From Deferrisoma camini S3R1 (lineage in GTDB: Bacteria > Desulfobacterota > Deferrisomatia > Deferrisomatales > Deferrisomataceae): a stretch of DNA of 64,000 nt. Position numbers and translations under genes: made by a program. The stretch is from contig NZ_JAFN01000001.1 in the NCBI RefSeq assembly GCF_000526155.1, forward strand, positions 3,846,264 through 3,910,263. The letters are read 5' to 3'. The notes under the pieces were generated by a model. It was not told the DNA's origin. It did no database searches and was given only the letters and a program-made list of their open reading frames with translations. How positions within the stretch are numbered: position 1 is the first letter of the stretch; each line of letters begins with the position of its first letter. Shown one piece after another: positions 1 through 64,000 of this stretch.

Positions 1-932
1 CGATGATGATCGAGCACGTGGACAAGATCGTGGACATGCGCCGGTACCTGGTGCTGATGGAAGGCCAGATGCCCCAGGAGCTGGTGACCCTCAACAAGAA
101 CCTGGAGAACAACTTCAACCCCTGGGGCGTGGGGTGGTCGGCCCGGAACGACTGGATGACCCGTCGCAAGGTGAGCCCCCGGATCCTCACCGAGGAGGAG
201 AACCCCGAGTTCGAGGTGCTGCTGTGGGTGGGCTGCGCCGGCGCCTACGACGACCGGTACCAGCGGGTGGTGGCGTCGGTGTGCCGGCTGCTCGACCGGG
301 CCGGGGTGTCCTACGGCGTGCTCGGCACCCAGGAGAAGTGCTGCGGCGACCCGGCCCGGGCCTCGGGCAACGAGTACCTGTACCAGACCCTGGTGGCCGA
401 GAACATCGCGGCCATGGACGCCTTGGGCGTGAAGAAGATCCTGGCCACCTGCCCCCACTGCCTGAAGACCCTGTCCAAGGAGTACCCCCAGTTCGGCGGG
501 AACTACGAGGTGGTCCACCACAGCCAGTTCCTGCTGGAGCTGATGACCCAGGGCCGGCTCCGCACCGTGCGGGACCTGCCGGGGCGCCTCACGTTCCACG
601 ACTCGTGCTACCTGTCGCGCTACGCCGACATCGTGGCCGAGCCCCGGCGCCTGCTCGGTTCGGTACAGGGGCTGGAGCTTGCCGAGATGCCCCGCTCGGG
701 CACCGAGAACTTCTGCTGCGGCGCCGGCGGCGGCCGGATGTGGATGGAGGAGGAGGGCACCCGGATCAACAACGTGCGGGCCGAGGAGGCCTTGGCCACC
801 GGCGCGGACCTGATCGGCGCGGCCTGCCCGTTCTGCCTGACCATGCTCACCGACGGGGTCAAGGCCCAGAAGAAGGAAGAGGAGGTCCAGGTGCTCGACA
901 TCGCCGAGATCCTCGAACGGGTGACTGCCTAG
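1..932 (+). CDS. CCG-domain Fe-S oxidoreductase, C-terminal part (5' end outside window)
   Basis: This is the C-terminal ~310 residues of an iron-sulfur oxidoreductase; the frame is open to the left edge. Two cysteine-rich CCG modules are visible: Cys near VGCAG, EKCCGD and CPHC, then DSCY, NFCCGAGGG and CPFC. These are the cofactor-binding modules shared by HdrB/HdrD, DsrK and the membrane-bound ETF:quinone oxidoreductases. The stretch before the first module (around MPQELVTLNKNLENN) resembles the long EMO-type proteins, which carry an N-terminal haem b/NarI-like membrane domain and take electrons from ETF. That upstream domain lies outside the window, so the sub-family is inferred. The next gene, a cytochrome, starts 20 bp downstream on the same strand. 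An acyl-CoA dehydrogenase lies 5.5 kb further on, in keeping with an ETF-linked role. Confidence 0.8.
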   Translation, partial: MMIEHVDKIVDMRRYLVLMEGQMPQELVTLNKNLENNFNPWGVGWSARNDWMTRRKVSPRILTEEENPEFEVLLWVGCAGAYDDRYQRVVASVCRLLDRAGVSYGVLGTQEKCCGDPARASGNEYLYQTLVAENIAAMDALGVKKILATCPHCLKTLSKEYPQFGGNYEVVHHSQFLLELMTQGRLRTVRDLPGRLTFHDSCYLSRYADIVAEPRRLLGSVQGLELAEMPRSGTENFCCGAGGGRMWMEEEGTRINNVRAEEALATGADLIGAACPFCLTMLTDGVKAQKKEEEVQVLDIAEILERVTA

Positions 933-952
933 AAGGCCGGGGAGGAGAAGCC

Positions 953-1900
953 ATGAAGCGAGCCGTGATCGTTGCCGTGCTTCTGGCCCTCGGCCCCGCG
1001 GCCCGGGCCGGGGAGATGGCCCCGGGGTTCCAGCCCCCGGAGAAGAAGATCGAGAAGCCCTACACGAACGACAAGTGCCTGAAGAACTGCCACGGGGTGC
1101 CCGGGTTCTCGGCCGGCGGGCCCGACGGGGCCCTGCGCGACCTGTACGTGGATGCCGAGGAGTTCGTGCTCTCCACCCACGGCCAGAAGGGGGTGGAGTG
1201 CATCGACTGCCACCGGGACGCGGACCCCAACTTCCACCCCCGCACGGGCTACCCCAAGGTGGACTGCCGGGCGTGCCACGCCAAGACCCCCCCGGCCGAC
1301 GCCTACCCGCCGGACGCCCTGGCCCGGCTCGAGGCCAAGGGCATCAAGCCGCCGCCCGAGGAGGCCCGAAAGGCCGAGGGGTGGCTCAAGACGAAGCACG
1401 GCCAGGCCTTTGCCCGGGGGGACGAGAAGGCCCCGTTCTGCACCGACTGCCACACGGCCCACCGGATCCGCAAGGCCGACGACCCGGCCTCGACCGTGAA
1501 CCGGGCCAACCTGGCGGCCACCTGCGGCCGGTGCCACGCCGACCGCCTGGAGGCGGGCCGGGCGGGGGTCTGGCTCGCCCGGTTCCGGATCGGGGCCCAC
1601 GGCAAGGGCGATCTGGCCAACCGCTACGACGTGACCGAGTGCGCCTCGTGCCACCAGGGCGAGGCGGCCCACGGCGAGAGATCGGTCACGGGCCAGGCCT
1701 GCCCCACCTGCCACCGGGTGGCCGAGGAGAAGGGCCGAGAGTGGGCCACCCTTCACATCCGGCCCGGCTCCGGCGACCAGCCCCTGGCTTGGGCCCTCTC
1801 CTGGCTCTATGAGGCCGGGTTCTGGGCGGCGGTGGCGGGCGGCGTGCTCATCGCGGTGTTCTGGGGTTTCACCAGCCTCTTTCGCCGGGACGACGGCTGA
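953..1900 (+). CDS. Multiheme c-type cytochrome with C-terminal membrane anchor
   Basis: A 315-residue exported cytochrome: an N-terminal signal peptide (about residues 1-19, ending ARAG) and a C-terminal hydrophobic helix near residues 285-307 followed by basic residues. Six ordinary CXXCH haem sites are seen (CIDCH, CRACH, CTDCH, CGRCH, CASCH, CPTCH). The first candidate site has one extra spacer residue (CLKNCH, Cys42/Cys46/His47, CX3CH). The expected location is periplasmic, membrane-tethered, with a role in moving electrons between quinone-linked proteins and soluble cytochromes. The start is chosen at the ATG after GGGGAGGAGAAGCC; the longer open frame upstream overlaps the previous gene and is not coding. 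It is the first gene of a same-strand run with the ferredoxin, NrfD, molybdopterin-family and second cytochrome genes. Confidence 0.85.
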   Translation: MKRAVIVAVLLALGPAARAGEMAPGFQPPEKKIEKPYTNDKCLKNCHGVPGFSAGGPDGALRDLYVDAEEFVLSTHGQKGVECIDCHRDADPNFHPRTGYPKVDCRACHAKTPPADAYPPDALARLEAKGIKPPPEEARKAEGWLKTKHGQAFARGDEKAPFCTDCHTAHRIRKADDPASTVNRANLAATCGRCHADRLEAGRAGVWLARFRIGAHGKGDLANRYDVTECASCHQGEAAHGERSVTGQACPTCHRVAEEKGREWATLHIRPGSGDQPLAWALSWLYEAGFWAAVAGGVLIAVFWGFTSLFRRDDG

Positions 1901-1924
1901 GGCCTTGCGGGAGGAAACGGTCCC

Positions 1925-2518
1925 ATGGCGAAGACCCGATACGGTTTTCTGATCGACCTTCGGCGGTGCATCGGGTGCCGCACCTGCCAGGTGGCCTGCA
2001 AGGCCGAGAACGACGTGCCCCTGGGCGTGTACCGCACCTGGGTGAAGGAAGTGGAGAAGGGCGTGTACCCGAAGGTGCGGCGCCACTTCGTGCCGATCCT
2101 GTGCAACCAGTGCGAGAAGCCGGCGTGCACCCGGGTGTGCCCCGTGCGGGCCACCTACAGCCTGCCCAACGGCATCGTGTACATCGATCCGCACCGGTGC
2201 ATCGGGTGCCGGTACTGCATGGCGGCGTGCCCCTACTCGGTGCGGTTCATCCACCCCGAGCGCAAGGTGGCCCAGAAGTGCGACTGGTGTTGGCCGCGGG
2301 TGCGCGACGGGTTCGGGCCCCCGGCCTGCGTGGCATCGTGCCCCACCCGGGCCATGGTGTTCGGCGACCTGACCGATCCGGAGAGCGAGATCTCCCGGAT
2401 CTTGGCTCGGGTGCCCACGGCGGTGCTGAAACCCGAGACCGGAAACGGGCCCATGGTGTTCTACATCGGCCTGGACGACGAGGCGGCCCGGCTGGTGGAA
2501 GCCGGCGGGGAGGAGTGA
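1925..2518 (+). CDS. Four-cluster ferredoxin subunit (PsrB/DmsB/QrcC-like)
   Basis: 197 residues with sixteen cysteines in four groups: CIGCRTCQVAC, CNQCEKPACTRVC, CIGCRYCMAAC, and CDWC followed after 11 residues by CVASC. This is the standard pattern for four [4Fe-4S] clusters in the electron-transfer subunit of CISM-type complexes (DmsB, PsrB, NrfC, QrcC). There is no signal peptide; such subunits usually travel with a Tat-exported partner, here the protein encoded at 3444. It would pass electrons between the NrfD-type membrane protein and the molybdopterin-family subunit or cytochromes. It lies 24 bp after the cytochrome gene and 3 bp before the NrfD gene, so it is almost certainly co-transcribed with both. 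Confidence 0.92.
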   Translation: MAKTRYGFLIDLRRCIGCRTCQVACKAENDVPLGVYRTWVKEVEKGVYPKVRRHFVPILCNQCEKPACTRVCPVRATYSLPNGIVYIDPHRCIGCRYCMAACPYSVRFIHPERKVAQKCDWCWPRVRDGFGPPACVASCPTRAMVFGDLTDPESEISRILARVPTAVLKPETGNGPMVFYIGLDDEAARLVEAGGEE

Positions 2519-2521
2519 TCC

Positions 2522-3430
2522 ATGGACATGAGCCTGCTGTACACCATTCCCCACGCCGTCCCCCCGCGGGAGGCGTTCGGCCTGGCCATCGCCATCTATT
2601 TCTACCTGACCGGGCTTTCCGCGGGGTCGTTCATCATCTCCACCCTGGCCTACGGGTTCGGCATGGAGAAGTACAAGCCCCTGGGCAAGGTGGGCGTGGT
2701 GCTGGCGACCCTGCTCCTGATCGCGGCGCCGATGTTCCTGCTGCTGCACTCGGGCCGGCCGCTCCGGGCCTGGCACCTGTTCGTGTACCTCAACGGCACC
2801 AGCCCCATCTCCTGGGGGTCGTTCCTGCTGACCCTGTACCCGATCAACTGCATCATCTACGGGTTCTTCATGTTCCGGGGCAACGCCAAGCTCACCAAGA
2901 TCTTCGGCCTGATCGGGATTCCCCTGGCCATCATGGTGCACGGGTACACCGGGTTCATCCTGAGCTTCGCAAAGGCCCACGCCCTGTGGCGCACCAGCAT
3001 GATGCCGATCCTGTTCCTCACCTCGGCCATGGTGAGCGGGGTGGCCATGATGATCCTGGTCACCATCATCAAGGACCGGTTCTTCGGGAAGGATCGCAAG
3101 GTGAACACCGAGGTGGTGTTCGGCCTGGGCAAGATGCTGCTGTGGCTGCTGGTGTTCGACCTGTTCCTGAGCTTCTCCGACCTGAGCGTCCACTACTTCG
3201 GCGAGGCCGAGTCCATGGAGGCGGCCCGGTTGCTCCTGACCGGGGCGTTCGCGCCCACCTTCATCGGGGTGGAGACCCTGCTGGGCAAGGTGGTGCCCCT
3301 GGTGCTCGTGGCCAACACCCGCACCCGCAACGTGATGGTGTACGGGTTCGCCGCCGTGCTCGTGATGGTGGGGATCTTCGCCATGCGCTGCAACGTGGTG
3401 CTCGGCGGCGAGTTCATCCCGTTGTTGTGA
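2522..3430 (+). CDS. NrfD/PsrC-family integral membrane subunit
   Basis: 302 residues, almost entirely hydrophobic, with about eight predicted membrane spans. It shows the NrfD/PsrC style of start (YTIPHAVPPREAFGLAIAIYFYLTG) and the conserved histidine-containing segment HSGRPLRAWHLF. Family members form the quinone-binding membrane anchor of PsrABC, NrfABCD, Qrc and alternative complex III. It sits 3 bp after the ferredoxin subunit and 13 bp before the Tat-exported subunit. The gene order (Fe-S, NrfD, MopB) differs from the usual A-B-C order of polysulfide reductases. Length is on the short side compared with the 10-helix QrcD/ActC type, which is the main point against a strict Qrc assignment. 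Confidence 0.9.
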   Translation: MDMSLLYTIPHAVPPREAFGLAIAIYFYLTGLSAGSFIISTLAYGFGMEKYKPLGKVGVVLATLLLIAAPMFLLLHSGRPLRAWHLFVYLNGTSPISWGSFLLTLYPINCIIYGFFMFRGNAKLTKIFGLIGIPLAIMVHGYTGFILSFAKAHALWRTSMMPILFLTSAMVSGVAMMILVTIIKDRFFGKDRKVNTEVVFGLGKMLLWLLVFDLFLSFSDLSVHYFGEAESMEAARLLLTGAFAPTFIGVETLLGKVVPLVLVANTRTRNVMVYGFAAVLVMVGIFAMRCNVVLGGEFIPLL

Positions 3431-3443
3431 TGGGGAGGACGCC

Positions 3444-5609
3444 ATGGCAGGTCTGACCCGAAGGCAGTTTCTGGAGTGGGGCGGCGCCGGCGCGGCCGGC
3501 CTGGCCCTGGCCGGGCCGGCTGCCGGGGCCCTGCCCGCCCCGGCCCATCGGAGCCTGCGCAAGTTCCGGGACCCGGTGGCCACGGCGTGCACCGCCTGCG
3601 GCGGCACCTGCGCCGTTCGGGTGTTCCGGAACGGGGGGCTCCCGGTGCAGGTGCTGCCCAACCCCGAGGCCGGGACCCTGTCCGGCATCTGCCCCCGGGC
3701 GTTCGGGGCCCTGGAGTCCTTCTGGGACCCGAACCGCTTGACCCGACCCCTGCGGCGCAAGGGGCGCCGGGGGGCGGGGGAGTTCGAGGAGATCTCGTGG
3801 GACGAGGCCGTGGAGGCCGTGGCCCAGACCCTGGCCGAGGCGCCCGACCGGGCCTATGTGGACGTGGGCCGGCCCGACCCCCTGGCCGGTGCGATGCTGG
3901 AGCGGCTGGGGGTGACCCGCCGGATCGCGGGGCCCGAGAGCACGGTCTGGAGCGCCCGGGAGGCCCAGCGCCGGGTGTACGGGCTTCCCTTGGCCTCGCC
4001 GGACCTGTCGCGGGTGCGCACCCTGGTGCTGGTGGGGGCCCGGCCCTGGGACCAGGGGCCGGCCTTCGGCCGGTGGGCCCAGGGGCTGGCCGAGCTCAGG
4101 GCCCGGGGCGGGCGGATCATCAGCCTGGGCTCCTTCGAGGGGGCCACCGGCAGCGTGGCCGACGAGTGGATCCCGATCCGGCCGGGCTCGGAGTGCCTCG
4201 TGCTCCTGGGGATCCTTCGGGTGCTCCTGACCCAGGGCGGGTACGAGGCCGAGGGGTTCGTCCAGAGGGTGGGGGTCGAGCCGGAGAAGATCCTCGAGTC
4301 CCTGGTGCCCTACTCCGTGGACCTGGTGGAGGCCGCGTCGGGCCTGTCGGCCCTGACCCTGGTGCGACTGGCCCAGGCGTTCCGGGCCGGGGCGCCGTCG
4401 CTGTGCTGGGTGGACTCGGCCGGCACCCCCCAGGCCGAGGCCCTGGAGGCCACGGCGGCGGTGCTGAACGCCTCCCAGGGGGACCCCGAGGCGGCCGGCC
4501 TGAGGCTGGCCCACCCCCTGGGGTGGGTGCCGGCGTTCGAGCCGACCCTGCCGCGGACCCGGGCCGTGAAAGACCTGCTGGCCGGCAACGAGGGGGCCGG
4601 CCTCTACCTGGCCTACCGGGCGAACCCGGTGTACGAGAGCCCTCGGAGCCGTTCGGTGCACCGGGCGTTCGCCGAGGAGGACCGGATCGGGCTGGTGGTG
4701 GCGTTCGACACCCACCTCACCGAGACCGCCCAGGTGGCCGACCTGGTGCTGCCGGCGGCGAGCGACCTGGAGCTGTGGAACCTGGTGGGCGGGTACGACG
4801 GCGACGGCAAGGCCTGGGTGGCCCTGCAGCAACCGGCGCCCCGGGGCAGGGCCGAGCCCGAGTGGCTGCGGCGGCCCGACACGGCCCCCGACGGCCTGTT
4901 CGACGGGCCGAGGAACGGTCCGGTGGGCGAGGCCCGGCAGCTGGGCGACCTGCTGCTGGCGGTGGGCCGCCGGATCGGAGGCGGGCTCGCCGAGGCGTTC
5001 CCCTACCCGGACGCGGGGACCTACGTGCGTTACCTGTGCGACACTCTTCCCCCCCTGGCCGCGGACGGCGGGTTCCGGGCCCTGGCCGCCCGGGGCGTGT
5101 GGCGGGCCCGCCGGGTCGGGTACCCGTGGGCCGCGACCCACGGGTTCCCCACCCCTTCCCGCACCCTGGAGGTGACCCACCGGCTGAAGCACCGGGTGCC
5201 CAGGGATCTGAAGCGGCTGGAGGGCGAGCACTTCGCTCTGGTGGTGGTGCGGCACCCCGAGACGGACCCGGCGTTTCCGCGGTCGGCCCGGGCCGGCGAG
5301 CTCCACCCGGAAAATCCGCTGCTCCTTCACCCGGAGGCGGCCGCCGCCCTGGGACTGCACGACGGGGCCGAAGCCGTGGTGCGCACCGAGGTGGGCGAGG
5401 CGAGGGTCCGGGTGCAGCTGGTGCGGGGGATCCATCCCCGGGCCGCTGCGCTGGCGTGGGGGTACGGCCATCCGCCCCGGCAGGACGACCGGCCGTGGTG
5501 GGCGGTCCACGGGCCCGGGGTGTCGGTGGCCGAGCTGTCTCCGTTCGCCACGGACAGCGAGGGGGCCCAGGCGTGGAAGGCCCTGCGGATCACGGTGGCC
5601 CCCGCGTAG
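3444..5609 (+). CDS. Molybdopterin-oxidoreductase family protein, Tat-exported, Mo ligand not visible
   Basis: 721 residues. The N-terminus carries a twin-arginine signal (TRRQFLEWGG) and hydrophobic core, so the folded protein is exported. An N-terminal [4Fe-4S] motif follows: Cys49-X2-Cys52-X3-Cys56 and Cys83 (GICPRAFG). The molybdopterin-family fold is clear from FEEISWDEA, the VLVGARP segment, ADEWIPIRPGSE and a C-terminal dinucleotide-binding domain (HPENPLLLHPEAAAALGL). In PsrA/PhsA-type enzymes a Cys or SeCys ligating Mo lies in a short segment about 90 residues after the Fe-S motif. The corresponding stretch here, around ESTVWSAREAQ (165-175), has none, although Ser ligands cannot be excluded. 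This recalls QrcB/ActB, family members that work without Mo. Flanked by NrfD and a six-haem cytochrome, it fits a quinone-cytochrome complex better than a reductase of a known substrate. Confidence 0.85.
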   Translation: MAGLTRRQFLEWGGAGAAGLALAGPAAGALPAPAHRSLRKFRDPVATACTACGGTCAVRVFRNGGLPVQVLPNPEAGTLSGICPRAFGALESFWDPNRLTRPLRRKGRRGAGEFEEISWDEAVEAVAQTLAEAPDRAYVDVGRPDPLAGAMLERLGVTRRIAGPESTVWSAREAQRRVYGLPLASPDLSRVRTLVLVGARPWDQGPAFGRWAQGLAELRARGGRIISLGSFEGATGSVADEWIPIRPGSECLVLLGILRVLLTQGGYEAEGFVQRVGVEPEKILESLVPYSVDLVEAASGLSALTLVRLAQAFRAGAPSLCWVDSAGTPQAEALEATAAVLNASQGDPEAAGLRLAHPLGWVPAFEPTLPRTRAVKDLLAGNEGAGLYLAYRANPVYESPRSRSVHRAFAEEDRIGLVVAFDTHLTETAQVADLVLPAASDLELWNLVGGYDGDGKAWVALQQPAPRGRAEPEWLRRPDTAPDGLFDGPRNGPVGEARQLGDLLLAVGRRIGGGLAEAFPYPDAGTYVRYLCDTLPPLAADGGFRALAARGVWRARRVGYPWAATHGFPTPSRTLEVTHRLKHRVPRDLKRLEGEHFALVVVRHPETDPAFPRSARAGELHPENPLLLHPEAAAALGLHDGAEAVVRTEVGEARVRVQLVRGIHPRAAALAWGYGHPPRQDDRPWWAVHGPGVSVAELSPFATDSEGAQAWKALRITVAPA

Positions 5610-5660
5610 TCAGCAACGATCTCTCATTTCGAGAGCGGTTCCGAACAGGGAGAACGAATC

Positions 5661-6275
5661 ATGGGTTGGTGGATCGAGCGAGCCAAGGGCATGAGCCGCG
5701 GGGGCTGGGCCGGTTTCCTAGCCGTGGTGGTCCTGGCCGGGGCGGGGCTGTTCGTCGCCGGGGCCCGGTGGGTCAACACCTCCCCGAACCGGTGTGCCAC
5801 CTGTCACCCGGTGCTGACCGGGCTGTGGAAGCAGAGCCAGGGGCACCCGGCCGACCGGGTCACCTGCTACCAGTGCCACGCCCAGCACGCCGAGCTTCCG
5901 GAGTCCCTGAATGTGTTCGGGTACGTGCGCGATCGCCTGATCCCCGAGAAGTACGCCGCCTTCGAGGACCGGGTCGAGGCCCGGTGCGAGGGCTGCCACT
6001 CCGACATCCGCACCCGGGAGAAGGAGAACCGCAAGCTGATCCGCATCAACCACAAGGTGCACCTGGCCGACGCCGACCCCCAGGGCCGGCCCCTGGACCT
6101 GGGCTGCCTGGACTGCCACCGGTCCATCGCCCACGACAAGGCCGAGGTGCCCACCTGGCGGCCGCGGATGTACGGCTGCTTCACCGGCGACTGCCACCGC
6201 AAGGACCGCAACAAGGACAACTGCCGCCGGTGCCACTACCAGCAGCTGACGGAGCCGGGGGCCCAGGTCCTGTAG
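5661..6275 (+). CDS. Six-haem membrane-anchored cytochrome c (QrcA/NapC-type layout)
   Basis: 204 residues. One N-terminal membrane helix (about 16-37) is followed by a periplasmic haem domain with CATCH, CYQCH, CEGCH, CLDCH and CRRCH. A further site has a four-residue spacer (Cys173-FTGD-Cys178-His179, CX4CH), a variant known from Desulfovibrio cytochromes c3. Six haems on one anchor match QrcA of the menaquinone reductase complex in size and layout; NapC/NirT quinol dehydrogenases are the alternative but usually have four haems. It is preceded by GGGAGAACGAATC before the ATG. It lies 51 bp after the molybdopterin-family gene and is the last gene of this electron-transfer cluster. Confidence 0.88.
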   Translation: MGWWIERAKGMSRGGWAGFLAVVVLAGAGLFVAGARWVNTSPNRCATCHPVLTGLWKQSQGHPADRVTCYQCHAQHAELPESLNVFGYVRDRLIPEKYAAFEDRVEARCEGCHSDIRTREKENRKLIRINHKVHLADADPQGRPLDLGCLDCHRSIAHDKAEVPTWRPRMYGCFTGDCHRKDRNKDNCRRCHYQQLTEPGAQVL

Positions 6276-6369
6276 GGGCGCCGACGCTGTTGACCCGGCG
6301 ATGAAATAGGCCCCTTGCCCCTCTGGGGGTGCCGGCAACCACCGTGGGGAAAGAGGTTCCTCGCTTTTT

Positions 6370-6404
6370 GGCTTCTAGCTTTCCAGCTTTCTAGCCTTTG
6401 AGCC
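6370..6404. repeat. Imperfect tandem octamer repeat, copy 1 (minus-strand unit GCTNGAAA)
   Basis: Read on the minus strand the stretch contains successive GCTAGAAA, GCTGGAAA and GCTAGAA units. The same kind of repeat occurs at 7636-7669 and, more degenerate, at 52254-52295, always between genes. It lies in the 223-bp gap between the cytochrome and the acyl-CoA dehydrogenase, which is otherwise featureless apart from TTGACA at 6448-6453. Function unknown. Confidence 0.55.
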
Positions 6405-6498
6405 CCCCAAAACGGGCCTACGGCGCCACGTTTCTTTTGGGGTTGGTTTGACAGTTGACGTAAAGTGCGTTTTGCCCGACCGGGCACGGGGAGAGACC

Positions 6499-7638
6499 AT
6501 GGAGTTCGCGCTGACCGAAGAGCAGAAGATGGTCCAGGACATGGTCCGGCGGTTTGCGGAGAACGAGCTCAAGCCCATCGCGGACGAGCTGGACCGGACC
6601 GAGCGGTTTCCGACCGAAACCCTGAAGAAGATGGCCGAGCTGGGGCTCATGAGCATGCTGGTCCCGGCCGAAGCCGGGGGCACCGGCATGGGCGCGGTGG
6701 CCTACTCCCTGGCGCTCATGGAGATCGCCCGGGGATGCATGAGCCACGCGGTGACCACCTCGGTGACCAACATGGTGTGCGAGGCCATCTACCGGTTCGG
6801 CACGCCGGAGCAGCACGCCCGGTACATCCCCAAGATCGCCTCGGGCGAGTACCCGGCCGGGGCGTTCGCCCTGACCGAGCCCAACGCCGGCTCCGACGCC
6901 GGGAGCCTGCGGGCCACGGCGGTGCGGGACGGCGACCACTACGTGCTGAACGGCACCAAGGTGTTCATCACCTCGGGCTCCTACGCCGGGGTGGTGATGG
7001 TGGCGGCCAAGACCGACCGCGAGGCGGGCAAGCGGGGCATCAGCGTGCTGCTGGTGGAGCAGGGCACCCCGGGCATGAAGGTGGCCCGCAAGGAGGAGAA
7101 GATGGGCCAGCGGGCCTCGGACACGGTGCAGCTGGTGTTCGAGGATTGCCGGGTGCCGGTCGAGAACCTGCTCGGAAACGAGGGCGATGGGTTCAAGATC
7201 ATGCTCGCCAGCCTCGACGGCGGCCGCATCGGCATCGCCTCGAACTCCTGCGGCCTGGCCCAGGCGGCCCTGGAGTCGGCCGCGGCCTATGCCAAGGACC
7301 GGCGCCAGTTCGGCCGGCCCATCGCCGACTTCCAGGCGATCGGGTTCAAGCTGGCCGACATGGCCACCCAGCTCGACGCGGCCCGCCTGCTCACGCTGCG
7401 GGCGGCCCAGCTGAAGGAGCAGGGCCGGCCCTACACCCAGGAGGCCAGCATGGCCAAGGTGTACGCCACCGAGATGGCCCAGCGGGCGGCCCGCGAGGCC
7501 ATTCAGATCCACGGCGGGTACGGGTACGTGCGGGAGTACCCGGTGGAGCGCTACCTGCGGGACGCCATGGCCCTGACCCTGTACGAGGGCACCAGCGAGA
7601 TCCAACGCCTCGTGATCTCGAGGCAGCTCCTGGCGTAG
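6499..7638 (+). CDS. Acyl-CoA dehydrogenase
   Basis: 379 residues, the usual length of the soluble FAD enzyme that oxidises an acyl-CoA to the 2,3-enoyl-CoA and hands electrons to ETF. Visible family signatures are [13 protein letters not shown] (FAD/substrate loop), VFITSG, the [17 protein letters not shown] segment, and the catalytic-base region YEGTSEIQ near the C-terminus. The start is the ATG after GGGGAGAGACC, giving MEFALTEEQ; an upstream in-frame start would add 17 residues without family support. Spaced 46 bp before the mutase large subunit, so it probably shares the operon and may produce or consume an intermediate of the rearranged acyl-CoA. Chain-length specificity cannot be read from sequence. 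Confidence 0.93.
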
Positions 7639-7669
7639 CTTTCGAGCCTTCCAGCTTTCCAGCCTTCCC
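7636..7669. repeat. Imperfect tandem octamer repeat, copy 2
   Basis: Same unit type as at 6370 (minus strand: GGCTGGAAA, GCTGGAAG, GCTCGAAA). It begins in the stop codon of the acyl-CoA dehydrogenase and ends just before the strong AAGGAGG ribosome site of the mutase gene. The two copies therefore bracket the dehydrogenase gene. Confidence 0.5.
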
Positions 7670-7684
7670 AAGGAGGTTTCGGCG

Positions 7685-9361
7685 ATGGCAGACAACCAGA
7701 ACCTGGAGGCGATCCGAAAAGAGAACGAGCGGTGGGCCCGGAAGGTGGCCGAGGCCACGGCCCGCTGGCCCGAGCGGCAGGAGGAGTTCCGCAGCCTCTC
7801 CGAGATCCCGATCCAGCGGCTGTACACCCCGGCCGACGTTCCGGAGCTGGAGTACCTGAAGGATCTGGGCTACCCGGGCGAGTACCCGTTCACCCGGGGG
7901 GTCCAGACCACCATGTACCGGGGCCGGCTGTGGACCATGCGCCAGTTCTCCGGCTTCGGCACGGCCGAGGAGACGAACCAGCGCTACAAGTTCCTGCTGG
8001 AGAACGGCCAGACGGGGCTGTCGGTGGCGTTCCACTACCCCACCCTCAAGGGGGTCAACTCCGACCATCCCCTGGCCCGGGGCGAGGTGGGCAAGTGCGG
8101 GGTGGCCATCGACAGCCTCCGGGACATGGAGATCCTCTTCGACGGCATCCCCCTGGACCAGGTGACCACCTCCATGACCATCAACCACCCGGCCCCCGTG
8201 CTCCTGGCCATGTACCTGGTGGTGGCCGAGAAGCAGGGGGTGGGCTGGGACAAGGTGGGCGGCACGGTGCAGAACGACCCCCTGAAGGAGTTTTTCGCCC
8301 AGAAGTCGTTCATCTGGCCGCCCCGGGAGAGCGTGCGGCTCCTGGTGGACACCATGGAGTTCTGCATGAAGCACGTGCCCAAGTGGCACCCGGTGTCCAT
8401 CTCGGGCTACCACATCCGCGAGGCCGGCAGCACGGCCCAGCAGGAGCTGGCGTTCACCCTCGCCGACGGCATCGCCTACGTGCAGGCCGCGGTGGAGCGT
8501 GGGCTCGATGTGAACGCGTTCGGGCCGATGCTCAGCTTCTTCTTCGACGCCCACATGGACTTCTTCGAGGAGATCGCCAAGTTCCGGGCGGCCCGGCGCA
8601 TGTGGGCCCGGATCATGAAGGAGCGGTTCGGCGCCACGAACCCCAAGGCCCTGTGGCTGCGGTTCCACACCCAGACCGCGGGCGTCAGCCTCACGGCCCA
8701 GCAGCCCCTGAACAACATCGTGCGCACCGCGTTCGAGGCCCTGTCCGCCGTGCTGGGTGGCACCCAGAGCCTGCACACCAACTCGTTCGACGAGGCCGAG
8801 GCCCTGCCCACCGAGGAGGCGGTGACCGTGGCCCTCAGGACCCAGCAGATCATCGCCCACGAGACCGGGGCCGCGAACACGGTGGACCCGTTGGCCGGGT
8901 CGTACTTCGTGGAGGCCCTCACCAACGAGATGGAGCGCCAGGCCGAGGAGTACATCCGCAAGATCGACGACCTGGGCGGCATGATCACGGCGGTGGAGCA
9001 GGGCTACCCCCAGGACGAGATCATGCGGGCCTCCATGGAGTTCCAGAAGGCCGTGGAGGAGGGCCGGAAGGTGATCGTGGGGGTCAACAAGTACCAGATG
9101 GGCGAGGAGAAGCCGATCCCGATCCTCAAGATCGACGACGCGGTGGAGCGGGCCCAGATCGCCCGCATCGAGGACACCAAGCGCAACCGCGACAACGCCA
9201 AGGTGGAGCGGTGCCTCCAGGAGATCCGCGACACCGCCCGGGCCGGGGACAACCTGCTCTACCCCATCCTCGAGGCCGTGCGCGAGTATGCCCTGCTGGG
9301 CGAGATCTGCGACGCCCTGGTGGACGTGTTCGGCGCCTACGAGGACCCGGCGGTCTTCTGA
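7685..9361 (+). CDS. B12-dependent acyl-CoA mutase, large (catalytic) subunit; isobutyryl-type residues
   Basis: 558 residues: the TIM-barrel substrate domain of the methylmalonyl-CoA mutase family without a B12 domain, which is encoded separately downstream. Family landmarks are [36 protein letters not shown] and the [15 protein letters not shown] segment. The residue equivalent to Tyr89 of methylmalonyl-CoA mutase is Phe88 (WTMRQF). The carboxylate-binding Arg207 is Gln206 ([11 protein letters not shown]). The Phe/Gln pair is the published signature of isobutyryl-CoA mutase (butyryl/isobutyryl-CoA interconversion). The next segment, [11 protein letters not shown], also departs from the usual DLPTQMGYDSD, so an unlisted substrate is possible. 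Strong ribosome site AAGGAGG. An annotation as methylmalonyl-CoA mutase would probably be wrong in substrate. Confidence 0.92.
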
Positions 9362-9414
9362 CCGCGGCCGGAACATTCCGGGCCCCGGCAGGCCCGTTTC
9401 AGGAGGACACAGCG

Positions 9415-9810
9415 ATGAAACAGAAAAAGGTGCGGGTGCTCATTGCCAAGCCGGGCCTCGACGGCCACGACCGGGGGGCCAAGGTGGTGGCCCGGTTCCT
9501 TCAGGAGAACGGCTACGAGGTGATCTACACGGGGCTGCACCAGAGCCCCGAGCAGATCGTGAACGCGGCCCTCCAGGAGGCGGTGGATGCCATCGGCATC
9601 TCGGTGCTGTCGGGGTCCCACAACTACGTGTTCCCCGAGGTGATGAAGCTCCTGAAGGAGCGGGGCATGGACGACGTGGTGGTGTTCGGCGGGGGCACCA
9701 TCCCCGAGGAGGACATCCCGCCGCTCCTGGCCACCGGCGTGAAGGCCCTGTTCCGGCCCGGCACCCCGTTGGAGGAGGTGCTCGAGTTCATGAAGGAGAA
9801 CGTGGGGTGA
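9415..9810 (+). CDS. B12-binding small subunit of the acyl-CoA mutase
   Basis: 131 residues forming a stand-alone cobalamin-binding Rossmann domain. The base-off/His-on motif is present: Lys12, Asp16, His18 and Gly21 within AKPGLDGHDRG, followed by the expected SVLSGSH and FGGGTIP segments. It would supply adenosylcobalamin to the large subunit 53 bp upstream. Split large/small architecture is typical of isobutyryl-CoA mutase (IcmA/IcmB) and of the archaeal mutases. GGAGGACACAGCG precedes the ATG. The MeaB gene starts 22 bp later. Confidence 0.93.
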   Translation: MKQKKVRVLIAKPGLDGHDRGAKVVARFLQENGYEVIYTGLHQSPEQIVNAALQEAVDAIGISVLSGSHNYVFPEVMKLLKERGMDDVVVFGGGTIPEEDIPPLLATGVKALFRPGTPLEEVLEFMKENVG

Positions 9811-9832
9811 CCCGCCCGCGGAGGCCGTCGCG

Positions 9833-10792
9833 ATGAACTACGTCGAAGAGGCCCTTCGGGGCAACCAGCTGGCCGGGGCCCGGCTCATCCGGCTCCTGGA
9901 GGAGGGGGACCCCCAGGGGATCGAGTACCTGAAGGCCCTGTACCCCCACACCGGTCGGGCGTTCATCCTGGGCATGACGGGCCCCCCGGGGGCGGGCAAG
10001 TCCACCCTGGTAGACCGGATCATCACCGAGTTTCGGCGCCGGGACCTCAAGGTGGGGGTGGTGGCCGTGGACCCGTCGAGCCCGTTCAGCGGGGGCGCGA
10101 TCCTGGGGGACCGGGTGCGCATGCAGCGCCACGCCACCGACCCCGGGGTGTTCGTGCGGTCCATGGCCACCCGGGGGCACCTGGGGGGCTTGAGCCGGGC
10201 CACGGGCGAGGCCGTGCTGGTGCTGGACGCCATGGGCTACGACGTGATCCTGATCGAGACCGTGGGCGTGGGCCAGGACGAGGTGGAGATCGTGGACATG
10301 GCCCACACCACCGCCGTGGTGTGCCTGCCGGGCATGGGCGACGACATCCAGGCCATGAAGGCCGGCATCCTGGAGATCGGGGACCTGTTCATCGTGAACA
10401 AGGCCGACCGGCCGGGCGCCGACGAGGTGGTCAAGCAGCTCCAGGTCATGCTCGAGATGCGCACGGCCCACGACCAAGACGCCTGGCGTCCCCCGGTGCT
10501 CAAGACCGTGGCGGTCCGGAACGAGGGCATCGCCGAGGTGGTGGACGCCTTCTACGCCCACCGGGACCACCAGGAACGCACAGGGGTTCTGGCGGAGCGC
10601 AAGGCCAAGCGCCAGATGCACTTCTTCCGGGAGCTGGTCAAGGAGATGGCGGCCGAGCGGATCTTCGGGGCTGCGGAGGGTTCGGCCGACTACGCCCGCA
10701 TGCTCGAGGACCTCACGGCCCGACGGCTCGACCCCTACACCGCTGCCGAGACCCTGCTGGACCAGACCCTGGGCGGGGGGAATCCCCGGTAG
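9833..10792 (+). CDS. meaB: MeaB/ArgK-family G-protein chaperone of the B12 mutase
   Basis: 319 residues, standard for the G3E GTPase that gates cobalamin loading and protects B12-dependent mutases from inactivation. The P-loop TGPPGAGKST lies near residues 50-60. Further GTPase segments are VVAVDPSSPFSGGAILGDR, VILIETVGVGQDEV (switch/Walker B) and VNKADRPGADEV (base recognition). Its place directly after the mutase subunits confirms that the upstream proteins form a working B12 enzyme. The C-terminal dimerisation arm is intact (LDPYTAAETLL). Confidence 0.95.
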   Translation: MNYVEEALRGNQLAGARLIRLLEEGDPQGIEYLKALYPHTGRAFILGMTGPPGAGKSTLVDRIITEFRRRDLKVGVVAVDPSSPFSGGAILGDRVRMQRHATDPGVFVRSMATRGHLGGLSRATGEAVLVLDAMGYDVILIETVGVGQDEVEIVDMAHTTAVVCLPGMGDDIQAMKAGILEIGDLFIVNKADRPGADEVVKQLQVMLEMRTAHDQDAWRPPVLKTVAVRNEGIAEVVDAFYAHRDHQERTGVLAERKAKRQMHFFRELVKEMAAERIFGAAEGSADYARMLEDLTARRLDPYTAAETLLDQTLGGGNPR

Positions 10793-10877
10793 CCGCAGAG
10801 CCTTTTTGACTCCGGGTCTGCGCTCCTGGTAGAAGGGGGCGACACCCGTCGACCCGGCGCGGGTGGGGAGGTGGAGC

Positions 10878-11480
10878 GTGCAGGCCCTGGAGCAGCAGGT
10901 GCTGCGGGTGGACGCCGCGGGGGTCCCCCTGGAGTGGGTGGACTACCAGGAGGCGGTGCGGCTGTACTACCTGGGGCGGGTGGTGTACTCGCTGGGCCGC
11001 ACCGTGTACCGGGTGCGGGGCGGGGTGAACGCCCGAACCGGAAGGCGTACGGTCATCGCCGTGCAGGCGATCGTGGCCACCGCCTCGGACCGCCGTGCCA
11101 TCAAGAAGGCCCTGGCCCGGTGCACCCCCCCGCTGTCGAACGCCACCCTGTTCCGCCGGGACGCGTACCTGTGCCTGTACTGCGGCAGGCGCTTCCGCCG
11201 GAGGGATCTCTCCCGGGACCACGTGACCCCCCTGAGCCGGGGCGGCACCGACACCTGGAACAACGTGGTCACCGCCTGCAAACGCTGCAACCACCGCAAG
11301 TCGGGCCGCACACCCGAGGAGGCGGGCATGCAGCTCCTGGCCGTGCCGTTCACCCCCAGCCACGCCGAGTACATCTACCTGCAGGGCCGGCGGGTGCTGG
11401 CCGACCAGATGGAGTTCCTCCTGGGTCACATCCCCCCCACGAGCCCGTTCCACCAACGGCTCCGGTGGTACCGCCACTGA
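10878..11480 (+). CDS. HNH endonuclease family protein
   Basis: About 200 residues. A C-terminal HNH/McrA-type zinc module is clear: CLYCGRRF, then SRDHVTPLSRGG with the catalytic His, TWNNVVTACKRCN with the second CXXC, and HRKSGRTPEEAG. This class often nicks or cuts DNA in mobile-element or repair contexts; no partner is adjacent here. The GTG at 10878 is preferred because GGGAGGTGGAGC lies just upstream; an in-frame GTG at 10863 would add five residues. The gene ends 9 bp before the convergent kinase gene. It is short but has the complete motif set, so probably intact. Confidence 0.85.
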   Translation: MQALEQQVLRVDAAGVPLEWVDYQEAVRLYYLGRVVYSLGRTVYRVRGGVNARTGRRTVIAVQAIVATASDRRAIKKALARCTPPLSNATLFRRDAYLCLYCGRRFRRRDLSRDHVTPLSRGGTDTWNNVVTACKRCNHRKSGRTPEEAGMQLLAVPFTPSHAEYIYLQGRRVLADQMEFLLGHIPPTSPFHQRLRWYRH

Positions 11481-11489
11481 GCCTCCGCC

Positions 11490-14400
11490 TCAGCACCCCT
11501 GCCCTCCCGCGCGGCGGATGGCTGCGGAACGGTCGCGGGGGAGCACCACCACGAACCGGGCTCCTCCCTGGGGAGGAGACTCCACCCGGATCTCTCCGCC
11601 GTGGTGGTTCACGACGATGTCGTAGGAGAGGTTCAGGCCGAGCCCCGTGCCCTCCCCCGGCGGCTTGGTGGTGAAGAACGGATCGAACAGCCGGTCCACG
11701 ACCTCGGGTGGAATGCCGGGGCCGTCGTCGGTCACTTCGCAGTACACGTTCTCGTCGTCCGCATAGGTTCGCACCGTGATCCGGCCGGGGGCGGCCCGGT
11801 CCTGGGAGGCGATGGCCTGGGCCGCGTTCACCACGAGGTTCAGGAGGACCTGGTTGATCTCGTTGCCGATGGCGTCGATCTCCGGCACGGGGCCCAGCGC
11901 GGTCTCCGCCTCGGCCACGTACTTGTACGCATTGCGGGCCACCACCAGCGTGCTGCGGACCCCCTCGTTGAGATCGTAGGGGGCGTGCTCCAGGGCGTCG
12001 ATCCGGGAGAAGCTGCGCAGGTTCTGCACGATGGAGCGGATCCGCTCGAACCCGTCGGCACACTCGGTGAAGATGTCGGCCATGTCGGACAGTAGGTACC
12101 CCACTTCGTGCTCCTGCTCCAGGGCCTCCAGGCGCTCGGCCCAGCCTCCGCTCCCCGCCTCGGCCCGTACCGCTTCCAGGAACGCCTCCAGGTCCCGGGC
12201 GTAGCCCCGCAAGGTGTTGAAGTTGCTGGTGACGAATCCGAGGGGGTTGTTGATCTCGTGGGCCACGCCGGCGGCCAGCTGGCCGATGGAGGCGAGCTTG
12301 GCCTGCTGGACCAGCTTGGCCTGGGTCTGCTGGAGCTCGGCGTGGGCGTGCTCGAGGGCGGCCAGGGTCTCGCGCAGCTCCCGGGTGCGCTCTTCCACCC
12401 GAATCTCCAGCTCGTCGCGGGCTCGGCGGAGGGCCTCGTCGGCCCGGGCGCGGCGGATCAGGGCCGCCAGGGCGCTCCCCAACCCCTCCAGGAACGCGGT
12501 CTCCTCGGCCTCGGCCCGTGGGGTTCCCTCACGGGCGTACAGGCACATCACGCCGATGGTGTCGTCGCCGTCGCGGATCGGCACGATGAAGTGCCCGTGG
12601 AGGTGCGGCGACGGCAGATGATCCGGTTCGGCCGAGCTCGCGCACACGACCCGGCCGTTCTGGGCGGCCAACCCGCACAGGCAGTCCCCGACCCGTACCG
12701 TGGCGCACCGCTCCTCGATCTCGGGGGCGAGGCCTTGCGCGGTCACCCGCCGGAGGATGTCTCCCTCCCGGAGGAACACGGCTCCGGCCGGCCGCAGTTC
12801 CATCCATGGGCTCTCCAGAACGATCCCCAAGGCCCGGGCGAGTTGCCCCTCGAGCGGCCCTCCCTCGAACGAGATCCGAAGCAGCCGGTTGATGGTCTGC
12901 TGGGCCTGGTGGGCTCGCACGCGCTCGCGTTCGGCGCGGGTGCGGGCCTCGATCTCGGCGTCGCGCTGGGCCAGGGCCTGGATCAGCTCCTCGGCGTGGC
13001 GCCGGAGCTCGGCGGCCCGGGCCCGGTAATGGTTAATCCGCCGCTGGAGCTGGGCCGGCGCGAGGCCCAGGTCGGCCAAGACCCTGGAGTACACCCGGGT
13101 CAGTTCCTGGCGCTCAGTCCCACTCAAAATCCTGGCCGCCTTGACCACCTGGTGGGCCGTGGCCGCCCCCACGCCTCCGGCCAGCACGTTCTCCGCCTCG
13201 GCCACGAGCCCCGCGAGCCGGGCGAGGGGAGCGCTCTCGCGGCCCACGAGCCCGGCCCGCACCAGACACCGGGCTGCCAGGTCCCGCGCCTGGGTTTCCC
13301 CGAAGTACTTGCGGAACAGGATTTCGATCCGCTCGCGCTTGGCCTCCACGGACACCACCGGGCCCTCCTCCAGCCCGTCCTCCCACGGGGTGCCGGGTTC
13401 CTCGTCGGATACGAAGTCCTCCACCACGGAGAGCGTCGACGGGCTCGGCGGAGCGAGCAGGGACCCGAGCACCAACCCCCCCAGGTTGGTCACCAGGGTC
13501 CAGAACGCGGCATGGGTGTATACGTCGGGAAACGCGATGCCGGCCAGGGCTTCGGGGGCCCAGACCCCCCCGGCTGTCGCGGCCATCCAGGCCTCTGCCG
13601 GTGCCCACCCGCTCCGGGCCAGGGCCGGGAGGAGGAGGGTGTATGCCCACACCCCGTACCCCGCGGCGAGCCCGGCCAGGGCGCCGGTCCGCGACGCCCC
13701 CCGCCACAGGAGCCCCACCACCCCCGGCACGGCGAACTGCAGGACCGCCACGAACGAGATCATGCCGATGTTGACCAGCATGTACGACCCGGCCAGGTGG
13801 GCCTGGACCCAGTACCCGAACAACACCACCCCCACGATGGCGACCCGCCGGCAGGTGAGCAGGTGCTCCCTCAGAAACCCCAACCCCGGCACGAACCCGG
13901 CGGCGGGTACCAGGAGGTGGTTCGTGGCCATGGTGGCCAGGGCCACGGAGCTCACCATGATCATGCCGGCTGCCGCCGAGAATCCTCCGACGGCCACGAC
14001 CAGGGACAATGCCGGGCCCGCGTGGGCCAGGGGAAGGGTGAGCACGAAGGTGTCCGCCTGGCCGGCCGGGTAACCCAAGGCACGGCCCGCCAACGCGATG
14101 GGGATCACGAACAGGTTGATGAGGAGCATGTACAGGGGAAAGATCCAGGCGGCCCTGCGTACGTGGCCCGGCTCGGCCGCCTCCACCACGGCCACCTGGA
14201 ACTGGCGAGGAAGGAACCAACCCGCAGCCGCGGCCAGCAGGATGTAGGCGGCCCACGAGGGGTAGGACGGTTCGGCCAGTACCTCCAACGCGCCGCTCCT
14301 TCGGGCCTGGAGGAGCAGGTCCGACAAGCCGTCGAACAGACCGAAGGTCACGAAGACGCCAGCGGTCAGGAACGCCACGAGCTTCACCAGGCACTCCACG

Positions 14401-14975
14401 GACACGGCCGCCACAAGCCCCGGGTGGCGCTCCGTCGCGTCCAGGTGCCGGGCTCCGAACAGGATCGAGAACAGGCACAGGACGATCACCGTCAATGGGG
14501 CCACGTGGTGCTCCACGCCGGCTGCCGCCTCGGCCGTGAGCAGACGGAACGTGGTGAGCACGGCCTTGAGCTGGAGGGCGATGTAGGGCGCGATCCCGAG
14601 CAGAGCGGCCACGGTCACCGTAGCCGCCACCGCCGGGGACTTTCCGTACCGAACGGCCAGGAAGTCCGCCACCGTGGTGATGCGGTGCCGTTGCTTGAGC
14701 CGGACCATCCGGTGCAGCAGGAGCCACCCGGCACCGAAGGCGAGGGTCGGCCCGAGGTAGATGGGTAGGAACAGGAGCCCCGAGGTGGCCGCCTTGCCCA
14801 CGCTTCCGTAGAAGGTCCAGCTGGTGCAATAGACGGCCAGCGACAGGGCGTAGACGTGCGGGCTGTGGGCGAACCGCCGGCCCCAGGGGCCTCCCCGCTC
14901 CACCAGGACGGCCAGGAGGAACAACCCGGCCATGTAGGCCACGAACACGAGAAGGATCGAGCCGGGGCTAAACAT
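11490..14975 (-). CDS. Sodium:solute symporter-fused sensor histidine kinase (CbrA-type)
   Basis: 1161 residues. The first ~480 form a 12-13-helix SSS-family transporter domain (TVADFLAVRYGKS, TSWTFYGSVG). A linker follows, then a GAF-like domain at about 700-840 (CLCGLAAQNGRVV) and a coiled coil. A HisKA domain has the phospho-accepting His in GVAHEINNPLGFV (about residue 900), and a HATPase domain shows NLVVNAAQAI, DDGPGIPP and GTGLGLNLSYDIV. Related proteins sense or transport nutrients and signal to a response regulator. No receiver is attached and no regulator gene is adjacent. Its ATG overlaps the end of the small membrane-protein gene by 8 bp, implying translational coupling. Confidence 0.93.
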   Translation of the reverse strand: MFSPGSILLVFVAYMAGLFLLAVLVERGGPWGRRFAHSPHVYALSLAVYCTSWTFYGSVGKAATSGLLFLPIYLGPTLAFGAGWLLLHRMVRLKQRHRITTVADFLAVRYGKSPAVAATVTVAALLGIAPYIALQLKAVLTTFRLLTAEAAAGVEHHVAPLTVIVLCLFSILFGARHLDATERHPGLVAAVSVECLVKLVAFLTAGVFVTFGLFDGLSDLLLQARRSGALEVLAEPSYPSWAAYILLAAAAGWFLPRQFQVAVVEAAEPGHVRRAAWIFPLYMLLINLFVIPIALAGRALGYPAGQADTFVLTLPLAHAGPALSLVVAVGGFSAAAGMIMVSSVALATMATNHLLVPAAGFVPGLGFLREHLLTCRRVAIVGVVLFGYWVQAHLAGSYMLVNIGMISFVAVLQFAVPGVVGLLWRGASRTGALAGLAAGYGVWAYTLLLPALARSGWAPAEAWMAATAGGVWAPEALAGIAFPDVYTHAAFWTLVTNLGGLVLGSLLAPPSPSTLSVVEDFVSDEEPGTPWEDGLEEGPVVSVEAKRERIEILFRKYFGETQARDLAARCLVRAGLVGRESAPLARLAGLVAEAENVLAGGVGAATAHQVVKAARILSGTERQELTRVYSRVLADLGLAPAQLQRRINHYRARAAELRRHAEELIQALAQRDAEIEARTRAERERVRAHQAQQTINRLLRISFEGGPLEGQLARALGIVLESPWMELRPAGAVFLREGDILRRVTAQGLAPEIEERCATVRVGDCLCGLAAQNGRVVCASSAEPDHLPSPHLHGHFIVPIRDGDDTIGVMCLYAREGTPRAEAEETAFLEGLGSALAALIRRARADEALRRARDELEIRVEERTRELRETLAALEHAHAELQQTQAKLVQQAKLASIGQLAAGVAHEINNPLGFVTSNFNTLRGYARDLEAFLEAVRAEAGSGGWAERLEALEQEHEVGYLLSDMADIFTECADGFERIRSIVQNLRSFSRIDALEHAPYDLNEGVRSTLVVARNAYKYVAEAETALGPVPEIDAIGNEINQVLLNLVVNAAQAIASQDRAAPGRITVRTYADDENVYCEVTDDGPGIPPEVVDRLFDPFFTTKPPGEGTGLGLNLSYDIVVNHHGGEIRVESPPQGGARFVVVLPRDRSAAIRRAGGQGC

Positions 14976-15192
14976 CGGCTCCTCCGCCCCGGCTCCGGCT
15001 TCCCCGGCCGGCCGCGGCCCAAGCCGCCAGCAGGACGAACGCGGCCCAGACCCCGAACAGGTACGCCACCGCCGCCACGGGACCCCAGCGAAACGCCGCC
15101 CTGAGCAGGGGCGCGTTCCATAGCAGGACGAACACGGCCGCCAGCAACCCGAGCCGGTCGCGGATCCGTGTGGGGGATGCTGCGGGATCCAT
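14968..15192 (-). CDS. Small two-helix membrane protein coupled to the symporter kinase
   Basis: About 74 residues with two hydrophobic segments (AAVFVLLWNAPLLRAAF and VAAVAYLFGVWAAFVLLAAW). Small two-helix proteins are commonly encoded just ahead of SSS transporters and SSS-kinases and may be accessory subunits. The ATG at 15192 is chosen because GGTGGAGA lies 7 bases upstream; the ATG at 15222 is also possible and would add ten residues. The stop codon lies inside the start of the kinase gene. The longer open frame further upstream has no coding character. Confidence 0.65.
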   Translation of the reverse strand: MDPAASPTRIRDRLGLLAAVFVLLWNAPLLRAAFRWGPVAAVAYLFGVWAAFVLLAAWAAAGRGSRSRGGGADV

Positions 15193-15316
15193 GGCCTGTC
15201 TCCACCGCCGTCGTGGTTTCATACCCCCGATTCGATCCATCGGCCCGTCGGAGGGAAATCTTGATCCGTTGGGGGGCGAGCGCCGAGCTGCCGGCGAAGG
15301 ACCGTGGGGTCCGCCG

Positions 15317-15345
15317 TTGACAGCGGTGGCCCCCCGTGGATACAT
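15317..15345 (+). promoter_or_regulatory. Candidate sigma-70 promoter upstream of the DUF364 gene
   Basis: A perfect TTGACA (15317-15322), a 17-base spacer, then the weak -10-like ATACAT. It lies in the 350-bp gap between the divergent small membrane-protein gene and the DUF364 gene, about 200 bp before the latter. Nothing else was seen in that gap. The weak -10 keeps confidence low. Confidence 0.35.
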
Positions 15346-15542
15346 GAAATACCGATGTGGTTCTCGCGTCCCTACCGAGTCGCTGCTGGGATGGCCCCTG
15401 CCGAGGACGGCGAGTCGTTGAGGGGCGTACCCGGATCGTCCTTGCGTCGGCGGAGAGGGGCTTCGCTGACGAGAACCGATGGGTTTGCGGAGGGGCCGGG
15501 TGTCAACGGCGTACTCGTTGCGTCGAGAAGGGAGGAGAGACC

Positions 15543-16367
15543 ATGGGAATTCTCGCCGAGGCCGCATCTCTGGTGGAGGATCGGTTGGGTCCGGCCGGCC
15601 GGGGCCTGCGGGTGGAGCGCGTGGTGGTGGGGCTTTTCTTCACCGGGGTGAAACTCTCGGACGGGTCGGGCGGGGTGTGCTACACCCCCGTGAAGGAGAT
15701 CCCCCAGGCCGTGTGCTGCCCCACGTCGGCGGGACGCACCTTCGATCCGGTGGGCGTCCGGGGCACGGGGGTCTGGGAGGTGCTCGAGGCCCTGGACTCC
15801 CGGGAGCCGATCAAGACGGCCGTGGCCGTCGCCACCCTGAACGCCTTGAGCGCGAGCTGGTGGGCCCGGGCCTCCAGCCTCCCCTACACCATCGAGACCG
15901 GCAGGGACGCCCAGGAGGTGATCCGCATGCCTGCCGGGGCCTCGGTGGCCCTGGTGGGCGCGTTCGTGCCGGTGCTGCGGCGCCTCAAACAGCGGGGCGG
16001 GACCTGGTGGGTCGTGGAGCAGGATCCCCGCACCCTGAAGCCCGACGAGCTACCCCACTATGTGCCGGCCGCCGACGCCCGCGACGTGCTCGCCCGGGCG
16101 GACGTGCTGGTGGTGACCGGGGTGACCCTGGTGAACCACACCCTGGAGGAGATCCTGGCGGTTGCCCGGCCCGGGGTCGAGATCGCGGTCATGGGGCCCA
16201 CGGCCAGCATGGTGCCCGACCCCCTCTTCGAGCGGGGGGTGCGCGTGGTGGGCGGCGTCTGGGTCCGCAGGACCGACGAGCTCCTCGACGTTCTGGCCGC
16301 GGGCGGCTCCGGATACCACTTCTTCGACACCCTGGCGGACCGCATCGTGATCCAGCGGCCGGCCTGA
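15543..16367 (+). CDS. DUF364/DUF4213 protein (putative heavy-metal chelation family)
   Basis: 274 residues. The N-terminal half (VERVVVGLFFTGVKL, CYTPVKEIP) resembles DUF4213. The C-terminal half has the DUF364 pattern of a Rossmann-like domain: VALVGAFVPVL, VVEQDPRTLKPDELPHY, ADVLVVTGVTLVNHTLEEIL and GPTASMVPDPLFERGV. Family members occur near metal- or molybdenum-related genes and are proposed to bind metals; no reaction is established. The ATG follows GGGAGGAGAGACC. The stop codon lies 10 bp before the left copy of the TraB 3'-end repeat, which shows what the ancestral neighbour was. Confidence 0.85.
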   Translation: MGILAEAASLVEDRLGPAGRGLRVERVVVGLFFTGVKLSDGSGGVCYTPVKEIPQAVCCPTSAGRTFDPVGVRGTGVWEVLEALDSREPIKTAVAVATLNALSASWWARASSLPYTIETGRDAQEVIRMPAGASVALVGAFVPVLRRLKQRGGTWWVVEQDPRTLKPDELPHYVPAADARDVLARADVLVVTGVTLVNHTLEEILAVARPGVEIAVMGPTASMVPDPLFERGVRVVGGVWVRRTDELLDVLAAGGSGYHFFDTLADRIVIQRPA

Positions 16368-16377
16368 CCCCTGCCGC

Positions 16378-16418
16378 TCACCCCACCAGGTCCTTGAGCC
16401 ACCCGAAGGCCACGAAGG
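16378..16418. repeat. Left 41-bp direct repeat: displaced 3' end of the TraB gene
   Basis: Identical over 41 bp to 28672-28712, in the same orientation. In that second copy the sequence is the last 12 codons plus stop codon of the TraB-family gene (minus strand). Reading the left copy further on the minus strand gives FSDLGGAGRA before the shared FVAFGWLKDLVG and stop, against FSNLGSALGT in the intact gene. The left copy is therefore a diverged 22-codon gene end, not a chance match. It marks the left edge of the 12.3-kb accessory island. Confidence 0.85.
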
Positions 16419-16589
16419 CCCTGCCTGCGCCTCCCAGGTCGGAAAAGCTGCAGGCTCACGAGCGCTTTTTCATCCTTTCGGGTGATTCACTTCCATCTAT
16501 GCTGTGTTAAAGATTGGCGCAGACTTGGGTACAGCCTTGTGCCCAGGAAGGCCCCCCTTGCTCATCTCCCTTGGGTTCGGAGGACCGAG

Positions 16590-17660
16590 ATGCGCCCATC
16601 CCCCTCCCCACGTTGCGTCTTCCCCGTCCTCCTGCCCCTCCTGATCACGGCCTTCCTCCCTGTCTCGGTGCTGAGCGCTGCCGGTGCGACGGACGGGTAC
16701 GGGTTGCTTGGGTTCCCGGAAACCAGGGGGCCGACCGTCTTGCGCCAGGGCCCAAAGCGTGGGGGTTCGGAGGCGCTCGGTCCGGCCTTCGGAACGGAGC
16801 ACGAGGGGTGGGGGTACCCCCGCACCGTTCCGTTCCCCGATGGGGATGAACCATGCCGGCAGGGAGGGTGGCGAGGAGGGAGCGCCCCGCGCAGGGTGCC
16901 AGGAACCGGAAGAGCTTGGTTGGCACCGATGCAGAGGTGGTGGGTAAACGGTTTCCTACCGGATCGCTTTTTACGACCGAGGTGCAGGAGGCGAGCGCCA
17001 TCTCGATGCCGGCGCAAGCCCGGGCGACGGGGGAGGCCCTCGTGCGCAAGGGGCTGCCACAAGGCCCACCCCAAGGCCGAGGAGGTGTGCGGCAACGGCA
17101 TCGACGACGACTGCGACGGGCTCGTGGACGAGGGGTGCTTGGTGGGGCTTTCCGTGGCCCCACCTACGGCGGTTCTCGGGGTCCTGGGAGAGACCTTGCG
17201 GCTTGCGGTCACGGGCCACTACGTGGGTGGGGAGGATCGGGACCTCACCGCTTCGGCGGAAGGCACGACGTACCGGTCCGACGTGCCGACGGTGGCCGAG
17301 GTGAGTTCCGAGGGCATGGTCACGGCGGTGGGGGAAGGAACCGCCACGATCACGGCTTTCAACTCCGGCCTCACCGCCTCGACCGTGATCACCGTGCGAT
17401 GGGACGAAGACGGCGACGGCGTGGCGGACGCTGCGGATCTTTGCCCGGGGACGCCTCCCGGCGCCGGGGTGGACCCCATAGGCTGCGCGAGCACCCAGGG
17501 GACCGACAGCGACGGGGACGGCGTATCGAACCACGTGGAGCACCGCGTGGGCACGGATCCCTTGGACCCCTCCGATGTTCCGGTGGTGCGGGTGAGGTAC
17601 GGGTACGACGGGCGGGGGCAGATGGTTGAGGCGGAGGCGTTCGTGGGGCGAGGCCCCTGA
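16590..17660 (+). CDS. Secreted protein with metal-binding, Big-2-like and TSP3-type repeats (possibly frameshifted)
   Basis: 356 residues from the ATG after GGAGGACCGAG. There is a signal peptide (about 1-33), then a poorly conserved middle. A MopE-like metal motif follows (EEVCGNGIDDDCDGLVDEGC), a bacterial Ig-like Big-2 domain (SSEGMVTAVGEGTATITAF) and calcium-type repeats (DEDGDGVADAADLC, DSDGDGVSNHVEHRVG). The last residues (RVRYGYDGRGQM) look like the start of an RHS/YD repeat and then stop. Between about 16,860 and 17,060 a different frame reads more like protein (GKRFPTGSLFTTEVQEASAI), so one pair of compensating frameshifts is suspected. It lies 73 bp upstream of the large RHS gene and may be a decayed relative or fragment of it. 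Confidence 0.55.
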   Translation: MRPSPSPRCVFPVLLPLLITAFLPVSVLSAAGATDGYGLLGFPETRGPTVLRQGPKRGGSEALGPAFGTEHEGWGYPRTVPFPDGDEPCRQGGWRGGSAPRRVPGTGRAWLAPMQRWWVNGFLPDRFLRPRCRRRAPSRCRRKPGRRGRPSCARGCHKAHPKAEEVCGNGIDDDCDGLVDEGCLVGLSVAPPTAVLGVLGETLRLAVTGHYVGGEDRDLTASAEGTTYRSDVPTVAEVSSEGMVTAVGEGTATITAFNSGLTASTVITVRWDEDGDGVADAADLCPGTPPGAGVDPIGCASTQGTDSDGDGVSNHVEHRVGTDPLDPSDVPVVRVRYGYDGRGQMVEAEAFVGRGP

Positions 17661-17733
17661 GGGAGCCCTGTGGCTGAGAAGGGCCGGGCACCGCTTCGGC
17701 GGGTGGGGGCAGGGGGAGTGAAAGGAGGGGGAC

Positions 17734-20700
17734 ATGGGGTGGACGAGAGCCGTGTGGGCGGTGCTCGTGACGTGGTCGATTTACGGGGTCGCTTCCGGGG
17801 CCTCTGGGGCGATCCAGGTGACCCACGACGAGCTTCGGGACGTGGAACCCTCGGTGTACGACGGAAACGTGGCCTGGGTGTGCCAGCTCCCGGACCTGTG
17901 CAACGGCTCGTGGATCTCGGGGCGGCTGCCGTGCTTCGAGGACGACGTGTGCTACCTGGCAGGGGGGGTGCGGCAGCAGATCACAGGCAACGACGCGGTG
18001 CGGGTGGCCGACCCCGGGTACGTGCCCCGGGAGGCCCACAAACCCGCCCTCTACGATGGAACCATCGCGTACAGCCGGCGGATCGACAGCGCGCTCGACT
18101 CGGATTATGGCATCTACTACTGGGACGGGGTCACGACCCGGCTCGTCGGAACGAGGCGCTCTTCCCCGCCGTCGGTCATTCTGAACCACGACGGGATGGT
18201 GGCCTGGGACACCACGGCGGGTTCCTACCAGGTATGGAGCGAGACCGGGGAGTTCACCCAGGACGTCTTGCACGCCCTCGACGACCTCGGGGCGGGGGCG
18301 GTCCGCTATGAGACGGGCGGTTGGACGATCACCTACCGGAGGCCGGGAGAGGCCACGTCCACCTACGCGGCCGGCGTCGGCAGCGGGCTGCCCCCGGATC
18401 CCGGCACGCCGGTGGGCCTCGACAACGGCCGTTTGGCGTGGGTCTCCGGGGGCACCCTGTACTCCTGGGCCGGGGGCGACGTCGAAGCGGTGGGGGCGGT
18501 GAGCGGATACGTTGGGGGGATCCGGGTCGACAGCCACACGGGTGTGGTCGTGTGGCGGGACGCCCAGGGGATCCATCTCTGGGACGGGATCTCCGTCCAA
18601 ACGACGGCCGATGCCGTTTGGATGCCGGAGGCGTACCGGCGCGGATGGGTCGCGTGGAGCGAGGAGAGCGACACGTGCACGCCGGGGCACTACTACTACT
18701 GGACCGGAGACTGCCGGGAGATCTTCCTTGAGAACCTCGCCGCCCCCGCCCCGAGCTACGCCCTGTACGTGGACGCGAACCCCATCACCCCGGGCCAAGA
18801 CGTGCGGGTGCGCATCGAGCCCCCGCCTTCGGGGCTCCAGCTCACCTGGTCCATCGGCCCCAAGCCGGGAGCGGCGGGCAACCCCGGGGCCGTGCTGACG
18901 CCGGGCGCAGGGGGCACGGCCGTCATCTCGGACGTCACGGGCGCGGGGTGGCTCACCATCCGGGTGACGAGCCCCACGGATCCGAGCTTCCTGCTGGAGG
19001 GCGATGTGGAGGTGGGCTGCGGCGCGTGCGGGTCGGGCACCTGCGCGGCGCCGGGAACCGGATGGTTCCAGATCTCGAGCATCGAGGCGCGCTTCGGTCT
19101 CGGAAAGGCACCCGGGGGGCAAAAGGCGGGCGACATTTTCCTGCGGGCCCCGGCGCCAGACCCTGCCAACGCGACCCCCTCCGTCCTGAGCGTCTCGACC
19201 CTTGGCCAGGTGGAAATCGTACGCGACGCCGCCGGGGTGCGCCAGGTGGTGGCCCCGGAAACCTTTGTGGACATCGTGGGGGTCGACTCGTTCACCTACG
19301 AGCTTCGGTTCTACCGTCCGGAGGACCGGAGCGAGGCGGCAGGCGGGATCTACGGGGTGGCACCGGGGGCCGTCCCCTTTGTCATCTGGCGCGTCGAGAA
19401 CCCGGACCGCTCGGAGAGCACGTACCACCGGCTTCGCATCACCGAGGACCGGGGCGGAGTGGTTCGGGTGAACGAGTACGCGTGGGACGAGGCGAGCAGT
19501 ACCTGGACGTTGAGCCAGGGCAACGGGCAGAAGGTCACCACCCAATGGGAGACCGAGAGCGGCACCGATCGGGTCGAGCGGGTGATCGTGACGGACGCCT
19601 CGGGGGAAGTGGCGTCGGACGTCCAGACCACGTACCGCCGGATCCCCTGCGGCGCCGAGACCCGCGAGGTGGTCGTGGAGCGGGTGGAGGACCCCGACGG
19701 GCTGGCCCTGACCACGGCCTACAGCTACTACGGCGCCTCGGGCCCGGCCGGCAGCTGCGGGCTCCTGGCATCCGAGGTCCGTCCGGACGGCTCCTGGGCC
19801 CGGTACGAGTACGACGACCAGGGCCGCAAGACCCTGGAGACGCGCCCCTGGATGGACACGCCGGCCGGCACCGACGCCTCCCTGGCCCGGACCATCCGGT
19901 ACGGGTACACGCCCGTGGACCCCTCGGACACGGAGGACCCGGAGAACGTCCGGCTGCCCCGCACGATCACCGAGGAGATCGCCGGAGTGGTCGTGGCCCG
20001 GACCTACCGGGTCTACGCCTCGGGCCCGGAGGGGCGTACCGAGATCGTGGAGCGGGCCGGCCTGCCGGGGGCACCCTTTGGGGACCCGGCCAACGAGCGC
20101 ACCGAGACGAGGTACCATCCCCTCGGCACCGGCGAGGCAGGGCAGGGCCGGATCCGCAGCGCGCTCCGTCCGGACGGCCGGCTGGAGACCCACTCGTACG
20201 AGTTCGGCACCTACGGGCCCCCCGGCGCGGACGGCCCCGGGACGTTCTCGCCGGGCGAAGGCACCGACCTGCGCGAGACCATCGTCCACGGCACGGCCAC
20301 GAGCCCCGGGGGCATTGCCTACCGGACCACCACCGAGGTGCGCATCACCGACCGGCTCGGGAACCTCCTGCAGGAGGAGACCTGGGCCCACACCGACGCC
20401 GGCGAGGAGCGGATCGGGTGGGTCGTGTACACCCGTGACGCCTTCGGCCGCCTGCTCTCCACCCGAAGGTCCGACGGCACGGCGGTCGAGAGCACGTGGG
20501 CCTGCTGCGGCAAGGCCTCCGACACCGACGCGGACGGGACCCGCACCGAGTACACGCAAGACGACCTGGGCCGGGTGCTTGAGGCCACCCGCTACGCGGC
20601 CAACGGCACGCTCACCACCACCTATGGCTACGACGCCGAAGGCCGGGTCGTCTCGGAAACGCGCACTGACGGCATCCTGAGCCAAGCGACGATCACCCAG

Positions 20701-23700
20701 TACGACCCGGCCGGCCGGGTGTGGTCCGTCACGGACCCTGCGGGGCTCACGACCACGTACGACTACGACGAGGGGGGTCGGATCACCGTGGTCACCCGTC
20801 CCGGCGGGGCAACCGAGATCACTGAGCGCTACCTCGACGGCCGGGTGAAGAGCATCACCGGCACCGGCACAGTGGCCCGGTACTACACTTACGGAGTGAA
20901 CCCCGACGGCACGCGGTGGACCCGGGTCTACACCGGAGCCCCGGACTCCCCTCGGTGGGAGGAGACCACCACCGATGCCCTGGGCCGCACGGTCCGGGTG
21001 GAAAAGCCGGCCTTTGGCGGCGGCACCGCGGTAAGCGAGCGATTCTACGACGCCGCCAGCCGGCTGGTGCGCACCACCGAGCCAGGCCGGGCGGATACCC
21101 TGTACGAGTACGACGAGGTGGGCCACCTGGTGCGCACCGGCCTGGACGTGGACGGAAGCGGTACGTTGGACCCGGCCTCCATGGACCGGGTCGAAGAGCG
21201 CGACACCTTCTACACCTACCTCGACAGCGCCTGGTGGCGGCAAGCGGAAAAGCGGGTCTACCCGGTCGATGGGGCCGGCACACCGGTCACCGTAAGCGCA
21301 CAGCGCACCCGGCTCACCGGGCTCGGGGGCGGGTTGGTGAGCGAGACGGTCTCCGTGGACGTCCACGGCAACGAAACCGTGACCCGGGTGTTCGTGGACC
21401 GCGCCACGGGAACGCGCACCCGGATCACCTCGTTTCCGGACGCCGCGAACGAGGCCGTGGAGACCTTTGTGAACGGCTTGCTCGTCTCGTCGCGCAGCAA
21501 GACCGGGGTGGAGAGGACCTACGCCTACGACGGCCTCGGCCGGCGCATCCAGGAGACCGACCCCCGGACCGGTGCCACCCTCACCACCTACGACGCCCAG
21601 GGCCGGGTGGCCTCGGTCACCGACCCGGCGGGGAGCACCGTCACCTACGGCTACGATCCCGCCACCGGTCGGCTCGTCGAGGAAACGAACGCCCTGGGCC
21701 GCGTCGTCCGCTACGCCTACGACGATCTCGGTAATGTGACCCACGTGTGGGGCGACGTGCCCTACCCCGTGCGCTACGTCTACGACGCGTTCGGCCAGCG
21801 GGTCGAGATGCACACCTTCCGGAACGCCGAAGCGGACTGGAACACGGCCGTGTTTCCGGCCGATGCGGGCCCGGCCGACATCACGAGGTGGCACTACGAC
21901 GAGGCCACGGGATTTCTCGTGGCCAAGGAGGACGCCGCAGGCCACCGCGTCACGTACACCTACAGCCCTGGCGGCAAGCTCGCCACCCGAACCTGGGCCC
22001 GACTCGATGCCGGCAACCCCGTCGTCACCACCTACGGCTATGATCCGGCAACGGGAGAGATCACGTCCATCGACTACTCCGACGACACGCCGGACGTGAC
22101 CCTCACCTATGACCGGATGGGCCGGCAAGAGACCATCACCGACGCGGTGGGCACCCGCACCTTTCTCTATGACCCGGCCACCCTGCAGCTCCAGGCCGAG
22201 ACGATCACCGGCCTGTACAGCGCCACCCTCACACGAACTTACGAAGACATCGCGGGCGTTGCCGGCCGCACAAGGGGCTTTGCCCTCGACACCGGGTATG
22301 CCGTGACGTACGGGTACGAGCCCGACACCGGTCGGATGAGCGCGGTGTCCTGGAGCGTGGGGGCCGAGAACGGAGCCGTGAGCTACACCTACGTGCCGGA
22401 CTCGGACCTCATCGAGCAAAAGGCCATCACCGACGGCCCGAAGACCACCTACACCTACGAGCCCCAGCGGGATCTGGTCACCCGGGTCGAGCACACCTCC
22501 GGCGGAGCGGTGGTGGCCCGGTACGACTACACCTACAACGAACTCGCCCAGCGAACCTCGGTGCAGCTCTCCGGCCGGTCCTTCGCCGAGGCCCTCAACG
22601 CCAAGCTCCTGGGGAAGGCGTGGTTCGAGGCTGCCCAGAACACCGGATCGGGCATCGAGCTCCTGCCCGACCACCGCACCTACACTTACGATCCCATCGG
22701 CAACCGGCTGGACGCCGAAGACTGGGATCCAGAGGCCGAAGCGACCCGGAGCCTCATCTACACGACCAACGCCCTGAACCAGTACGAGCAGATCACCGCC
22801 CAGCTGGGGACGAGCGTGGTGCTGGGCTACGACGCCGACGGCAACCTCACCACGTGGGACGATGGTACAGCAGCTAAACGCTACACCTACGACGCCGAGA
22901 ACCGGCTCATCACGGTCGAGCCCGCCGCGCCCGCAAGCGGCGCCACCAAGGTCACGTTCCTCTACGACTACCTGGGCCGCCGAATCCAGAAGGTCGTCTA
23001 CCAGTACGTCTCCGGCGCGTGGACCCAAACCGACGAGACCCTCTTCGTCTACGACGGTTGGAACCTGATCCAGGAGCGCTACGCGGACGGGCAAGTCAAA
23101 CGATCCTACGTATGGGGATTGGACCTCAGCGACAGCCTGCAGGGCGCCGGCGGCATCGGAGGGCTCCTCTTCTCCACCGACGGGCTCACAAGCTACCGCT
23201 ACCTGTACGATGCCAACGGCAACGTGGGCCAGCTCGTGGACACGGCCACAGGTGCGGTCATTGCCCACTACGAGTACGACCCCTACGGCAATGTCGCCTA
23301 CGCCACCGGCCCGACGGACAACCCGTTTCGGTTCTCGACCAAGTACCACGACGACGAGACGGGGCTCGTCTACTACGGCTACCGGTACTACTCGCCGGAG
23401 CTGGGGAGGTGGATGACGAGGGATCCGATTGGAGAGCGTGGAGGTCTCAACCTGTATGCCTTAGTCCGGAACAACCCCCTTCGCTTCTACGACGCACTTG
23501 GCCATTCCAGCAAAGGTTGCCCACCTCTCAAAAGCTATCCATGCCCCTCAGGGTCCTATTCGTTCACTGGGATTCAGTATGGTGGCTTCTTGTTGGTCGC
23601 TGGCACTACGACGATGCATTTGAACTTCAAGTGCGTTGGTGGCTCGCACACGTTCAATCTCACAATTCGAAGCTTCAACTTCGGCGGTGGTTTGGGCGGT

Positions 23701-23958
23701 GGTATTGCCATGCCTACCGGTATGGTTGCGGGTCGCAACAAGCAGGAAGTCATGCAGAACATATCCGGGTGGAGCGTGTTTGCGAATGTGTTTCCGCCAG
23801 CATTGCCAGTCTCTGGGCCAGCCTTTGGGCTCGGAGGCAACGTCGGGACCAATCCAGTATATGGAGGTTCACACATGCCTATTTCAAGTGCCGCTACTTC
23901 CCCCGGGTATGGCTTCGAAGTCTCTGCGGGAGGAAGCTACTCTTGGATTTCTGACTAG
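17734..23958 (+). CDS. RHS-repeat polymorphic-toxin-type protein with Gly-rich tip
   Basis: 2074 residues with a strong AAAGGAGGGG site. A signal peptide (about 1-23) leads into a beta-propeller-like region to ~330 with recurring DG-x-x-AW units (YDGNVAWV, YDGTIAYS, HDGMVAWD, DNGRLAWV). An Ig-like and Cys-containing linker extends to ~450, then dozens of YD/RHS repeats (YGYDPATGRL type) that would build the cocoon shell. The RHS core (LYDANGNVGQL...YYSPELGRWMTRDPIGERGGLNLYALVRNN) ends at about residue 1924. The remaining ~150 residues are a variable tip rich in Gly (FNFGGGLGGGIAM, FGLGGNVG) with no recognised toxin motif. RHS proteins deliver such tips to other cells or the surface; an immunity gene normally follows. 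GC content falls sharply at the tip, as expected for a swapped-in cassette. Confidence 0.9.
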   Translation: MGWTRAVWAVLVTWSIYGVASGASGAIQVTHDELRDVEPSVYDGNVAWVCQLPDLCNGSWISGRLPCFEDDVCYLAGGVRQQITGNDAVRVADPGYVPREAHKPALYDGTIAYSRRIDSALDSDYGIYYWDGVTTRLVGTRRSSPPSVILNHDGMVAWDTTAGSYQVWSETGEFTQDVLHALDDLGAGAVRYETGGWTITYRRPGEATSTYAAGVGSGLPPDPGTPVGLDNGRLAWVSGGTLYSWAGGDVEAVGAVSGYVGGIRVDSHTGVVVWRDAQGIHLWDGISVQTTADAVWMPEAYRRGWVAWSEESDTCTPGHYYYWTGDCREIFLENLAAPAPSYALYVDANPITPGQDVRVRIEPPPSGLQLTWSIGPKPGAAGNPGAVLTPGAGGTAVISDVTGAGWLTIRVTSPTDPSFLLEGDVEVGCGACGSGTCAAPGTGWFQISSIEARFGLGKAPGGQKAGDIFLRAPAPDPANATPSVLSVSTLGQVEIVRDAAGVRQVVAPETFVDIVGVDSFTYELRFYRPEDRSEAAGGIYGVAPGAVPFVIWRVENPDRSESTYHRLRITEDRGGVVRVNEYAWDEASSTWTLSQGNGQKVTTQWETESGTDRVERVIVTDASGEVASDVQTTYRRIPCGAETREVVVERVEDPDGLALTTAYSYYGASGPAGSCGLLASEVRPDGSWARYEYDDQGRKTLETRPWMDTPAGTDASLARTIRYGYTPVDPSDTEDPENVRLPRTITEEIAGVVVARTYRVYASGPEGRTEIVERAGLPGAPFGDPANERTETRYHPLGTGEAGQGRIRSALRPDGRLETHSYEFGTYGPPGADGPGTFSPGEGTDLRETIVHGTATSPGGIAYRTTTEVRITDRLGNLLQEETWAHTDAGEERIGWVVYTRDAFGRLLSTRRSDGTAVESTWACCGKASDTDADGTRTEYTQDDLGRVLEATRYAANGTLTTTYGYDAEGRVVSETRTDGILSQATITQYDPAGRVWSVTDPAGLTTTYDYDEGGRITVVTRPGGATEITERYLDGRVKSITGTGTVARYYTYGVNPDGTRWTRVYTGAPDSPRWEETTTDALGRTVRVEKPAFGGGTAVSERFYDAASRLVRTTEPGRADTLYEYDEVGHLVRTGLDVDGSGTLDPASMDRVEERDTFYTYLDSAWWRQAEKRVYPVDGAGTPVTVSAQRTRLTGLGGGLVSETVSVDVHGNETVTRVFVDRATGTRTRITSFPDAANEAVETFVNGLLVSSRSKTGVERTYAYDGLGRRIQETDPRTGATLTTYDAQGRVASVTDPAGSTVTYGYDPATGRLVEETNALGRVVRYAYDDLGNVTHVWGDVPYPVRYVYDAFGQRVEMHTFRNAEADWNTAVFPADAGPADITRWHYDEATGFLVAKEDAAGHRVTYTYSPGGKLATRTWARLDAGNPVVTTYGYDPATGEITSIDYSDDTPDVTLTYDRMGRQETITDAVGTRTFLYDPATLQLQAETITGLYSATLTRTYEDIAGVAGRTRGFALDTGYAVTYGYEPDTGRMSAVSWSVGAENGAVSYTYVPDSDLIEQKAITDGPKTTYTYEPQRDLVTRVEHTSGGAVVARYDYTYNELAQRTSVQLSGRSFAEALNAKLLGKAWFEAAQNTGSGIELLPDHRTYTYDPIGNRLDAEDWDPEAEATRSLIYTTNALNQYEQITAQLGTSVVLGYDADGNLTTWDDGTAAKRYTYDAENRLITVEPAAPASGATKVTFLYDYLGRRIQKVVYQYVSGAWTQTDETLFVYDGWNLIQERYADGQVKRSYVWGLDLSDSLQGAGGIGGLLFSTDGLTSYRYLYDANGNVGQLVDTATGAVIAHYEYDPYGNVAYATGPTDNPFRFSTKYHDDETGLVYYGYRYYSPELGRWMTRDPIGERGGLNLYALVRNNPLRFYDALGHSSKGCPPLKSYPCPSGSYSFTGIQYGGFLLVAGTTTMHLNFKCVGGSHTFNLTIRSFNFGGGLGGGIAMPTGMVAGRNKQEVMQNISGWSVFANVFPPALPVSGPAFGLGGNVGTNPVYGGSHMPISSAATSPGYGFEVSAGGSYSWISD
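23371..23430. repeat. RHS-core 60-bp direct repeat, copy 1
   Basis: 59 of 60 bases match 24566-24625, in the same codon phase (YYGYRYYSPELGRWMTRDPI). Homologous recombination between the two would delete 1195 bp (first tip plus zinc-ribbon gene) and fuse the second tip in frame to the RHS shell. Confidence 0.85.
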
Positions 23959-23975
23959 ACGGAAACGGGGAACAC

Positions 23976-24272
23976 GTGGTGAGAAGAGATGCAGGTACGA
24001 CGACATGCAGCCAGTGCGGGTTTAGTTTTGGCATTGATGGCAACCGGCGACATCGTATCACCCGCAAGTATGCTCCTTTTTGGTTTTTCGATGCGGTGAG
24101 GCAGTTTGAGCGCTTCAACGAGGTTGAATGCCCAAAATGTGGGTTTGTTTATTTAGCACCTGAGGCGAGATTGTTTGGAATATTCAAATCTGCCAGATCT
24201 GTTGTCATCTTGTGTTTGGTGCTTGTCGCGTTGATGGTTGTGTATTTGTTTTGGGAGATGCCATTGCGCTAG
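23976..24272 (+). CDS. Zinc-ribbon single-pass membrane protein, candidate immunity protein for RHS tip 1
   Basis: 98 residues from GTG (GTG-GTG start, preceded by GGAAACGGGG). An N-terminal zinc ribbon is formed by Cys11/Cys14 (CSQCG) and Cys52/Cys55 (CPKCG), with aromatic residues between (YAPFWFFDA). A C-terminal membrane helix spans about residues 72-92. It begins 17 bp after the RHS stop codon, the position where cognate immunity genes of RHS/CDI/polymorphic toxins are found. A membrane-located immunity protein would suit a membrane-acting tip. Low GC compared with the chromosome. The function is inferred from position only; I know no family for it. Confidence 0.6.
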   Translation: MVRRDAGTTTCSQCGFSFGIDGNRRHRITRKYAPFWFFDAVRQFERFNEVECPKCGFVYLAPEARLFGIFKSARSVVILCLVLVALMVVYLFWEMPLR

Positions 24273-24316
24273 TGTCCGTCCGGAAACTCGAGATTTGGCT
24301 GTGCAGCCCCGACCGG

Positions 24317-24343
24317 CCCAAGGGGTAGGCTCTACCCCTTGGG
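24317..24343. other. Perfect 12-bp-stem hairpin between immunity gene 1 and orphan tip 2
   Basis: CCCAAGGGGTAG, loop GCT, CTACCCCTTGGG. It is preceded at 24269-24287 by CTAGTGTCCGTCCGGAAAC, which resembles an insertion-sequence end and shares CTAGTGT with the palindromic element at 39118. There is no T-run, so it is more likely a mobile-element remnant than an intrinsic terminator, though it may still stop transcription. Confidence 0.5.
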
Positions 24344-24388
24344 GCCAGCAGGACAGCGTCAACGAGAAATGGTCGTGTCTATCTCACT

Positions 24389-25174
24389 TACCTGTACGAT
24401 GCCAACGGCAACGTGGGGCAGTTGGTGGACGCCGGCACCGGAGCGGTAGTTGCCCACTACGAGTACGACCCGTTCGGGCGACAGGCGTACGCGAGTGGGG
24501 CGGTGGAAAATGCGTTTCGGTTTTCCTCCAAATATGCAGATGACGAGCTGGAGTCGCCGATCTACTACTACGGCTACCGGTACTACTCGCCGGAGCTGGG
24601 GAGGTGGATGACAAGGGATCCGATTCATGAACACGCATTCAGTCTGCTCCAAGTGCATTCCCTGTCAAATTATGGAGAATATTTGGTGTTTAGAATGAAC
24701 GGGCTTGGATATTATGTATTTGTCTCCAACAATGCGTTGGTTAATTACGATATATTAGGGCTTGACTGTTGTTCGAGTGGAAATTGGTCAGGTGTTGGTG
24801 TGACAGTCGGTGGTGCTCTGTTTTTTGGTGGGGCTTTTAGTGGTATGTATAACGTGGCGTGTTGGGGGCAGAAAAATTCATGCCTATTGCTACTTAGTTG
24901 CTACGGCGTTGGTTATGGGCTTGGTGGTGGTTTTTCGATCGACAGTATTTGGATATCCGGCGTCTATGACACGAAAGGGTTTAGTGGACGATCAAGCACA
25001 GGAATTATTTTTGGTGGTGTCGGGATAGCAGGCGTTGGGGGTACGTATCCTTTGCATAGTCGACATGGAATCCAGCACGCAAAGAATGCTAGTGTGAGTT
25101 ATGGGGTTGGTTTTGGTCTTGGGGGCGGGTGGTTGCAGCTGACTTGTAGTAAAAATATTGTTTCGTGTAATTAG
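24389..25174 (+). pseudogene. Orphan RHS core-plus-tip cassette (tip 2), lacks own shell and start
   Basis: The open frame resumes the RHS core abruptly at YLYDANGNVGQL and runs through YYSPELGRWMTRDPI and NGLGYYVFVSNN to DILGLD, then a ~130-residue tip. No signal peptide, shell or good start codon is present; the GTG at 24413 has no ribosome site. The tip is Gly-rich (GVGYGLGGGFSID, FGGVGIAGVGG, GFGLGGGWLQL) and resembles tip 1 in layout (SG-x-x-SG, then GG-x-LF, then GLGGG). This suggests the two tips are distant relatives. Orphan tips of this kind are a known reservoir for replacing the expressed tip by recombination through the core. AT-rich, unlike the flanking chromosome. Confidence 0.75.
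24566..24625. repeat. RHS-core 60-bp direct repeat, copy 2
   Basis: Partner of 23371-23430; the single difference is G to A within the codon following GGATGAC. It lies in the orphan cassette in the same reading phase as in the intact RHS gene. Confidence 0.85.
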
Positions 25175-25193
25175 ATTGAAGGTGCTGTTTGTG

Positions 25194-25553
25194 ATGCTGA
25201 CGCATTTGTTAGATAAGAAGACATTGAAAGTGGACGTGGATGCAGCATATAGTGTGGCGGCTGAATTTATCCAAGGCCTGCCTGCGCCGATCCTGCAGCA
25301 AGATTCTGCTCGGAGAGTGCTCACTGTAAGATATCCACACAAAGTAATGAATATGATCTTCTGGCGCTGTTGGTCGAACACTATAGAGATTAGATTTAAG
25401 CGTATCGATGAGGGTAGCGTTGTTGTCGAGTTCAGGAGCCGTCCGAATTTGTTCGCGTTGAGGCCGCCAAAGGGTGTTTTGGATCCTAGAGATTTTATCG
25501 AGCGGGTGAGTGTCCAGTTGCAGCAACAAGAAGGGAGCCTGCAGGGCTCATAG
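25194..25553 (+). CDS. Small protein downstream of orphan RHS tip, candidate immunity protein 2
   Basis: About 119 residues, soluble, with alternating charged and hydrophobic segments (VRYPHKVMNMIFWRCWSNTIEIRF, EGSVVVEFRSRPNLFA). It has no family I recognise. The ATG at 25194 is chosen because GAAGGTG lies 9 bases upstream; TTG at 25158 would overlap the tip gene. It starts 19 bp after the tip-2 stop codon, mirroring the arrangement of tip 1 and the zinc-ribbon gene, hence the immunity suggestion. AT-rich like the cassette. Confidence 0.6.
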   Translation: MLTHLLDKKTLKVDVDAAYSVAAEFIQGLPAPILQQDSARRVLTVRYPHKVMNMIFWRCWSNTIEIRFKRIDEGSVVVEFRSRPNLFALRPPKGVLDPRDFIERVSVQLQQQEGSLQGS

Positions 25554-26045
25554 ATTTTTGAGTTGCTTCTGGAGGTGGTCGAACTATCTCTAGGTGCCCG
25601 CGCTATTTGGATATAGAGCACTTTATGTCGAGATGGTGGACTGTTGTCAGTATAATTGCAGATGCTGCTGGAAACAATATCAACATAGGAGTGTCCCCGA
25701 CCGCTTCTCTTTTTATTGCGTTTCTGTACTGCTCTTGCGCCGTGCAAAATACGGTATGTAATTAGTGTGTCAGTATGATCGACAATGTCATGGAATGGTT
25801 TTTGTTTGTATATATCATGGTGCCACTTGTTTCTACGTTTCGGATATTTGGGCACATATTGGGGGTCCTCGGAGCGTAACCCCGTGATTTCATTGGAGGC
25901 GGTTTCGGAGAATCGCCAAAAGTCATAGATACACGCGCGATGCCTTTCGTCTCGTGATACTGCCACGTACATGCTACCACCATAGACATGTACCTCCGAA
26001 CCACCTCCCGCCGGAACAAGGACGGCTCCGTCGTTCGATAGGGCC
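25554..26045. other. 492-bp AT-rich gap with no convincing gene
   Basis: No plus-strand frame looks coding. On the minus strand a frame running leftward from 26083 gives a protein-like stretch (HVYGGSMYVAVSRDERHR, YVPKYPKRRNKWHHD), but it overlaps the neighbouring gene's start and continues antisense through two other genes. It may be the remains of another tip or immunity cassette. No hairpin, tRNA or promoter was identified with confidence. Confidence 0.4.
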
Positions 26046-26420
26046 ATGACGGCCCAAAGCATGAGAGGCGCCTTCAACGTCAAATGGTTGATTGTGTTGG
26101 TGTTTATGGCGATGGCACTGGTTTCAGTTGTCTGGGTTCTTGATTATCAAAGTCTAAAATCAACGTGGGCATACACTGAGGCTGTTGAAAGGTTATCCAA
26201 AAACGACGAAGTGGTTTCACGGTTGGGTCAACCTTTGAAATTTGGGGTGGTGTGGAGTTGGCGGAAGAGCGAGAGCTCAGTAATATTTTCTGTGCCTCTG
26301 GTGGGGCCGAAAGGCAGAGCTGTTGCCTATGTAAGTGCAAAAAAGATGAAAGATGGCTGGCGTTTTTATAGATTCGCCGTCTACTTTGATGGGCGCGAAA
26401 AAAGAATGGATTTGCATTGA
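26046..26420 (+). CDS. Coa1/Tim21-like single-pass membrane protein, possible third immunity-type gene
   Basis: 124 residues: an N-terminal membrane helix (about 13-31, WLIVLVFMAMALVSVVWVL) followed by a domain resembling the Coa1 family. Matching features are VVSRLGQPLKFGVVWSW, VPLVGPKGRAVAYVSAKK and DGWRFYRFAVYFDG. Bacterial Coa1-like proteins are small membrane-anchored proteins of uncertain role and are frequent in variable loci, including downstream of polymorphic toxins. There is no good ribosome site for the ATG at 26046; ATG 26061 is an alternative. Its stop codon is immediately followed by the glycosyltransferase locus. AT-richer than that next gene, so it belongs to the cassette region. 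Confidence 0.6.
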   Translation: MTAQSMRGAFNVKWLIVLVFMAMALVSVVWVLDYQSLKSTWAYTEAVERLSKNDEVVSRLGQPLKFGVVWSWRKSESSVIFSVPLVGPKGRAVAYVSAKKMKDGWRFYRFAVYFDGREKRMDLH

Positions 26421-26447
26421 GTGCGGCTGGCAGCTCTATGGAGTCTA

Positions 26448-27767
26448 ATGGGTAATCTGCGGAGGGCTCCGCGCCCCTTTGCCGTGGCATTCGGGCTGTT
26501 CGTCGCGGAGTTTCTGGTCTGTGCGTACTGGATCGTGTCCCCCACCCCCGTGTGGTTTCCGGACTCCCCGATGTACGAGGCGATCGGGGCGAATCTGGCA
26601 GCGGGGAACGGGTTCTCTGCAGACCTTCGCCCGCCCTACCGGCCCGAGATCACCCGCGCGCCGGTAGTGCCGTACCTGGTTGCAGGGGTGTACTCCGTGG
26701 CGGGCCGCCGGCCGGCCGCGGTCGTGTGGTTGAACGCGTTGTGGGTGGCCGGGGCGGTGGCGGTGGGATATCTCGTGATGCTGCGGTTGTCCCGGGACCC
26801 GGCCGTGGCGGCCTCGGGAGGGGCGGTGGCCGTGCTGACGCCTTTCATCGGAGGCTCGGCAGCCACGATCGCCACGGAGCCGGTGGCCATGCTCCAGGTG
26901 ACCCTGGCCGCGTGGCTGCTGCTCCGGTGGCGGGAGCAGGCACGCCGGAAGAGTGCGGCGCTTCGGGGGGCGCTGATCGGCCTTCTGCTGGCAAGTGTCG
27001 TGCTCAACCGCGTGAACCTGGCGCCGGCGGTGGCGGTCGGCGCGCTGTGTTTCGTCGGCACGGCGTTCCGGGCGGTGCCGAGGCGCCCGATCGCCTGGGC
27101 TACGACGGTCGCGTTCGCCCTGGCCCTGGTCGGGCCCGTGGTCCTGTGGTCGGCGCGAAACGCCTCGGTGGGCCTTCGGTTCTCCCCGGAGCCGGTGGGG
27201 CTCTCGGCGAGCCGGGTGTATGACATCGTGCGCTACCGCGAGGCCATCCTGGGGGAGGAGCCGTTTGGGCCGCCCCCTGCGAACGTGCGCTACTTCCGAC
27301 ACTGGAGGGAACGGTACGGGCCGGAGGACCTCCTGGCGCTGGAGCGGGAGAACCGGGCGTGGCTGGAGGGGTTTCTCGCCGAACATGGGGCCGACCTCGT
27401 GAGGGCCACGCCGGCGCGGCTGGTGGGGCTCTTCAGCTCGTCCACCGTGTGGACATATCCGCTTGAGGACCCCACGGGTGAGCGGTTTCCGGGCCCGGTC
27501 CTGCGCTGGGTCTCCCGGGGCTTATGGACACTCTCGTTCCTGGGATTCCTGGCGCTCTGGTCCAATCGGACCGCCCGGTGGGTATGGCTCGTCCCGGTGG
27601 TCACCCTGGTTCCCGTCCACCTGATGACGGTATGCAGCCCGCGGTACATGAGGGTGTTGATGCCGCTCCTCCTGCCCTATGCGGGGGCGTTCCTGGTCCC
27701 CCTCGGGCGCCGGCTGATGTCCGTCGGCCGTCGGGGACGTGCCGATCCTCTCGGCCGCACCGCGTGA
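26448..27767 (+). CDS. Membrane glycosyltransferase, GT39/ArnT-PMT-like
   Basis: About 439 residues with ~9-10 hydrophobic spans. Near the N-terminus the sequence FPDSPMYEAIGANLAAGNGF is followed by EITRAPVVPYLVAGVYS. This is the acidic-loop arrangement of polyprenol-phosphate-sugar-dependent glycosyltransferases (GT-C fold, PMT_2 type). A soluble loop lies at about 260-330 and a last group of helices precedes a short tail. The substrate is probably a lipid-linked sugar transferred at the periplasmic face. ATG 26448 has GGAG four bases upstream; GTG 26421 in the same frame begins directly at the previous stop codon. It lies 6 bp ahead of a GT2 gene, a common pairing in which the GT2 makes the lipid-linked donor. 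Confidence 0.8.
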   Translation: MGNLRRAPRPFAVAFGLFVAEFLVCAYWIVSPTPVWFPDSPMYEAIGANLAAGNGFSADLRPPYRPEITRAPVVPYLVAGVYSVAGRRPAAVVWLNALWVAGAVAVGYLVMLRLSRDPAVAASGGAVAVLTPFIGGSAATIATEPVAMLQVTLAAWLLLRWREQARRKSAALRGALIGLLLASVVLNRVNLAPAVAVGALCFVGTAFRAVPRRPIAWATTVAFALALVGPVVLWSARNASVGLRFSPEPVGLSASRVYDIVRYREAILGEEPFGPPPANVRYFRHWRERYGPEDLLALERENRAWLEGFLAEHGADLVRATPARLVGLFSSSTVWTYPLEDPTGERFPGPVLRWVSRGLWTLSFLGFLALWSNRTARWVWLVPVVTLVPVHLMTVCSPRYMRVLMPLLLPYAGAFLVPLGRRLMSVGRRGRADPLGRTA

Positions 27768-27773
27768 GACCCC

Positions 27774-28691
27774 ATGAAGCTCGTGATCCAGATCCCGTGC
27801 CACAACGAGGAGGCAACCCTGCCGGCGACCTTGGAGGACCTACCCCGGGAGGTCGAGGGGTTCGACGAGGTCGAGATCTTGGTCATCGACGACGGGTCCA
27901 ACGACCGCACGGCCGAGATCGCCCGGCAGCACGGCGTGGGGCACCTCGTGCGGCTTTCGGCTCGTCAGGGGCTGGCCCGGGCGTTTGCCGCAGGCATCGA
28001 CGAGGCTCTCGGACTCGGGGCCGACGTGATCGTCAATACGGATGGCGACAACCAGTACGACGGCGGAGCGGTCGAGCCCCTCGTCCGACCGATTCTGGAA
28101 GGGCGGGCCGACATGGTGGTGGGGGAGCGGTGGGGAGAGGGGGTGGAGGAGTTTTCGCCCGTGAAGAAGGGGCTTCAGAAGCTAGGGTCCTGGGTCGTGT
28201 CGAAAGTTTCCGGGCTGGACGTTGGGGATGCCGCGAGCGGGTTTCGGGCCTTTTCGCGCGAGGTGGCGCAGGTCCTCGAAGTGCGGGACCGGTTCACCTA
28301 CACCTTGGAGACACTCATCCAGGCGGGGGCGCAGGGGATCAAAGTCTCCACGGTGCCGGTGCGGACGAACCCGAAAACCCGGGAATCGCGGTTGTGCCCG
28401 AGCATGTGGCGCTACGTGGCCCGATCGGCCGGAACGGTCCTTCGGGCCCACGCGCGGCATCGGCCGGGGCGAACCGCCGTGGGGCTCTTGCTCCTGGGGC
28501 TGGCGGCCGGGAGGCTCTCAAGGTCCGTACCAGTGCCCGACGCCATGGGAGGCCCACTGGTCGGGTTGCTCTGTCTGCTTCTTTCCCGCCCATGTGCTCT
28601 CTGGACAAACGCTCTTCTCGGACACCGGAAACGGACGCTCTGGCGAGCCGAAGCGTCTCGCGTGGAAGCCTTCACCCCACCAGGTCCTTGA
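27774..28691 (+). CDS. Family 2 glycosyltransferase (dolichol-phosphate-mannose-synthase-like), altered C-terminus
   Basis: 305 residues. The GT-A catalytic half is intact: IQIPCHNEEATLPATL, LVIDDGSNDRT, the metal-binding segment VNTDGDNQYDGGAV, and ASGFRAFSREVA. The family normally continues into two C-terminal membrane helices. Here the frame is recognisable only to about LLLLGLAAG (residue ~240) and then becomes unlike the family, ending EAFTPPGP inside the right-hand 41-bp repeat. The gene was therefore probably truncated or scrambled at the island edge. It would charge undecaprenyl phosphate with a sugar for the membrane glycosyltransferase just upstream; activity without the helices is uncertain. 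Confidence 0.75.
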   Translation: MKLVIQIPCHNEEATLPATLEDLPREVEGFDEVEILVIDDGSNDRTAEIARQHGVGHLVRLSARQGLARAFAAGIDEALGLGADVIVNTDGDNQYDGGAVEPLVRPILEGRADMVVGERWGEGVEEFSPVKKGLQKLGSWVVSKVSGLDVGDAASGFRAFSREVAQVLEVRDRFTYTLETLIQAGAQGIKVSTVPVRTNPKTRESRLCPSMWRYVARSAGTVLRAHARHRPGRTAVGLLLLGLAAGRLSRSVPVPDAMGGPLVGLLCLLLSRPCALWTNALLGHRKRTLWRAEASRVEAFTPPGP

Positions 28692-28712
28692 GCCACCCGA
28701 AGGCCACGAAGG
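28672..28712. repeat. Right 41-bp direct repeat: functional 3' end of the TraB gene
   Basis: Perfect match to 16378-16418 in the same orientation. It begins exactly at the TraB stop codon (TCA on the plus strand) and covers the codons for FVAFGWLKDLVG. It defines the right edge of the 12.3-kb island. Confidence 0.85.
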
Positions 28713-29838
28713 TTCCCAGCGCACTGCCTAGGTTGGAGAAGAGGAACACCAGGAGCACCCGGGCCACCCGGTTGGTCCACCAGCCCTTCCAGTGGGCCAG
28801 GTCGTCCAGCAGCCCCTCCAGGTCCCGGACCCGGGGGCGCTGGGCCCAGGCCTGCACCAGGCCGGTGACCATGCCCGCCCCCACGGTGGGGTTGAGCGAG
28901 GTCAGGGGGGCGGCCACGAACGCCGAGGCCACGGTCAGCGGGTGGCCCAGGGCCGCGGCCGCTCCGGCCGCGGCGAGGGTCCCGTTCGCGAGCACCCAGG
29001 CCCAAGCCGCCTGCCGGAGGGCGGCCGTGTCGCCGGCCGCGAACCCGGCCGCGAACAGGGCCAGCACGATCGCGGGGAGCACCCAGGGAAGCGCTCGGGA
29101 TACGATCCCCCGGGGGGGCAGCTCTTCGAGGCGGGAGGGGTCCCCCGGGTCGGAGCCCTCCCGCAGGATCCGGGCGATGCCCGGCACGTGGGCCGCGCCC
29201 ACCACGGCCAACACTCGCCGCCCCCCCACGCCGAGGATGCGGGCCGCCATGTAGCGGTCCCGCTCGTCCACCAACACCTCCTTGGCCTCGGGCGCGGCCC
29301 GGGCCATCTCCTCGAGCAGCCCCGAGAGCGTGTCGGTGGACCGAAGCCGCGCCAGATCCTCCTCGTCCAGTTCCGCGTCCTCGAAGGCGCTCGCCACCAA
29401 GGCCCCGAACAGCCCGAGCTTCCGCCAGAATCGGGTCCGGCGCCAGGATCGGAGCAGGGTGAGCCGGATCGGCCGATCCACCAGGGCGACCGCGGTCCCC
29501 CGGGCCTCGGCCTCCTCCACGGCGGCCAGAAGCTCCTCCCCAGGCCTCACGTCGGTGGCGAGCCCGATCCGCTTCTGGAACGCGGCCAGGGCGAGGTTTG
29601 CCAGAAGGACGGGCCCCTGGCCCTTCCAAAGGGCCTTGACCAGGTCCAGCCGGCGCCACCGGTCCGGATCCCTCAGGGCCCGGAGGCGGTCCGGATCGAG
29701 TTCCACACACACCCGGTCCGGCTCGAGCTTGGCCACGGCCCGGCGCACGGCCTCCACCGAGCGGCGGGACACGTGGGCGGTTCCCAGGAGGAACACCTCC
29801 CGGTCTTCCAGTTCGATCCGGGTCCATTGGGGATCCAT
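28672..29838 (-). CDS. TraB/PrgY (GumN-related) family membrane protein
   Basis: 388 residues. The N-terminal domain shows the TraB signatures: FLLGTAHVSRRSVEAV with the conserved GTAHVS, RVCVELDPDRLRAL, VDERDRYMAARIL, and VLAVVGAAHVPGI near residue 215. The C-terminal third has four to five membrane helices. Related proteins include enterococcal PrgY/TraB pheromone-shutdown proteins and bacterial/archaeal homologues of unknown role; a metalloprotease-like activity has been proposed for the wider superfamily. The ATG follows GAGGAGGCTCC. The last 12 codons and stop are duplicated 12.3 kb away, making this 3' end an apparent integration site. Confidence 0.88.
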   Translation of the reverse strand: MDPQWTRIELEDREVFLLGTAHVSRRSVEAVRRAVAKLEPDRVCVELDPDRLRALRDPDRWRRLDLVKALWKGQGPVLLANLALAAFQKRIGLATDVRPGEELLAAVEEAEARGTAVALVDRPIRLTLLRSWRRTRFWRKLGLFGALVASAFEDAELDEEDLARLRSTDTLSGLLEEMARAAPEAKEVLVDERDRYMAARILGVGGRRVLAVVGAAHVPGIARILREGSDPGDPSRLEELPPRGIVSRALPWVLPAIVLALFAAGFAAGDTAALRQAAWAWVLANGTLAAAGAAAALGHPLTVASAFVAAPLTSLNPTVGAGMVTGLVQAWAQRPRVRDLEGLLDDLAHWKGWWTNRVARVLLVFLFSNLGSALGTFVAFGWLKDLVG

Positions 29839-29869
29839 GGAGCCTCCTCGGGCGGGGGTGGGGGCGGAC

Positions 29870-29898
29870 ATTGTAGGGGTGCGTCGCCCCGAGGCCAA
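29870..29898 (-). promoter_or_regulatory. Sigma-70-like promoter of the TraB gene
   Basis: On the minus strand: TTGGCC (29898-29893), 17-base spacer, TACAAT (29875-29870), 31 bp before the ATG. The -10 matches five of six consensus bases and the -35 four of six, with ideal spacing. Confidence 0.55.
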
Positions 29899-29974
29899 GG
29901 CCGGCGGTTGTGTCGCCGGGGCGCCCTGGGGTAAAACCCGCCGGAACGCCACCGAAACGCGAACACGAAACCGT

Positions 29975-30005
29975 GACGGGGGCCGGCCCTGCCTCCGGCC
30001 CCGTC
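29975..30005 (+). other. GC-rich hairpin directly ahead of the TonB-receptor ribosome site
   Basis: GACGGGG and CCGG pair with CCGG and CCCCGTC around a short loop, with one bulged G. The stem ends 2 bases before the GGAGGAGGG ribosome site. It could hinder translation initiation or act as an attenuator; there is no T-run. The 180-bp gap shows no recognisable cobalamin riboswitch box. Confidence 0.4.
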
Positions 30006-30019
30006 CCGGAGGAGGGATC

Positions 30020-32062
30020 ATGGCCGACCCGTACCGTCCCTGGGCCCGGAGCCGGCTGCTGCTCTGGGCGGTGGCGCTCTGCCTGCTTTGCCCACCCCGG
30101 CCGGCGAGGGGCTCCGAGACCCTGCCCGAGGACCTGACCGAGCTTCCCTTGGAGCGGCTGATGGAGATCCGGGTCACCACGGCGGCCCGAAAGCCCCAGA
30201 GCCTGGCCGAGACCGCGGGGCCGGTCACGGTGATCCGGGGGGAGGAGCTGGTGCGCACCGGGGCCACCACCCTGGCCGAGGCCCTGCGCATGGTGCCCGG
30301 CGTCCACGTGGGGCGGATCAACGCCAACACCTGGGCGCTCTCGGTGCGGGGGTTCGACGGCCGGTGGGCCAACAAGCTGCTGGTGATGATCGACGGCCGC
30401 ACCGTGTACTCACCGCTCTTCTCAGGGGTGTTCTGGGACGCCCAGGACGTGCTTCTGGAGGACGTGGAACGGATCGAGGTGATCCGGGGTCCGGGCGCCG
30501 CGATGTGGGGGGCCAACGCGGTGAACGGGGTGATCCACGTGATCACGAAGCGGGCGGCCGACACCCTGGGGGGCTACGTGGAGGTGGGGGGCGGTGCCGA
30601 GGAGCGGGGATTCGGGGCGGTGCGCTACGGCGCCGAGCTGGCGCCGGGAGTGTTCGGCCGGTGGTGGGCCAAGGGGTTCGACCGGGACGGAGGGCGCGAC
30701 CCGGAAGGGGGCGAGGCGCCCGACGACTGGAGCCAGGTGCGGGGCGGGTTCCGGCTGGACGCGAACCGGGGCGGGGCCGCCTGGACCCTCCAGGGCGAGC
30801 TCTACCGGGGCCGTTCGGACGCGGTGTACACGGTGCCTACCGAGGACCCTGACCGGGTGGAGACCTGGGCCGAGGATTCCGTGCTTTGGGGCGGAAACCT
30901 CCTGGGGCGCTGGGAACGGGACCTGGGGGCGGCCGGCCGGTTCCAAGTCCAGGCGTACTACGACCGCTCGTCCCGGGACGAGCCCATCGGCCGGGACGAG
31001 CGGGAGGTGTGGGACCTGGACCTCCAGCACCGGTTCTCCCTGGGTACCCGGCACGACGTGGTGTGGGGGGGCGGGGTGCGGCTCACCCAGGACCGGATCG
31101 ACGGCACCCGGGTCATCCGGTTCGACCCACCCCGCCGCACGGACCGGTTGTGGAGCGCTTTTGTGCAGGACGAGATCGCCCTGGTGCCCGACCGGTTCCA
31201 CCTCCTCCTGGGCCTGCGGGCCGAGCACAACGACTACACCGGGGTCGAGTGGCAGCCCGATGCCCGGGCGCTTTGGCGGGTGACCTCCGGGCACACCCTG
31301 TGGGCCGCCGTGTCCCGGGCTGTGCGCACCCCGAGCCGGGCCGAGGCCGACGCGGTGATGGCCGGGTACGTGCTCGGCCCCGACAACCCCGCCAACCCCC
31401 TGCCGGTGGTGCTGCGGCCCGAGTTCCGCGGGGACGACGGATTCGAGAGCGAGACCGTGGTGTCCTGGCAGGTGGGGTACCGGGCCCGGTGGACCGGGAC
31501 GTTCTCCACCGATCTGGCCGGGTTCGTGAGCCGGTACCGGCATCTCCGGACCATTGAACCCCAGGAGTTCGCCCCGGACCCGCTGCACCCGGGTTGGCTC
31601 ACGGGTACGGGGGCGCCGGAGAACCGGGCGGACGCCGTGTCCAAGGGGTTCGAGGCCGAGGCTCGGTGGCGGGTGGTCCGCCACTGGGAGCTTCGGCTCG
31701 CCTACACCTGGTTCCTCCTCGACATCGACCCGGGGCGCTCCACGGACTTCTCGGCCGAGTTCGAGGAGGGGAAGACCCCCCGCCACCAGCTGGATCTACG
31801 GTCCTTCGCGGACCTGCCTTTCGGATGGAGGCTGGACCTGGGGCTCCGGTACGTGGGCAGCCTGGACCGCCGGGACATCCCCCCCTATTGGGGGATGGAC
31901 GTCCGATTGGCTTGGGAGCCCACCGAAGGGGTCGAGCTCGCCGTGGTGGGCCGGGACCTGCTGGAGCCCTCCCACCCCGAGTTTCCGCGGGAGGATTTCC
32001 TCCGCCTCGAGACCTCCGAGCCGGAACGGTCGGTCTACGCGGTGGTCCGGGCGAGGTTTTAG
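30020..32062 (+). CDS. TonB-dependent outer-membrane receptor
   Basis: 680 residues. A signal peptide (about 1-31) is followed by the plug domain: VTTAARKPQSLAETAGPVTVI, GATTLAEALRMVPGVHV, VRGFDGRWANKLLVMIDGR, RIEVIRGPGAAMWGANAVNGVI. A 22-strand barrel of alternating aromatic strands ends in the expected C-terminal phenylalanine (VVRARF). It imports a ligand across the outer membrane or senses it. The downstream YfiR and CHASE8-type kinase are a recurring partnership in which the receptor probably feeds a signalling pathway. The start is the ATG after GGAGGAGGGATC. The ligand (siderophore, cobalamin, other) cannot be told from sequence. Confidence 0.93.
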   Translation: MADPYRPWARSRLLLWAVALCLLCPPRPARGSETLPEDLTELPLERLMEIRVTTAARKPQSLAETAGPVTVIRGEELVRTGATTLAEALRMVPGVHVGRINANTWALSVRGFDGRWANKLLVMIDGRTVYSPLFSGVFWDAQDVLLEDVERIEVIRGPGAAMWGANAVNGVIHVITKRAADTLGGYVEVGGGAEERGFGAVRYGAELAPGVFGRWWAKGFDRDGGRDPEGGEAPDDWSQVRGGFRLDANRGGAAWTLQGELYRGRSDAVYTVPTEDPDRVETWAEDSVLWGGNLLGRWERDLGAAGRFQVQAYYDRSSRDEPIGRDEREVWDLDLQHRFSLGTRHDVVWGGGVRLTQDRIDGTRVIRFDPPRRTDRLWSAFVQDEIALVPDRFHLLLGLRAEHNDYTGVEWQPDARALWRVTSGHTLWAAVSRAVRTPSRAEADAVMAGYVLGPDNPANPLPVVLRPEFRGDDGFESETVVSWQVGYRARWTGTFSTDLAGFVSRYRHLRTIEPQEFAPDPLHPGWLTGTGAPENRADAVSKGFEAEARWRVVRHWELRLAYTWFLLDIDPGRSTDFSAEFEEGKTPRHQLDLRSFADLPFGWRLDLGLRYVGSLDRRDIPPYWGMDVRLAWEPTEGVELAVVGRDLLEPSHPEFPREDFLRLETSEPERSVYAVVRARF

Positions 32063-32070
32063 GAGGGGCG

Positions 32071-32580
32071 ATGGGGCTGCGAAGGGGGTGGGCGGTCCTT
32101 CTGCTGCTCGTCGGATGTGGGGCGGCCCACGCCTCGGACCTGGAGAGCCGCGTGAAGGCGGCCTTCGTGTACCACTTCGTCCAGCTCACCACCTGGGCCG
32201 AGGGCCTGCCCGACGGGCCGTTGGACGTCTGTCTGCTGGGTGACGATCCGGTGGCCGAGGCGCTCGCGGCCCTGCAGGGCAAGGCGGTGGGGGGCCGGGG
32301 GGTGCGCACCGGAACGTGTGCGCCCGGCCGACGGTGCGGGTGCGAGGTGGTGTACGTGGGACGAAGCGAGGCCGGCCGACTGCAAGCCGACCTGGCCGCC
32401 CTGGGCCCTGGCGTGCTCACCGTGAGCGACATCCCGGGGTTCGCCGACCGGGGGGGCATGATCGAGCTGGTGAAACGGCAGGGGAGGCTTCGGTTCCGCA
32501 TCCACCGGGGCCGGGCCGCCCGGGCCGGCCTGAGGTTCGACGCGCGGCTGCTGGCCCTAGCCGAGGAGGTGCTCCCGTGA
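32071..32580 (+). CDS. YfiR-family (DUF4154) periplasmic protein
   Basis: 169 residues with a signal peptide ending near AAHAS. The YfiR/DUF4154 pattern is seen: VKAAFVYHFVQLTTW, DVCLLGDDPVAEAL, CEVVYVGRSEAGRL, LTVSDIPGFADRGGMIEL and the closing RLRFRIHRGRAARAGLRFDARLLALA. YfiR of Pseudomonas restrains a diguanylate cyclase from the periplasm. Here the likely partner is the adjacent kinase, whose CHASE8-type sensor resembles the YfiN sensor. It sits 8 bp after the receptor gene with a GGAGGGG site, and its TGA overlaps the GTG start of the kinase. Confidence 0.9.
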   Translation: MGLRRGWAVLLLLVGCGAAHASDLESRVKAAFVYHFVQLTTWAEGLPDGPLDVCLLGDDPVAEALAALQGKAVGGRGVRTGTCAPGRRCGCEVVYVGRSEAGRLQADLAALGPGVLTVSDIPGFADRGGMIELVKRQGRLRFRIHRGRAARAGLRFDARLLALAEEVLP

Positions 32581-34808
32581 GGCGGTGGCTGTGGGATGCT
32601 CCGATCCACCGGAAGGTGGCCGGGCTGATCCTCGGAGGGAGCCTGCTGGTGGTGGGGGCGACCTCGGCCGTGTTCGTGGCCTGGGAGATCCGTACCGCCC
32701 GCAGGCAGGCCGTCGAGGCCCTGGAGGGGATGGCCACGGTCCTCGCCTTCAACGCGGCCCCTGCCGTTGCCTTCGACGACCCGGCGGCGGCCCGGCAGGT
32801 GCTCCTCCCCCTTCGGGAGATCCCGGACGTGGAGGGTGCGGTGCTGTGGACGAGGACCGGCCGCGAGTTCGCCCGGCTGTCGTGCCGGCCCGGGGCGTTT
32901 CAGGCGCCCGGGCCTCCGACCGATGCGGGGGGGCGGTTCCGCGACGGGGGGCTGGAGGTGACCCGGCCGGTGGTGCTCGACGCCGATCCGGTGGGGTGGC
33001 TGTGGATACGAAGCGACCTGGCGAGCCTGCGCACGAGGCTGGCCAGGTACGCGGCCGTGGCGGGCGTGGCCCTGGCCGCGGCCGTGGCGGCCGCGCTGGG
33101 CGTGGCCTGGGTGCTCCACCGGTTGGTTTCGGACCGAATCCGGACCGTGGCCGGCGTGGTGGAACGGGCGGCGAGCCGAAGGGACTACGGGGGACGGGTT
33201 CGGCCCGCCGGCCGGGACGAGGTGGGGGTGCTCGAGGCGGGCGTGAACCACCTGCTGGAGGCGGTCGAGGCCCGGGAGGCGGAGCTGCGGCAGCACCGGG
33301 ATCGGCTCGAGGAGTTGGTGGCCGAGCGGACCCGGGATCTGCAGCGGGCCAAGGAGGAGGCCGAGCATGCCAGCCGGGCCAAGAGCCGGTTCCTCGCCCT
33401 GGTGAGCCACGAGCTGCGCACCCCCCTCAACGGTCTCCTGGGGCATCTGGAGTTGTGGTCCCGGGAGAACCCCCCGGACGAGCACGGGCGGTTGGAGCAG
33501 ATCGCCTCGGCCGCCCAGACCCTGAGGGCCCTGGTGGAGGATCTGCTGGACGTGGGTCGGATCGAGGCGGGGGATCTGCGGCTGGACGCCCGGCCGTTCT
33601 CCCCTCTGGCTACGGCCCGGGAGGTGGTGGAGGCGTTCCGGCCCCGGGCGGCGGCCAAGGGGCTGTCCGTGCGCTTCGCCGCCGGGCCCGGGGTGCCCGA
33701 GGCCGTGCGGGGGGACCCCCTGCGGGTCCGCCAGATCCTGTGGAACCTGCTGGACAACGCGGTGAAGTTCACGCAGCGGGGCGGGGTGGAGGTGCGGTGC
33801 TCGGCCGGGCCCGGGGGCCGGGGGGTGTGCTTCGAGGTGGAGGACACCGGCCCGGGGATCCCGCCGGAGGCCCGGGACCGGGTGTTCCGGCCGTTCGAGC
33901 AGCTCGAGCCGCCCGACCGCAGGCGCCACGGGGGAACCGGCCTCGGGCTCACCATCTGCCGGGACCTGGTGGCCTTGATGGGGGGAACCGTTCGGCTGGA
34001 GGAGGGGGCCGGCGGTGGCGCCCGGTTCCGGGTCGAGCTTCCCCTGGCGGCCGAGGCGGGGGGGCAGCCGGGGGACGTGCGGGGGATGAGGGTGCTCGTG
34101 GTGGAGGACAACCCCATGAACCGGGACCTGGCCCGGGCCTTTCTGGAGAGCCTGGGGTGTCGGGTGGAGGAGGCGCCGGACGGCGAGACCGCCCTTCGGG
34201 CCTGGGAGGGCGGGGGCTTCGACGCCGTGCTGCTCGACTGCCAAATGCCCGGGATGGACGGGTTCGAGGTGGCCCGTCGAATTCGGGAGAGGGAAACGGC
34301 CCTGGGGCGGGACCGAACGTGGATCGTGGCCTGCACCGCGTACGGCAGTCCCGAGGACCGGGACCGGTGCCGCCGGGCCGGCATGGACGGGGTGGTGCTC
34401 AAGCCGTTCGGAGCCGAGGACCTGGTCCGGGCCCTCGGCCCGGCGCGTCGCCCGGCCGACGTGGATCCGCAGGTGGTGGAACGCATCCTGTCCCTGGATG
34501 CCGGTCGGGGAACGGGGCTGGCCCGCCGGGTGCTGGAGACCTACCGGGTCGAGGCCGAGCGGCTGCTTGACGAGCTGGAACGGGCGTTGTCCGCGGGGGA
34601 CGCCGGGGGCGTCCACGACACGGCCCACGCGCTCAAGTCGGTCAGCTTGAACGCCGGGGCCCGGGGGGTGGCCCGGATGTGCGGCGAGGTCTGCGAGCTG
34701 GCAAAGAGAGGGGATCTGGAGGGGGCGGCGGCCGCCGCGGGCGGCCTGGCAGCCGGGATGGGGGCGGCGCTCCGGGCCCTGGAACACGCATACGGGAGGG
34801 TGGCATGA
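32577..34808 (+). CDS. CHASE8-type hybrid sensor histidine kinase with receiver and HPt domains
   Basis: 743 residues from GTG, overlapping the YfiR stop (GTGA). A membrane helix at about 14-34 is followed by a periplasmic CHASE8-like domain (ALEGMATVLAFNAAPAVAFDD), a second helix at ~155-178, HAMP and a coiled coil. A HisKA domain carries LVSHELRTPLNGLLGHLE, and the HATPase shows DNAVKFT, DTGPGIPPE and GTGLGLTI. A receiver (VLVVEDNPMNRDLA, LLDCQMPGMDGF) and a C-terminal HPt domain with the phospho-accepting His (HDTAHALKSVSLNAGA) complete it. Signal input is probably controlled by the YfiR protein encoded just upstream. It is expected to relay phosphate to a regulator elsewhere or to the next gene's product. 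Confidence 0.93.
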   Translation: MRRWLWDAPIHRKVAGLILGGSLLVVGATSAVFVAWEIRTARRQAVEALEGMATVLAFNAAPAVAFDDPAAARQVLLPLREIPDVEGAVLWTRTGREFARLSCRPGAFQAPGPPTDAGGRFRDGGLEVTRPVVLDADPVGWLWIRSDLASLRTRLARYAAVAGVALAAAVAAALGVAWVLHRLVSDRIRTVAGVVERAASRRDYGGRVRPAGRDEVGVLEAGVNHLLEAVEAREAELRQHRDRLEELVAERTRDLQRAKEEAEHASRAKSRFLALVSHELRTPLNGLLGHLELWSRENPPDEHGRLEQIASAAQTLRALVEDLLDVGRIEAGDLRLDARPFSPLATAREVVEAFRPRAAAKGLSVRFAAGPGVPEAVRGDPLRVRQILWNLLDNAVKFTQRGGVEVRCSAGPGGRGVCFEVEDTGPGIPPEARDRVFRPFEQLEPPDRRRHGGTGLGLTICRDLVALMGGTVRLEEGAGGGARFRVELPLAAEAGGQPGDVRGMRVLVVEDNPMNRDLARAFLESLGCRVEEAPDGETALRAWEGGGFDAVLLDCQMPGMDGFEVARRIRERETALGRDRTWIVACTAYGSPEDRDRCRRAGMDGVVLKPFGAEDLVRALGPARRPADVDPQVVERILSLDAGRGTGLARRVLETYRVEAERLLDELERALSAGDAGGVHDTAHALKSVSLNAGARGVARMCGEVCELAKRGDLEGAAAAAGGLAAGMGAALRALEHAYGRVA

Positions 34809-36643
34809 CGGGGAGCGAACCGAAGGCCCGGGTGTTGGTGGCGGACGACGATCCGGTGGACCGGCTGCTGGCCGAGGAGGTGCTCGCGGGCGAGGGGTTC
34901 GGGGTGGAGGCGGCCGCCGACGGAGCCGAGGCGTGGGAGCGGTGCGTTCGGCGGGTGCCGGACCTGGTGGTGCTCGACCTGCTGATGCCCCGAATGGACG
35001 GGTTCGAGGTGCTCCGGCGCCTGCGGGAGGAGCCCTGGGGGCGCGACGTTCCGGTGCTGGTGTTGACCAGCCTGGACGACCTGGACTCCATCGCCAGGGC
35101 CTACGGCCTGGGCGCCACCGATTTCGCCACCAAGCCGGCCAACTGGATCGTTTTGGCCCAGCGCCTGCGCTACATGCTCCGGGCGAGCCGAATCGCCCGG
35201 GATCTGGCCGACGCCCAACGGGTGGCCCGGCTGGGGAGCTGGGTGCTCGCGCCCGACACGGGTCGGATGGCCTGGTCGGAGGAGCTTCGGCGGATGGTGG
35301 GCCGGTCCGGGGAGACCGCGCGGTCGTTCCTGGAGGCGGTGCCCGACGAGGATCGGCCGCGGGTCCTGGCGTTGTGGGACACCGCTGGCAGCGGTGGGGA
35401 GGCCGACCCCGTGGACCACGCCCTCGTCCGGCCCGACGGCACCCGGTTGTGGGTCCGGCATCGGGCCGTGGGCCGGCCGGGAGGGGGCGTCAGGGGCACG
35501 GTGCAGGACATCACGCGAGAGGCCGAGCTGGAGCGTCGGCTCCGCCAGGCCGAGAAACTGGAGGCCCTGGGCACGCTGGCCGGGGGGATCGCCCACGATT
35601 TCAACAACCTGCTGGTTCCGATCATCGGGTTCACCGATCTGGCCCTGGCCCAGCTCCCGCCGGAGAGCCCGGCCCGGGAGGGGCTCGAGCTCGTGGCCTC
35701 CACCGCCCGGCGGGCCCGGGACTTGGTGCGCCGGATCCTGGCGTTCTCCAGGGGAGCCGAGGGCCCCCGGGGACCGGTGAGCCTGCGCCAGGTGGTCTCC
35801 GAGGTGGGGGCGGTCCTGGCCGGTTCGTTGCCGCCCGGGGTGCGGTGGGTGGAGGAGGTGGAGGGGGAGGACCTGCGGGTGGAGGGGGACCCGGCCGGCC
35901 TGCACCAGGTGCTCCTGAACCTGTGCCAGAACGCGGTCCATGCCCTCGGAGAGAAGGGAGGGGAGGTGCGGATCCGAGCCGGCCGCCGGCCGGCCCCCGG
36001 CGGGGGCGAGGAGGTGTGCATCGAGGTGGCCGACACGGGTTGCGGCATGCCCCCGGAGGTGCGCGAACGGGCCTTCGAGCCCTTCTTCACCACCAAGCCG
36101 GTGGGGCAGGGCACGGGCCTGGGACTCAGCGTGGTCCACGGTGTGGTGAAGGGGATGGGGGGGCGGGTGGAGGTGGAGAGCACCCCGGGCGAAGGGTCCA
36201 CGTTCCGGGTGTTCCTGCCGCCGTGCCCGGACGGGGCGGCGCCTGAGCCGGCCCGGCCCGGCCGCCGGGTCGGGGCCCTCTCCATCCTGTTGGTGGACGA
36301 CGAGGTGGCCCTTCTGCGCTATGGCAGCGCCGTGCTGGAGCGGGCCGGCCACCGGGTGGACGCGTGTGCCGACCCGCGGGAGGCCCTGGAGCGGATCCGG
36401 CGGGAGCCCCACCGGTACGACTTGGTGATGGCCGACCGGGCCATGCCCGGGATGAGCGGGGATGCGCTCCTGGCCGCGGCTCGCAGGCTGCGCCCCGACC
36501 TGCGCACGATCCTGTGCACGGGCGGCGCCGCCGGCACCGAACGGCCCGAGACGGCCGACCGGGTGGTGCTCAAGCCCCTCGCCCCCGACGAGATCGTGGC
36601 CGTGGTGGAGGAGGTGGTGGCGGCCCAAGGCCGGGGCTCTTGA
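34805..36643 (+). CDS. Receiver-PAS-histidine kinase-receiver protein
   Basis: 612 residues; its ATG overlaps the previous stop (ATGA), so it is translationally coupled. An N-terminal receiver (VLVADDDPVDRLLAEEVL, VVLDLLMPRMDGF) is followed by a PAS-like domain, a HisKA of the DFNNLL type (GGIAHDFNNLLVPIIGF), a HATPase (NLCQNAVHALGEKG, DTGCGMPPE, GTGLGLSV) and a second receiver (ILLVDDEVALLRYG, MADRAMPGMSGD). It is soluble with no DNA-binding output. It is probably the acceptor of the upstream hybrid kinase and part of a multistep relay begun at the TonB receptor/YfiR pair. Confidence 0.92.
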   Translation: MTGSEPKARVLVADDDPVDRLLAEEVLAGEGFGVEAAADGAEAWERCVRRVPDLVVLDLLMPRMDGFEVLRRLREEPWGRDVPVLVLTSLDDLDSIARAYGLGATDFATKPANWIVLAQRLRYMLRASRIARDLADAQRVARLGSWVLAPDTGRMAWSEELRRMVGRSGETARSFLEAVPDEDRPRVLALWDTAGSGGEADPVDHALVRPDGTRLWVRHRAVGRPGGGVRGTVQDITREAELERRLRQAEKLEALGTLAGGIAHDFNNLLVPIIGFTDLALAQLPPESPAREGLELVASTARRARDLVRRILAFSRGAEGPRGPVSLRQVVSEVGAVLAGSLPPGVRWVEEVEGEDLRVEGDPAGLHQVLLNLCQNAVHALGEKGGEVRIRAGRRPAPGGGEEVCIEVADTGCGMPPEVRERAFEPFFTTKPVGQGTGLGLSVVHGVVKGMGGRVEVESTPGEGSTFRVFLPPCPDGAAPEPARPGRRVGALSILLVDDEVALLRYGSAVLERAGHRVDACADPREALERIRREPHRYDLVMADRAMPGMSGDALLAAARRLRPDLRTILCTGGAAGTERPETADRVVLKPLAPDEIVAVVEEVVAAQGRGS

Positions 36644-36732
36644 CCCCTGACGGTCCCTCCCAGGCTCTCCAGGGCCGGGCAACGGGGAAGGGTAACTTTC
36701 GCTGCCCAGCCGTCCCGCGGGCCAAAGGCCCC

Positions 36733-36760
36733 AGACCGAAGACCGAAGACCGTCGACCGA
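36733..36760. repeat. Four-copy 7-bp tandem repeat (AGACCGA)
   Basis: Units AGACCGA, AGACCGA, AGACCGT, CGACCGA lie between the convergent kinase and purN genes. Just upstream (36686-36701) is GGGGAAGGGTAACTTTC; a close reverse-oriented relative occurs near 52380. No function is apparent. Confidence 0.5.
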
Positions 36761-36769
36761 AGTTAGCGC

Positions 36770-37423
36770 TCAAAACCGGACGCTGGGGTTGTGGAGGGTG
36801 CCCGAGCCCGGGCTTGGCGGGTCCAGGAACACCCGCCGGCCTTCCACCCGCAGGCGCCCCTCGGCCAGGTACTGGAGGGCCTGGGGGTAGATCCGGTGCT
36901 CCTCCCGGAGGATCCGGGCGGCGAGCGTCTCCGGGGTGTCGTCGTCGCGTACGGGCACCACGGCCTGGCAGATGATGGGACCGGTGTCGGTGCCCTCGTC
37001 CACGAAGTGGACCGTGCACCCCGAGAACTTGGCCCCGTGGGCCAGCACCTTCTCGTGCACGTGCAACCCCGGGAACGCCGGCAGCAGGGCCGGATGGATG
37101 TTCACGACCCGGCCGGGGAACGCGGCCAGCAGTTCGCCGGTGACGAGGCGCATGTACCCGGCCAGGGCCACGGTGTCCACCCCGTGGGCGCGCAGCACCT
37201 CGACCACCGCCCGATCGTGCTCCTGACGGGGCCGGCCGGGATCCCACGGCACCACCCGGGCCGGCACGCCGGCCCGGCGGGCCCGCTCCAGGCCGTAGGC
37301 GTCGGGGGTGTCGCTCACCACCACCCGGACCTCGGCGTCCAGCCGGCCTTCGCGGCTCGCGTCCAGGATGGCCTGGAGGTTCGAGCCGCTGCCCGAAACC
37401 AGCACCCCGAGCCGCAGGCTCAT
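36770..37423 (-). CDS. purN: Phosphoribosylglycinamide formyltransferase
   Basis: 217 residues, normal length for the folate-dependent GAR transformylase of purine synthesis (third step). It starts LGVLVSGSGSNLQAIL, which binds the ribosyl phosphate. The catalytic Asn and His lie in VVNIHPALLPAFPGLH and the catalytic Asp in VDEGTDTGPII. The start ATG overlaps the purM stop codon (ATGA), so purM and purN form a two-gene operon. It converges on the signalling operon to its left, with 126 bp between. Confidence 0.95.
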   Translation of the reverse strand: MSLRLGVLVSGSGSNLQAILDASREGRLDAEVRVVVSDTPDAYGLERARRAGVPARVVPWDPGRPRQEHDRAVVEVLRAHGVDTVALAGYMRLVTGELLAAFPGRVVNIHPALLPAFPGLHVHEKVLAHGAKFSGCTVHFVDEGTDTGPIICQAVVPVRDDDTPETLAARILREEHRIYPQALQYLAEGRLRVEGRRVFLDPPSPGSGTLHNPSVRF

Positions 37424-38466
37424 GCGGCCCACTCCAGGGGGGACTGATCCTCGGCCCGCTCCTCGATGGTGCCGATGACCCACGCGGTCTCGCCCAGGGC
37501 CTCGAGACGGGCCAGGGTCTCCTCCTCCTCCTCGGGGGGCACGATCACCACCAGGCCCACGCCGCAGTTGAACGTGCGGTACATCTCCTCTTCCGGCACG
37601 GGGCCCAGCTCCTGGAGCAGCCGGAACAGCGCGGGCATCTCCCAGGCGCCCCGGTCCACCACGGCCCGGCATCCGTGGGGGAGAATGCGGGGCAGGTTCT
37701 CGGGGATGCCCCCTCCCGTGATGTGGGCCATGCCCTTCACGGTGAAGTCCCGGATCAGGTTCAGCACGGTGCGCACATAGATCCGGGTGGGGGTGAGGAG
37801 CACCTCCCCCAAGGGCTTTCCCAGTTCGGGGAACACGTGGTCCAGTCCGAACCGACCCCCATCGAGGAGGATCTTGCGGGCCAGCGAGTACCCGTTGCTG
37901 TGGAGCCCCGTGGAGCCCAGCCCCACGATCCGGTCCCCTACCGTGATGCTCGACCCGTCGATCATCCGGTCCCGGTCCACCACGCCCACGCAGAAGCCGG
38001 CCAGGTCGTACTCCCCTTCGGGGTACATGCCCGGCAGTTCCGCGGTCTCACCCCCCACCAGGCTGCACCGGGCCTCCTGGCAGCCCGCCGCGATGCCCCG
38101 GATCACGGCCTCGGCCACGCCCGGCTCCAGCCGGCCCGTGGCGAAGTAGTCCAGAAAGAACAGGGGCTCCGCTCCCTGGACCACCACGTCGTTGGCGCAC
38201 ATGGCCACCAGGTCGATGCCCACGGTGTCGTGGACCCCGGTCTGGAACGCGATCCTCAGCTTGGTGCCCACCCCGTCCGTGGAGCTCACGAGCACGGGGT
38301 TCTCCAGCGGGAACTCGGCCAGGGAGACGGCCGCGCCGAACCCACCCACGTCGCTCATCACCTCGGGCCGGAGGGTGGGCTTCACGAACTCGCGGATCCG
38401 GTCCACCAGGCCGGCGGCCGCGTCGATGTCCACTCCCGCATCCCGGTAGGTCAGGGGCTTCTTCAC
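37420..38466 (-). CDS. purM: Phosphoribosylformylglycinamidine cyclo-ligase (AIR synthetase)
   Basis: 348 residues. Conserved segments are LTYRDAGVDIDAAAGLVDRI, VLVSSTDGVGTKLRIAF, GIDLVAMCANDVVVQGAEPLFFLDY, CSLVGGETAELPGMY and GLGSTGLHSNGYSLAR. It makes aminoimidazole ribotide with ATP in purine synthesis, the step after FGAM formation. GTG is taken as the start because GGGAGGTGAACCC lies directly upstream and family homology begins there; the longer open frame runs into a divergent gene. It is divergent from the flavodoxin gene across 169 bp. Confidence 0.96.
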   Translation of the reverse strand: MKKPLTYRDAGVDIDAAAGLVDRIREFVKPTLRPEVMSDVGGFGAAVSLAEFPLENPVLVSSTDGVGTKLRIAFQTGVHDTVGIDLVAMCANDVVVQGAEPLFFLDYFATGRLEPGVAEAVIRGIAAGCQEARCSLVGGETAELPGMYPEGEYDLAGFCVGVVDRDRMIDGSSITVGDRIVGLGSTGLHSNGYSLARKILLDGGRFGLDHVFPELGKPLGEVLLTPTRIYVRTVLNLIRDFTVKGMAHITGGGIPENLPRILPHGCRAVVDRGAWEMPALFRLLQELGPVPEEEMYRTFNCGVGLVVIVPPEEEEETLARLEALGETAWVIGTIEERAEDQSPLEWAA

Positions 38467-38548
38467 GGGTTCACCTCCCAATCCCCCCGAAAACGAAGCC
38501 GGTAGCCTAGCCAATGGCCCCGGGGGTGTCAATCGGCCCGCCCCGCGG

Positions 38549-38577
38549 TTGCCGGGTTCGGGCGCCGTCCGTACAAT
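38549..38577 (+). promoter_or_regulatory. Sigma-70-like promoter of the flavodoxin gene
   Basis: TTGCCG (38549-38554), a 17-base spacer and TACAAT (38572-38577), 58 bp before the start codon. It is a good -10 in an otherwise GC-rich divergent intergenic region. Confidence 0.6.
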
Positions 38578-38635
38578 GCCGCCAACCCTTGGCGCATCGC
38601 ATCCCTTCGGCCGAGAACCACGAGGAGGACTTTCC

Positions 38636-39121
38636 ATGGTGCAGATCCTGGTGTCGTACTCCAGCCGTTCCGGAAACACCGAGAAGTTGGCCCGGGCCGT
38701 GGCCCGGGGGGCCGAGCAGGCGGGAGCCCGGGTGGTGTGCAAGCGGGCCTCCGACACCACCAAGGAGGACCTCCTGGCGGCCGACGGCATCATCCTGGGC
38801 AGCCCCGTGTACTTCGGAACGGTCACCGCCGAGATGAAGGACCTGATCGACCGCAGCGTGGGGGCCCGGCGCAAGCTGCGAAACAAGGTGGGCGCGGCGT
38901 TCACCACCGGCGGCCACCACACCGGGGGCAAGGAGACCACCCTGCTCAGCATGCTGATGGCCTTCCTGATCCACGAGATGGTGGTGGTGGGCGACCCCAT
39001 CGAGACCGGGGGGCACTACGGGGTGGCCTGCCTGGGGGCCCCGTCCGCGGACGACGAGCGGGCCGGCGAGCTCTTGGGCGCCCGGGTGGCGGACGTGGCC
39101 CGGCGGCTCAAGGCCGCCTAG
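38636..39121 (+). CDS. Flavodoxin-family protein (NAD(P)H:quinone oxidoreductase/WrbA-like)
   Basis: 161 residues. The FMN phosphate-binding loop is at the N-terminus (VSYSSRSGNTEKLARAV). Then come the GSPVYFGTVTAEMKDLIDR segment and the GAAFTTGGHHTGGKETTLLSML segment, both typical of WrbA-like flavoproteins. It is likely to bind FMN and to reduce quinones or act as a redox partner in anaerobes. The ATG has GAGGAGGAC upstream. The stop codon lies inside the left arm of the palindromic element starting at 39118, so that element landed at, or supplies, the gene end. Confidence 0.88.
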   Translation: MVQILVSYSSRSGNTEKLARAVARGAEQAGARVVCKRASDTTKEDLLAADGIILGSPVYFGTVTAEMKDLIDRSVGARRKLRNKVGAAFTTGGHHTGGKETTLLSMLMAFLIHEMVVVGDPIETGGHYGVACLGAPSADDERAGELLGARVADVARRLKAA

Positions 39122-39353
39122 TGTCATGGTTCGCAAGTTCGTGCATTCCCCGAGGGGTGGGGCTGGGGGCCCCTCCTTCGCTGAACGGCCTCGCAGGGGC
39201 CGCCTCGGCGCGGTCCGCTGCGGCGCGTGAGAGCACGCGCCGCGGCCGCTCCCCTGGCGCCGGGCGGCCCGGGCTGCTCGGCTGTCGCGCTTCGTCGGAG
39301 CCCCCAGCCCCACCGCCGCAACGGACATACGTTCTTACGGAACGAAACACTAG
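39118..39353. repeat. 236-bp imperfect palindrome with CTAGTGT ends (MITE-like)
   Basis: The ends are CTAGTGT and ACACTAG. The outer arms (39118-39170 and 39300-39353) are inverted copies; the block GGTGGGGCTGGGGGC at 39156 is repeated perfectly inverted at 39300-39314. The arms remain related to the centre, where GCGGCGCGTG / CACGCGCCGC pair around AGAG (39220-39243). No gene is inside. The structure fits a miniature inverted-repeat transposable element or a large cruciform; as RNA it could also end the flavodoxin transcript. Confidence 0.75.
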
Positions 39354-39368
39354 CCCTCCCGGTTTCTG

Positions 39369-40169
39369 GTGGTGAACGTGTCGCGGAAGTCGGCTTCGCC
39401 CCGTATCGTGGCCGTGGGCACCGGGACCTGCGTGCCCCGCCTGGACCGGCGCGGGCCGTGCACCCTGCTGGAGTGCGAGGGGTTCCGGGCGGCCGTGGAC
39501 CTGGGCCTGGGGGCCCTCCACGGGCTCCTGGCGGCCGGGGTCCGCCACACCCAGCTGGACGCGGTGGTGTTCACCCACCTCCACCCGGACCACACGGCGG
39601 AGCTGGTTTCCCTGCTGTTCGCGGCCCGATACGACGAGGCTCCCCGGGTCCGGCCCCTGGCCCTGGTGGGGGGGCCGGGGCTCCGGGAGTTCCGGGGGGC
39701 CCTGGGCCGGGCCTACGGGGGGTGGATCGAGCCCGAAGGGTACCGACTGGAGTGGAGGGAGGTGGGGCCCCACGCCGCGTTCGAGGTGGGGCCCTGGCGG
39801 GTGCGTACGGCCCCGGCGGCCCACCACCCGTCGAGCCTCGCCCTCCGGTGGGAAACCGAGGGGTTCAGTGCGGTGTTCACCGGCGACACCGGGCCCCACC
39901 CCGCGCTCGCCGGGTTCGCCCGGGGGGTGGACCTCCTCGTTGCCGAGGCCAGCCTGCCGGAAGGCGAGGCCTTCGACCGGCACCTGACGGCCCGCCAGGC
40001 CGGGGACCTGGCTCGGGAGGCCGGAGCCGGGCGCCTGGTGCTCCACCACCTGTACCCTTCGGCCGACCGCGCCGCTCCGGAGCGCCACGCCCGCGAGGCG
40101 TTCGAGGGGCCGGTGGTGGTGGCCCGCGACGGGCTCCGGCTGTGGCCCCCCGGCCCGGACGATTCATGA
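39369..40169 (+). CDS. Metallo-beta-lactamase-fold hydrolase (ribonuclease Z-like)
   Basis: 266 residues. The metal site is complete: THLHPDHTAE, later AAHHPSS, FTGDTGPHPAL and LVLHHLYPSAD. The N-terminal IVAVGTGTCVPRLDRRGP is like the ribonuclease Z/AtsA branch of the fold. It is short for RNase Z and lacks an obvious exosite arm, so a small-molecule hydrolase is equally possible. It begins with GTG-GTG just after the palindromic element, which may therefore have inserted between it and its promoter. It converges with the HD-GYP gene, overlapping by 6 bp. Confidence 0.85.
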   Translation: MVNVSRKSASPRIVAVGTGTCVPRLDRRGPCTLLECEGFRAAVDLGLGALHGLLAAGVRHTQLDAVVFTHLHPDHTAELVSLLFAARYDEAPRVRPLALVGGPGLREFRGALGRAYGGWIEPEGYRLEWREVGPHAAFEVGPWRVRTAPAAHHPSSLALRWETEGFSAVFTGDTGPHPALAGFARGVDLLVAEASLPEGEAFDRHLTARQAGDLAREAGAGRLVLHHLYPSADRAAPERHAREAFEGPVVVARDGLRLWPPGPDDS

Positions 40170-42386
40170 GCCCTCGTCGCGAAGCGCCGCCTCCAGGGCC
40201 TCCACCGCCGCGGCATCGAACTGGGTGCCGGCTCCCCGGTGCAGCTCGGCCAGGGCCTCGTCCCGACCGAGCCCCCGCCGGTAGGGGCGGTCGCTCGTCA
40301 TCGCGTCGTAGGCGTCCGCCACGGCCAGGATCCGGCTCTCCACCCGCAGGTCCTCTCCCCCCATCCCCAATGGGTACCCTTTGCCGTCCGGCCGCTCGTG
40401 GTGCTGGAGCACCACCTGGGCCACGTCCTCGAGCCACGACAGCGGCTCCAGGATCCGGGCCCCGGTGAGGGGGTGCTGCCGGACCAGGTCGATCTCGGCC
40501 GGGTCGAGGCCCGAGGGCTTGTGGAGCACCTCGTGGCGCAAGGCGATCTTGCCGATGTCGTGGAGCATGGCGGCCTGGCGGAGGACCTCCATGGCCTGGG
40601 TTTCGAGGCCCATCTCCTGGGCCGCGGCCAGGGCGAGCCGGGTCACCCTCTGGGAGTGTCCCCGGGTGTAGGGATCCTTGGCCTCGATCGTGTTCACCAG
40701 GGACTGCACGATCTCCAGGGTCGCCCTTTGCTGGGCCAGGTGCAGCCGGGCCGTCTGGTACACGGCGCCCACCTCCCGGCCGAACGGCAGGAGCACGTCC
40801 AGATCCCGCCGGCCGAAGGCCGGCCTTCCTTCGGGGTCGTAGAGGACCAGCAAGGCCTCGGCCCGGTCCTGCTCGGGCAGGGGGACGGGGACGGCGGCCA
40901 GGGTCCGCACCCGGGCCCCGGACACCGGGTCGAGGAGGCCGGTGCCGGGGCCGGGGTCCAGCACCACGCCGCTCGGGGTGGCCCGTTCGGCCAAGGGGAG
41001 CTCCGGAGGAAACCGCACGTCCCGTCCGGCGGGCTCGATCCTGCCGTAGGCGCCCGCCAGGCTCCAGCGGTCCGGATCCGCCTCCGATCGAGCCAGCACG
41101 CACGCCGTTCGGGCGCCCACCGCCTCCGCCGCCAGCCGGACCGCGGCCCGCAGCACCCCGAAGGGGTCCGCGGTCCGGGGAAGGTGGCGCCCCAGCTCCC
41201 GAACCGTGATGAGCCGCTCCACGGCCTCCTCCAGGGCACGGGTCCGTTCCCGCACCCGGACCTCCAGGGCCTGCCGCAGCTCCTGCTGCTCCCGGTTGGC
41301 CCGTTCCAGCCGGCGGGTCATGGCGTTGAACGCCTCGGCCAGCACCCGGATCTCCCGGGCCCCCTGCACGGCCACCTCGCCGGTCATGTCGCCGACGGCC
41401 CGCCGCCGGGTGGCCGTGGCCAGGGCCCGCACGGGGCCGACGATCCACCTCACCGCCCGGTCCAGGGCCAGGAGCCCGGCCAGGGAAAAGAGGGCGGCCA
41501 CGACGCCCATGGTGGCCACCGCCCGGCGGAGGCTGGCGAACGCCAGGGCGAGGTCGTGCTCGGCCACCACGATGCCCAGGGGGGCACCGCCGACGGTGAG
41601 GGCGGCCATCCCGAGGCGCCGGTCGCCCGGCAGCAGGGGATTCCGGGTAGGAACAGCCACGAAGGTGGAGTGGAATCCCTGGGTGCGCACGGCCTCGGGC
41701 CGGCCGTGGCACCGGGCGCAGTCCGGGGCGAACCGCGGGTCGGAGCGCGCCACGGGCTCGCCCCCGGGTCCGAACAGGGCCACCCGGGTGCCCAGGAGCC
41801 GGGCGAGCCGTCCCATCAGCTCGTTGTCGACGCGGCGGCCCACCAGCACCACCCCCGTGATCCTGGCGTCGGACGGCCGCCGCACCGGCGCGATCCCCAC
41901 CAGCAGGGTCCGGCCCCCGGTGCGGAGCACCGAGCCCAGGGTGATGCCGCTCAGCCCCAGCCGCACCAGGGCCTCCACCTCGGGCTCGGCCCGGGGGGGC
42001 GGCTCGAACCCGCTGACCGGGTTCGCCGCGTCGTCCATGCGGGCCCTCTCCCAACCCTGGGGATCCACCAGCTCGATCCAGTCGAGGTCCCACCGCACCT
42101 TCCAGGGAAGTAGGTCCTGAACCACCGGGTGATCGGCCCCTCCCCGGCCCATGTGGCTCCACAGGTCCGAGCGGTCCGCCAGCTCCCGGGCCCGGTCCGC
42201 CAGGCCTTGGGTCTGGGCCTCGAAGAACGCCTCGGCCTGGGCCAGTTGGGTCTGGAGGGCCCGGTCCTCCCCGTCCAGGATGAGCCGGGAGGCGAAGCGG
42301 TAGGCGGCCGCGCCGAGCACGGCGAAGGCGAGGGCCGTCAGAAGGATCGGCACCGCGAGGATCTGGGCGCGCAGGGTCAGGGCCAT
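40164..42386 (-). CDS. Membrane HD-GYP phosphodiesterase with haem-c motif in its periplasmic sensor domain
   Basis: 740 residues. A membrane helix (about 9-31), a periplasmic sensor of ~280 residues and a second helix (~285-305) are followed by HAMP, a coiled coil and a GAF-like domain. The HD-GYP domain shows YTRGHSQRVTRLA, MLHDIGKIAL, HHERPDGKGYP and ILAVADAYDAMTSDRPYR, which hydrolyses c-di-GMP. Within the sensor is CARCH (Cys223/Cys226/His227), a c-type haem attachment site on the periplasmic side, so redox state or a gas ligand may be sensed. The gene starts one base after the stop codon of the PstS-like gene, which makes that protein a likely partner or input. Confidence 0.92.
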   Translation of the reverse strand: MALTLRAQILAVPILLTALAFAVLGAAAYRFASRLILDGEDRALQTQLAQAEAFFEAQTQGLADRARELADRSDLWSHMGRGGADHPVVQDLLPWKVRWDLDWIELVDPQGWERARMDDAANPVSGFEPPPRAEPEVEALVRLGLSGITLGSVLRTGGRTLLVGIAPVRRPSDARITGVVLVGRRVDNELMGRLARLLGTRVALFGPGGEPVARSDPRFAPDCARCHGRPEAVRTQGFHSTFVAVPTRNPLLPGDRRLGMAALTVGGAPLGIVVAEHDLALAFASLRRAVATMGVVAALFSLAGLLALDRAVRWIVGPVRALATATRRRAVGDMTGEVAVQGAREIRVLAEAFNAMTRRLERANREQQELRQALEVRVRERTRALEEAVERLITVRELGRHLPRTADPFGVLRAAVRLAAEAVGARTACVLARSEADPDRWSLAGAYGRIEPAGRDVRFPPELPLAERATPSGVVLDPGPGTGLLDPVSGARVRTLAAVPVPLPEQDRAEALLVLYDPEGRPAFGRRDLDVLLPFGREVGAVYQTARLHLAQQRATLEIVQSLVNTIEAKDPYTRGHSQRVTRLALAAAQEMGLETQAMEVLRQAAMLHDIGKIALRHEVLHKPSGLDPAEIDLVRQHPLTGARILEPLSWLEDVAQVVLQHHERPDGKGYPLGMGGEDLRVESRILAVADAYDAMTSDRPYRRGLGRDEALAELHRGAGTQFDAAAVEALEAALRDEGS

Positions 42387-42387
42387 G

Positions 42388-43242
42388 TCAGGGGTTGGCC
42401 GGAACGGCGCCCAGGGCGTCGAGCACCGACGCCGCCCGGGGGCCCGTGAGGAAGGCGAGAAACCGCACCACCTCGGGCCGGGGTGACGGCCGGCTGACAA
42501 CGCCCAGGGGAACGACGAGCCGGAACGCCCCCGACCGGGCCTCGTCGGGCCGGGGCCACCGCCCCGCGGGAGGGATCGCCCGCACGTCCAGGCCCAGGCT
42601 GCGCAACTCGGCCCGGCCGGCGTACCCGATGGTGTAGGGGGTGGTGGCCAGGGCCCGGGTCATGTCGGCCGGCCGGGCCAGCACCACGGCCGCCTCGGTC
42701 ATCCGGAACCCGGGCCCGAAGAACTCCTCCATGAGGGTTCGGCGCACGCTTTGGCCGGGTTTCCGGTCCAGGGGAAGGATGTCGTGGTCCACCCCGTCCA
42801 CCTGGGCCCAGTTGCGGATCGCACCCCGGTAGATCCCGCGCACCGCTTCGGCGTCGAGCCTGGGAGCCCCGCCCGAGGGGTGGGCGGCGAACGCGATGGG
42901 GTCGTAGCCCAGCAGGTGGTAGGCCAGGCCCGCGGCCTCGTCGCGGCGCAGCGGCCGCGAACAGGTGCCCAGGTCGAGGGCCTCGGAGCGCACGCCAGCC
43001 ACCCCTCCGGCCGTGCTGGTGCCTGGCAGGATCCGCACCCGCGCCCGGGGGTTCTCGTCGGTGTAGGCCTGGATCAGGCGTTCCAGGAGCGGGAACAGGG
43101 TCTCCGAGCCCGACACCCGGATCTCGGGCTCGGGGGGCAGGTCGGCCGGGCCGGCCGGGGTCTCGTCGGCCCGGGTGCAGGCGAAAAACGCCGCGGCCCC
43201 GGGCAGGAGGACCGCGACGGCGAGAAACAGGAGTCTGCGCAC
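42388..43242 (-). CDS. PstS-like periplasmic substrate-binding protein
   Basis: 284 residues from GTG. The N-terminal hydrophobic leader ends near FFAC, possibly a lipoprotein site. A phosphate-binding-protein fold follows: IRVSGSETLFPLLERLIQAY, ILPGTSTAGGVAGVRSEALDLG, SRPLRRDEA, GIYRGAIRNWAQV and TPYTIGYAG. Such stand-alone proteins bind phosphate or another small anion. With no ABC transporter genes nearby and the HD-GYP sensor one base downstream, it more likely presents a ligand to that sensor. An upstream in-frame extension exists but has no other start near a ribosome site. Confidence 0.85.
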   Translation of the reverse strand: MRRLLFLAVAVLLPGAAAFFACTRADETPAGPADLPPEPEIRVSGSETLFPLLERLIQAYTDENPRARVRILPGTSTAGGVAGVRSEALDLGTCSRPLRRDEAAGLAYHLLGYDPIAFAAHPSGGAPRLDAEAVRGIYRGAIRNWAQVDGVDHDILPLDRKPGQSVRRTLMEEFFGPGFRMTEAAVVLARPADMTRALATTPYTIGYAGRAELRSLGLDVRAIPPAGRWPRPDEARSGAFRLVVPLGVVSRPSPRPEVVRFLAFLTGPRAASVLDALGAVPANP

Positions 43243-43325
43243 GGGGTGGACGGTCCTTTCCAGTCCCCCCCTGGGAAACGGAGATCGGGAAGCGTGCGCT
43301 ACCCTAGCACGGGGCCTGGCGGGCT

Positions 43326-44927
43326 TCAATCCAGGGGGACGAACGGGGCGTGGTTGGCGGTGAGCCCGGCGGGAGTGCACCGGAGGATCGTGCCCACCAC
43401 GGGGTCGGTCCGGGCCTCGGCCAGGAACCTCCGCACGTCGCGCCGGGGCCACCCGGGATCGTCGAACGGCCGGTACAGGGACAGGTCCTCCTCCGGCGGG
43501 TGGCTCCCCAGGACTCCCCGGCCGGACAGCTCGGCCTCCCACCGGCTGCCCGCGGGCAGGTGGAACAGGGCCAGGTTCAGAAACGTGATCGCGTCGGCGT
43601 GGCGCCGCACCCAGTCCAGGGTGGTCTCAGCCTCGGCCCGGCCCTGGCCGGGGAGGCCGAACAGGAGGTACACGTGGGTTCGGATGCCGGCGGCCCGCAG
43701 GTTGCGGAGGATCGGGCCCAGGTGCTCGGCTCGGGTTCCCTTGCCGGCCCGGTCGAGCACGGCCTGGCACGCCGACTCGACCCCCAGCCGGAGGAGCCGG
43801 CATCCTCCGGCGGCCAGACCCCGGGCGAGCCGGGGGTCCAGGAGGGAGGGCTCGGGCCGGACGAACCCGTACCAGGGGCGGCGCTCGCCAGGGGCCGGCT
43901 CGGCCAGCGCCGCCAGGAGCCGGGGCGGAACGGCCTCGTCCGTCAGATGCACCCACGGGTGCCGGGGGCTGTCCAAGGCGGCCACCGCCCGGGCGGGGGC
44001 GGCCGCGCGAAACGGCGGCCCGGCCTGGGCCGCCTCGGGGCAGAAGGCGCATCGTCTCCAGTAGCACCCTCGGCTGAGCGTCAGGGGCGCCACGGGGCCC
44101 GGCGCCAGGTACCCGGGCTCCGGCCGGGCTGGGGGCGGGTGGGGGGCCCAGTCGGTCGGCACCGGGCCCGGGGGCCGCCACACCCCCCGGGCCGGTGCCA
44201 TGATCCCGGGCGCGTCCCACTCCCCCCGGGCCAGGACTTCGGCCGCGACCTCCCCCGGGCCGGCCACCAGCGCGTCCCAGCACCGGAACACCGGCGAGCC
44301 CGGCCCGAGCCGGCGTCTCCACGCCCCGACCAGGGCCCCGCCGAGGACCAGGCGCCCCCGAAACCCCTCCCGGCGCAGCCATCCCGCCAGGCCGAAGGCG
44401 GGCAGGGCCTGGCTGAGGAACGTCACGGACACCCCGATCCAGGCCGGATCCCGTTCCAGGAGCCGCCGGGCCAGGGGGAGGAGCAGGCCCCCGATGGGGA
44501 GCGCGCCGGGGTCCCGGGCCGCCCGGGCCAGCTGGCCGGAGGCCAGGGGCGACCATCCGGGCAGCTCCAGGTCGGCCGGGCTCAGGCGCGCGCCCAGGGC
44601 CTCGCCGACGGTCCGGTAGGCGAGGAGCAGGTCCGCCAGGGCCTGCCGGTAGGCCACGGCGTCCCGGTACCCGTCCGGGCCTGCCAAGGCGGCCGCGGCC
44701 CGGGGCGACCGGGTCCGTGCCCGGCGTGCCCGGGTGGCCCCCGGCCCCCTCCCCGTGCCCGCTCCGGCCGGGACCGACCACAGGTGCCGGTGGAACGCGA
44801 GGTTCAGGTCCAGCATCTCCGCCTCGAAGCCCCGTGCGCGCAGGTGGGCCGCCACGGCCAGGGCGCCGGGGGTGGGCTCGGTGGGCTTGGCCACCGGGGG
44901 GATCACGATCAGCCCGGGCCCAGTCAC
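43326..44927 (-). CDS. Radical SAM protein with B12-binding-like N-terminus
   Basis: 533 residues from GTG, which overlaps the stop of the glutamate synthase gene (GTGA). The N-terminal half (VIPPVAKPTEPTPGALAVAAHL, WIGVSVTFLSQALPAFGLAGWL, RLVLGGALVGAW) is laid out like the cobalamin-binding region of class B radical SAM proteins. The radical SAM domain has the cluster cysteines in SRGCYWRRCAFC, then VHLTDEAVPPRLL, LLRLGVESACQAVLDRAGKG and HVYLLFGLPGQGRAEAE. The substrate is unknown. Coupling to gltB is unusual and may hint at a nitrogen-linked product. Arg/Ala-rich insertions near residues 55-80 are probably lineage-specific. Confidence 0.88.
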   Translation of the reverse strand: MTGPGLIVIPPVAKPTEPTPGALAVAAHLRARGFEAEMLDLNLAFHRHLWSVPAGAGTGRGPGATRARRARTRSPRAAAALAGPDGYRDAVAYRQALADLLLAYRTVGEALGARLSPADLELPGWSPLASGQLARAARDPGALPIGGLLLPLARRLLERDPAWIGVSVTFLSQALPAFGLAGWLRREGFRGRLVLGGALVGAWRRRLGPGSPVFRCWDALVAGPGEVAAEVLARGEWDAPGIMAPARGVWRPPGPVPTDWAPHPPPARPEPGYLAPGPVAPLTLSRGCYWRRCAFCPEAAQAGPPFRAAAPARAVAALDSPRHPWVHLTDEAVPPRLLAALAEPAPGERRPWYGFVRPEPSLLDPRLARGLAAGGCRLLRLGVESACQAVLDRAGKGTRAEHLGPILRNLRAAGIRTHVYLLFGLPGQGRAEAETTLDWVRRHADAITFLNLALFHLPAGSRWEAELSGRGVLGSHPPEEDLSLYRPFDDPGWPRRDVRRFLAEARTDPVVGTILRCTPAGLTANHAPFVPLD

Positions 44928-47900
44928 GGCCGCCGGCCCGCCTCGGCCGGGGGGCGCAGGGCCACGAAGTGCCGGGCCGGATCCCGGAGCAACCCCTCCA
45001 CCCACCGGGCCTCGGCCTCGCCCCCCGTGTACGGGCTGCTCCTGAGTTCGGCCGCGTAGGCGCCGAGCAGTTCCCGCAGGTCGGCCTCTCCCCGCCCGTC
45101 GAGGTCGCGGATCTCCACCGGCGACCCCAGGGCCAGGCGTCGCCGCACCGCCTCCCGGTCGAGCCCCAGGCCGGGGTCGAGGCGCACGTACACCACCCCG
45201 CCGGTCATGCCCGAGCACAGCCAGGGGCCCGGATCTCCGAGCACCACGGCCCGGCCGGCGGTCATGTACTCGAACGCGAACCCTTTGAGGTTGGCCCGAT
45301 CCGCCAGGAACCCCAGGGCATCGACCCTGGGTTCGCGCATCCGACCTCCGATCACCACGTCCGCGCCCGACAGCCGGACCCCGCACCGGCTGTCGGCGTC
45401 GCCCTGCACCAGGAACAGGCCGGCCTGGGCCCCGTAGGCGAACCCCTTGCCCACGCACCCCCCCACCGGCTGACCGTCGTGGTTCTCCCCCTTGAGCACC
45501 ACCACCCGGCCGCCCCGGGCGCACTTGGCCACCCCGTCCTGGCTGCCCCCTTCCACCCGGATCTCCACCTCGTCCACGTTGAACGCGCCCATGCCGTTGC
45601 CCGGCACCGAGCCCGGGCCCAGATGGAGCCGGGCCTGCCACGGGCACCGGCTGGCCGGGCCCGGCCGGCGCCGCACGGCCTCTCCGGACAGGTGGGTGCC
45701 CAGGGCCCGGTCCGAGGAGAGCACCCGGTCGTCCTCGTACACCACCGCCCCGGCGCCCCGGTCCACGGCCGAGGTGACCTCCTGGGTCACCACCCGGGTC
45801 AGGTACGACAGGGGCCTCCGCACCGTGATCGTGCCCTTCGGTTCGGTCGCCCGGGGCCCGGGGGGCACCAGCAGGGCCGACAGGTCCACCCGGTCGGTGC
45901 CCCGGGCCTGCACCAGGAGGTCCCTCCGGCCCACCAGGTCCCGGACCCGGCCGAGCCCCAGGCGGGCCGTGAGGCGCCGAACCTCCTCGCCCGTCTCGCG
46001 AAGGAGCCGGACGAGGTTCTCCACCCCCTGTTCCGGGTCCCGCGGCTCGAACCCCCGGATGCCCCGCCGGGCCGCGGCCTCCTGGGTCTCCACCTGGGTG
46101 GCGATGCCCCGGGGGCACACGTCCCGGTGGCACCGGCGGCATGCGACGCATCCGATGCCCAGGAGGGCCAGGGTGCCGAACCCCGCCCGGTCGGCCCCCA
46201 GGCACAGGCATTTCACCACGTCCGCGGCCGTGCGCAGGCCCCCGTCGGCCCACAGCTCGACCCGCTCGCGCAGCCCGGACTCCACCAGGGCGTCGTGCAC
46301 CTCGGTGATGCCCACCTCCACGGGAAGCCCCACCCTGCGCAGGGCGTGGAGCCGGGCCGCGCCGGTGCCCCCGTCGAACCCCGACAGGGTCAGGATGTCG
46401 GCCCCGGCCTTGACGACGCCCAGACCGATGGTCGCGATGCCCGAGACCACCGGCACCTTCACCGAGATCCGGGCCCGGGGGTTCACGGTGCGCAGCTCCT
46501 CGATCAGCTGGGCGAGGTCCTCGATGGAGTACACGTCGTGGTGGTTCGAGGGGCTGATCAGCGAGATCCCGGGCACGGCGCTCCGGGCCCGGGCCACCTT
46601 CTCGGTGACCTTGGCGCCCGGAAGGTGGCCCCCCTCCCCGGGTTTGGCGCCCTGGCCGATCTTGATCTCGATCAGGTCCACGCTGTTGAGCATCTCGGCG
46701 TGGACCCCGAACCGTCCGGAGGCCACCTGCTGGCTGCGCACCGCCCGGTACCGGCCGAGCAGGTCCGGCAGCTCGCCGCCCTCCCCGTTCATGCAGGGGA
46801 TGCCGAGGCGGCGGGCCGCCTCGGCGTAGATGCGAAATGCGGTCTCCCCCTGGCTGCCGAAGCTCATGGGACAGATGAAGATGGGGTAGCGGTGGCCGCC
46901 CACCGACGGGTCCACCCGGTCGGGGTCCACCGGCCGGCTCCGGTCGGGGACCCGCAGGTCCAACAGATGACGAAGGGCCACGGGCCGCTTCGCCTCCGAA
47001 GCGGCCGCCCGTTCGGCCAGCTCGCGGTAAGGGGCGTCTCCCTCGGCCACGGCCCTCACCCACCGGGCGAGCCGGGGGGTGGACCGGAACGGCCGGCCCT
47101 TGGCGGGGGCCTTGCGGAGCCGTGCCCACCGCCGGTCGAGCTCCTCCAGGGTGAGGCCGGCCGAGCCGCCGAACCGGTTCCTCACCCCCAGCCTGCGGGC
47201 CAGGTCGTCGCCGAGGCCCAGGGCCGAGAACACCCGGCCGTAGCCGGAGATCTCGTGGATCCCCATGGTGGAGATCACCGTGCGCATGCCGGCGGTGAGC
47301 GCCGCGAGCAGGCGGTCGAGCCCCTCGGCCCCCCGGGCGTCCCAGGCGGCCCGGAACAGGAGCCAGGGAGCCAGGGCGTCGGCCCCCAGCCCCAGGCAGC
47401 ACATGCAGTCGTGGAGATTGCGCAGGGCGTCCGAAGCCACCACCAGGCTGATGCGCCGCCGCGGGCATCCTCCGGCCCGGCCCGACCGGGTACGCAGGGC
47501 CCGATCCACCTCGGCCACCGCCAACAGGGGGTCTAGGCCCGGGCCGCCCTCGGGGTCGGCCAGGACCAGCAGGTGGCCCCCCCCTTCCGCGGCGCGCTGG
47601 GCCTCGCCCGCCAGGGTCTCGAGGTCGTCGGCCAGGGGCCGGGCCGGGTTCCGGGCGAGGGGGAGGATCCGGACCCGTTCCGGGCCCAGGTGGGCCACCA
47701 CGTCGGCCAGGAGCGCGGTCTCGTGCTTCCGGGCCGCCCGGCGGGCCGCCTCCTCGGGCACCCCGGCGAGCAGCAGGGGGATCTCCACGGACACCCAGGG
47801 TGGATAGGGCGGTTCGGCCCCGGGCTCCAACCGCGCCCCCAGCCGCACCCGGGTGGAGAAGTGCTCCCCCTCCCGTTTGGGGTCGATGGCGGGGTTGGTG

Positions 47901-49381
47901 ACCACGGCCACGTCCTCCTGGAGGAAGTCGGCCAGCAGCACCGCGTCCGGGTCCAGCGCGGCCAGGGGGCCGTCCCACCCCATGCTGCCCACCGGATCGG
48001 ACCCGTCTCGCACCATGGGGTCGAGCAGCTCCTCGTCGTGGGAGGTCCAGCCGGCCTGGGCCTTCCTTTTGTCCAGGGAGCCCGAGGGGGGGCCGGGCTC
48101 TCCGGTGCCGCCGGCCAGCGTCCGTTCCCCCCTCACCAGGCCCAGGCCGGCCCAGCAGGCGTCCAGATCGATCCGGCGGGCGAACCGGGCCAGGACCTCC
48201 TTCTGGAACCGGCTGTGGGGCACGACCGAGGCGCGGCCGTCGGTGAACCGGACGGCCACCTTCTCGCCGGGGGCCATGGGCTTGGGGTCGGTCTCCAGAT
48301 CCTCCACCGGCACCACCCCGGGTTCCGACGTGGCCACGATCTCCCGGGTGGTCTCGCACACCCACAGGGGCCGGAGCCCCAGGGCGTCCACACTGAACAC
48401 GAACTCGTCGCCGTGGCGCAGGATGAGGGCCGCCGGACCCTGGGCCGAGGCGTCGAAGGTGCGGCGCATGGCCGCGTACAGGCTTCGGAGCACCTCGGGG
48501 GAGTGGAGGATCTCGTGGTGCACGGGGGGGAACAGGAGCTCCACCGCCTCGGCCAGGGTGAGCCCCCAGCGGTGGATCAAGAACCGCAGGATCCGGTCCA
48601 GGTCCTGGGAGTCAGACCCCCCCGCGGGGATCTGGGCTCCCAGGGCCCGGGCCTCCCGGCGCAGGCGTTCGATCGTGTTGATCTCGCCGTTGTGGGCCAG
48701 GCATGGGAACGGCTGGGCACGCAGGACGGTGGGCAGGGTGTTCGTGGAGTACCGGGAGTGCCCCACCGCCGAGACCGTGCGCAGAAGGGGGCTGCGCAGG
48801 TCCGGGTAGTACCGCCGCAGGAGGGCCGGGCTGCCGTGGACCTTGTAGACGCATCGGTCCCCGGCCATGCTCGCCACGTGCACCCCCAGATCCTCGGTCC
48901 GGCGGGCCAGGCCGTCCAGGAACGCGTCGCGCTCGGCCGGGTCGGCGTGGAGGGGATCGACCCCCGCCACCTGCCAGAACTCGGGCTCGTCCTCCCGGGC
49001 GCGGGGGCCCAGGACCTCGGTGGACACCGGATGGTGGGCCTCGGTCAGGATCTCCAGGCCGGCCCCGGCCCAGAGGTTGCGAACCGCGCTCTTCACCTCG
49101 GCCGAGGAGGGGCGGAGGGGGCGGGGGATCAGCACGTGGGCCACGAAGAACCCGCCGGCGCGCACGGCCTCCTCGCGCTTGCCGGCTCGCACCAGCCTCC
49201 GGGCCCACAGCTCCCGGGGCAGGTCCACCAGCACCCCGGCGCCGTCTCCCTCGCCCTCGATCTCGCCGCCCCGGTGCCCCAGGGCCACCAGCGCCTCCAG
49301 GGTGCGCTTCAGGGTGCCGTGGGTCGGGGTGCCGTCCTTTCGGATGCGGGCCACGATGCCGCAGGAATCCGCATGCTCCAT
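44924..49381 (-). CDS. gltB: Glutamate synthase, large subunit
   Basis: 1485 residues with the full domain order: class II glutaminase with the catalytic Cys7 exposed after a six-residue leader (MEHADS-C-GIVARI), central domain, FMN synthase domain and C-terminal GXGXG beta-helix. FMN-domain segments are IFICPMSFGSQGE, LIEIKIGQGAKPGEGGHLPG, NHHDVYSIEDLAQLI and GFDGGTGAA. The 3Fe-4S cysteines lie in CVACRRCHRDVCPRGIATQ. The beta-helix carries GVAKCARGGRVVVLKGENHDG and GAFNVDEVEIRV. It makes two glutamates from glutamine and 2-oxoglutarate. No small subunit is next to it. The ATG at 49381 has GAGG eight bases upstream; an upstream ATG at 49432 is less likely. PII is encoded 0.7 kb away, divergently. 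Confidence 0.94.
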   Translation of the reverse strand: MEHADSCGIVARIRKDGTPTHGTLKRTLEALVALGHRGGEIEGEGDGAGVLVDLPRELWARRLVRAGKREEAVRAGGFFVAHVLIPRPLRPSSAEVKSAVRNLWAGAGLEILTEAHHPVSTEVLGPRAREDEPEFWQVAGVDPLHADPAERDAFLDGLARRTEDLGVHVASMAGDRCVYKVHGSPALLRRYYPDLRSPLLRTVSAVGHSRYSTNTLPTVLRAQPFPCLAHNGEINTIERLRREARALGAQIPAGGSDSQDLDRILRFLIHRWGLTLAEAVELLFPPVHHEILHSPEVLRSLYAAMRRTFDASAQGPAALILRHGDEFVFSVDALGLRPLWVCETTREIVATSEPGVVPVEDLETDPKPMAPGEKVAVRFTDGRASVVPHSRFQKEVLARFARRIDLDACWAGLGLVRGERTLAGGTGEPGPPSGSLDKRKAQAGWTSHDEELLDPMVRDGSDPVGSMGWDGPLAALDPDAVLLADFLQEDVAVVTNPAIDPKREGEHFSTRVRLGARLEPGAEPPYPPWVSVEIPLLLAGVPEEAARRAARKHETALLADVVAHLGPERVRILPLARNPARPLADDLETLAGEAQRAAEGGGHLLVLADPEGGPGLDPLLAVAEVDRALRTRSGRAGGCPRRRISLVVASDALRNLHDCMCCLGLGADALAPWLLFRAAWDARGAEGLDRLLAALTAGMRTVISTMGIHEISGYGRVFSALGLGDDLARRLGVRNRFGGSAGLTLEELDRRWARLRKAPAKGRPFRSTPRLARWVRAVAEGDAPYRELAERAAASEAKRPVALRHLLDLRVPDRSRPVDPDRVDPSVGGHRYPIFICPMSFGSQGETAFRIYAEAARRLGIPCMNGEGGELPDLLGRYRAVRSQQVASGRFGVHAEMLNSVDLIEIKIGQGAKPGEGGHLPGAKVTEKVARARSAVPGISLISPSNHHDVYSIEDLAQLIEELRTVNPRARISVKVPVVSGIATIGLGVVKAGADILTLSGFDGGTGAARLHALRRVGLPVEVGITEVHDALVESGLRERVELWADGGLRTAADVVKCLCLGADRAGFGTLALLGIGCVACRRCHRDVCPRGIATQVETQEAAARRGIRGFEPRDPEQGVENLVRLLRETGEEVRRLTARLGLGRVRDLVGRRDLLVQARGTDRVDLSALLVPPGPRATEPKGTITVRRPLSYLTRVVTQEVTSAVDRGAGAVVYEDDRVLSSDRALGTHLSGEAVRRRPGPASRCPWQARLHLGPGSVPGNGMGAFNVDEVEIRVEGGSQDGVAKCARGGRVVVLKGENHDGQPVGGCVGKGFAYGAQAGLFLVQGDADSRCGVRLSGADVVIGGRMREPRVDALGFLADRANLKGFAFEYMTAGRAVVLGDPGPWLCSGMTGGVVYVRLDPGLGLDREAVRRRLALGSPVEIRDLDGRGEADLRELLGAYAAELRSSPYTGGEAEARWVEGLLRDPARHFVALRPPAEAGRRP

Positions 49382-49473
49382 TGAATCGACCTCGGAGGGG
49401 GGACGGGGACTTTGTTCTTTTTGTGAAAACATCCCGAGTCTAGCCCCGGAACGGGGCCCGTGAAAAGGGGGGT

Positions 49474-49501
49474 TTGCCCCGGCCGGCGGTTGGGCTAGGA
49501 T
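49474..49501 (+). promoter_or_regulatory. Possible promoter of the CMD-coiled-coil-PII operon
   Basis: TTGCCC (49474-49479), 16-base spacer, TAGGAT (49496-49501), 42 bp before the start codon. Moderate matches only. No clear sigma-54 (GG-N10-GC) element or NtrC site was seen in this divergent region. Confidence 0.35.
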
Positions 49502-49543
49502 GGAGTCTGTGTGTGTCGCCCCGTTCCGATCCGGAGCCTTTCC

Positions 49544-50378
<835 letters not shown>

Positions 50379-50436
50379 TCCCGGGCGTGGGGCGCCGGCC
50401 CGGCCGGCCGCCGGGTCCGCAGCAAGGGGAGCTCCC

Positions 50437-50937
50437 ATGACCGACATCCCCCTGGACGATTTCGAGAAGAGGCTGGAGCGGTTGGTGGGCGGCAGGGTCC
50501 GGGGGAGGGAGCCGGACGCCCTGGACCGGGCCCTGTCGGCGTTCTACCGGGGCGCCTACCGCCGTTGCCTGGACGCCCTGGCCCGGGCGGAGCCCGGCCC
50601 CCGGGTCTCGGCGCTTCGGGAGGCCGCCTCGGCCCTGCTGGCCGGACGGCCCCAGCTCGGGGTGCGTCCCTGCTTCGAGGCCCTGCGGCAGGGCGCCTCA
50701 GGGCCGGATCTGTACGCCGTGCTGGTGACCCTGCTCCTGGCCGCGGGGGACCGGGCCCGGGCCCACCGGGTGCTCCGGGAGGGCCTGCGCCGGGCCCCGG
50801 GCCATCCGGTGCTGCGGCGACAGATGGAGGCGATGGGGGTGCGAAAGCCCCCGGTCGTTGGGTTCCTGCCCCGGTCCCACCCCGTCAACCGTTGGCTGGG
50901 CCGGGTGCGGCACCGGTACCGGGGCGCGAACGCCTGA
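50437..50937 (+). CDS. TPR-like helical protein of unknown function
   Basis: 166 residues, predicted soluble and helical, with repeated A/L/R helix pairs resembling tetratricopeptide repeats: DRALSAFYRGAYRRCLDALARAEPG, LYAVLVTLLLAAGDRARAHRVLREGLRRAPGHPVL. It ends in a basic tail (NRWLGRVRHRYRG). There is no catalytic motif. The ATG follows AAGGGGAGCTCCC, 58 bp after glnB. A scaffold or peptidoglycan/secretion accessory role is possible but unsupported. Confidence 0.65.
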   Translation: MTDIPLDDFEKRLERLVGGRVRGREPDALDRALSAFYRGAYRRCLDALARAEPGPRVSALREAASALLAGRPQLGVRPCFEALRQGASGPDLYAVLVTLLLAAGDRARAHRVLREGLRRAPGHPVLRRQMEAMGVRKPPVVGFLPRSHPVNRWLGRVRHRYRGANA

Positions 50938-51091
50938 CGGGGCCCTCAAGTTCCGGCGGCTGCCGGCCGTAAGGAGACCGTGCCGGGGGAAAAGGGGGGC
51001 GTGCACCCCGGGGGGGGCGCTGCCCGGCGGCCGAGCCCCCTCCCCCCGAGGCCCCGAACGAGCCCGAGCCCCGCGAGGTGTCCTGTCCACC

Positions 51092-52225
51092 ATGAAGATC
51101 CTGTTGATCGACGACGAGCCGTCGGTGCGCGAGACCCTCGGCGAGCACCTGGAGGAGGAGGGACATCAGGTCCGCACCGTCGGCGGGGGGGAGGCCGGCC
51201 TGTTCCTTCTGGAGGAGAGCCCGGCCGATCTGGTGATCACCGACCTCAAGATGCCCGGCATCTCCGGCCTCGAGGTGCTGCGAAGGGTGCGGGAGCGGTG
51301 GCCCGCCACCGAGGTGGTGCTGATCACCGGGTACGGCACCATCGACGACGCGGTGGAGGCCCTGAGGGAGGGCGCCTACGACTTCCTGCTGAAGCCGGTC
51401 CGCCTGGCCCAGCTCGATCTGGTGATCCGCCACTGCGACGAGCGCATCCGGTTCGCCCGGGACAACCGGGAGCTGCGGCGGGTGGTGGAGGAGCTCCGCA
51501 AGCTCAACGAGCGGCGCGAGAAGTTCATCGCCATCGCGAACCACGAGCTGCGCACCCCCACCACCGTGGCCGCGGGCCTGGTGTCGCTGCTGTCGGCCCG
51601 GGCGGGGGAGCTTCCGGAGGAGGTCCGGGGGTTCGTGAGCGGGGCCGACCGGGCCCTGCGGCGGCTCAAGGAGGTGGTGGAGGATCTGGGCGACCTGGCC
51701 GCGGCCCAGGGCAAGGGCATCCCGGTACGCCCCGTGGCCGAGCCCCTGGCCGCCGTCGGGCGGGCGGTGGTCGACCTGTGCGACCTGTACCGCGAGCTTC
51801 GGTCCCTGGAGATCTCGGTCCGGGTGCCGGACCCTGCGGGGGGAGCGGTGGTGCTGGACCTGCGGAAATGGACCCGGGCCGCCGGGGCTCTGATCCAGAA
51901 CGCGGTGAAGTTCACGCCCGACGGCGGCCGCGTGGAGGTGGGGCTGACCCCCGACCGGGACGACCTGATCCTCGAGGTGGCCGACACGGGCGTGGGGATC
52001 GCCCCGGAGGATGCCGAGACGATCTTCGACCCGTTCTACGAGGCCGGGGACGTGCGCCACCACCGCAGCTCCTCCCACGAGTTCGGGGGCGGGGGGCTCG
52101 GGGTGGGGCTGCCCCTGGCCCGGGCGATCGCGGCCGCCCACGGCGGCACCGTGTCCTACCGGCCCCGGCCCGGCGGCGGCAGCGTGTTCGTGCTGAGGGT
52201 TCCCCGGGCCGGGCCGGTTCGCTGA
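51092..52225 (+). CDS. Response-regulator-fused histidine kinase
   Basis: 377 residues: a receiver at 1-120 (ILLIDDEPSVRETL, DLVITDLKMPGISGLEVL, phospho-acceptor in ITDL), a coiled coil, HisKA with the active His in AIANHELRTPTTVAAGLVSLL, and HATPase (LIQNAVKFTPDGG, DTGVGIAPED, GGGLGVGLPLARAIA). It is soluble. The ATG at 51092 is supported by the canonical receiver start. It heads a same-strand run of five signalling genes and is separated from the next by a 294-bp gap holding short repeats. Confidence 0.92.
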   Translation: MKILLIDDEPSVRETLGEHLEEEGHQVRTVGGGEAGLFLLEESPADLVITDLKMPGISGLEVLRRVRERWPATEVVLITGYGTIDDAVEALREGAYDFLLKPVRLAQLDLVIRHCDERIRFARDNRELRRVVEELRKLNERREKFIAIANHELRTPTTVAAGLVSLLSARAGELPEEVRGFVSGADRALRRLKEVVEDLGDLAAAQGKGIPVRPVAEPLAAVGRAVVDLCDLYRELRSLEISVRVPDPAGGAVVLDLRKWTRAAGALIQNAVKFTPDGGRVEVGLTPDRDDLILEVADTGVGIAPEDAETIFDPFYEAGDVRHHRSSSHEFGGGGLGVGLPLARAIAAAHGGTVSYRPRPGGGSVFVLRVPRAGPVR

Positions 52226-52253
52226 CCCCGAGCCCACTTTACCGTGTAATTTC

Positions 52254-52295
52254 CGCTAGGGCGCTAGGAGGTCAGGACGCTGGGAGGCTTGAGAA
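52254..52295. repeat. Degenerate CTAGG/CTGGGAGG tandem repeat
   Basis: GCTAGGGCGCTAGGAGG followed by GACGCTGGGAGGCTTGAG, similar in character to the octamer repeats at 6370 and 7636. The GGGAGG here can pair with CCTCCC downstream across an 8-base loop. It lies in the 294-bp gap before the next kinase gene. Confidence 0.4.
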
Positions 52296-52519
52296 CCTCC
52301 CGGATTTCCACATCTTCTAGGCATTCCCATGCCTCTTCGCCTCCACCTCATGGTCCGTCGCAGCTACCCGGTTCAGGGAAAGTTACTCTCCCCGTCGTAG
52401 GGCCCCCCAAGGTCGAAGGGGGCTTCCCCCTTTCTTCCTCGCGTCTCCCCTCAAGCGCAGGTCCCCCCCTGCCGAAAGGGGATCCGGTGATGTACCGAGA
52501 TCCCACACCGGAGGGGCAC

Positions 52520-54556
52520 ATGGCATCCCAGAACGTTCCGAACTCCGGCCGGGACCCCACGGTCCTGGTCGTCGACGACGAGCCGAGCATCGTAACGATC
52601 TGCCGGGGGTTCCTGGAGCCCGCGGGCTATCGGGTGGTCGGCGCGGGAAGCGCGGCCGAGGCCCGCCGGCTGCTCGAGGCCGAGCCCGTGGACGTGGTCG
52701 TGTGCGACCACGCCATGCCCGAGACCACGGGCGTGGACCTGCTGGCCGAGGTCCGGGACCGTTGGCCCGGGGTGGTGCGGATCCTCTACACCGGCGTGGT
52801 GGATCCCCGGATCGCGGAGGAGGCCACCACCCGGGCCGAGGTGTTCCGGTTCCTGGTCAAACCGTTCCCCGCCCCGGTTCTGCGCAACGCGGTGGACCAG
52901 GCCCTGGCCTACCGGCGGCTGGTCCAGGAGAACGAGGCGTTCCGGAACGAGCTGGAACGGATGGTGCAGGACCAGTCCCGTGAGCTCGCGCGCACCAGCG
53001 CGTTCCTGGAGAGCCTGCTCGACGCCCTGCCGGCCGGGGTGCTGGCCGTGGACGCCGAGGGGACCGTCACCCGGGCCAACCGCACGGCGGCGACGATCCT
53101 AGGGATGGAGCAGGACCGACTGGTGGGCGCCCGCGCCGAGGAGGTGGGGGTGCCCTGTCGGGGCAGCGGCTGCGCGATCGCCGAGGGAGGGGGGGCCCGG
53201 TGCCGGAACCGGGAGCTCGAGGTGCGCGACCGGTGGGGGCTCCGGCGTCAGCTCCTGTGGTCATGCGAGGAGGTCCGGATCGACGATGGAGGGTCCGGGT
53301 GCGTGGCCTCGTTCATCGACGTCACCGAGAAGAAGGACCTGGAGATCCGGGTGTTCCAGGCCAAGCAGGAGATCGAGGCGGTGTTCGACTCGATCACCGA
53401 TCCCACGGCCGTGGTGGGGCGTGGCGGCCGGATCTCCCGCGCCAACCGGGCCTTCTCCCACATGGTCAAGCGGCCGTTCGAGGACCTGCTGGGCCACGTC
53501 CTGGCCGAGGTGGGCGCGCCCGGGGCCCCGGACCGGGTGGGGGCCCTGGTGGAGGAGGTGTTCGCAACGGGCGAGCCGGCCCAGGCCGAGTACCACGACC
53601 GGGCGGGCGCCATCTTCCAGATCCGGCTGTTTCCCATTTTCAAGCGGGGCCGGGTGGAGCAGGTGGTGATCCGGTACCAGGACATCACGGCCGAGCGGGA
53701 GCTGGAACACCGGCTGGCCCAGAGCGAAAAGATGGCGAGCGTGGGCCAGCTGGCCGCGGGCATCGCCCACGAGATCAACAACCCGGTGGGCTTCATCCTC
53801 TCCAACCTGAACCGGCTGGCCGAGTACGCCTCCGATCTGGACCGGTTCGGCCGCTGCTCCTCCGAGCTGGCCGCTTCGGCCCTGGACGGCCGGATGGATC
53901 CCCGGGAGGCGTGGGAGGCCTACCTGCGGGCCCGGCAGGAGGCCGACCTGGACTTCCTGTTGGAGGATGTGACCGAGATCGTGACCGACTGCCGGGAGGG
54001 GGCGGAGCGGATTCGCAAGATCGTGACCGACCTCAAGACGTTCAGCCATCCTGGTGGGGACGACTGGGAGTACGCCGACCTCAACCGGTGCCTGGAGAGC
54101 ACCCTCAACATCGCCTGGAACGAGCTCAAGTACGACTGCGACGTGGAGCGGGAGTTCGGGGACCTGCCCCAGGTGCTGTGCCGGCCCCAGCAGCTCAATC
54201 AGGTGTTCCTGAACCTCCTGGTGAACGCGGCCCACGCCGTGAAGGAGAAGGGGCAGGGCCGCGGCAGGGTCCGGGTGGCGACCCGGCAGGAGGGCGACCG
54301 GGTCGTGGTGGAGGTCTCGGACACCGGGGTGGGCATCCCCCCCGAGCACCTGAGGAAGATCTTCGACCCGTTCTTCACCACCAAGCCGGTGGGCAAGGGC
54401 ACCGGCCTTGGGCTGCACCTGGCCGCGGGCATCGTCCGCGCCCACGGCGGGGAGATCCAGGTGGAGAGCACCCCGGGCGAGGGCAGCACGTTCCGGGTGG
54501 TGCTGCCCCTGATGCCGCCCGGGGCCGAGGAGCGAGGGGGACGCGATGACGTGTGA
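52520..54556 (+). CDS. Receiver-PAS-PAS histidine kinase
   Basis: About 678 residues. An N-terminal receiver (VLVVDDEPSIVTICRGFL, VVVCDHAMPETTG) is followed by two PAS domains (LLDALPAGVLAVDAEGTVTRAN with a Cys-containing CRGSGCAI loop; VFDSITDPTAVVGRGGRISRAN). HisKA (LAAGIAHEINNPVGFILSNL) and HATPase (NLLVNAAHAVKEKG, DTGVGIPPE, GKGTGLGLHLAAGIV) complete it. Soluble. The ATG at 52520 follows GGAGGGGCAC; ATG 52490 in the same frame also has an upstream AAGGGGA. It overlaps the next gene by 11 bp. The DHAMP-type receivers of this and the next two genes point to one co-operating set. Confidence 0.92.
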   Translation: MASQNVPNSGRDPTVLVVDDEPSIVTICRGFLEPAGYRVVGAGSAAEARRLLEAEPVDVVVCDHAMPETTGVDLLAEVRDRWPGVVRILYTGVVDPRIAEEATTRAEVFRFLVKPFPAPVLRNAVDQALAYRRLVQENEAFRNELERMVQDQSRELARTSAFLESLLDALPAGVLAVDAEGTVTRANRTAATILGMEQDRLVGARAEEVGVPCRGSGCAIAEGGGARCRNRELEVRDRWGLRRQLLWSCEEVRIDDGGSGCVASFIDVTEKKDLEIRVFQAKQEIEAVFDSITDPTAVVGRGGRISRANRAFSHMVKRPFEDLLGHVLAEVGAPGAPDRVGALVEEVFATGEPAQAEYHDRAGAIFQIRLFPIFKRGRVEQVVIRYQDITAERELEHRLAQSEKMASVGQLAAGIAHEINNPVGFILSNLNRLAEYASDLDRFGRCSSELAASALDGRMDPREAWEAYLRARQEADLDFLLEDVTEIVTDCREGAERIRKIVTDLKTFSHPGGDDWEYADLNRCLESTLNIAWNELKYDCDVEREFGDLPQVLCRPQQLNQVFLNLLVNAAHAVKEKGQGRGRVRVATRQEGDRVVVEVSDTGVGIPPEHLRKIFDPFFTTKPVGKGTGLGLHLAAGIVRAHGGEIQVESTPGEGSTFRVVLPLMPPGAEERGGRDDV

Positions 54557-55271
54557 GGCCGACCGACCCCGTATCCTGTTCGTGGACGACGAGGAGAACG
54601 TGCTCCGGGCGTTGCGCCGCCTGTTCCGCAGGGAGCCGTGGACCTTGGGGTTCGCCCGCTCGGGGGCCGAGGCCCTGGAGGTGTTCGAGCGTGACGGCCC
54701 CTACGACGTGGTGGTCTCCGACCAGCGGATGCCGGGGATGACGGGGGTGGAGCTCCTCCGGCGGCTGCGAGCCGTGCGGCCCCAGTGCGTACGGATCGTG
54801 CTCTCCGGCCACACGGACGTGAACGCCGTGATCGAGGCGGTCAACGAGGGGGCGATCTACAAGTTCCTGACCAAGCCCTGGGACGACGAGGTGCTGCGGA
54901 CCTCCGTGGCCGAGGCGGCCGAAGGGGTGGCTCTGCGGCGCCAGAACGAGGTGCTCCGGGCGCGGGTCGAGGCCCAGAACGCCGAGCTCGCGGCCATCAA
55001 CCGGTGCCTGGAGCTGACGATCCGCGAGGGGCTCGAGGCCCGCAGCGCCGGGCTGGCCTGCGCCCTCTTGGAGATGGCGCCGGCGGCCCTTGTGGCGGTG
55101 GGGGCCGACGGCACCGTTGCCCTGGCCAACCGCGCGGCGCGGGAGCGCTTGGGCGATGGGGCCCGGCTGGGAGCCCCGTGGCGGGCCCCCGACGGGGTCC
55201 GGGTGGCGGCGTCCGCCGAGGTGGAGGCCCCGGGGTGGCAGGGAACGGTGTTCCTCATCGGGGAGGCGTGA
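54546..55271 (+). CDS. Response regulator with C-terminal PAS-like domain
   Basis: 241 residues: a receiver at 8-130 (ILFVDDEENVLRALRRLF, VVVSDQRMPGMTGVELL, IYKFLTKPWDDE), a coiled coil, and a short PAS-like end (ALLEMAPAALVAVGADGTVALANRAA). There is no enzymatic or DNA-binding output. The receiver is very like that of the next gene (SDQRMPGMTG, KPWDD), indicating tandem duplication. It overlaps the kinase upstream and ends 3 bp before the HD-GYP regulator, so the three proteins probably act in one pathway. Confidence 0.9.
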   Translation: MTCEADRPRILFVDDEENVLRALRRLFRREPWTLGFARSGAEALEVFERDGPYDVVVSDQRMPGMTGVELLRRLRAVRPQCVRIVLSGHTDVNAVIEAVNEGAIYKFLTKPWDDEVLRTSVAEAAEGVALRRQNEVLRARVEAQNAELAAINRCLELTIREGLEARSAGLACALLEMAPAALVAVGADGTVALANRAARERLGDGARLGAPWRAPDGVRVAASAEVEAPGWQGTVFLIGEA

Positions 55272-55274
55272 TCC

Positions 55275-56582
55275 ATGGCCCAGCACACCCTGTTGTTCGT
55301 GGACGACGAGGAGAACATCCTCAAGGCCCTCACCCGGCTCTTCCACCGGACCGACCACGAGGTCCTCACGGCCCGAAGCGGCCGGGAGGCGCTGGAGATC
55401 CTGGCGGATCGGCCCGTGTCCCTGATCCTGTCCGACCAGCGGATGCCCGGCATGACCGGCACCGAGCTCCTGGCCCGGGCCCGGGAGATCCGGCCCGAGG
55501 CGGTGCGGATCATCCTGACCGGGTACGCCGACGTGGCCGCGGCCATGGAGGCGATCAACGACGGCCGGGTGTACCGGTTCCTACCCAAGCCCTGGGACGA
55601 CCAGGCCCTGCTGGACGTGGTGGCCGAAGCCCTGGCCGAGCTGGACCTGAAGCGCGAGCACGCGGCCCTCCAGGAGCAGGTGCGCCGCCAGAACGAGGAG
55701 CTTCGGGAGCTCAACGCCACCTTGGAGCGGCGGGTGCGCGAGCGCACCAACGAGCTCCAGATGGCCCTGAAGATGTCGGAGGAGCTCAACGAGAGCCTGC
55801 GCAAACAGAACCTCGCCACCATCAAGGCGTTCGCGAGCCTCCTGGACCTGCGCAACCAGACCCTGGGGGCCCACTGCCGGCGGGTGGCCGGGCTGGTGCC
55901 CAAGGTGTGCGCCAGGCTCGGGGTGAGGGACAAGGAAACCGTGCAGGACGCCATCGTGGCCGCGCTGCTCCACGACATCGGAAAGATCGGTCTGCCCGAC
56001 GCGGTGCTCCTGAAGGAGCCGGCCCATCTGGGCTCGGCCGAGCGGGAGGAGGTGCGCAAGCACCCGGTCATCGGCGAGGGACAGATCCAGGTGATCGACG
56101 GGCTGGCGGGGGTGGCCCGGGCGGTGCGTCACCACCACGAGAACGTGGACGGCTCGGGGTTTCCGGACGGCCTGGCGGGCGACGAGATCCCGGTGGCCGC
56201 CCGCGTGATCCGGGTGGTCGACGCCTACGACCGTTTGACCCGCGGGGGGGTGCGCAAGGGCGCCGAGGAGCGGTTGGTGCTGGAGGCCATGGACCGCCAG
56301 GTGGGCCGGCATTTCGACGGGGCCGTGTTCAACGCCCTGCTCGACGTGCTCGAGGAACGCCGCGACGCCTACGACTCCACCCGGGAGCGCAAGGTGTCCC
56401 TGGACGAGCTGCGGGAAGGGATGGTTCTGTCCCGGGACCTGCGCACCCAGAGCGGAATCCTCCTGGTGCCCAAGGACGAGCCGATCCGGTCGTCGTACCT
56501 CGAGAAGATCCGCAACTTCCGTGAGCTCTATCCCACGGACCCCTACGCGTACGTGTACCGTACCCCCCCGGGCGGGGCCTGA
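55275..56582 (+). CDS. HD-GYP response regulator (RpfG-type c-di-GMP phosphodiesterase)
   Basis: 435 residues. A receiver at 5-125 (LLFVDDEENILKALTRLF, LILSDQRMPGMTGTELL, YRFLPKPWDDQ) and a coiled coil precede an HD-GYP domain: LLDLRNQTLGAHCRRVA, ALLHDIGKIGLPDAVLL, HHHENVDGSGFPDGL, VIRVVDAYDRLTRGG. The GYP motif reads GFP here, a tolerated change. It would hydrolyse c-di-GMP on phosphorylation by the upstream kinases. A C-terminal extension of about 70 residues (LDELREGMVLSRDLRTQSGILLVPKDEPI) matches the tail common in this class. Confidence 0.93.
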   Translation: MAQHTLLFVDDEENILKALTRLFHRTDHEVLTARSGREALEILADRPVSLILSDQRMPGMTGTELLARAREIRPEAVRIILTGYADVAAAMEAINDGRVYRFLPKPWDDQALLDVVAEALAELDLKREHAALQEQVRRQNEELRELNATLERRVRERTNELQMALKMSEELNESLRKQNLATIKAFASLLDLRNQTLGAHCRRVAGLVPKVCARLGVRDKETVQDAIVAALLHDIGKIGLPDAVLLKEPAHLGSAEREEVRKHPVIGEGQIQVIDGLAGVARAVRHHHENVDGSGFPDGLAGDEIPVAARVIRVVDAYDRLTRGGVRKGAEERLVLEAMDRQVGRHFDGAVFNALLDVLEERRDAYDSTRERKVSLDELREGMVLSRDLRTQSGILLVPKDEPIRSSYLEKIRNFRELYPTDPYAYVYRTPPGGA

Positions 56583-56623
56583 CGAGCGACCCTGGGGAGG
56601 AATGGGGCTTGCATTCCACCAAC

Positions 56624-56882
56624 TCGGCGGGGAAACGGGCCCGTTTCCCCGAAAGGCGGGGGCATGGGGCCTGCTTCCGGCCGCGCGCGAAGCCGGGCAT
56701 TGAGATTCGCCGCGCAGGCACGGGGCACCGGCGGTGGCTTCATGACAGTTCGGCGGGGCACGAACGAACTCACGGTGCGAACGTTGGAGGCGCTGCGCGG
56801 CGAGCCAAGGAGCCGCACGCGGCTCTCCAGCAGACCCCATGCCCCCCGAGCAGGGAGAAAAGGGCGCCTGTTTGTCCGCCGA
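56624..56882. repeat. 259-bp imperfect palindromic element
   Basis: Paired blocks nest around a centre near 56,753. TCGGCGGGGAAACGGG pairs with the block at 56863-56882, GGGGGCATGGGGCCTGCT (56658) with 56829-56846 (17 of 18), and TTCGCCGCGCAG (56706) with 56793-56804. GCACCG pairs with CGGTGC, and AGTTCG with CGAACT at the centre. The left arm also holds the perfect 22-bp palindrome GGGGAAACGGGC/CCGTTTCCCC (56629-56650). No gene is inside. It fills most of the 398-bp gap between two signalling genes; the rest of the gap shows no feature. Confidence 0.75.
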
Positions 56883-56980
56883 TCTGATGAGCACGGCGCC
56901 AGGGGGAGAACGCGCGTGCTCCCCCAGGGTGGGGGATAACGCCCACCCCTTCCCCCTCAACCGCTCGTGAGGAAGCGTTT

Positions 56981-59900
56981 TTGATCTTTCGACGGTCTCG
57001 GTCGTGGTGGGTGTGGGGGGGCGTCGTCCTGGTGCTGGCGGTGGCGGCCGGGGTGGGGACGTTTTTCTGGAAACGGGCCACCGAGCTCGAGGGGTACGAG
57101 GCCAGGGTCCGGGCCCGACTGGCCTCGGTGGCCGACGCCCGGAAGGCCTCGCTGCTGGCATGGCTGGCCGAGCGCCGGGCCGACGCCCAGGTGCTGGCCT
57201 GGGACCCCGACCTGGTGAACCTGTGCGTCGCGGAGACCTGCCCCAAGGGGGCGTCCCTGGCCCATCCGCGCCTCCACCTCACCAACCTGCGCCTGTTCGG
57301 GGGGGTGCTCGGCGCCTACCTGTTCACGCCGCAGGGGGATCTGCTGCTGGACGGGGAGGGCAGTGCGCCCCCCTACCCGGCGGTGCCGCCGGCGGTGCGC
57401 CGGGTGGCCCGAGAGCATCGGGTGCTGGTGCACGACCTCCATTTCGGCCCGGCCGGCGAGCCCATGATCGGCGTCCTGGCCCCGGTGTTCCGGCGGGCCG
57501 ACCCGGCCGATCGGCCTGCCGACGCCCCCGTTCTGGGGGTGGTGGGGGTGTATCTGGAAGCCCGCTCCACCCTGTTTCCCCTCCTGAGGACCGCGCCCGA
57601 CTCGACCGAGGTCGAGGTGTACCTGGTGCGGCGCCGCCCAAAGGGCGGCGCCGGGGCCGAGGTGATCCGGCCCGGGCCGGGGGACCCGGTGCGCTACACC
57701 GAGGCCCGGCCCGGCTCGGTGGTGGAGGCGGCCCTGGAGAGCCGGGAGATGGAGGGCTCGTTCCTGGGGCCGGGCGGCCATCGGGTGATCGCGGCGGTGC
57801 GGTGGATCTCCGAGGCCGGCTGGGGCCTCGTGGTGGCCAGCGATCGCGACGCAGCCCTGGCGCCCTGGCGGCGGACCGCCCGGTGGGAGGCGGCCGTGGC
57901 CGGTCTGGCGGTGCTGTGCGTGGGGCTGGCCTGGCTCGGGGCGTGGTGGGCCTGGGCCGGCCGGCGTCACAGGCATCTGTTGGAGGAGGTCCGCACCTCG
58001 GAGGAGCGGCTCCAGGCCCTGGCCAGGGGCTCGGAGGATGCGGTGTTCCTGAAGGACACCGAGGGCCGGTACGAGATGGTGAACCCCGTGGGCGCGCGCC
58101 TGCTGGGGGTGTCGCCCGAGGCCGCGGTGGGCCGGAGGCCCCGGGACTTCCTCCCCCCCGAGTCCGCGGCCATGGTGGAGGCCCACGACCGCGAGGTCCT
58201 GCGCACGGGCCGGCCGCTCCAGGGGGAGGAGGTCTTCCCCGTGGGCGGGGAGGACCGGGTGTTTTTGGCGTCCCGGATTCCGATCCGGGACGCGTCCGGG
58301 GTCATCCGGGGGGTGGCCGGGGTGCTCCGGGACATCACCGAGCGCAAGCGCTGGGAGACCGAGCTGGCCCGCCGGGCGCAACGGCTGGACGGGCTGTACC
58401 GGCTGGCCAGCCAGCTCACCCTGGCCCAGAACGAGGAAGACGTCCTCCACGCCGTGAGCGAGGGGGCGTTGGACGCGTTCGGCGCCACGGCCGCGACCCT
58501 GTACCGCCTCGACGAGGCCCGGGACCAGCTGTTCCTGGCCGCCGGCAAGAACCTGCCCCTGGCGTTCCGGAACCGGTTCGGCCGGATCCCCAGGGACCAC
58601 GGGGTGACCGGTCGGGTGCTCGAGGCCGAGACCGTGCTCGTGGTGGAGGACTACCCCGCCCACCCGGCGGCCGTGCCCGAGGCGGCGGACCTGCTCGGGG
58701 TCGGCGCGGCCGCTGCGGTGCCGTTGCGGGCCGAGGGACGCACCCTGGGGGTTCTGACCCTGGTGTTTCCCGCCGGCCGCACCTTCTCGGGAGACGATCG
58801 GGAGGCGCTGGAGACCCTGGGGCATATGGCCGGGGTGGCCCTGGAGCGGGTGGCCGCGCTCGAGGCGTTTCGGGCCGAGGCCCGGGTGCGGCGCCGGGCC
58901 GAGGAGCGGTTGCGCCGGCTCCACGAGGCCACGGCCGCGGTCACCGGTCCGGAGCTGTTCCGGGCCGTCGTCGCGGCCCTGGCCCGCGAGTTCGGGGCCC
59001 GGGCCGCGCTGTTGAGCCGGGTGAACCTCAACGAGGGGACGGGCGAGCCCCTGGCCGCAGTGGTGGGAGGGGCGCCCGTGGACCGGCCGGCCTTCACCCT
59101 GACCGACACCCCCTGTGGAGAGGTGGCCGCCCGCAACGATCTGGTGGTGTTCGAGCAAGGGCTCCGGGAGGCGTTTCCGGACAGCGAGTTCTTTCGCGAG
59201 CACGGCCTCGAGGCCTACGCCGGGTTCCCGGTGACCGACAGCGGAGGGCGGGTGATCGGCATCGTGTGCGTGTTCCACGACCGTCCCCTGAAGGTGGGGG
59301 AGGCCGAGCGAGAGTTGCTGGCGCTGTACGCCCGCCGGGTCGGGGGAGAGCTGGAGCGGCTCCGGACCGAGACCCGCCTGGCCGAGACCCGGCGCGCCCT
59401 GAGCACCCTGATCGACAACCTTCCCGGGGCGGCCTACCGGTGCGCGTGCGTGCCCTCGCGGGCTCCCGTGGAGTTCCTGAGCCCCGGGGCGACCCGGGTG
59501 TTCGGCGGCTCCGACCCCGTCGCGCTGGGCGATCCCAGCCGGGGGTTGGCCGAACCCGTGGTGCCCGAGGACCGGCCCCGGGTGTGGCGGGAGATCGTGG
59601 CCGCGGTGGCCAGGGGCGAGCCCTACGAGGTGGAGTACCGGGTTCAGGACGCCAGTGGCGGGCTGCGTTGGGTCCTGGACGTGGGCCGGGCCGTGGAAGG
59701 GTCGGCCGGCCGGCGCCTGGAGGGCATCCTGTTCGACGTCACGGAGCGAAGGGCCCTGGAGGCCCAGCTGACCTACAGCCAGCGCATGGAGGCCCTGGGC
59801 CGGCTTGCCGGCGGGGTGGCCCACGACTTCAACAACCTGCTTACGGCGGTGTCCGGCTACGCGGAGATGGTGGGCCGCCGGGTGCGGGGCGACGGGAAGG

Positions 59901-60886
59901 GGGAGCGGGCCGCCCGGGAGATCCTCAAGGCGGTGGATCGGGCGGCCGAGCTGACCCGACAGCTGCTGACCTTCAGCCGGCGCCAGAAGGTGGAGCCCCG
60001 GGTCCTGCGCCTGAACGAGGCCCTGCGGGACCTGACCGGCATGCTGGAACGGCTGCTGGGCGAGGACGTGCGGCTCCACCTGGAGCTGGGATCCGGGGTC
60101 GGCACGGTCCGGGCCGACCCGGGCCAGCTGGAGCAGGTGGTGCTGAACCTGGTGGTGAACGCCCGGGACGCCATGCCACGGGGCGGCGACCTGTGGGTGC
60201 GCACCCTGCGGGGGGTCGACGGCGGCAGGCCGGTGGCCGTGATCGAGGTGGAGGACACGGGCACCGGCATCGACCCCGGGGTGGTGGAGCACATCTTCGA
60301 GCCGTTCTTCACCACCAAGGGGGAGGAGAAGGGAACCGGCCTGGGGCTGGCCACGGTCTACGGCATCGTGAGCCAGGCCGGCGGCCGGATCGACGTGGTC
60401 TCCCGCCCCGGCGAGGGCAGCCTGTTCCGGGTGCTGTGGCCCTCGGCCGATGCCCCGGCCGCCGAGTCCCCGGCCGAGGCCCCCGAGACCGTGACGGCCG
60501 GGGCCGGCCGCACCGTGGCCCTGGTGGAGGACGACCCGGCGGTGCGCGACCTGGCGGCCGAGTGCCTGCGGGACCTGGGGTACCGGGTGTTGGCCTTCGC
60601 CTCGGGGGAGGAGGCCGAGAAGGGGCTGGCCGGGGAGACCCGGTTGGACCTTCTGGTCACCGACGTGGTGATGCCGGGCATGCGCGGACCGGAGCTCCTG
60701 GCGCGCCTGCGTGAGCGGTGGCCGGGGTTGCCGGCCGTGCTGGTCTCGGGCCACGCCGGCGACCAGGTGGACGACCTGGAGATGGAGGGGACGCTGTTCC
60801 TCCACAAGCCGTTTCGCCTGGCCGACCTGGAGGCGGCGGCGAGCCGGGCGCTCGGCCACGGGATCGGGGAGGCCCGGGGCGGGTGA
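56981..60886 (+). CDS. Large membrane hybrid sensor kinase (periplasmic sensor, PAS-GAF-GAF-PAS-HK-receiver)
   Basis: 1301 residues from TTG (GAGGAAG upstream). A membrane helix (about 11-30), a periplasmic ~270-residue CACHE-like sensor and a second helix (~302-325) are followed by PAS (ALARGSEDAVFLKDTEGRYEMVN), GAF at ~490-640, a second GAF at ~655-800, and PAS (LIDNLPGAAYRCACVPSRAPVEF). HisKA is of the DFNNLL type (RLAGGVAHDFNNLLTAVSGYAEM), HATPase shows DTGTGIDPG and GTGLGLATVYGIV, and there is a C-terminal receiver (VALVEDDPAVRDLAAECL, VTDVVMPGMRGPELL). Part of the signalling gene run, but set apart from it by the palindromic element, so perhaps separately transcribed. Confidence 0.92.
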   Translation: MIFRRSRSWWVWGGVVLVLAVAAGVGTFFWKRATELEGYEARVRARLASVADARKASLLAWLAERRADAQVLAWDPDLVNLCVAETCPKGASLAHPRLHLTNLRLFGGVLGAYLFTPQGDLLLDGEGSAPPYPAVPPAVRRVAREHRVLVHDLHFGPAGEPMIGVLAPVFRRADPADRPADAPVLGVVGVYLEARSTLFPLLRTAPDSTEVEVYLVRRRPKGGAGAEVIRPGPGDPVRYTEARPGSVVEAALESREMEGSFLGPGGHRVIAAVRWISEAGWGLVVASDRDAALAPWRRTARWEAAVAGLAVLCVGLAWLGAWWAWAGRRHRHLLEEVRTSEERLQALARGSEDAVFLKDTEGRYEMVNPVGARLLGVSPEAAVGRRPRDFLPPESAAMVEAHDREVLRTGRPLQGEEVFPVGGEDRVFLASRIPIRDASGVIRGVAGVLRDITERKRWETELARRAQRLDGLYRLASQLTLAQNEEDVLHAVSEGALDAFGATAATLYRLDEARDQLFLAAGKNLPLAFRNRFGRIPRDHGVTGRVLEAETVLVVEDYPAHPAAVPEAADLLGVGAAAAVPLRAEGRTLGVLTLVFPAGRTFSGDDREALETLGHMAGVALERVAALEAFRAEARVRRRAEERLRRLHEATAAVTGPELFRAVVAALAREFGARAALLSRVNLNEGTGEPLAAVVGGAPVDRPAFTLTDTPCGEVAARNDLVVFEQGLREAFPDSEFFREHGLEAYAGFPVTDSGGRVIGIVCVFHDRPLKVGEAERELLALYARRVGGELERLRTETRLAETRRALSTLIDNLPGAAYRCACVPSRAPVEFLSPGATRVFGGSDPVALGDPSRGLAEPVVPEDRPRVWREIVAAVARGEPYEVEYRVQDASGGLRWVLDVGRAVEGSAGRRLEGILFDVTERRALEAQLTYSQRMEALGRLAGGVAHDFNNLLTAVSGYAEMVGRRVRGDGKGERAAREILKAVDRAAELTRQLLTFSRRQKVEPRVLRLNEALRDLTGMLERLLGEDVRLHLELGSGVGTVRADPGQLEQVVLNLVVNARDAMPRGGDLWVRTLRGVDGGRPVAVIEVEDTGTGIDPGVVEHIFEPFFTTKGEEKGTGLGLATVYGIVSQAGGRIDVVSRPGEGSLFRVLWPSADAPAAESPAEAPETVTAGAGRTVALVEDDPAVRDLAAECLRDLGYRVLAFASGEEAEKGLAGETRLDLLVTDVVMPGMRGPELLARLRERWPGLPAVLVSGHAGDQVDDLEMEGTLFLHKPFRLADLEAAASRALGHGIGEARGG

Positions 60887-60895
60887 TCCGGGCGG

Positions 60896-61618
60896 CTAGG
60901 CCACGCGGCCCCGCATCTGGGTGACCAGCCCCACCAGCCGCTCGACCGACGCCTCGAAGAGGGCCCGGCCTTTCTCCGGGCTGGCCGCGGCCGGGTTCCC
61001 CCACACCCCGCCGGGCCACTGGGCCCTCTTGTCCCGGGCCACGAAGGGCTTCTCGAACCGAGGGTACTCCTCGGGGGAGAGGCCCTTCACCAGGTCGGGA
61101 GCCAGGGCCTGGACGCGGCTCGTCTCGATCTCGCCGGCGTGGCCGTCGTCGGCCGTGGACACCACCCCGCCCCGCCCGGCCTCCTGGGCCCACCGGTACT
61201 CGCACACCACGGCCAGCTCCAGGTCGGGGAAGGCGTCGGCCAGGGCCTCGGCTGCCTCCTCCAGGGCCGCCATGTGGATCCCGCCGGCGTGGCCCGAGGC
61301 CAGGATCACCCCCCGCACCCCCTGACGGTGAAGGCTTTCGACCAGGTCGAAGGCGATCCGGCGCAGGGTGGAGGGGCGGATCGACAGGGTCCCCGGGTGA
61401 TCCCGGGTGCTGCGGCAGTACCCGTAGTGCACCGGCGGGCACACAAGGAACGGCACCCTGCGGGCCGCCTCCAGGGCCACCTGCCACACCTGCAGCGTGT
61501 CGGTGCACAGGGGGAGGTGCCGGCCGTGCTCCTCCACGCTCCCGAACGGCACCAGGGCCACCCGGACCGTGCGTACCGCCTGCTCGAACTCGGTCATGGT
61601 CATCCGGTCCACGCGCAT
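60896..61618 (-). CDS. Creatininase-family amidohydrolase
   Basis: 240 residues. The metal-binding signatures of the creatininase fold are present: VALVPFGSVEEHGRHLPLCTDT (Glu, His, Asp), YGYCRSTRDHPGTLSI, VRGVILASGHAGGIHMAAL and DGHAGEIETSRV. Family members act on creatinine or on formamide intermediates in flavin/deazaflavin or mycofactocin pathways; no such partner is nearby. AAGGAG precedes the ATG by six bases. It is divergent from the nitrilase-fold gene, a relation that might mean a shared substrate path. Confidence 0.9.
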   Translation of the reverse strand: MRVDRMTMTEFEQAVRTVRVALVPFGSVEEHGRHLPLCTDTLQVWQVALEAARRVPFLVCPPVHYGYCRSTRDHPGTLSIRPSTLRRIAFDLVESLHRQGVRGVILASGHAGGIHMAALEEAAEALADAFPDLELAVVCEYRWAQEAGRGGVVSTADDGHAGEIETSRVQALAPDLVKGLSPEEYPRFEKPFVARDKRAQWPGGVWGNPAAASPEKGRALFEASVERLVGLVTQMRGRVA

Positions 61619-61714
61619 GGGAAACTCCTTGACCCGGACCCCGGAGGGCCCATACGATATCTCGCCTTTTCTCGAAAACGCCGATTCCGCCGTTGCCCCG
61701 CCGAGGACCACCCC

Positions 61715-62584
61715 GTGAAGATCGCCGCCGTACAGGTTGTCCACCAGCCAGAGCCCGAGCGGGTGCGGGCCCGGGTGGAGCAGTTTCTCCAGGCGGCCCG
61801 CGCCCGGGGCGCCGAGATCGCCTGCCTGCCGGAGCTGGCCCTCCATCCCTGGTTTCCGCGCGACGCCTCGGCCGATCCGTCCGCCCACGCCCAGCCCGCC
61901 TCGGGGCCGCTGGCCGCCTGGGCCTCGGAGGTGGCGAGGAAGATCGGCATCGCCGTGGTGCTGCCGTTCTGTGAGCGCCGTGCCGAGGGCGTGTACCACA
62001 ACAGCGCCCTTGTCGTCGATGCCGGGGGGCGGGTGCGGGGACTGTACCGGAAGATCCACCTGCCCGACATCCCCGGCTGGGCCGAACGCAGGCTGTTCGC
62101 ACCGGGCGACCTCGGGTTCCCGGTGTTCGATCTCGGGGGACTCAAGGTGGGGGTTCAGCTGGGGTGGGACCAGTTCTTCCCCGAGGGGTTCCGGTGCCTG
62201 GCCCTGGCCGGGGCCCAGGTGGTGTTCGTGCCCACCGCGGCCGCCTACGCGAGCCAGGAGCGGTGGCTGGCCATGGGCGTGAGCCACGCGGTGACCAACG
62301 GCTGCTACCTGGTGCGGGTCAACCGGGTGGGCAGCGAGGACGGCCTGGACTTCTACGGCCACTCCTACGTGGTTCGGCCCGACGGGGACCTGGCCGCCGA
62401 GCCCCTGGGTATGGCCGAGGGGGTGCTGCTGGCCGAGGTCGACCCCTCCACGGTGGAGTGGGCCCGGCGTACCTGGCCGTTTCTGGCGGACCGGCGGCCC
62501 CGGCAGTACGCGGCCGTGGCCGGGGTGGTTTGGCCGGAGAGCCCCCGGGCCCTTCCCGACCCGGCCGAGGAGGAAGCGTCGTGA
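61715..62584 (+). CDS. Nitrilase-fold (carbon-nitrogen hydrolase family) protein lacking the catalytic Cys
   Basis: 289 residues, closest in layout to N-carbamoylputrescine amidase-like enzymes. Two of the three catalytic residues are in place: Glu40 (CLPELAL) and Lys113 (YRKIHLPD). The nucleophile position, normally Cys in ICWDQWFPE, is Gly150 here (VGVQLGWDQFFPE), encoded GGG. The rest of the fold is intact (NSALVVDAGGRVRGLYRK, GHSYVVRPDGD), so this is not a decayed gene; it may be a pseudoenzyme, a binding protein, or a subunit. The start is GTG with GAGGACC upstream. It overlaps the Cys-rich small gene by four bases. Confidence 0.88.
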   Translation: MKIAAVQVVHQPEPERVRARVEQFLQAARARGAEIACLPELALHPWFPRDASADPSAHAQPASGPLAAWASEVARKIGIAVVLPFCERRAEGVYHNSALVVDAGGRVRGLYRKIHLPDIPGWAERRLFAPGDLGFPVFDLGGLKVGVQLGWDQFFPEGFRCLALAGAQVVFVPTAAAYASQERWLAMGVSHAVTNGCYLVRVNRVGSEDGLDFYGHSYVVRPDGDLAAEPLGMAEGVLLAEVDPSTVEWARRTWPFLADRRPRQYAAVAGVVWPESPRALPDPAEEEAS

Positions 62585-62772
62585 CCCTGGACGTACGCAC
62601 CCAGTGCGCCGTGTGCGCGTGGCGAGAGACCTGCACCAAGAAGCACACCATGCGCGAGACCGTGCTCCACTGCCCGGACTTCTGCCGGGACGCGGCCCTC
62701 GGGCCTGAGGACGAGCCCGCCGGACCCCAGGAACGCCACAAGAAGGTGGAGGACGTGTTCGGCGACTCCTGA
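62581..62772 (+). CDS. Small Cys-rich protein (putative metal/Fe-S-binding)
   Basis: 63 residues from GTG, overlapping the preceding stop codon (GTGA). Five cysteines are grouped as Cys9, Cys12 and Cys18 (TQCAVCAWRETC) and Cys31/Cys35 (LHCPDFC), with an acidic tail. I associate similar short proteins with deltaproteobacterial genomes; none has an assigned function that I know. Tight coupling to the nitrilase-fold gene suggests a shared role, possibly as a zinc- or cluster-binding partner. Confidence 0.7.
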   Translation: MTLDVRTQCAVCAWRETCTKKHTMRETVLHCPDFCRDAALGPEDEPAGPQERHKKVEDVFGDS

Positions 62773-62859
62773 GGTCCCGGCCCCCTTCGTTCGCGTTCGG
62801 GGATCCGCGGGGGTCCCGGCGCCCAGCCCGTTATCCCTTTGCCGACACAGGGAGAGACC

Positions 62860-64000
62860 GTGCGTCGTACCTTGACCGACCTGTTTTCCCAGGCCCTGGA
62901 GCGGGCCGTGACCAGCGGGGACCTGCCCCGACCGGATCGGCAGGTCCACTGGAAGGTGGAGTTGCCCCGCAACCCGGACCACGGAGACTTCGCCACCAAC
63001 CTCGCCCTGGTGTTGGGGGCGGCCGTGCGCATGCCGCCGCGCCGGGTCGCCGAGATCCTGAAGGCCCACCTGGAGGACCCGGAGGGGCTGGTGGCCTCGA
63101 CCGAGGTGGCTGGGCCGGGGTTCCTGAACGTGCGCCTCGACCCCCTGGCCTGGACCCGGGTGCTGGCCGAGGTGGAGCGGGAAGGGGCCGACTACGGCCG
63201 CTCCGACGTGGGGCAGGGCCGGAGGGTGCAGGTGGAGTTCGTGTCGGCCAACCCCACGGGGCCCCTCCACGTGGGCCACGGCCGGGGCGCGGCCGTGGGC
63301 GACGTGCTGGCCCGGCTGCTGGAGTTCGCCGGGTTCCGGGTGGAGCGGGAGTACTACGTCAACGACGCCGGCAACCAGATGAGGATCCTCGGCCGCTCGG
63401 TGTGGTTCCGGTGCCGCGAGCTCGCGGGCGAGGCGGTGACGCTCCCCGAGGACCACTACCGGGGCGAGTACGTCCGGGACCTGGCCCGCGAGGCCCTGGG
63501 GGTGTTCGGTTCCGAATGGAAGGGGTGGTCCGAGCAGGAGGCCGTGGAGCGGCTGGGCCGCTGGGCCGGTGCGAAGATCCTCGAGGGGATCCGGGACGAC
63601 CTCGAGGCGTTCGGGGTGCGGTTCGACCGTTGGTTCTCGGAGCGGTCCCTCCACGAGGCCGGGGCCGTGGAGAAGGCGCTGCGGCTGCTCGAGGAGCGGG
63701 GGGAGGCCTACCGCGCCGACGGGGCCCTGTGGCTGCGCACCACGACCCACGGCGACGAGAAGGACCGGGTGCTGGTCAAGCGGGACGGAAGCCTCACCTA
63801 CTTCGCCGCGGACATCGCCTACCACATGGACAAGCTGGCCCGGGGGTTCGATCGGGTGGTGGACATCTGGGGGGCCGACCACCACGGGTACGTTCCCCGG
63901 ATGAAGGCCTCCCTCGCCGCCCTGGGGGAGGACCCGGACCGGCTGGAGGTGCTCCTGGTCCAGTTCGTGAACCTGCTGCGGGCGGGCAAGCCCGTGGGCA
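62860..64000 (+). CDS. argS: Arginyl-tRNA synthetase, N-terminal part (3' end outside window)
   Basis: The first 380 codons of the class I enzyme that charges tRNA-Arg. The N-terminal additional domain (VHWKVELPRNPDHGDFATNLALVL) is followed by the catalytic core with VEFVSANPTGPLHVGHGRGAAVGDVLARLL, where HVGH is the HIGH motif. YYVNDAGNQMRILGRSV and the YFAADIAYHMDKLARGFDRVVDIWGADHHGY segment follow. The reading frame is open at the right edge. GTG is the start, with GGAGAGACC directly before it. Confidence 0.95.
   Translation, partial: MRRTLTDLFSQALERAVTSGDLPRPDRQVHWKVELPRNPDHGDFATNLALVLGAAVRMPPRRVAEILKAHLEDPEGLVASTEVAGPGFLNVRLDPLAWTRVLAEVEREGADYGRSDVGQGRRVQVEFVSANPTGPLHVGHGRGAAVGDVLARLLEFAGFRVEREYYVNDAGNQMRILGRSVWFRCRELAGEAVTLPEDHYRGEYVRDLAREALGVFGSEWKGWSEQEAVERLGRWAGAKILEGIRDDLEAFGVRFDRWFSERSLHEAGAVEKALRLLEERGEAYRADGALWLRTTTHGDEKDRVLVKRDGSLTYFAADIAYHMDKLARGFDRVVDIWGADHHGYVPRMKASLAALGEDPDRLEVLLVQFVNLLRAGKPVG

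Follow-up and report, generated by a model that had tools for sequence, protein, structure and literature searches.

The window analysed here, a 64,000-nucleotide stretch of the Deferrisoma camini S3R1 genome, contains two adjacent minus-strand genes, one for a PstS-like periplasmic binding protein, probably a lipoprotein, and one for a membrane receptor with an HD-GYP output domain (Table 1). The receptor gene is an open frame of 740 aa with 0 internal stops. The stop codon of the PstS-like gene lies one base upstream of the receptor ATG (TGA-C-ATG), just as an earlier note on this DNA had claimed, and no permease gene lies alongside, so that the same note was also right in describing a binding protein that has no transporter. 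Each of the three species in the genus retains the one-base junction between the binding protein and the receptor. Elsewhere in the window there is a gene for a very large RHS-repeat protein (17734-23958(+), 2074 aa).

Table 1. Features of the receptor and binding-protein genes (positions are those of the window)
Feature	Position	Strand	Basis
Receptor: TM1 - double Cache (CHASE4/LuxQ-like) - TM2 - HAMP - linker - HD-GYP phosphodiesterase	40164..42386	-	translation, Pfam, hydropathy
Transmembrane helix 1 (TM1), residues ~7-29	42300..42368	-	hydropathy
Periplasmic sensor, residues 31-286, predicted double Cache; sub-cut-off CHASE4 at 57-202	41529..42296	-	Pfam, model
CARCH codons (residues 223-227), putative attachment site for haem c	41706..41720	-	sequence
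Transmembrane helix 2 (TM2), residues ~289-308	41463..41522	-	hydropathy
HAMP domain, residues 312-361	41304..41453	-	Pfam, E 1e-11
Linker, probable GAF-like domain, residues ~400-545	40752..41189	-	partly inferred
HD-GYP domain (HD_5, PF13487), residues 563-726	40209..40700	-	Pfam, E 4e-39
PstS-like periplasmic binding protein (PBP_like_2), GTG start after AAAGGA	42388..43251	-	PF12849, E 1.5e-20

The identification of the receptor as an HD-GYP protein, also made earlier, is confirmed by the Pfam HD_5 match and by the catalytic motifs HSQRV, HDIGK, HHERPDGKGYP, and DAYDA, all of which are present (motif positions 577, 609, 662, and 691). The receptor probably switches off c-di-GMP through its breakdown by the HD-GYP domain. 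The linker in front of this domain gives no Pfam match, while a partial match to the HD-GYP structure 4mcw suggests a probable GAF-like domain. There are 11 HD_5 matches in the D. camini S3R1 genome. Two neighbouring response-regulator genes are found at 54546-56582(+), the second of which combines a receiver with HD-GYP, so the window bears two HD-GYP genes.

The sole CXXCH of the receptor, CARCH, is flanked by the two membrane helices, and its Cys223 and Cys226 are the only cysteines in the periplasmic part of the protein. Since HAMP and HD_5 both come after TM2, the motif is periplasmic, in accordance with the earlier proposal, and the cytoplasmic location that would have spoken against that proposal is excluded by the same topology. 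At the amino-acid composition of the window, 0.002 chance CXXCH motifs are expected per 740 aa and 0.0008 in the periplasmic part. The motif occurs in other genes of the window as well: a five-CXXCH cytochrome (5661-6275(+)) is encoded after ferredoxin-like, membrane-anchor-like, and molybdopterin-type genes, and the glutamate synthase gene (44924-50425(-)) bears CRRCH inside an Fe-S-type cysteine cluster, CVACRRCHRDVCP, which means that CXXCH by itself does not indicate haem.

Receptor orthologues were found in the same genus only, and CARCH is kept in 3/3 of its species (the host and two orthologues with 91% and 98% identity). The longest identical run shared with the 91%-identical orthologue (72 aa, residues 193-264) contains CARCH, a modest result in a shuffle test (p = 0.04), and residues 201-260 differ between these two proteins by 0 non-synonymous and 7 synonymous changes. 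Given how closely the three species are related (91-98% identity) and the modest p value, conservation here is a weak test of constraint. Across about 400 genomes of the phylum, CXXCH is absent in every sensor relative found, and of 30 true CHASE4 proteins taken from the phylum, none carries it. Weak matches to sensor lobe 2 (395 genomes) were attributed to chance, those inspected being leucyl-tRNA synthetase zinc fingers, a multihaem cytochrome, and unrelated frames; another HD-GYP protein with CXXCH (L003) has a shorter and different sensor. Thus, the conservation in orthologues that had been proposed as a check holds inside the genus and is missing beyond it. On the sequences compared, the CXXCH segment is a genus-restricted addition in sensor lobe 2, so far unique to the genus.

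The CHASE4 profile (PF05228) gives 22.7 bits on the sensor, below its cut-off of 26.2. An AlphaFold2 model of the sensor obtained from a seven-sequence alignment (A1; mean pLDDT 67, pTM 0.62) starts with a long helix followed by two Cache lobes, i.e., a double Cache, at moderate confidence; CARCH is placed in lobe 2, in the coil that links strands 2 and 3, with low pLDDT for both this lobe and the motif loop. With a 17-sequence alignment (A2), lobe 1 is similar to that of the A1 model and lobe 2 is poorer. In the structural comparison (Foldseek/VIA-align), the top match is LuxQ in its complex with LuxP (Z 14.1), practically tied with the CHASE4 domain of IsmP (8wct, Z 13.6); most other double Cache sensors score Z 10-13, and the matches include KinD, DctB, and PctA. 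A phmmer search of the PDB with the sensor retrieved nothing relevant, and the A2 profile found only DcuS there, weakly.

The nearest sensor relatives by profile (A1, E to 1e-114) are the periplasmic domains of histidine kinases from the same genome, family, and order, and CXXCH is absent from all these paralogous sensors. Each of the kinases is preceded by a PstS-like binding-protein gene in an ATGA-type overlap with the kinase start codon. The pair of binding protein and receptor is thus an older module, since the paralogous kinases share both the sensor and the PstS-like partner but not CXXCH; and because no paralogous sensor outside the genus has the motif, the receptor family has no need of it. 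Among the closest PstS-like homologues in the order, most likewise adjoin receptors, not permeases, namely histidine kinases (L121-L125) and chemoreceptors (L126-L129). At three loci (L122:3592-7472, L123:3642-8074, and L124:2761-6914), a single polypeptide fusing PstS-like and PhnD-like parts overlaps the start of a kinase with a paralogous sensor; the PhnD-like part of the L124 fusion matches Phosphonate-bd at E 2e-61. These loci may represent an undescribed family of co-receptors with two binding domains in the order.

The binding protein of the window departs from the transporter type. With TIGR02136 it scores 73 bits, below the PstS family cut-off of 207, and it has DRKPGQSVRR where the genome's transporter PstS has RQSNSGT, so that the SGT loop is missing; this separate PstS (L130) lies beside multi-helix genes and a gene resembling an ABC ATPase. 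The anion sensing suggested earlier is weakened by the missing phosphate loop, and, with DRKPGQSVRR in its place, neither phosphate nor any particular anion can be assumed as the ligand.

As regards the haem, the genome possesses cytochrome c assembly genes (PF01578, 5 matches). A full CXXCH in the haem-attachment compartment of a c-type cytochrome maker is normally enough for haem loading by the Ccm/Ccs systems. Given the assembly genes and the position of the motif on the right side of the membrane, haem c on the CXXCH is probable, and CARCH would probably carry it covalently, with His227 as the proximal ligand. A haem input to c-di-GMP through the CHASE4 fold class is plausible, since the CHASE4 domain of a Pseudomonas aeruginosa diguanylate cyclase binds haem b and slows and tunes the enzyme (PMC13277305). 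Single Cache domains with CXXCH, the Tll0287/DUF3365 proteins newly named sCache_heme, serve as NO or redox sensors (PMC12889525), and by analogy the haem input of the receptor might be the redox state or NO.

It is nevertheless conceivable, albeit unlikely, that the receptor is coupled to its binding protein but reads a metal or the thiol redox state, Cys223 and Cys226 forming either a disulfide or, together with His227, an iron, copper, or zinc site. This would agree with the two cysteines being the sole periplasmic ones, with the ability of all paralogous sensors to work without CXXCH, with the Fe-S-type CXXCH in the glutamate synthase of the window, and with the binding of ferric iron via CHASE4 by the close structural match IsmP (PMC10904736). 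It is opposed by the full CXXCH spacing and by the haem-attachment compartment of a c-type cytochrome maker, normally a sufficient combination for haem.

Still less credit can be given to an ordinary HD-GYP receptor merely co-transcribed with a binding protein that acts elsewhere. HD-GYP proteins are indeed common, as the number of HD_5 matches in this genome illustrates, but overlapping or one-base junctions recur in several genomes with both histidine kinase and HD-GYP outputs, chemoreceptors adjoin related binding proteins, and the sensor fold is nearest to LuxQ, all of which makes this explanation improbable.

That the sensor is a diverged member of the c-haem Cache family (Tll0287/DUF3365/sCache_heme) is very hard to sustain: one CXXCH in a Cache lobe is common to both, and a 29-residue profile match surrounds the motif when CXXCH carriers alone are used (hhalign 45%), but the whole-sensor profile match is 0.3%, the local match is gone once the five CARCH residues are masked, PF11845 does not match the receptor at E<0.1 while finding the true member of the genome elsewhere, the stretches N..N.PD.WE and GD.RGGIS common to the members compared are lacking, and the model puts the motif loop, at low pLDDT, between strands 2 and 3 of a second lobe, as against 3 and 4 in the family (PMC12889525). 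Because masking abolishes the 29-residue match, the likeness to the Tll0287 family is that of the motif itself, and membership was rejected on the PF11845, whole-sensor, and masking results. The haem-Cache structures 3B42, 3B47, and 5B82 are absent among the matches listed in the structural comparison. PF11845 matches one other gene in the genome and, across 30 related genomes, gives another 28 matches; the protein in question (L001, G000:C1:3386583-3387047), the one true sCache_heme protein of the genome, has CLKCH, a pair of helices, and LLPICSSCKKIR in a short tail on the cytoplasmic side.

The gene structure, the topology, the motif, the intact catalytic motifs, a gene pairing that recurs where the sensors are paralogous, and a fold class modelled with moderate confidence form the observed basis for the explanation that we favour and consider somewhat more probable than all others together, namely a co-receptor similar to LuxPQ and NspS-MbaA that lowers c-di-GMP and has gained a haem c as a redox or NO sensor. 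In such a receptor, the PstS-like protein would report its ligand by docking on the double Cache of a dimeric membrane receptor, and the signal would run through TM2 and HAMP to HD-GYP and c-di-GMP breakdown. The CXXCH in the membrane-proximal lobe would be loaded with one haem c by the cytochrome c assembly system, giving the receptor a redox or NO/gas input beside the ligand input of the binding protein. The more specific proposal, that a LuxQ/CHASE4-like double Cache gained haem c independently and that ligand and haem redox/NO inputs jointly control c-di-GMP breakdown, is tentative, with a chance slightly short of even. The earlier idea of a haem-c sensor paired with a binding protein is supported in part, by the periplasmic CXXCH, the assembly genes, the intact HD-GYP, the linked binding protein, and the LuxQ-like fold, while its anion part has lost ground.

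If the favoured explanation is true, one receptor would tie two inputs to c-di-GMP breakdown. It has been argued that a Cache sensor was turned into a haem sensor by inserting a short cytochrome fragment (PMC12889525); the receptor described here would have gained its haem separately and recently, as a second such Cache sensor, and the sister receptors without CXXCH in the same genome would provide a natural before-and-after pair. In the literature searched, no case was found of a LuxQ/CHASE4-like double Cache that bears a covalent haem motif, has an HD-GYP output, and comes with a dedicated binding protein: each of the parts is known, and their combination is new.

The individual parts can be traced in several described systems. 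IsmP/PA2072 and PA14_53310 also place a CHASE4-class sensor over c-di-GMP, with iron or haem b as the input (PMC10904736, PMC13277305), but their ligands are non-covalent and their output is not HD-GYP; a paired binding protein is not reported in the available portion of these sources. The sCache_heme proteins, such as Tll0287, GSU0582, and GSU0935, share a Cache-type periplasmic sensor with one CXXCH (PMC12889525), whereas that family has a single Cache, with the motif between strands 3 and 4, and its own sequence signature. In phosphate chemotaxis, Pi-loaded PstS binds the chemoreceptor CtpL and stimulates it (PMC4926252), so a PstS-type protein docks there on a transmembrane receptor too; however, the output is chemoreception, PstS also serves the transporter, and phosphate binding is intact. 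NspS-MbaA offers a binding protein that governs a membrane c-di-GMP enzyme (PMC8967002), though with a GGDEF-EAL output, a polyamine ligand, and no haem. Finally, in the Vibrio AI-2 receptor LuxP-LuxQ, which lacks haem, LuxP is of the ribose type, another class than PstS, and the output of LuxQ is a histidine kinase, but the general design is the same: a separate binding protein and a two-helix double Cache receptor.
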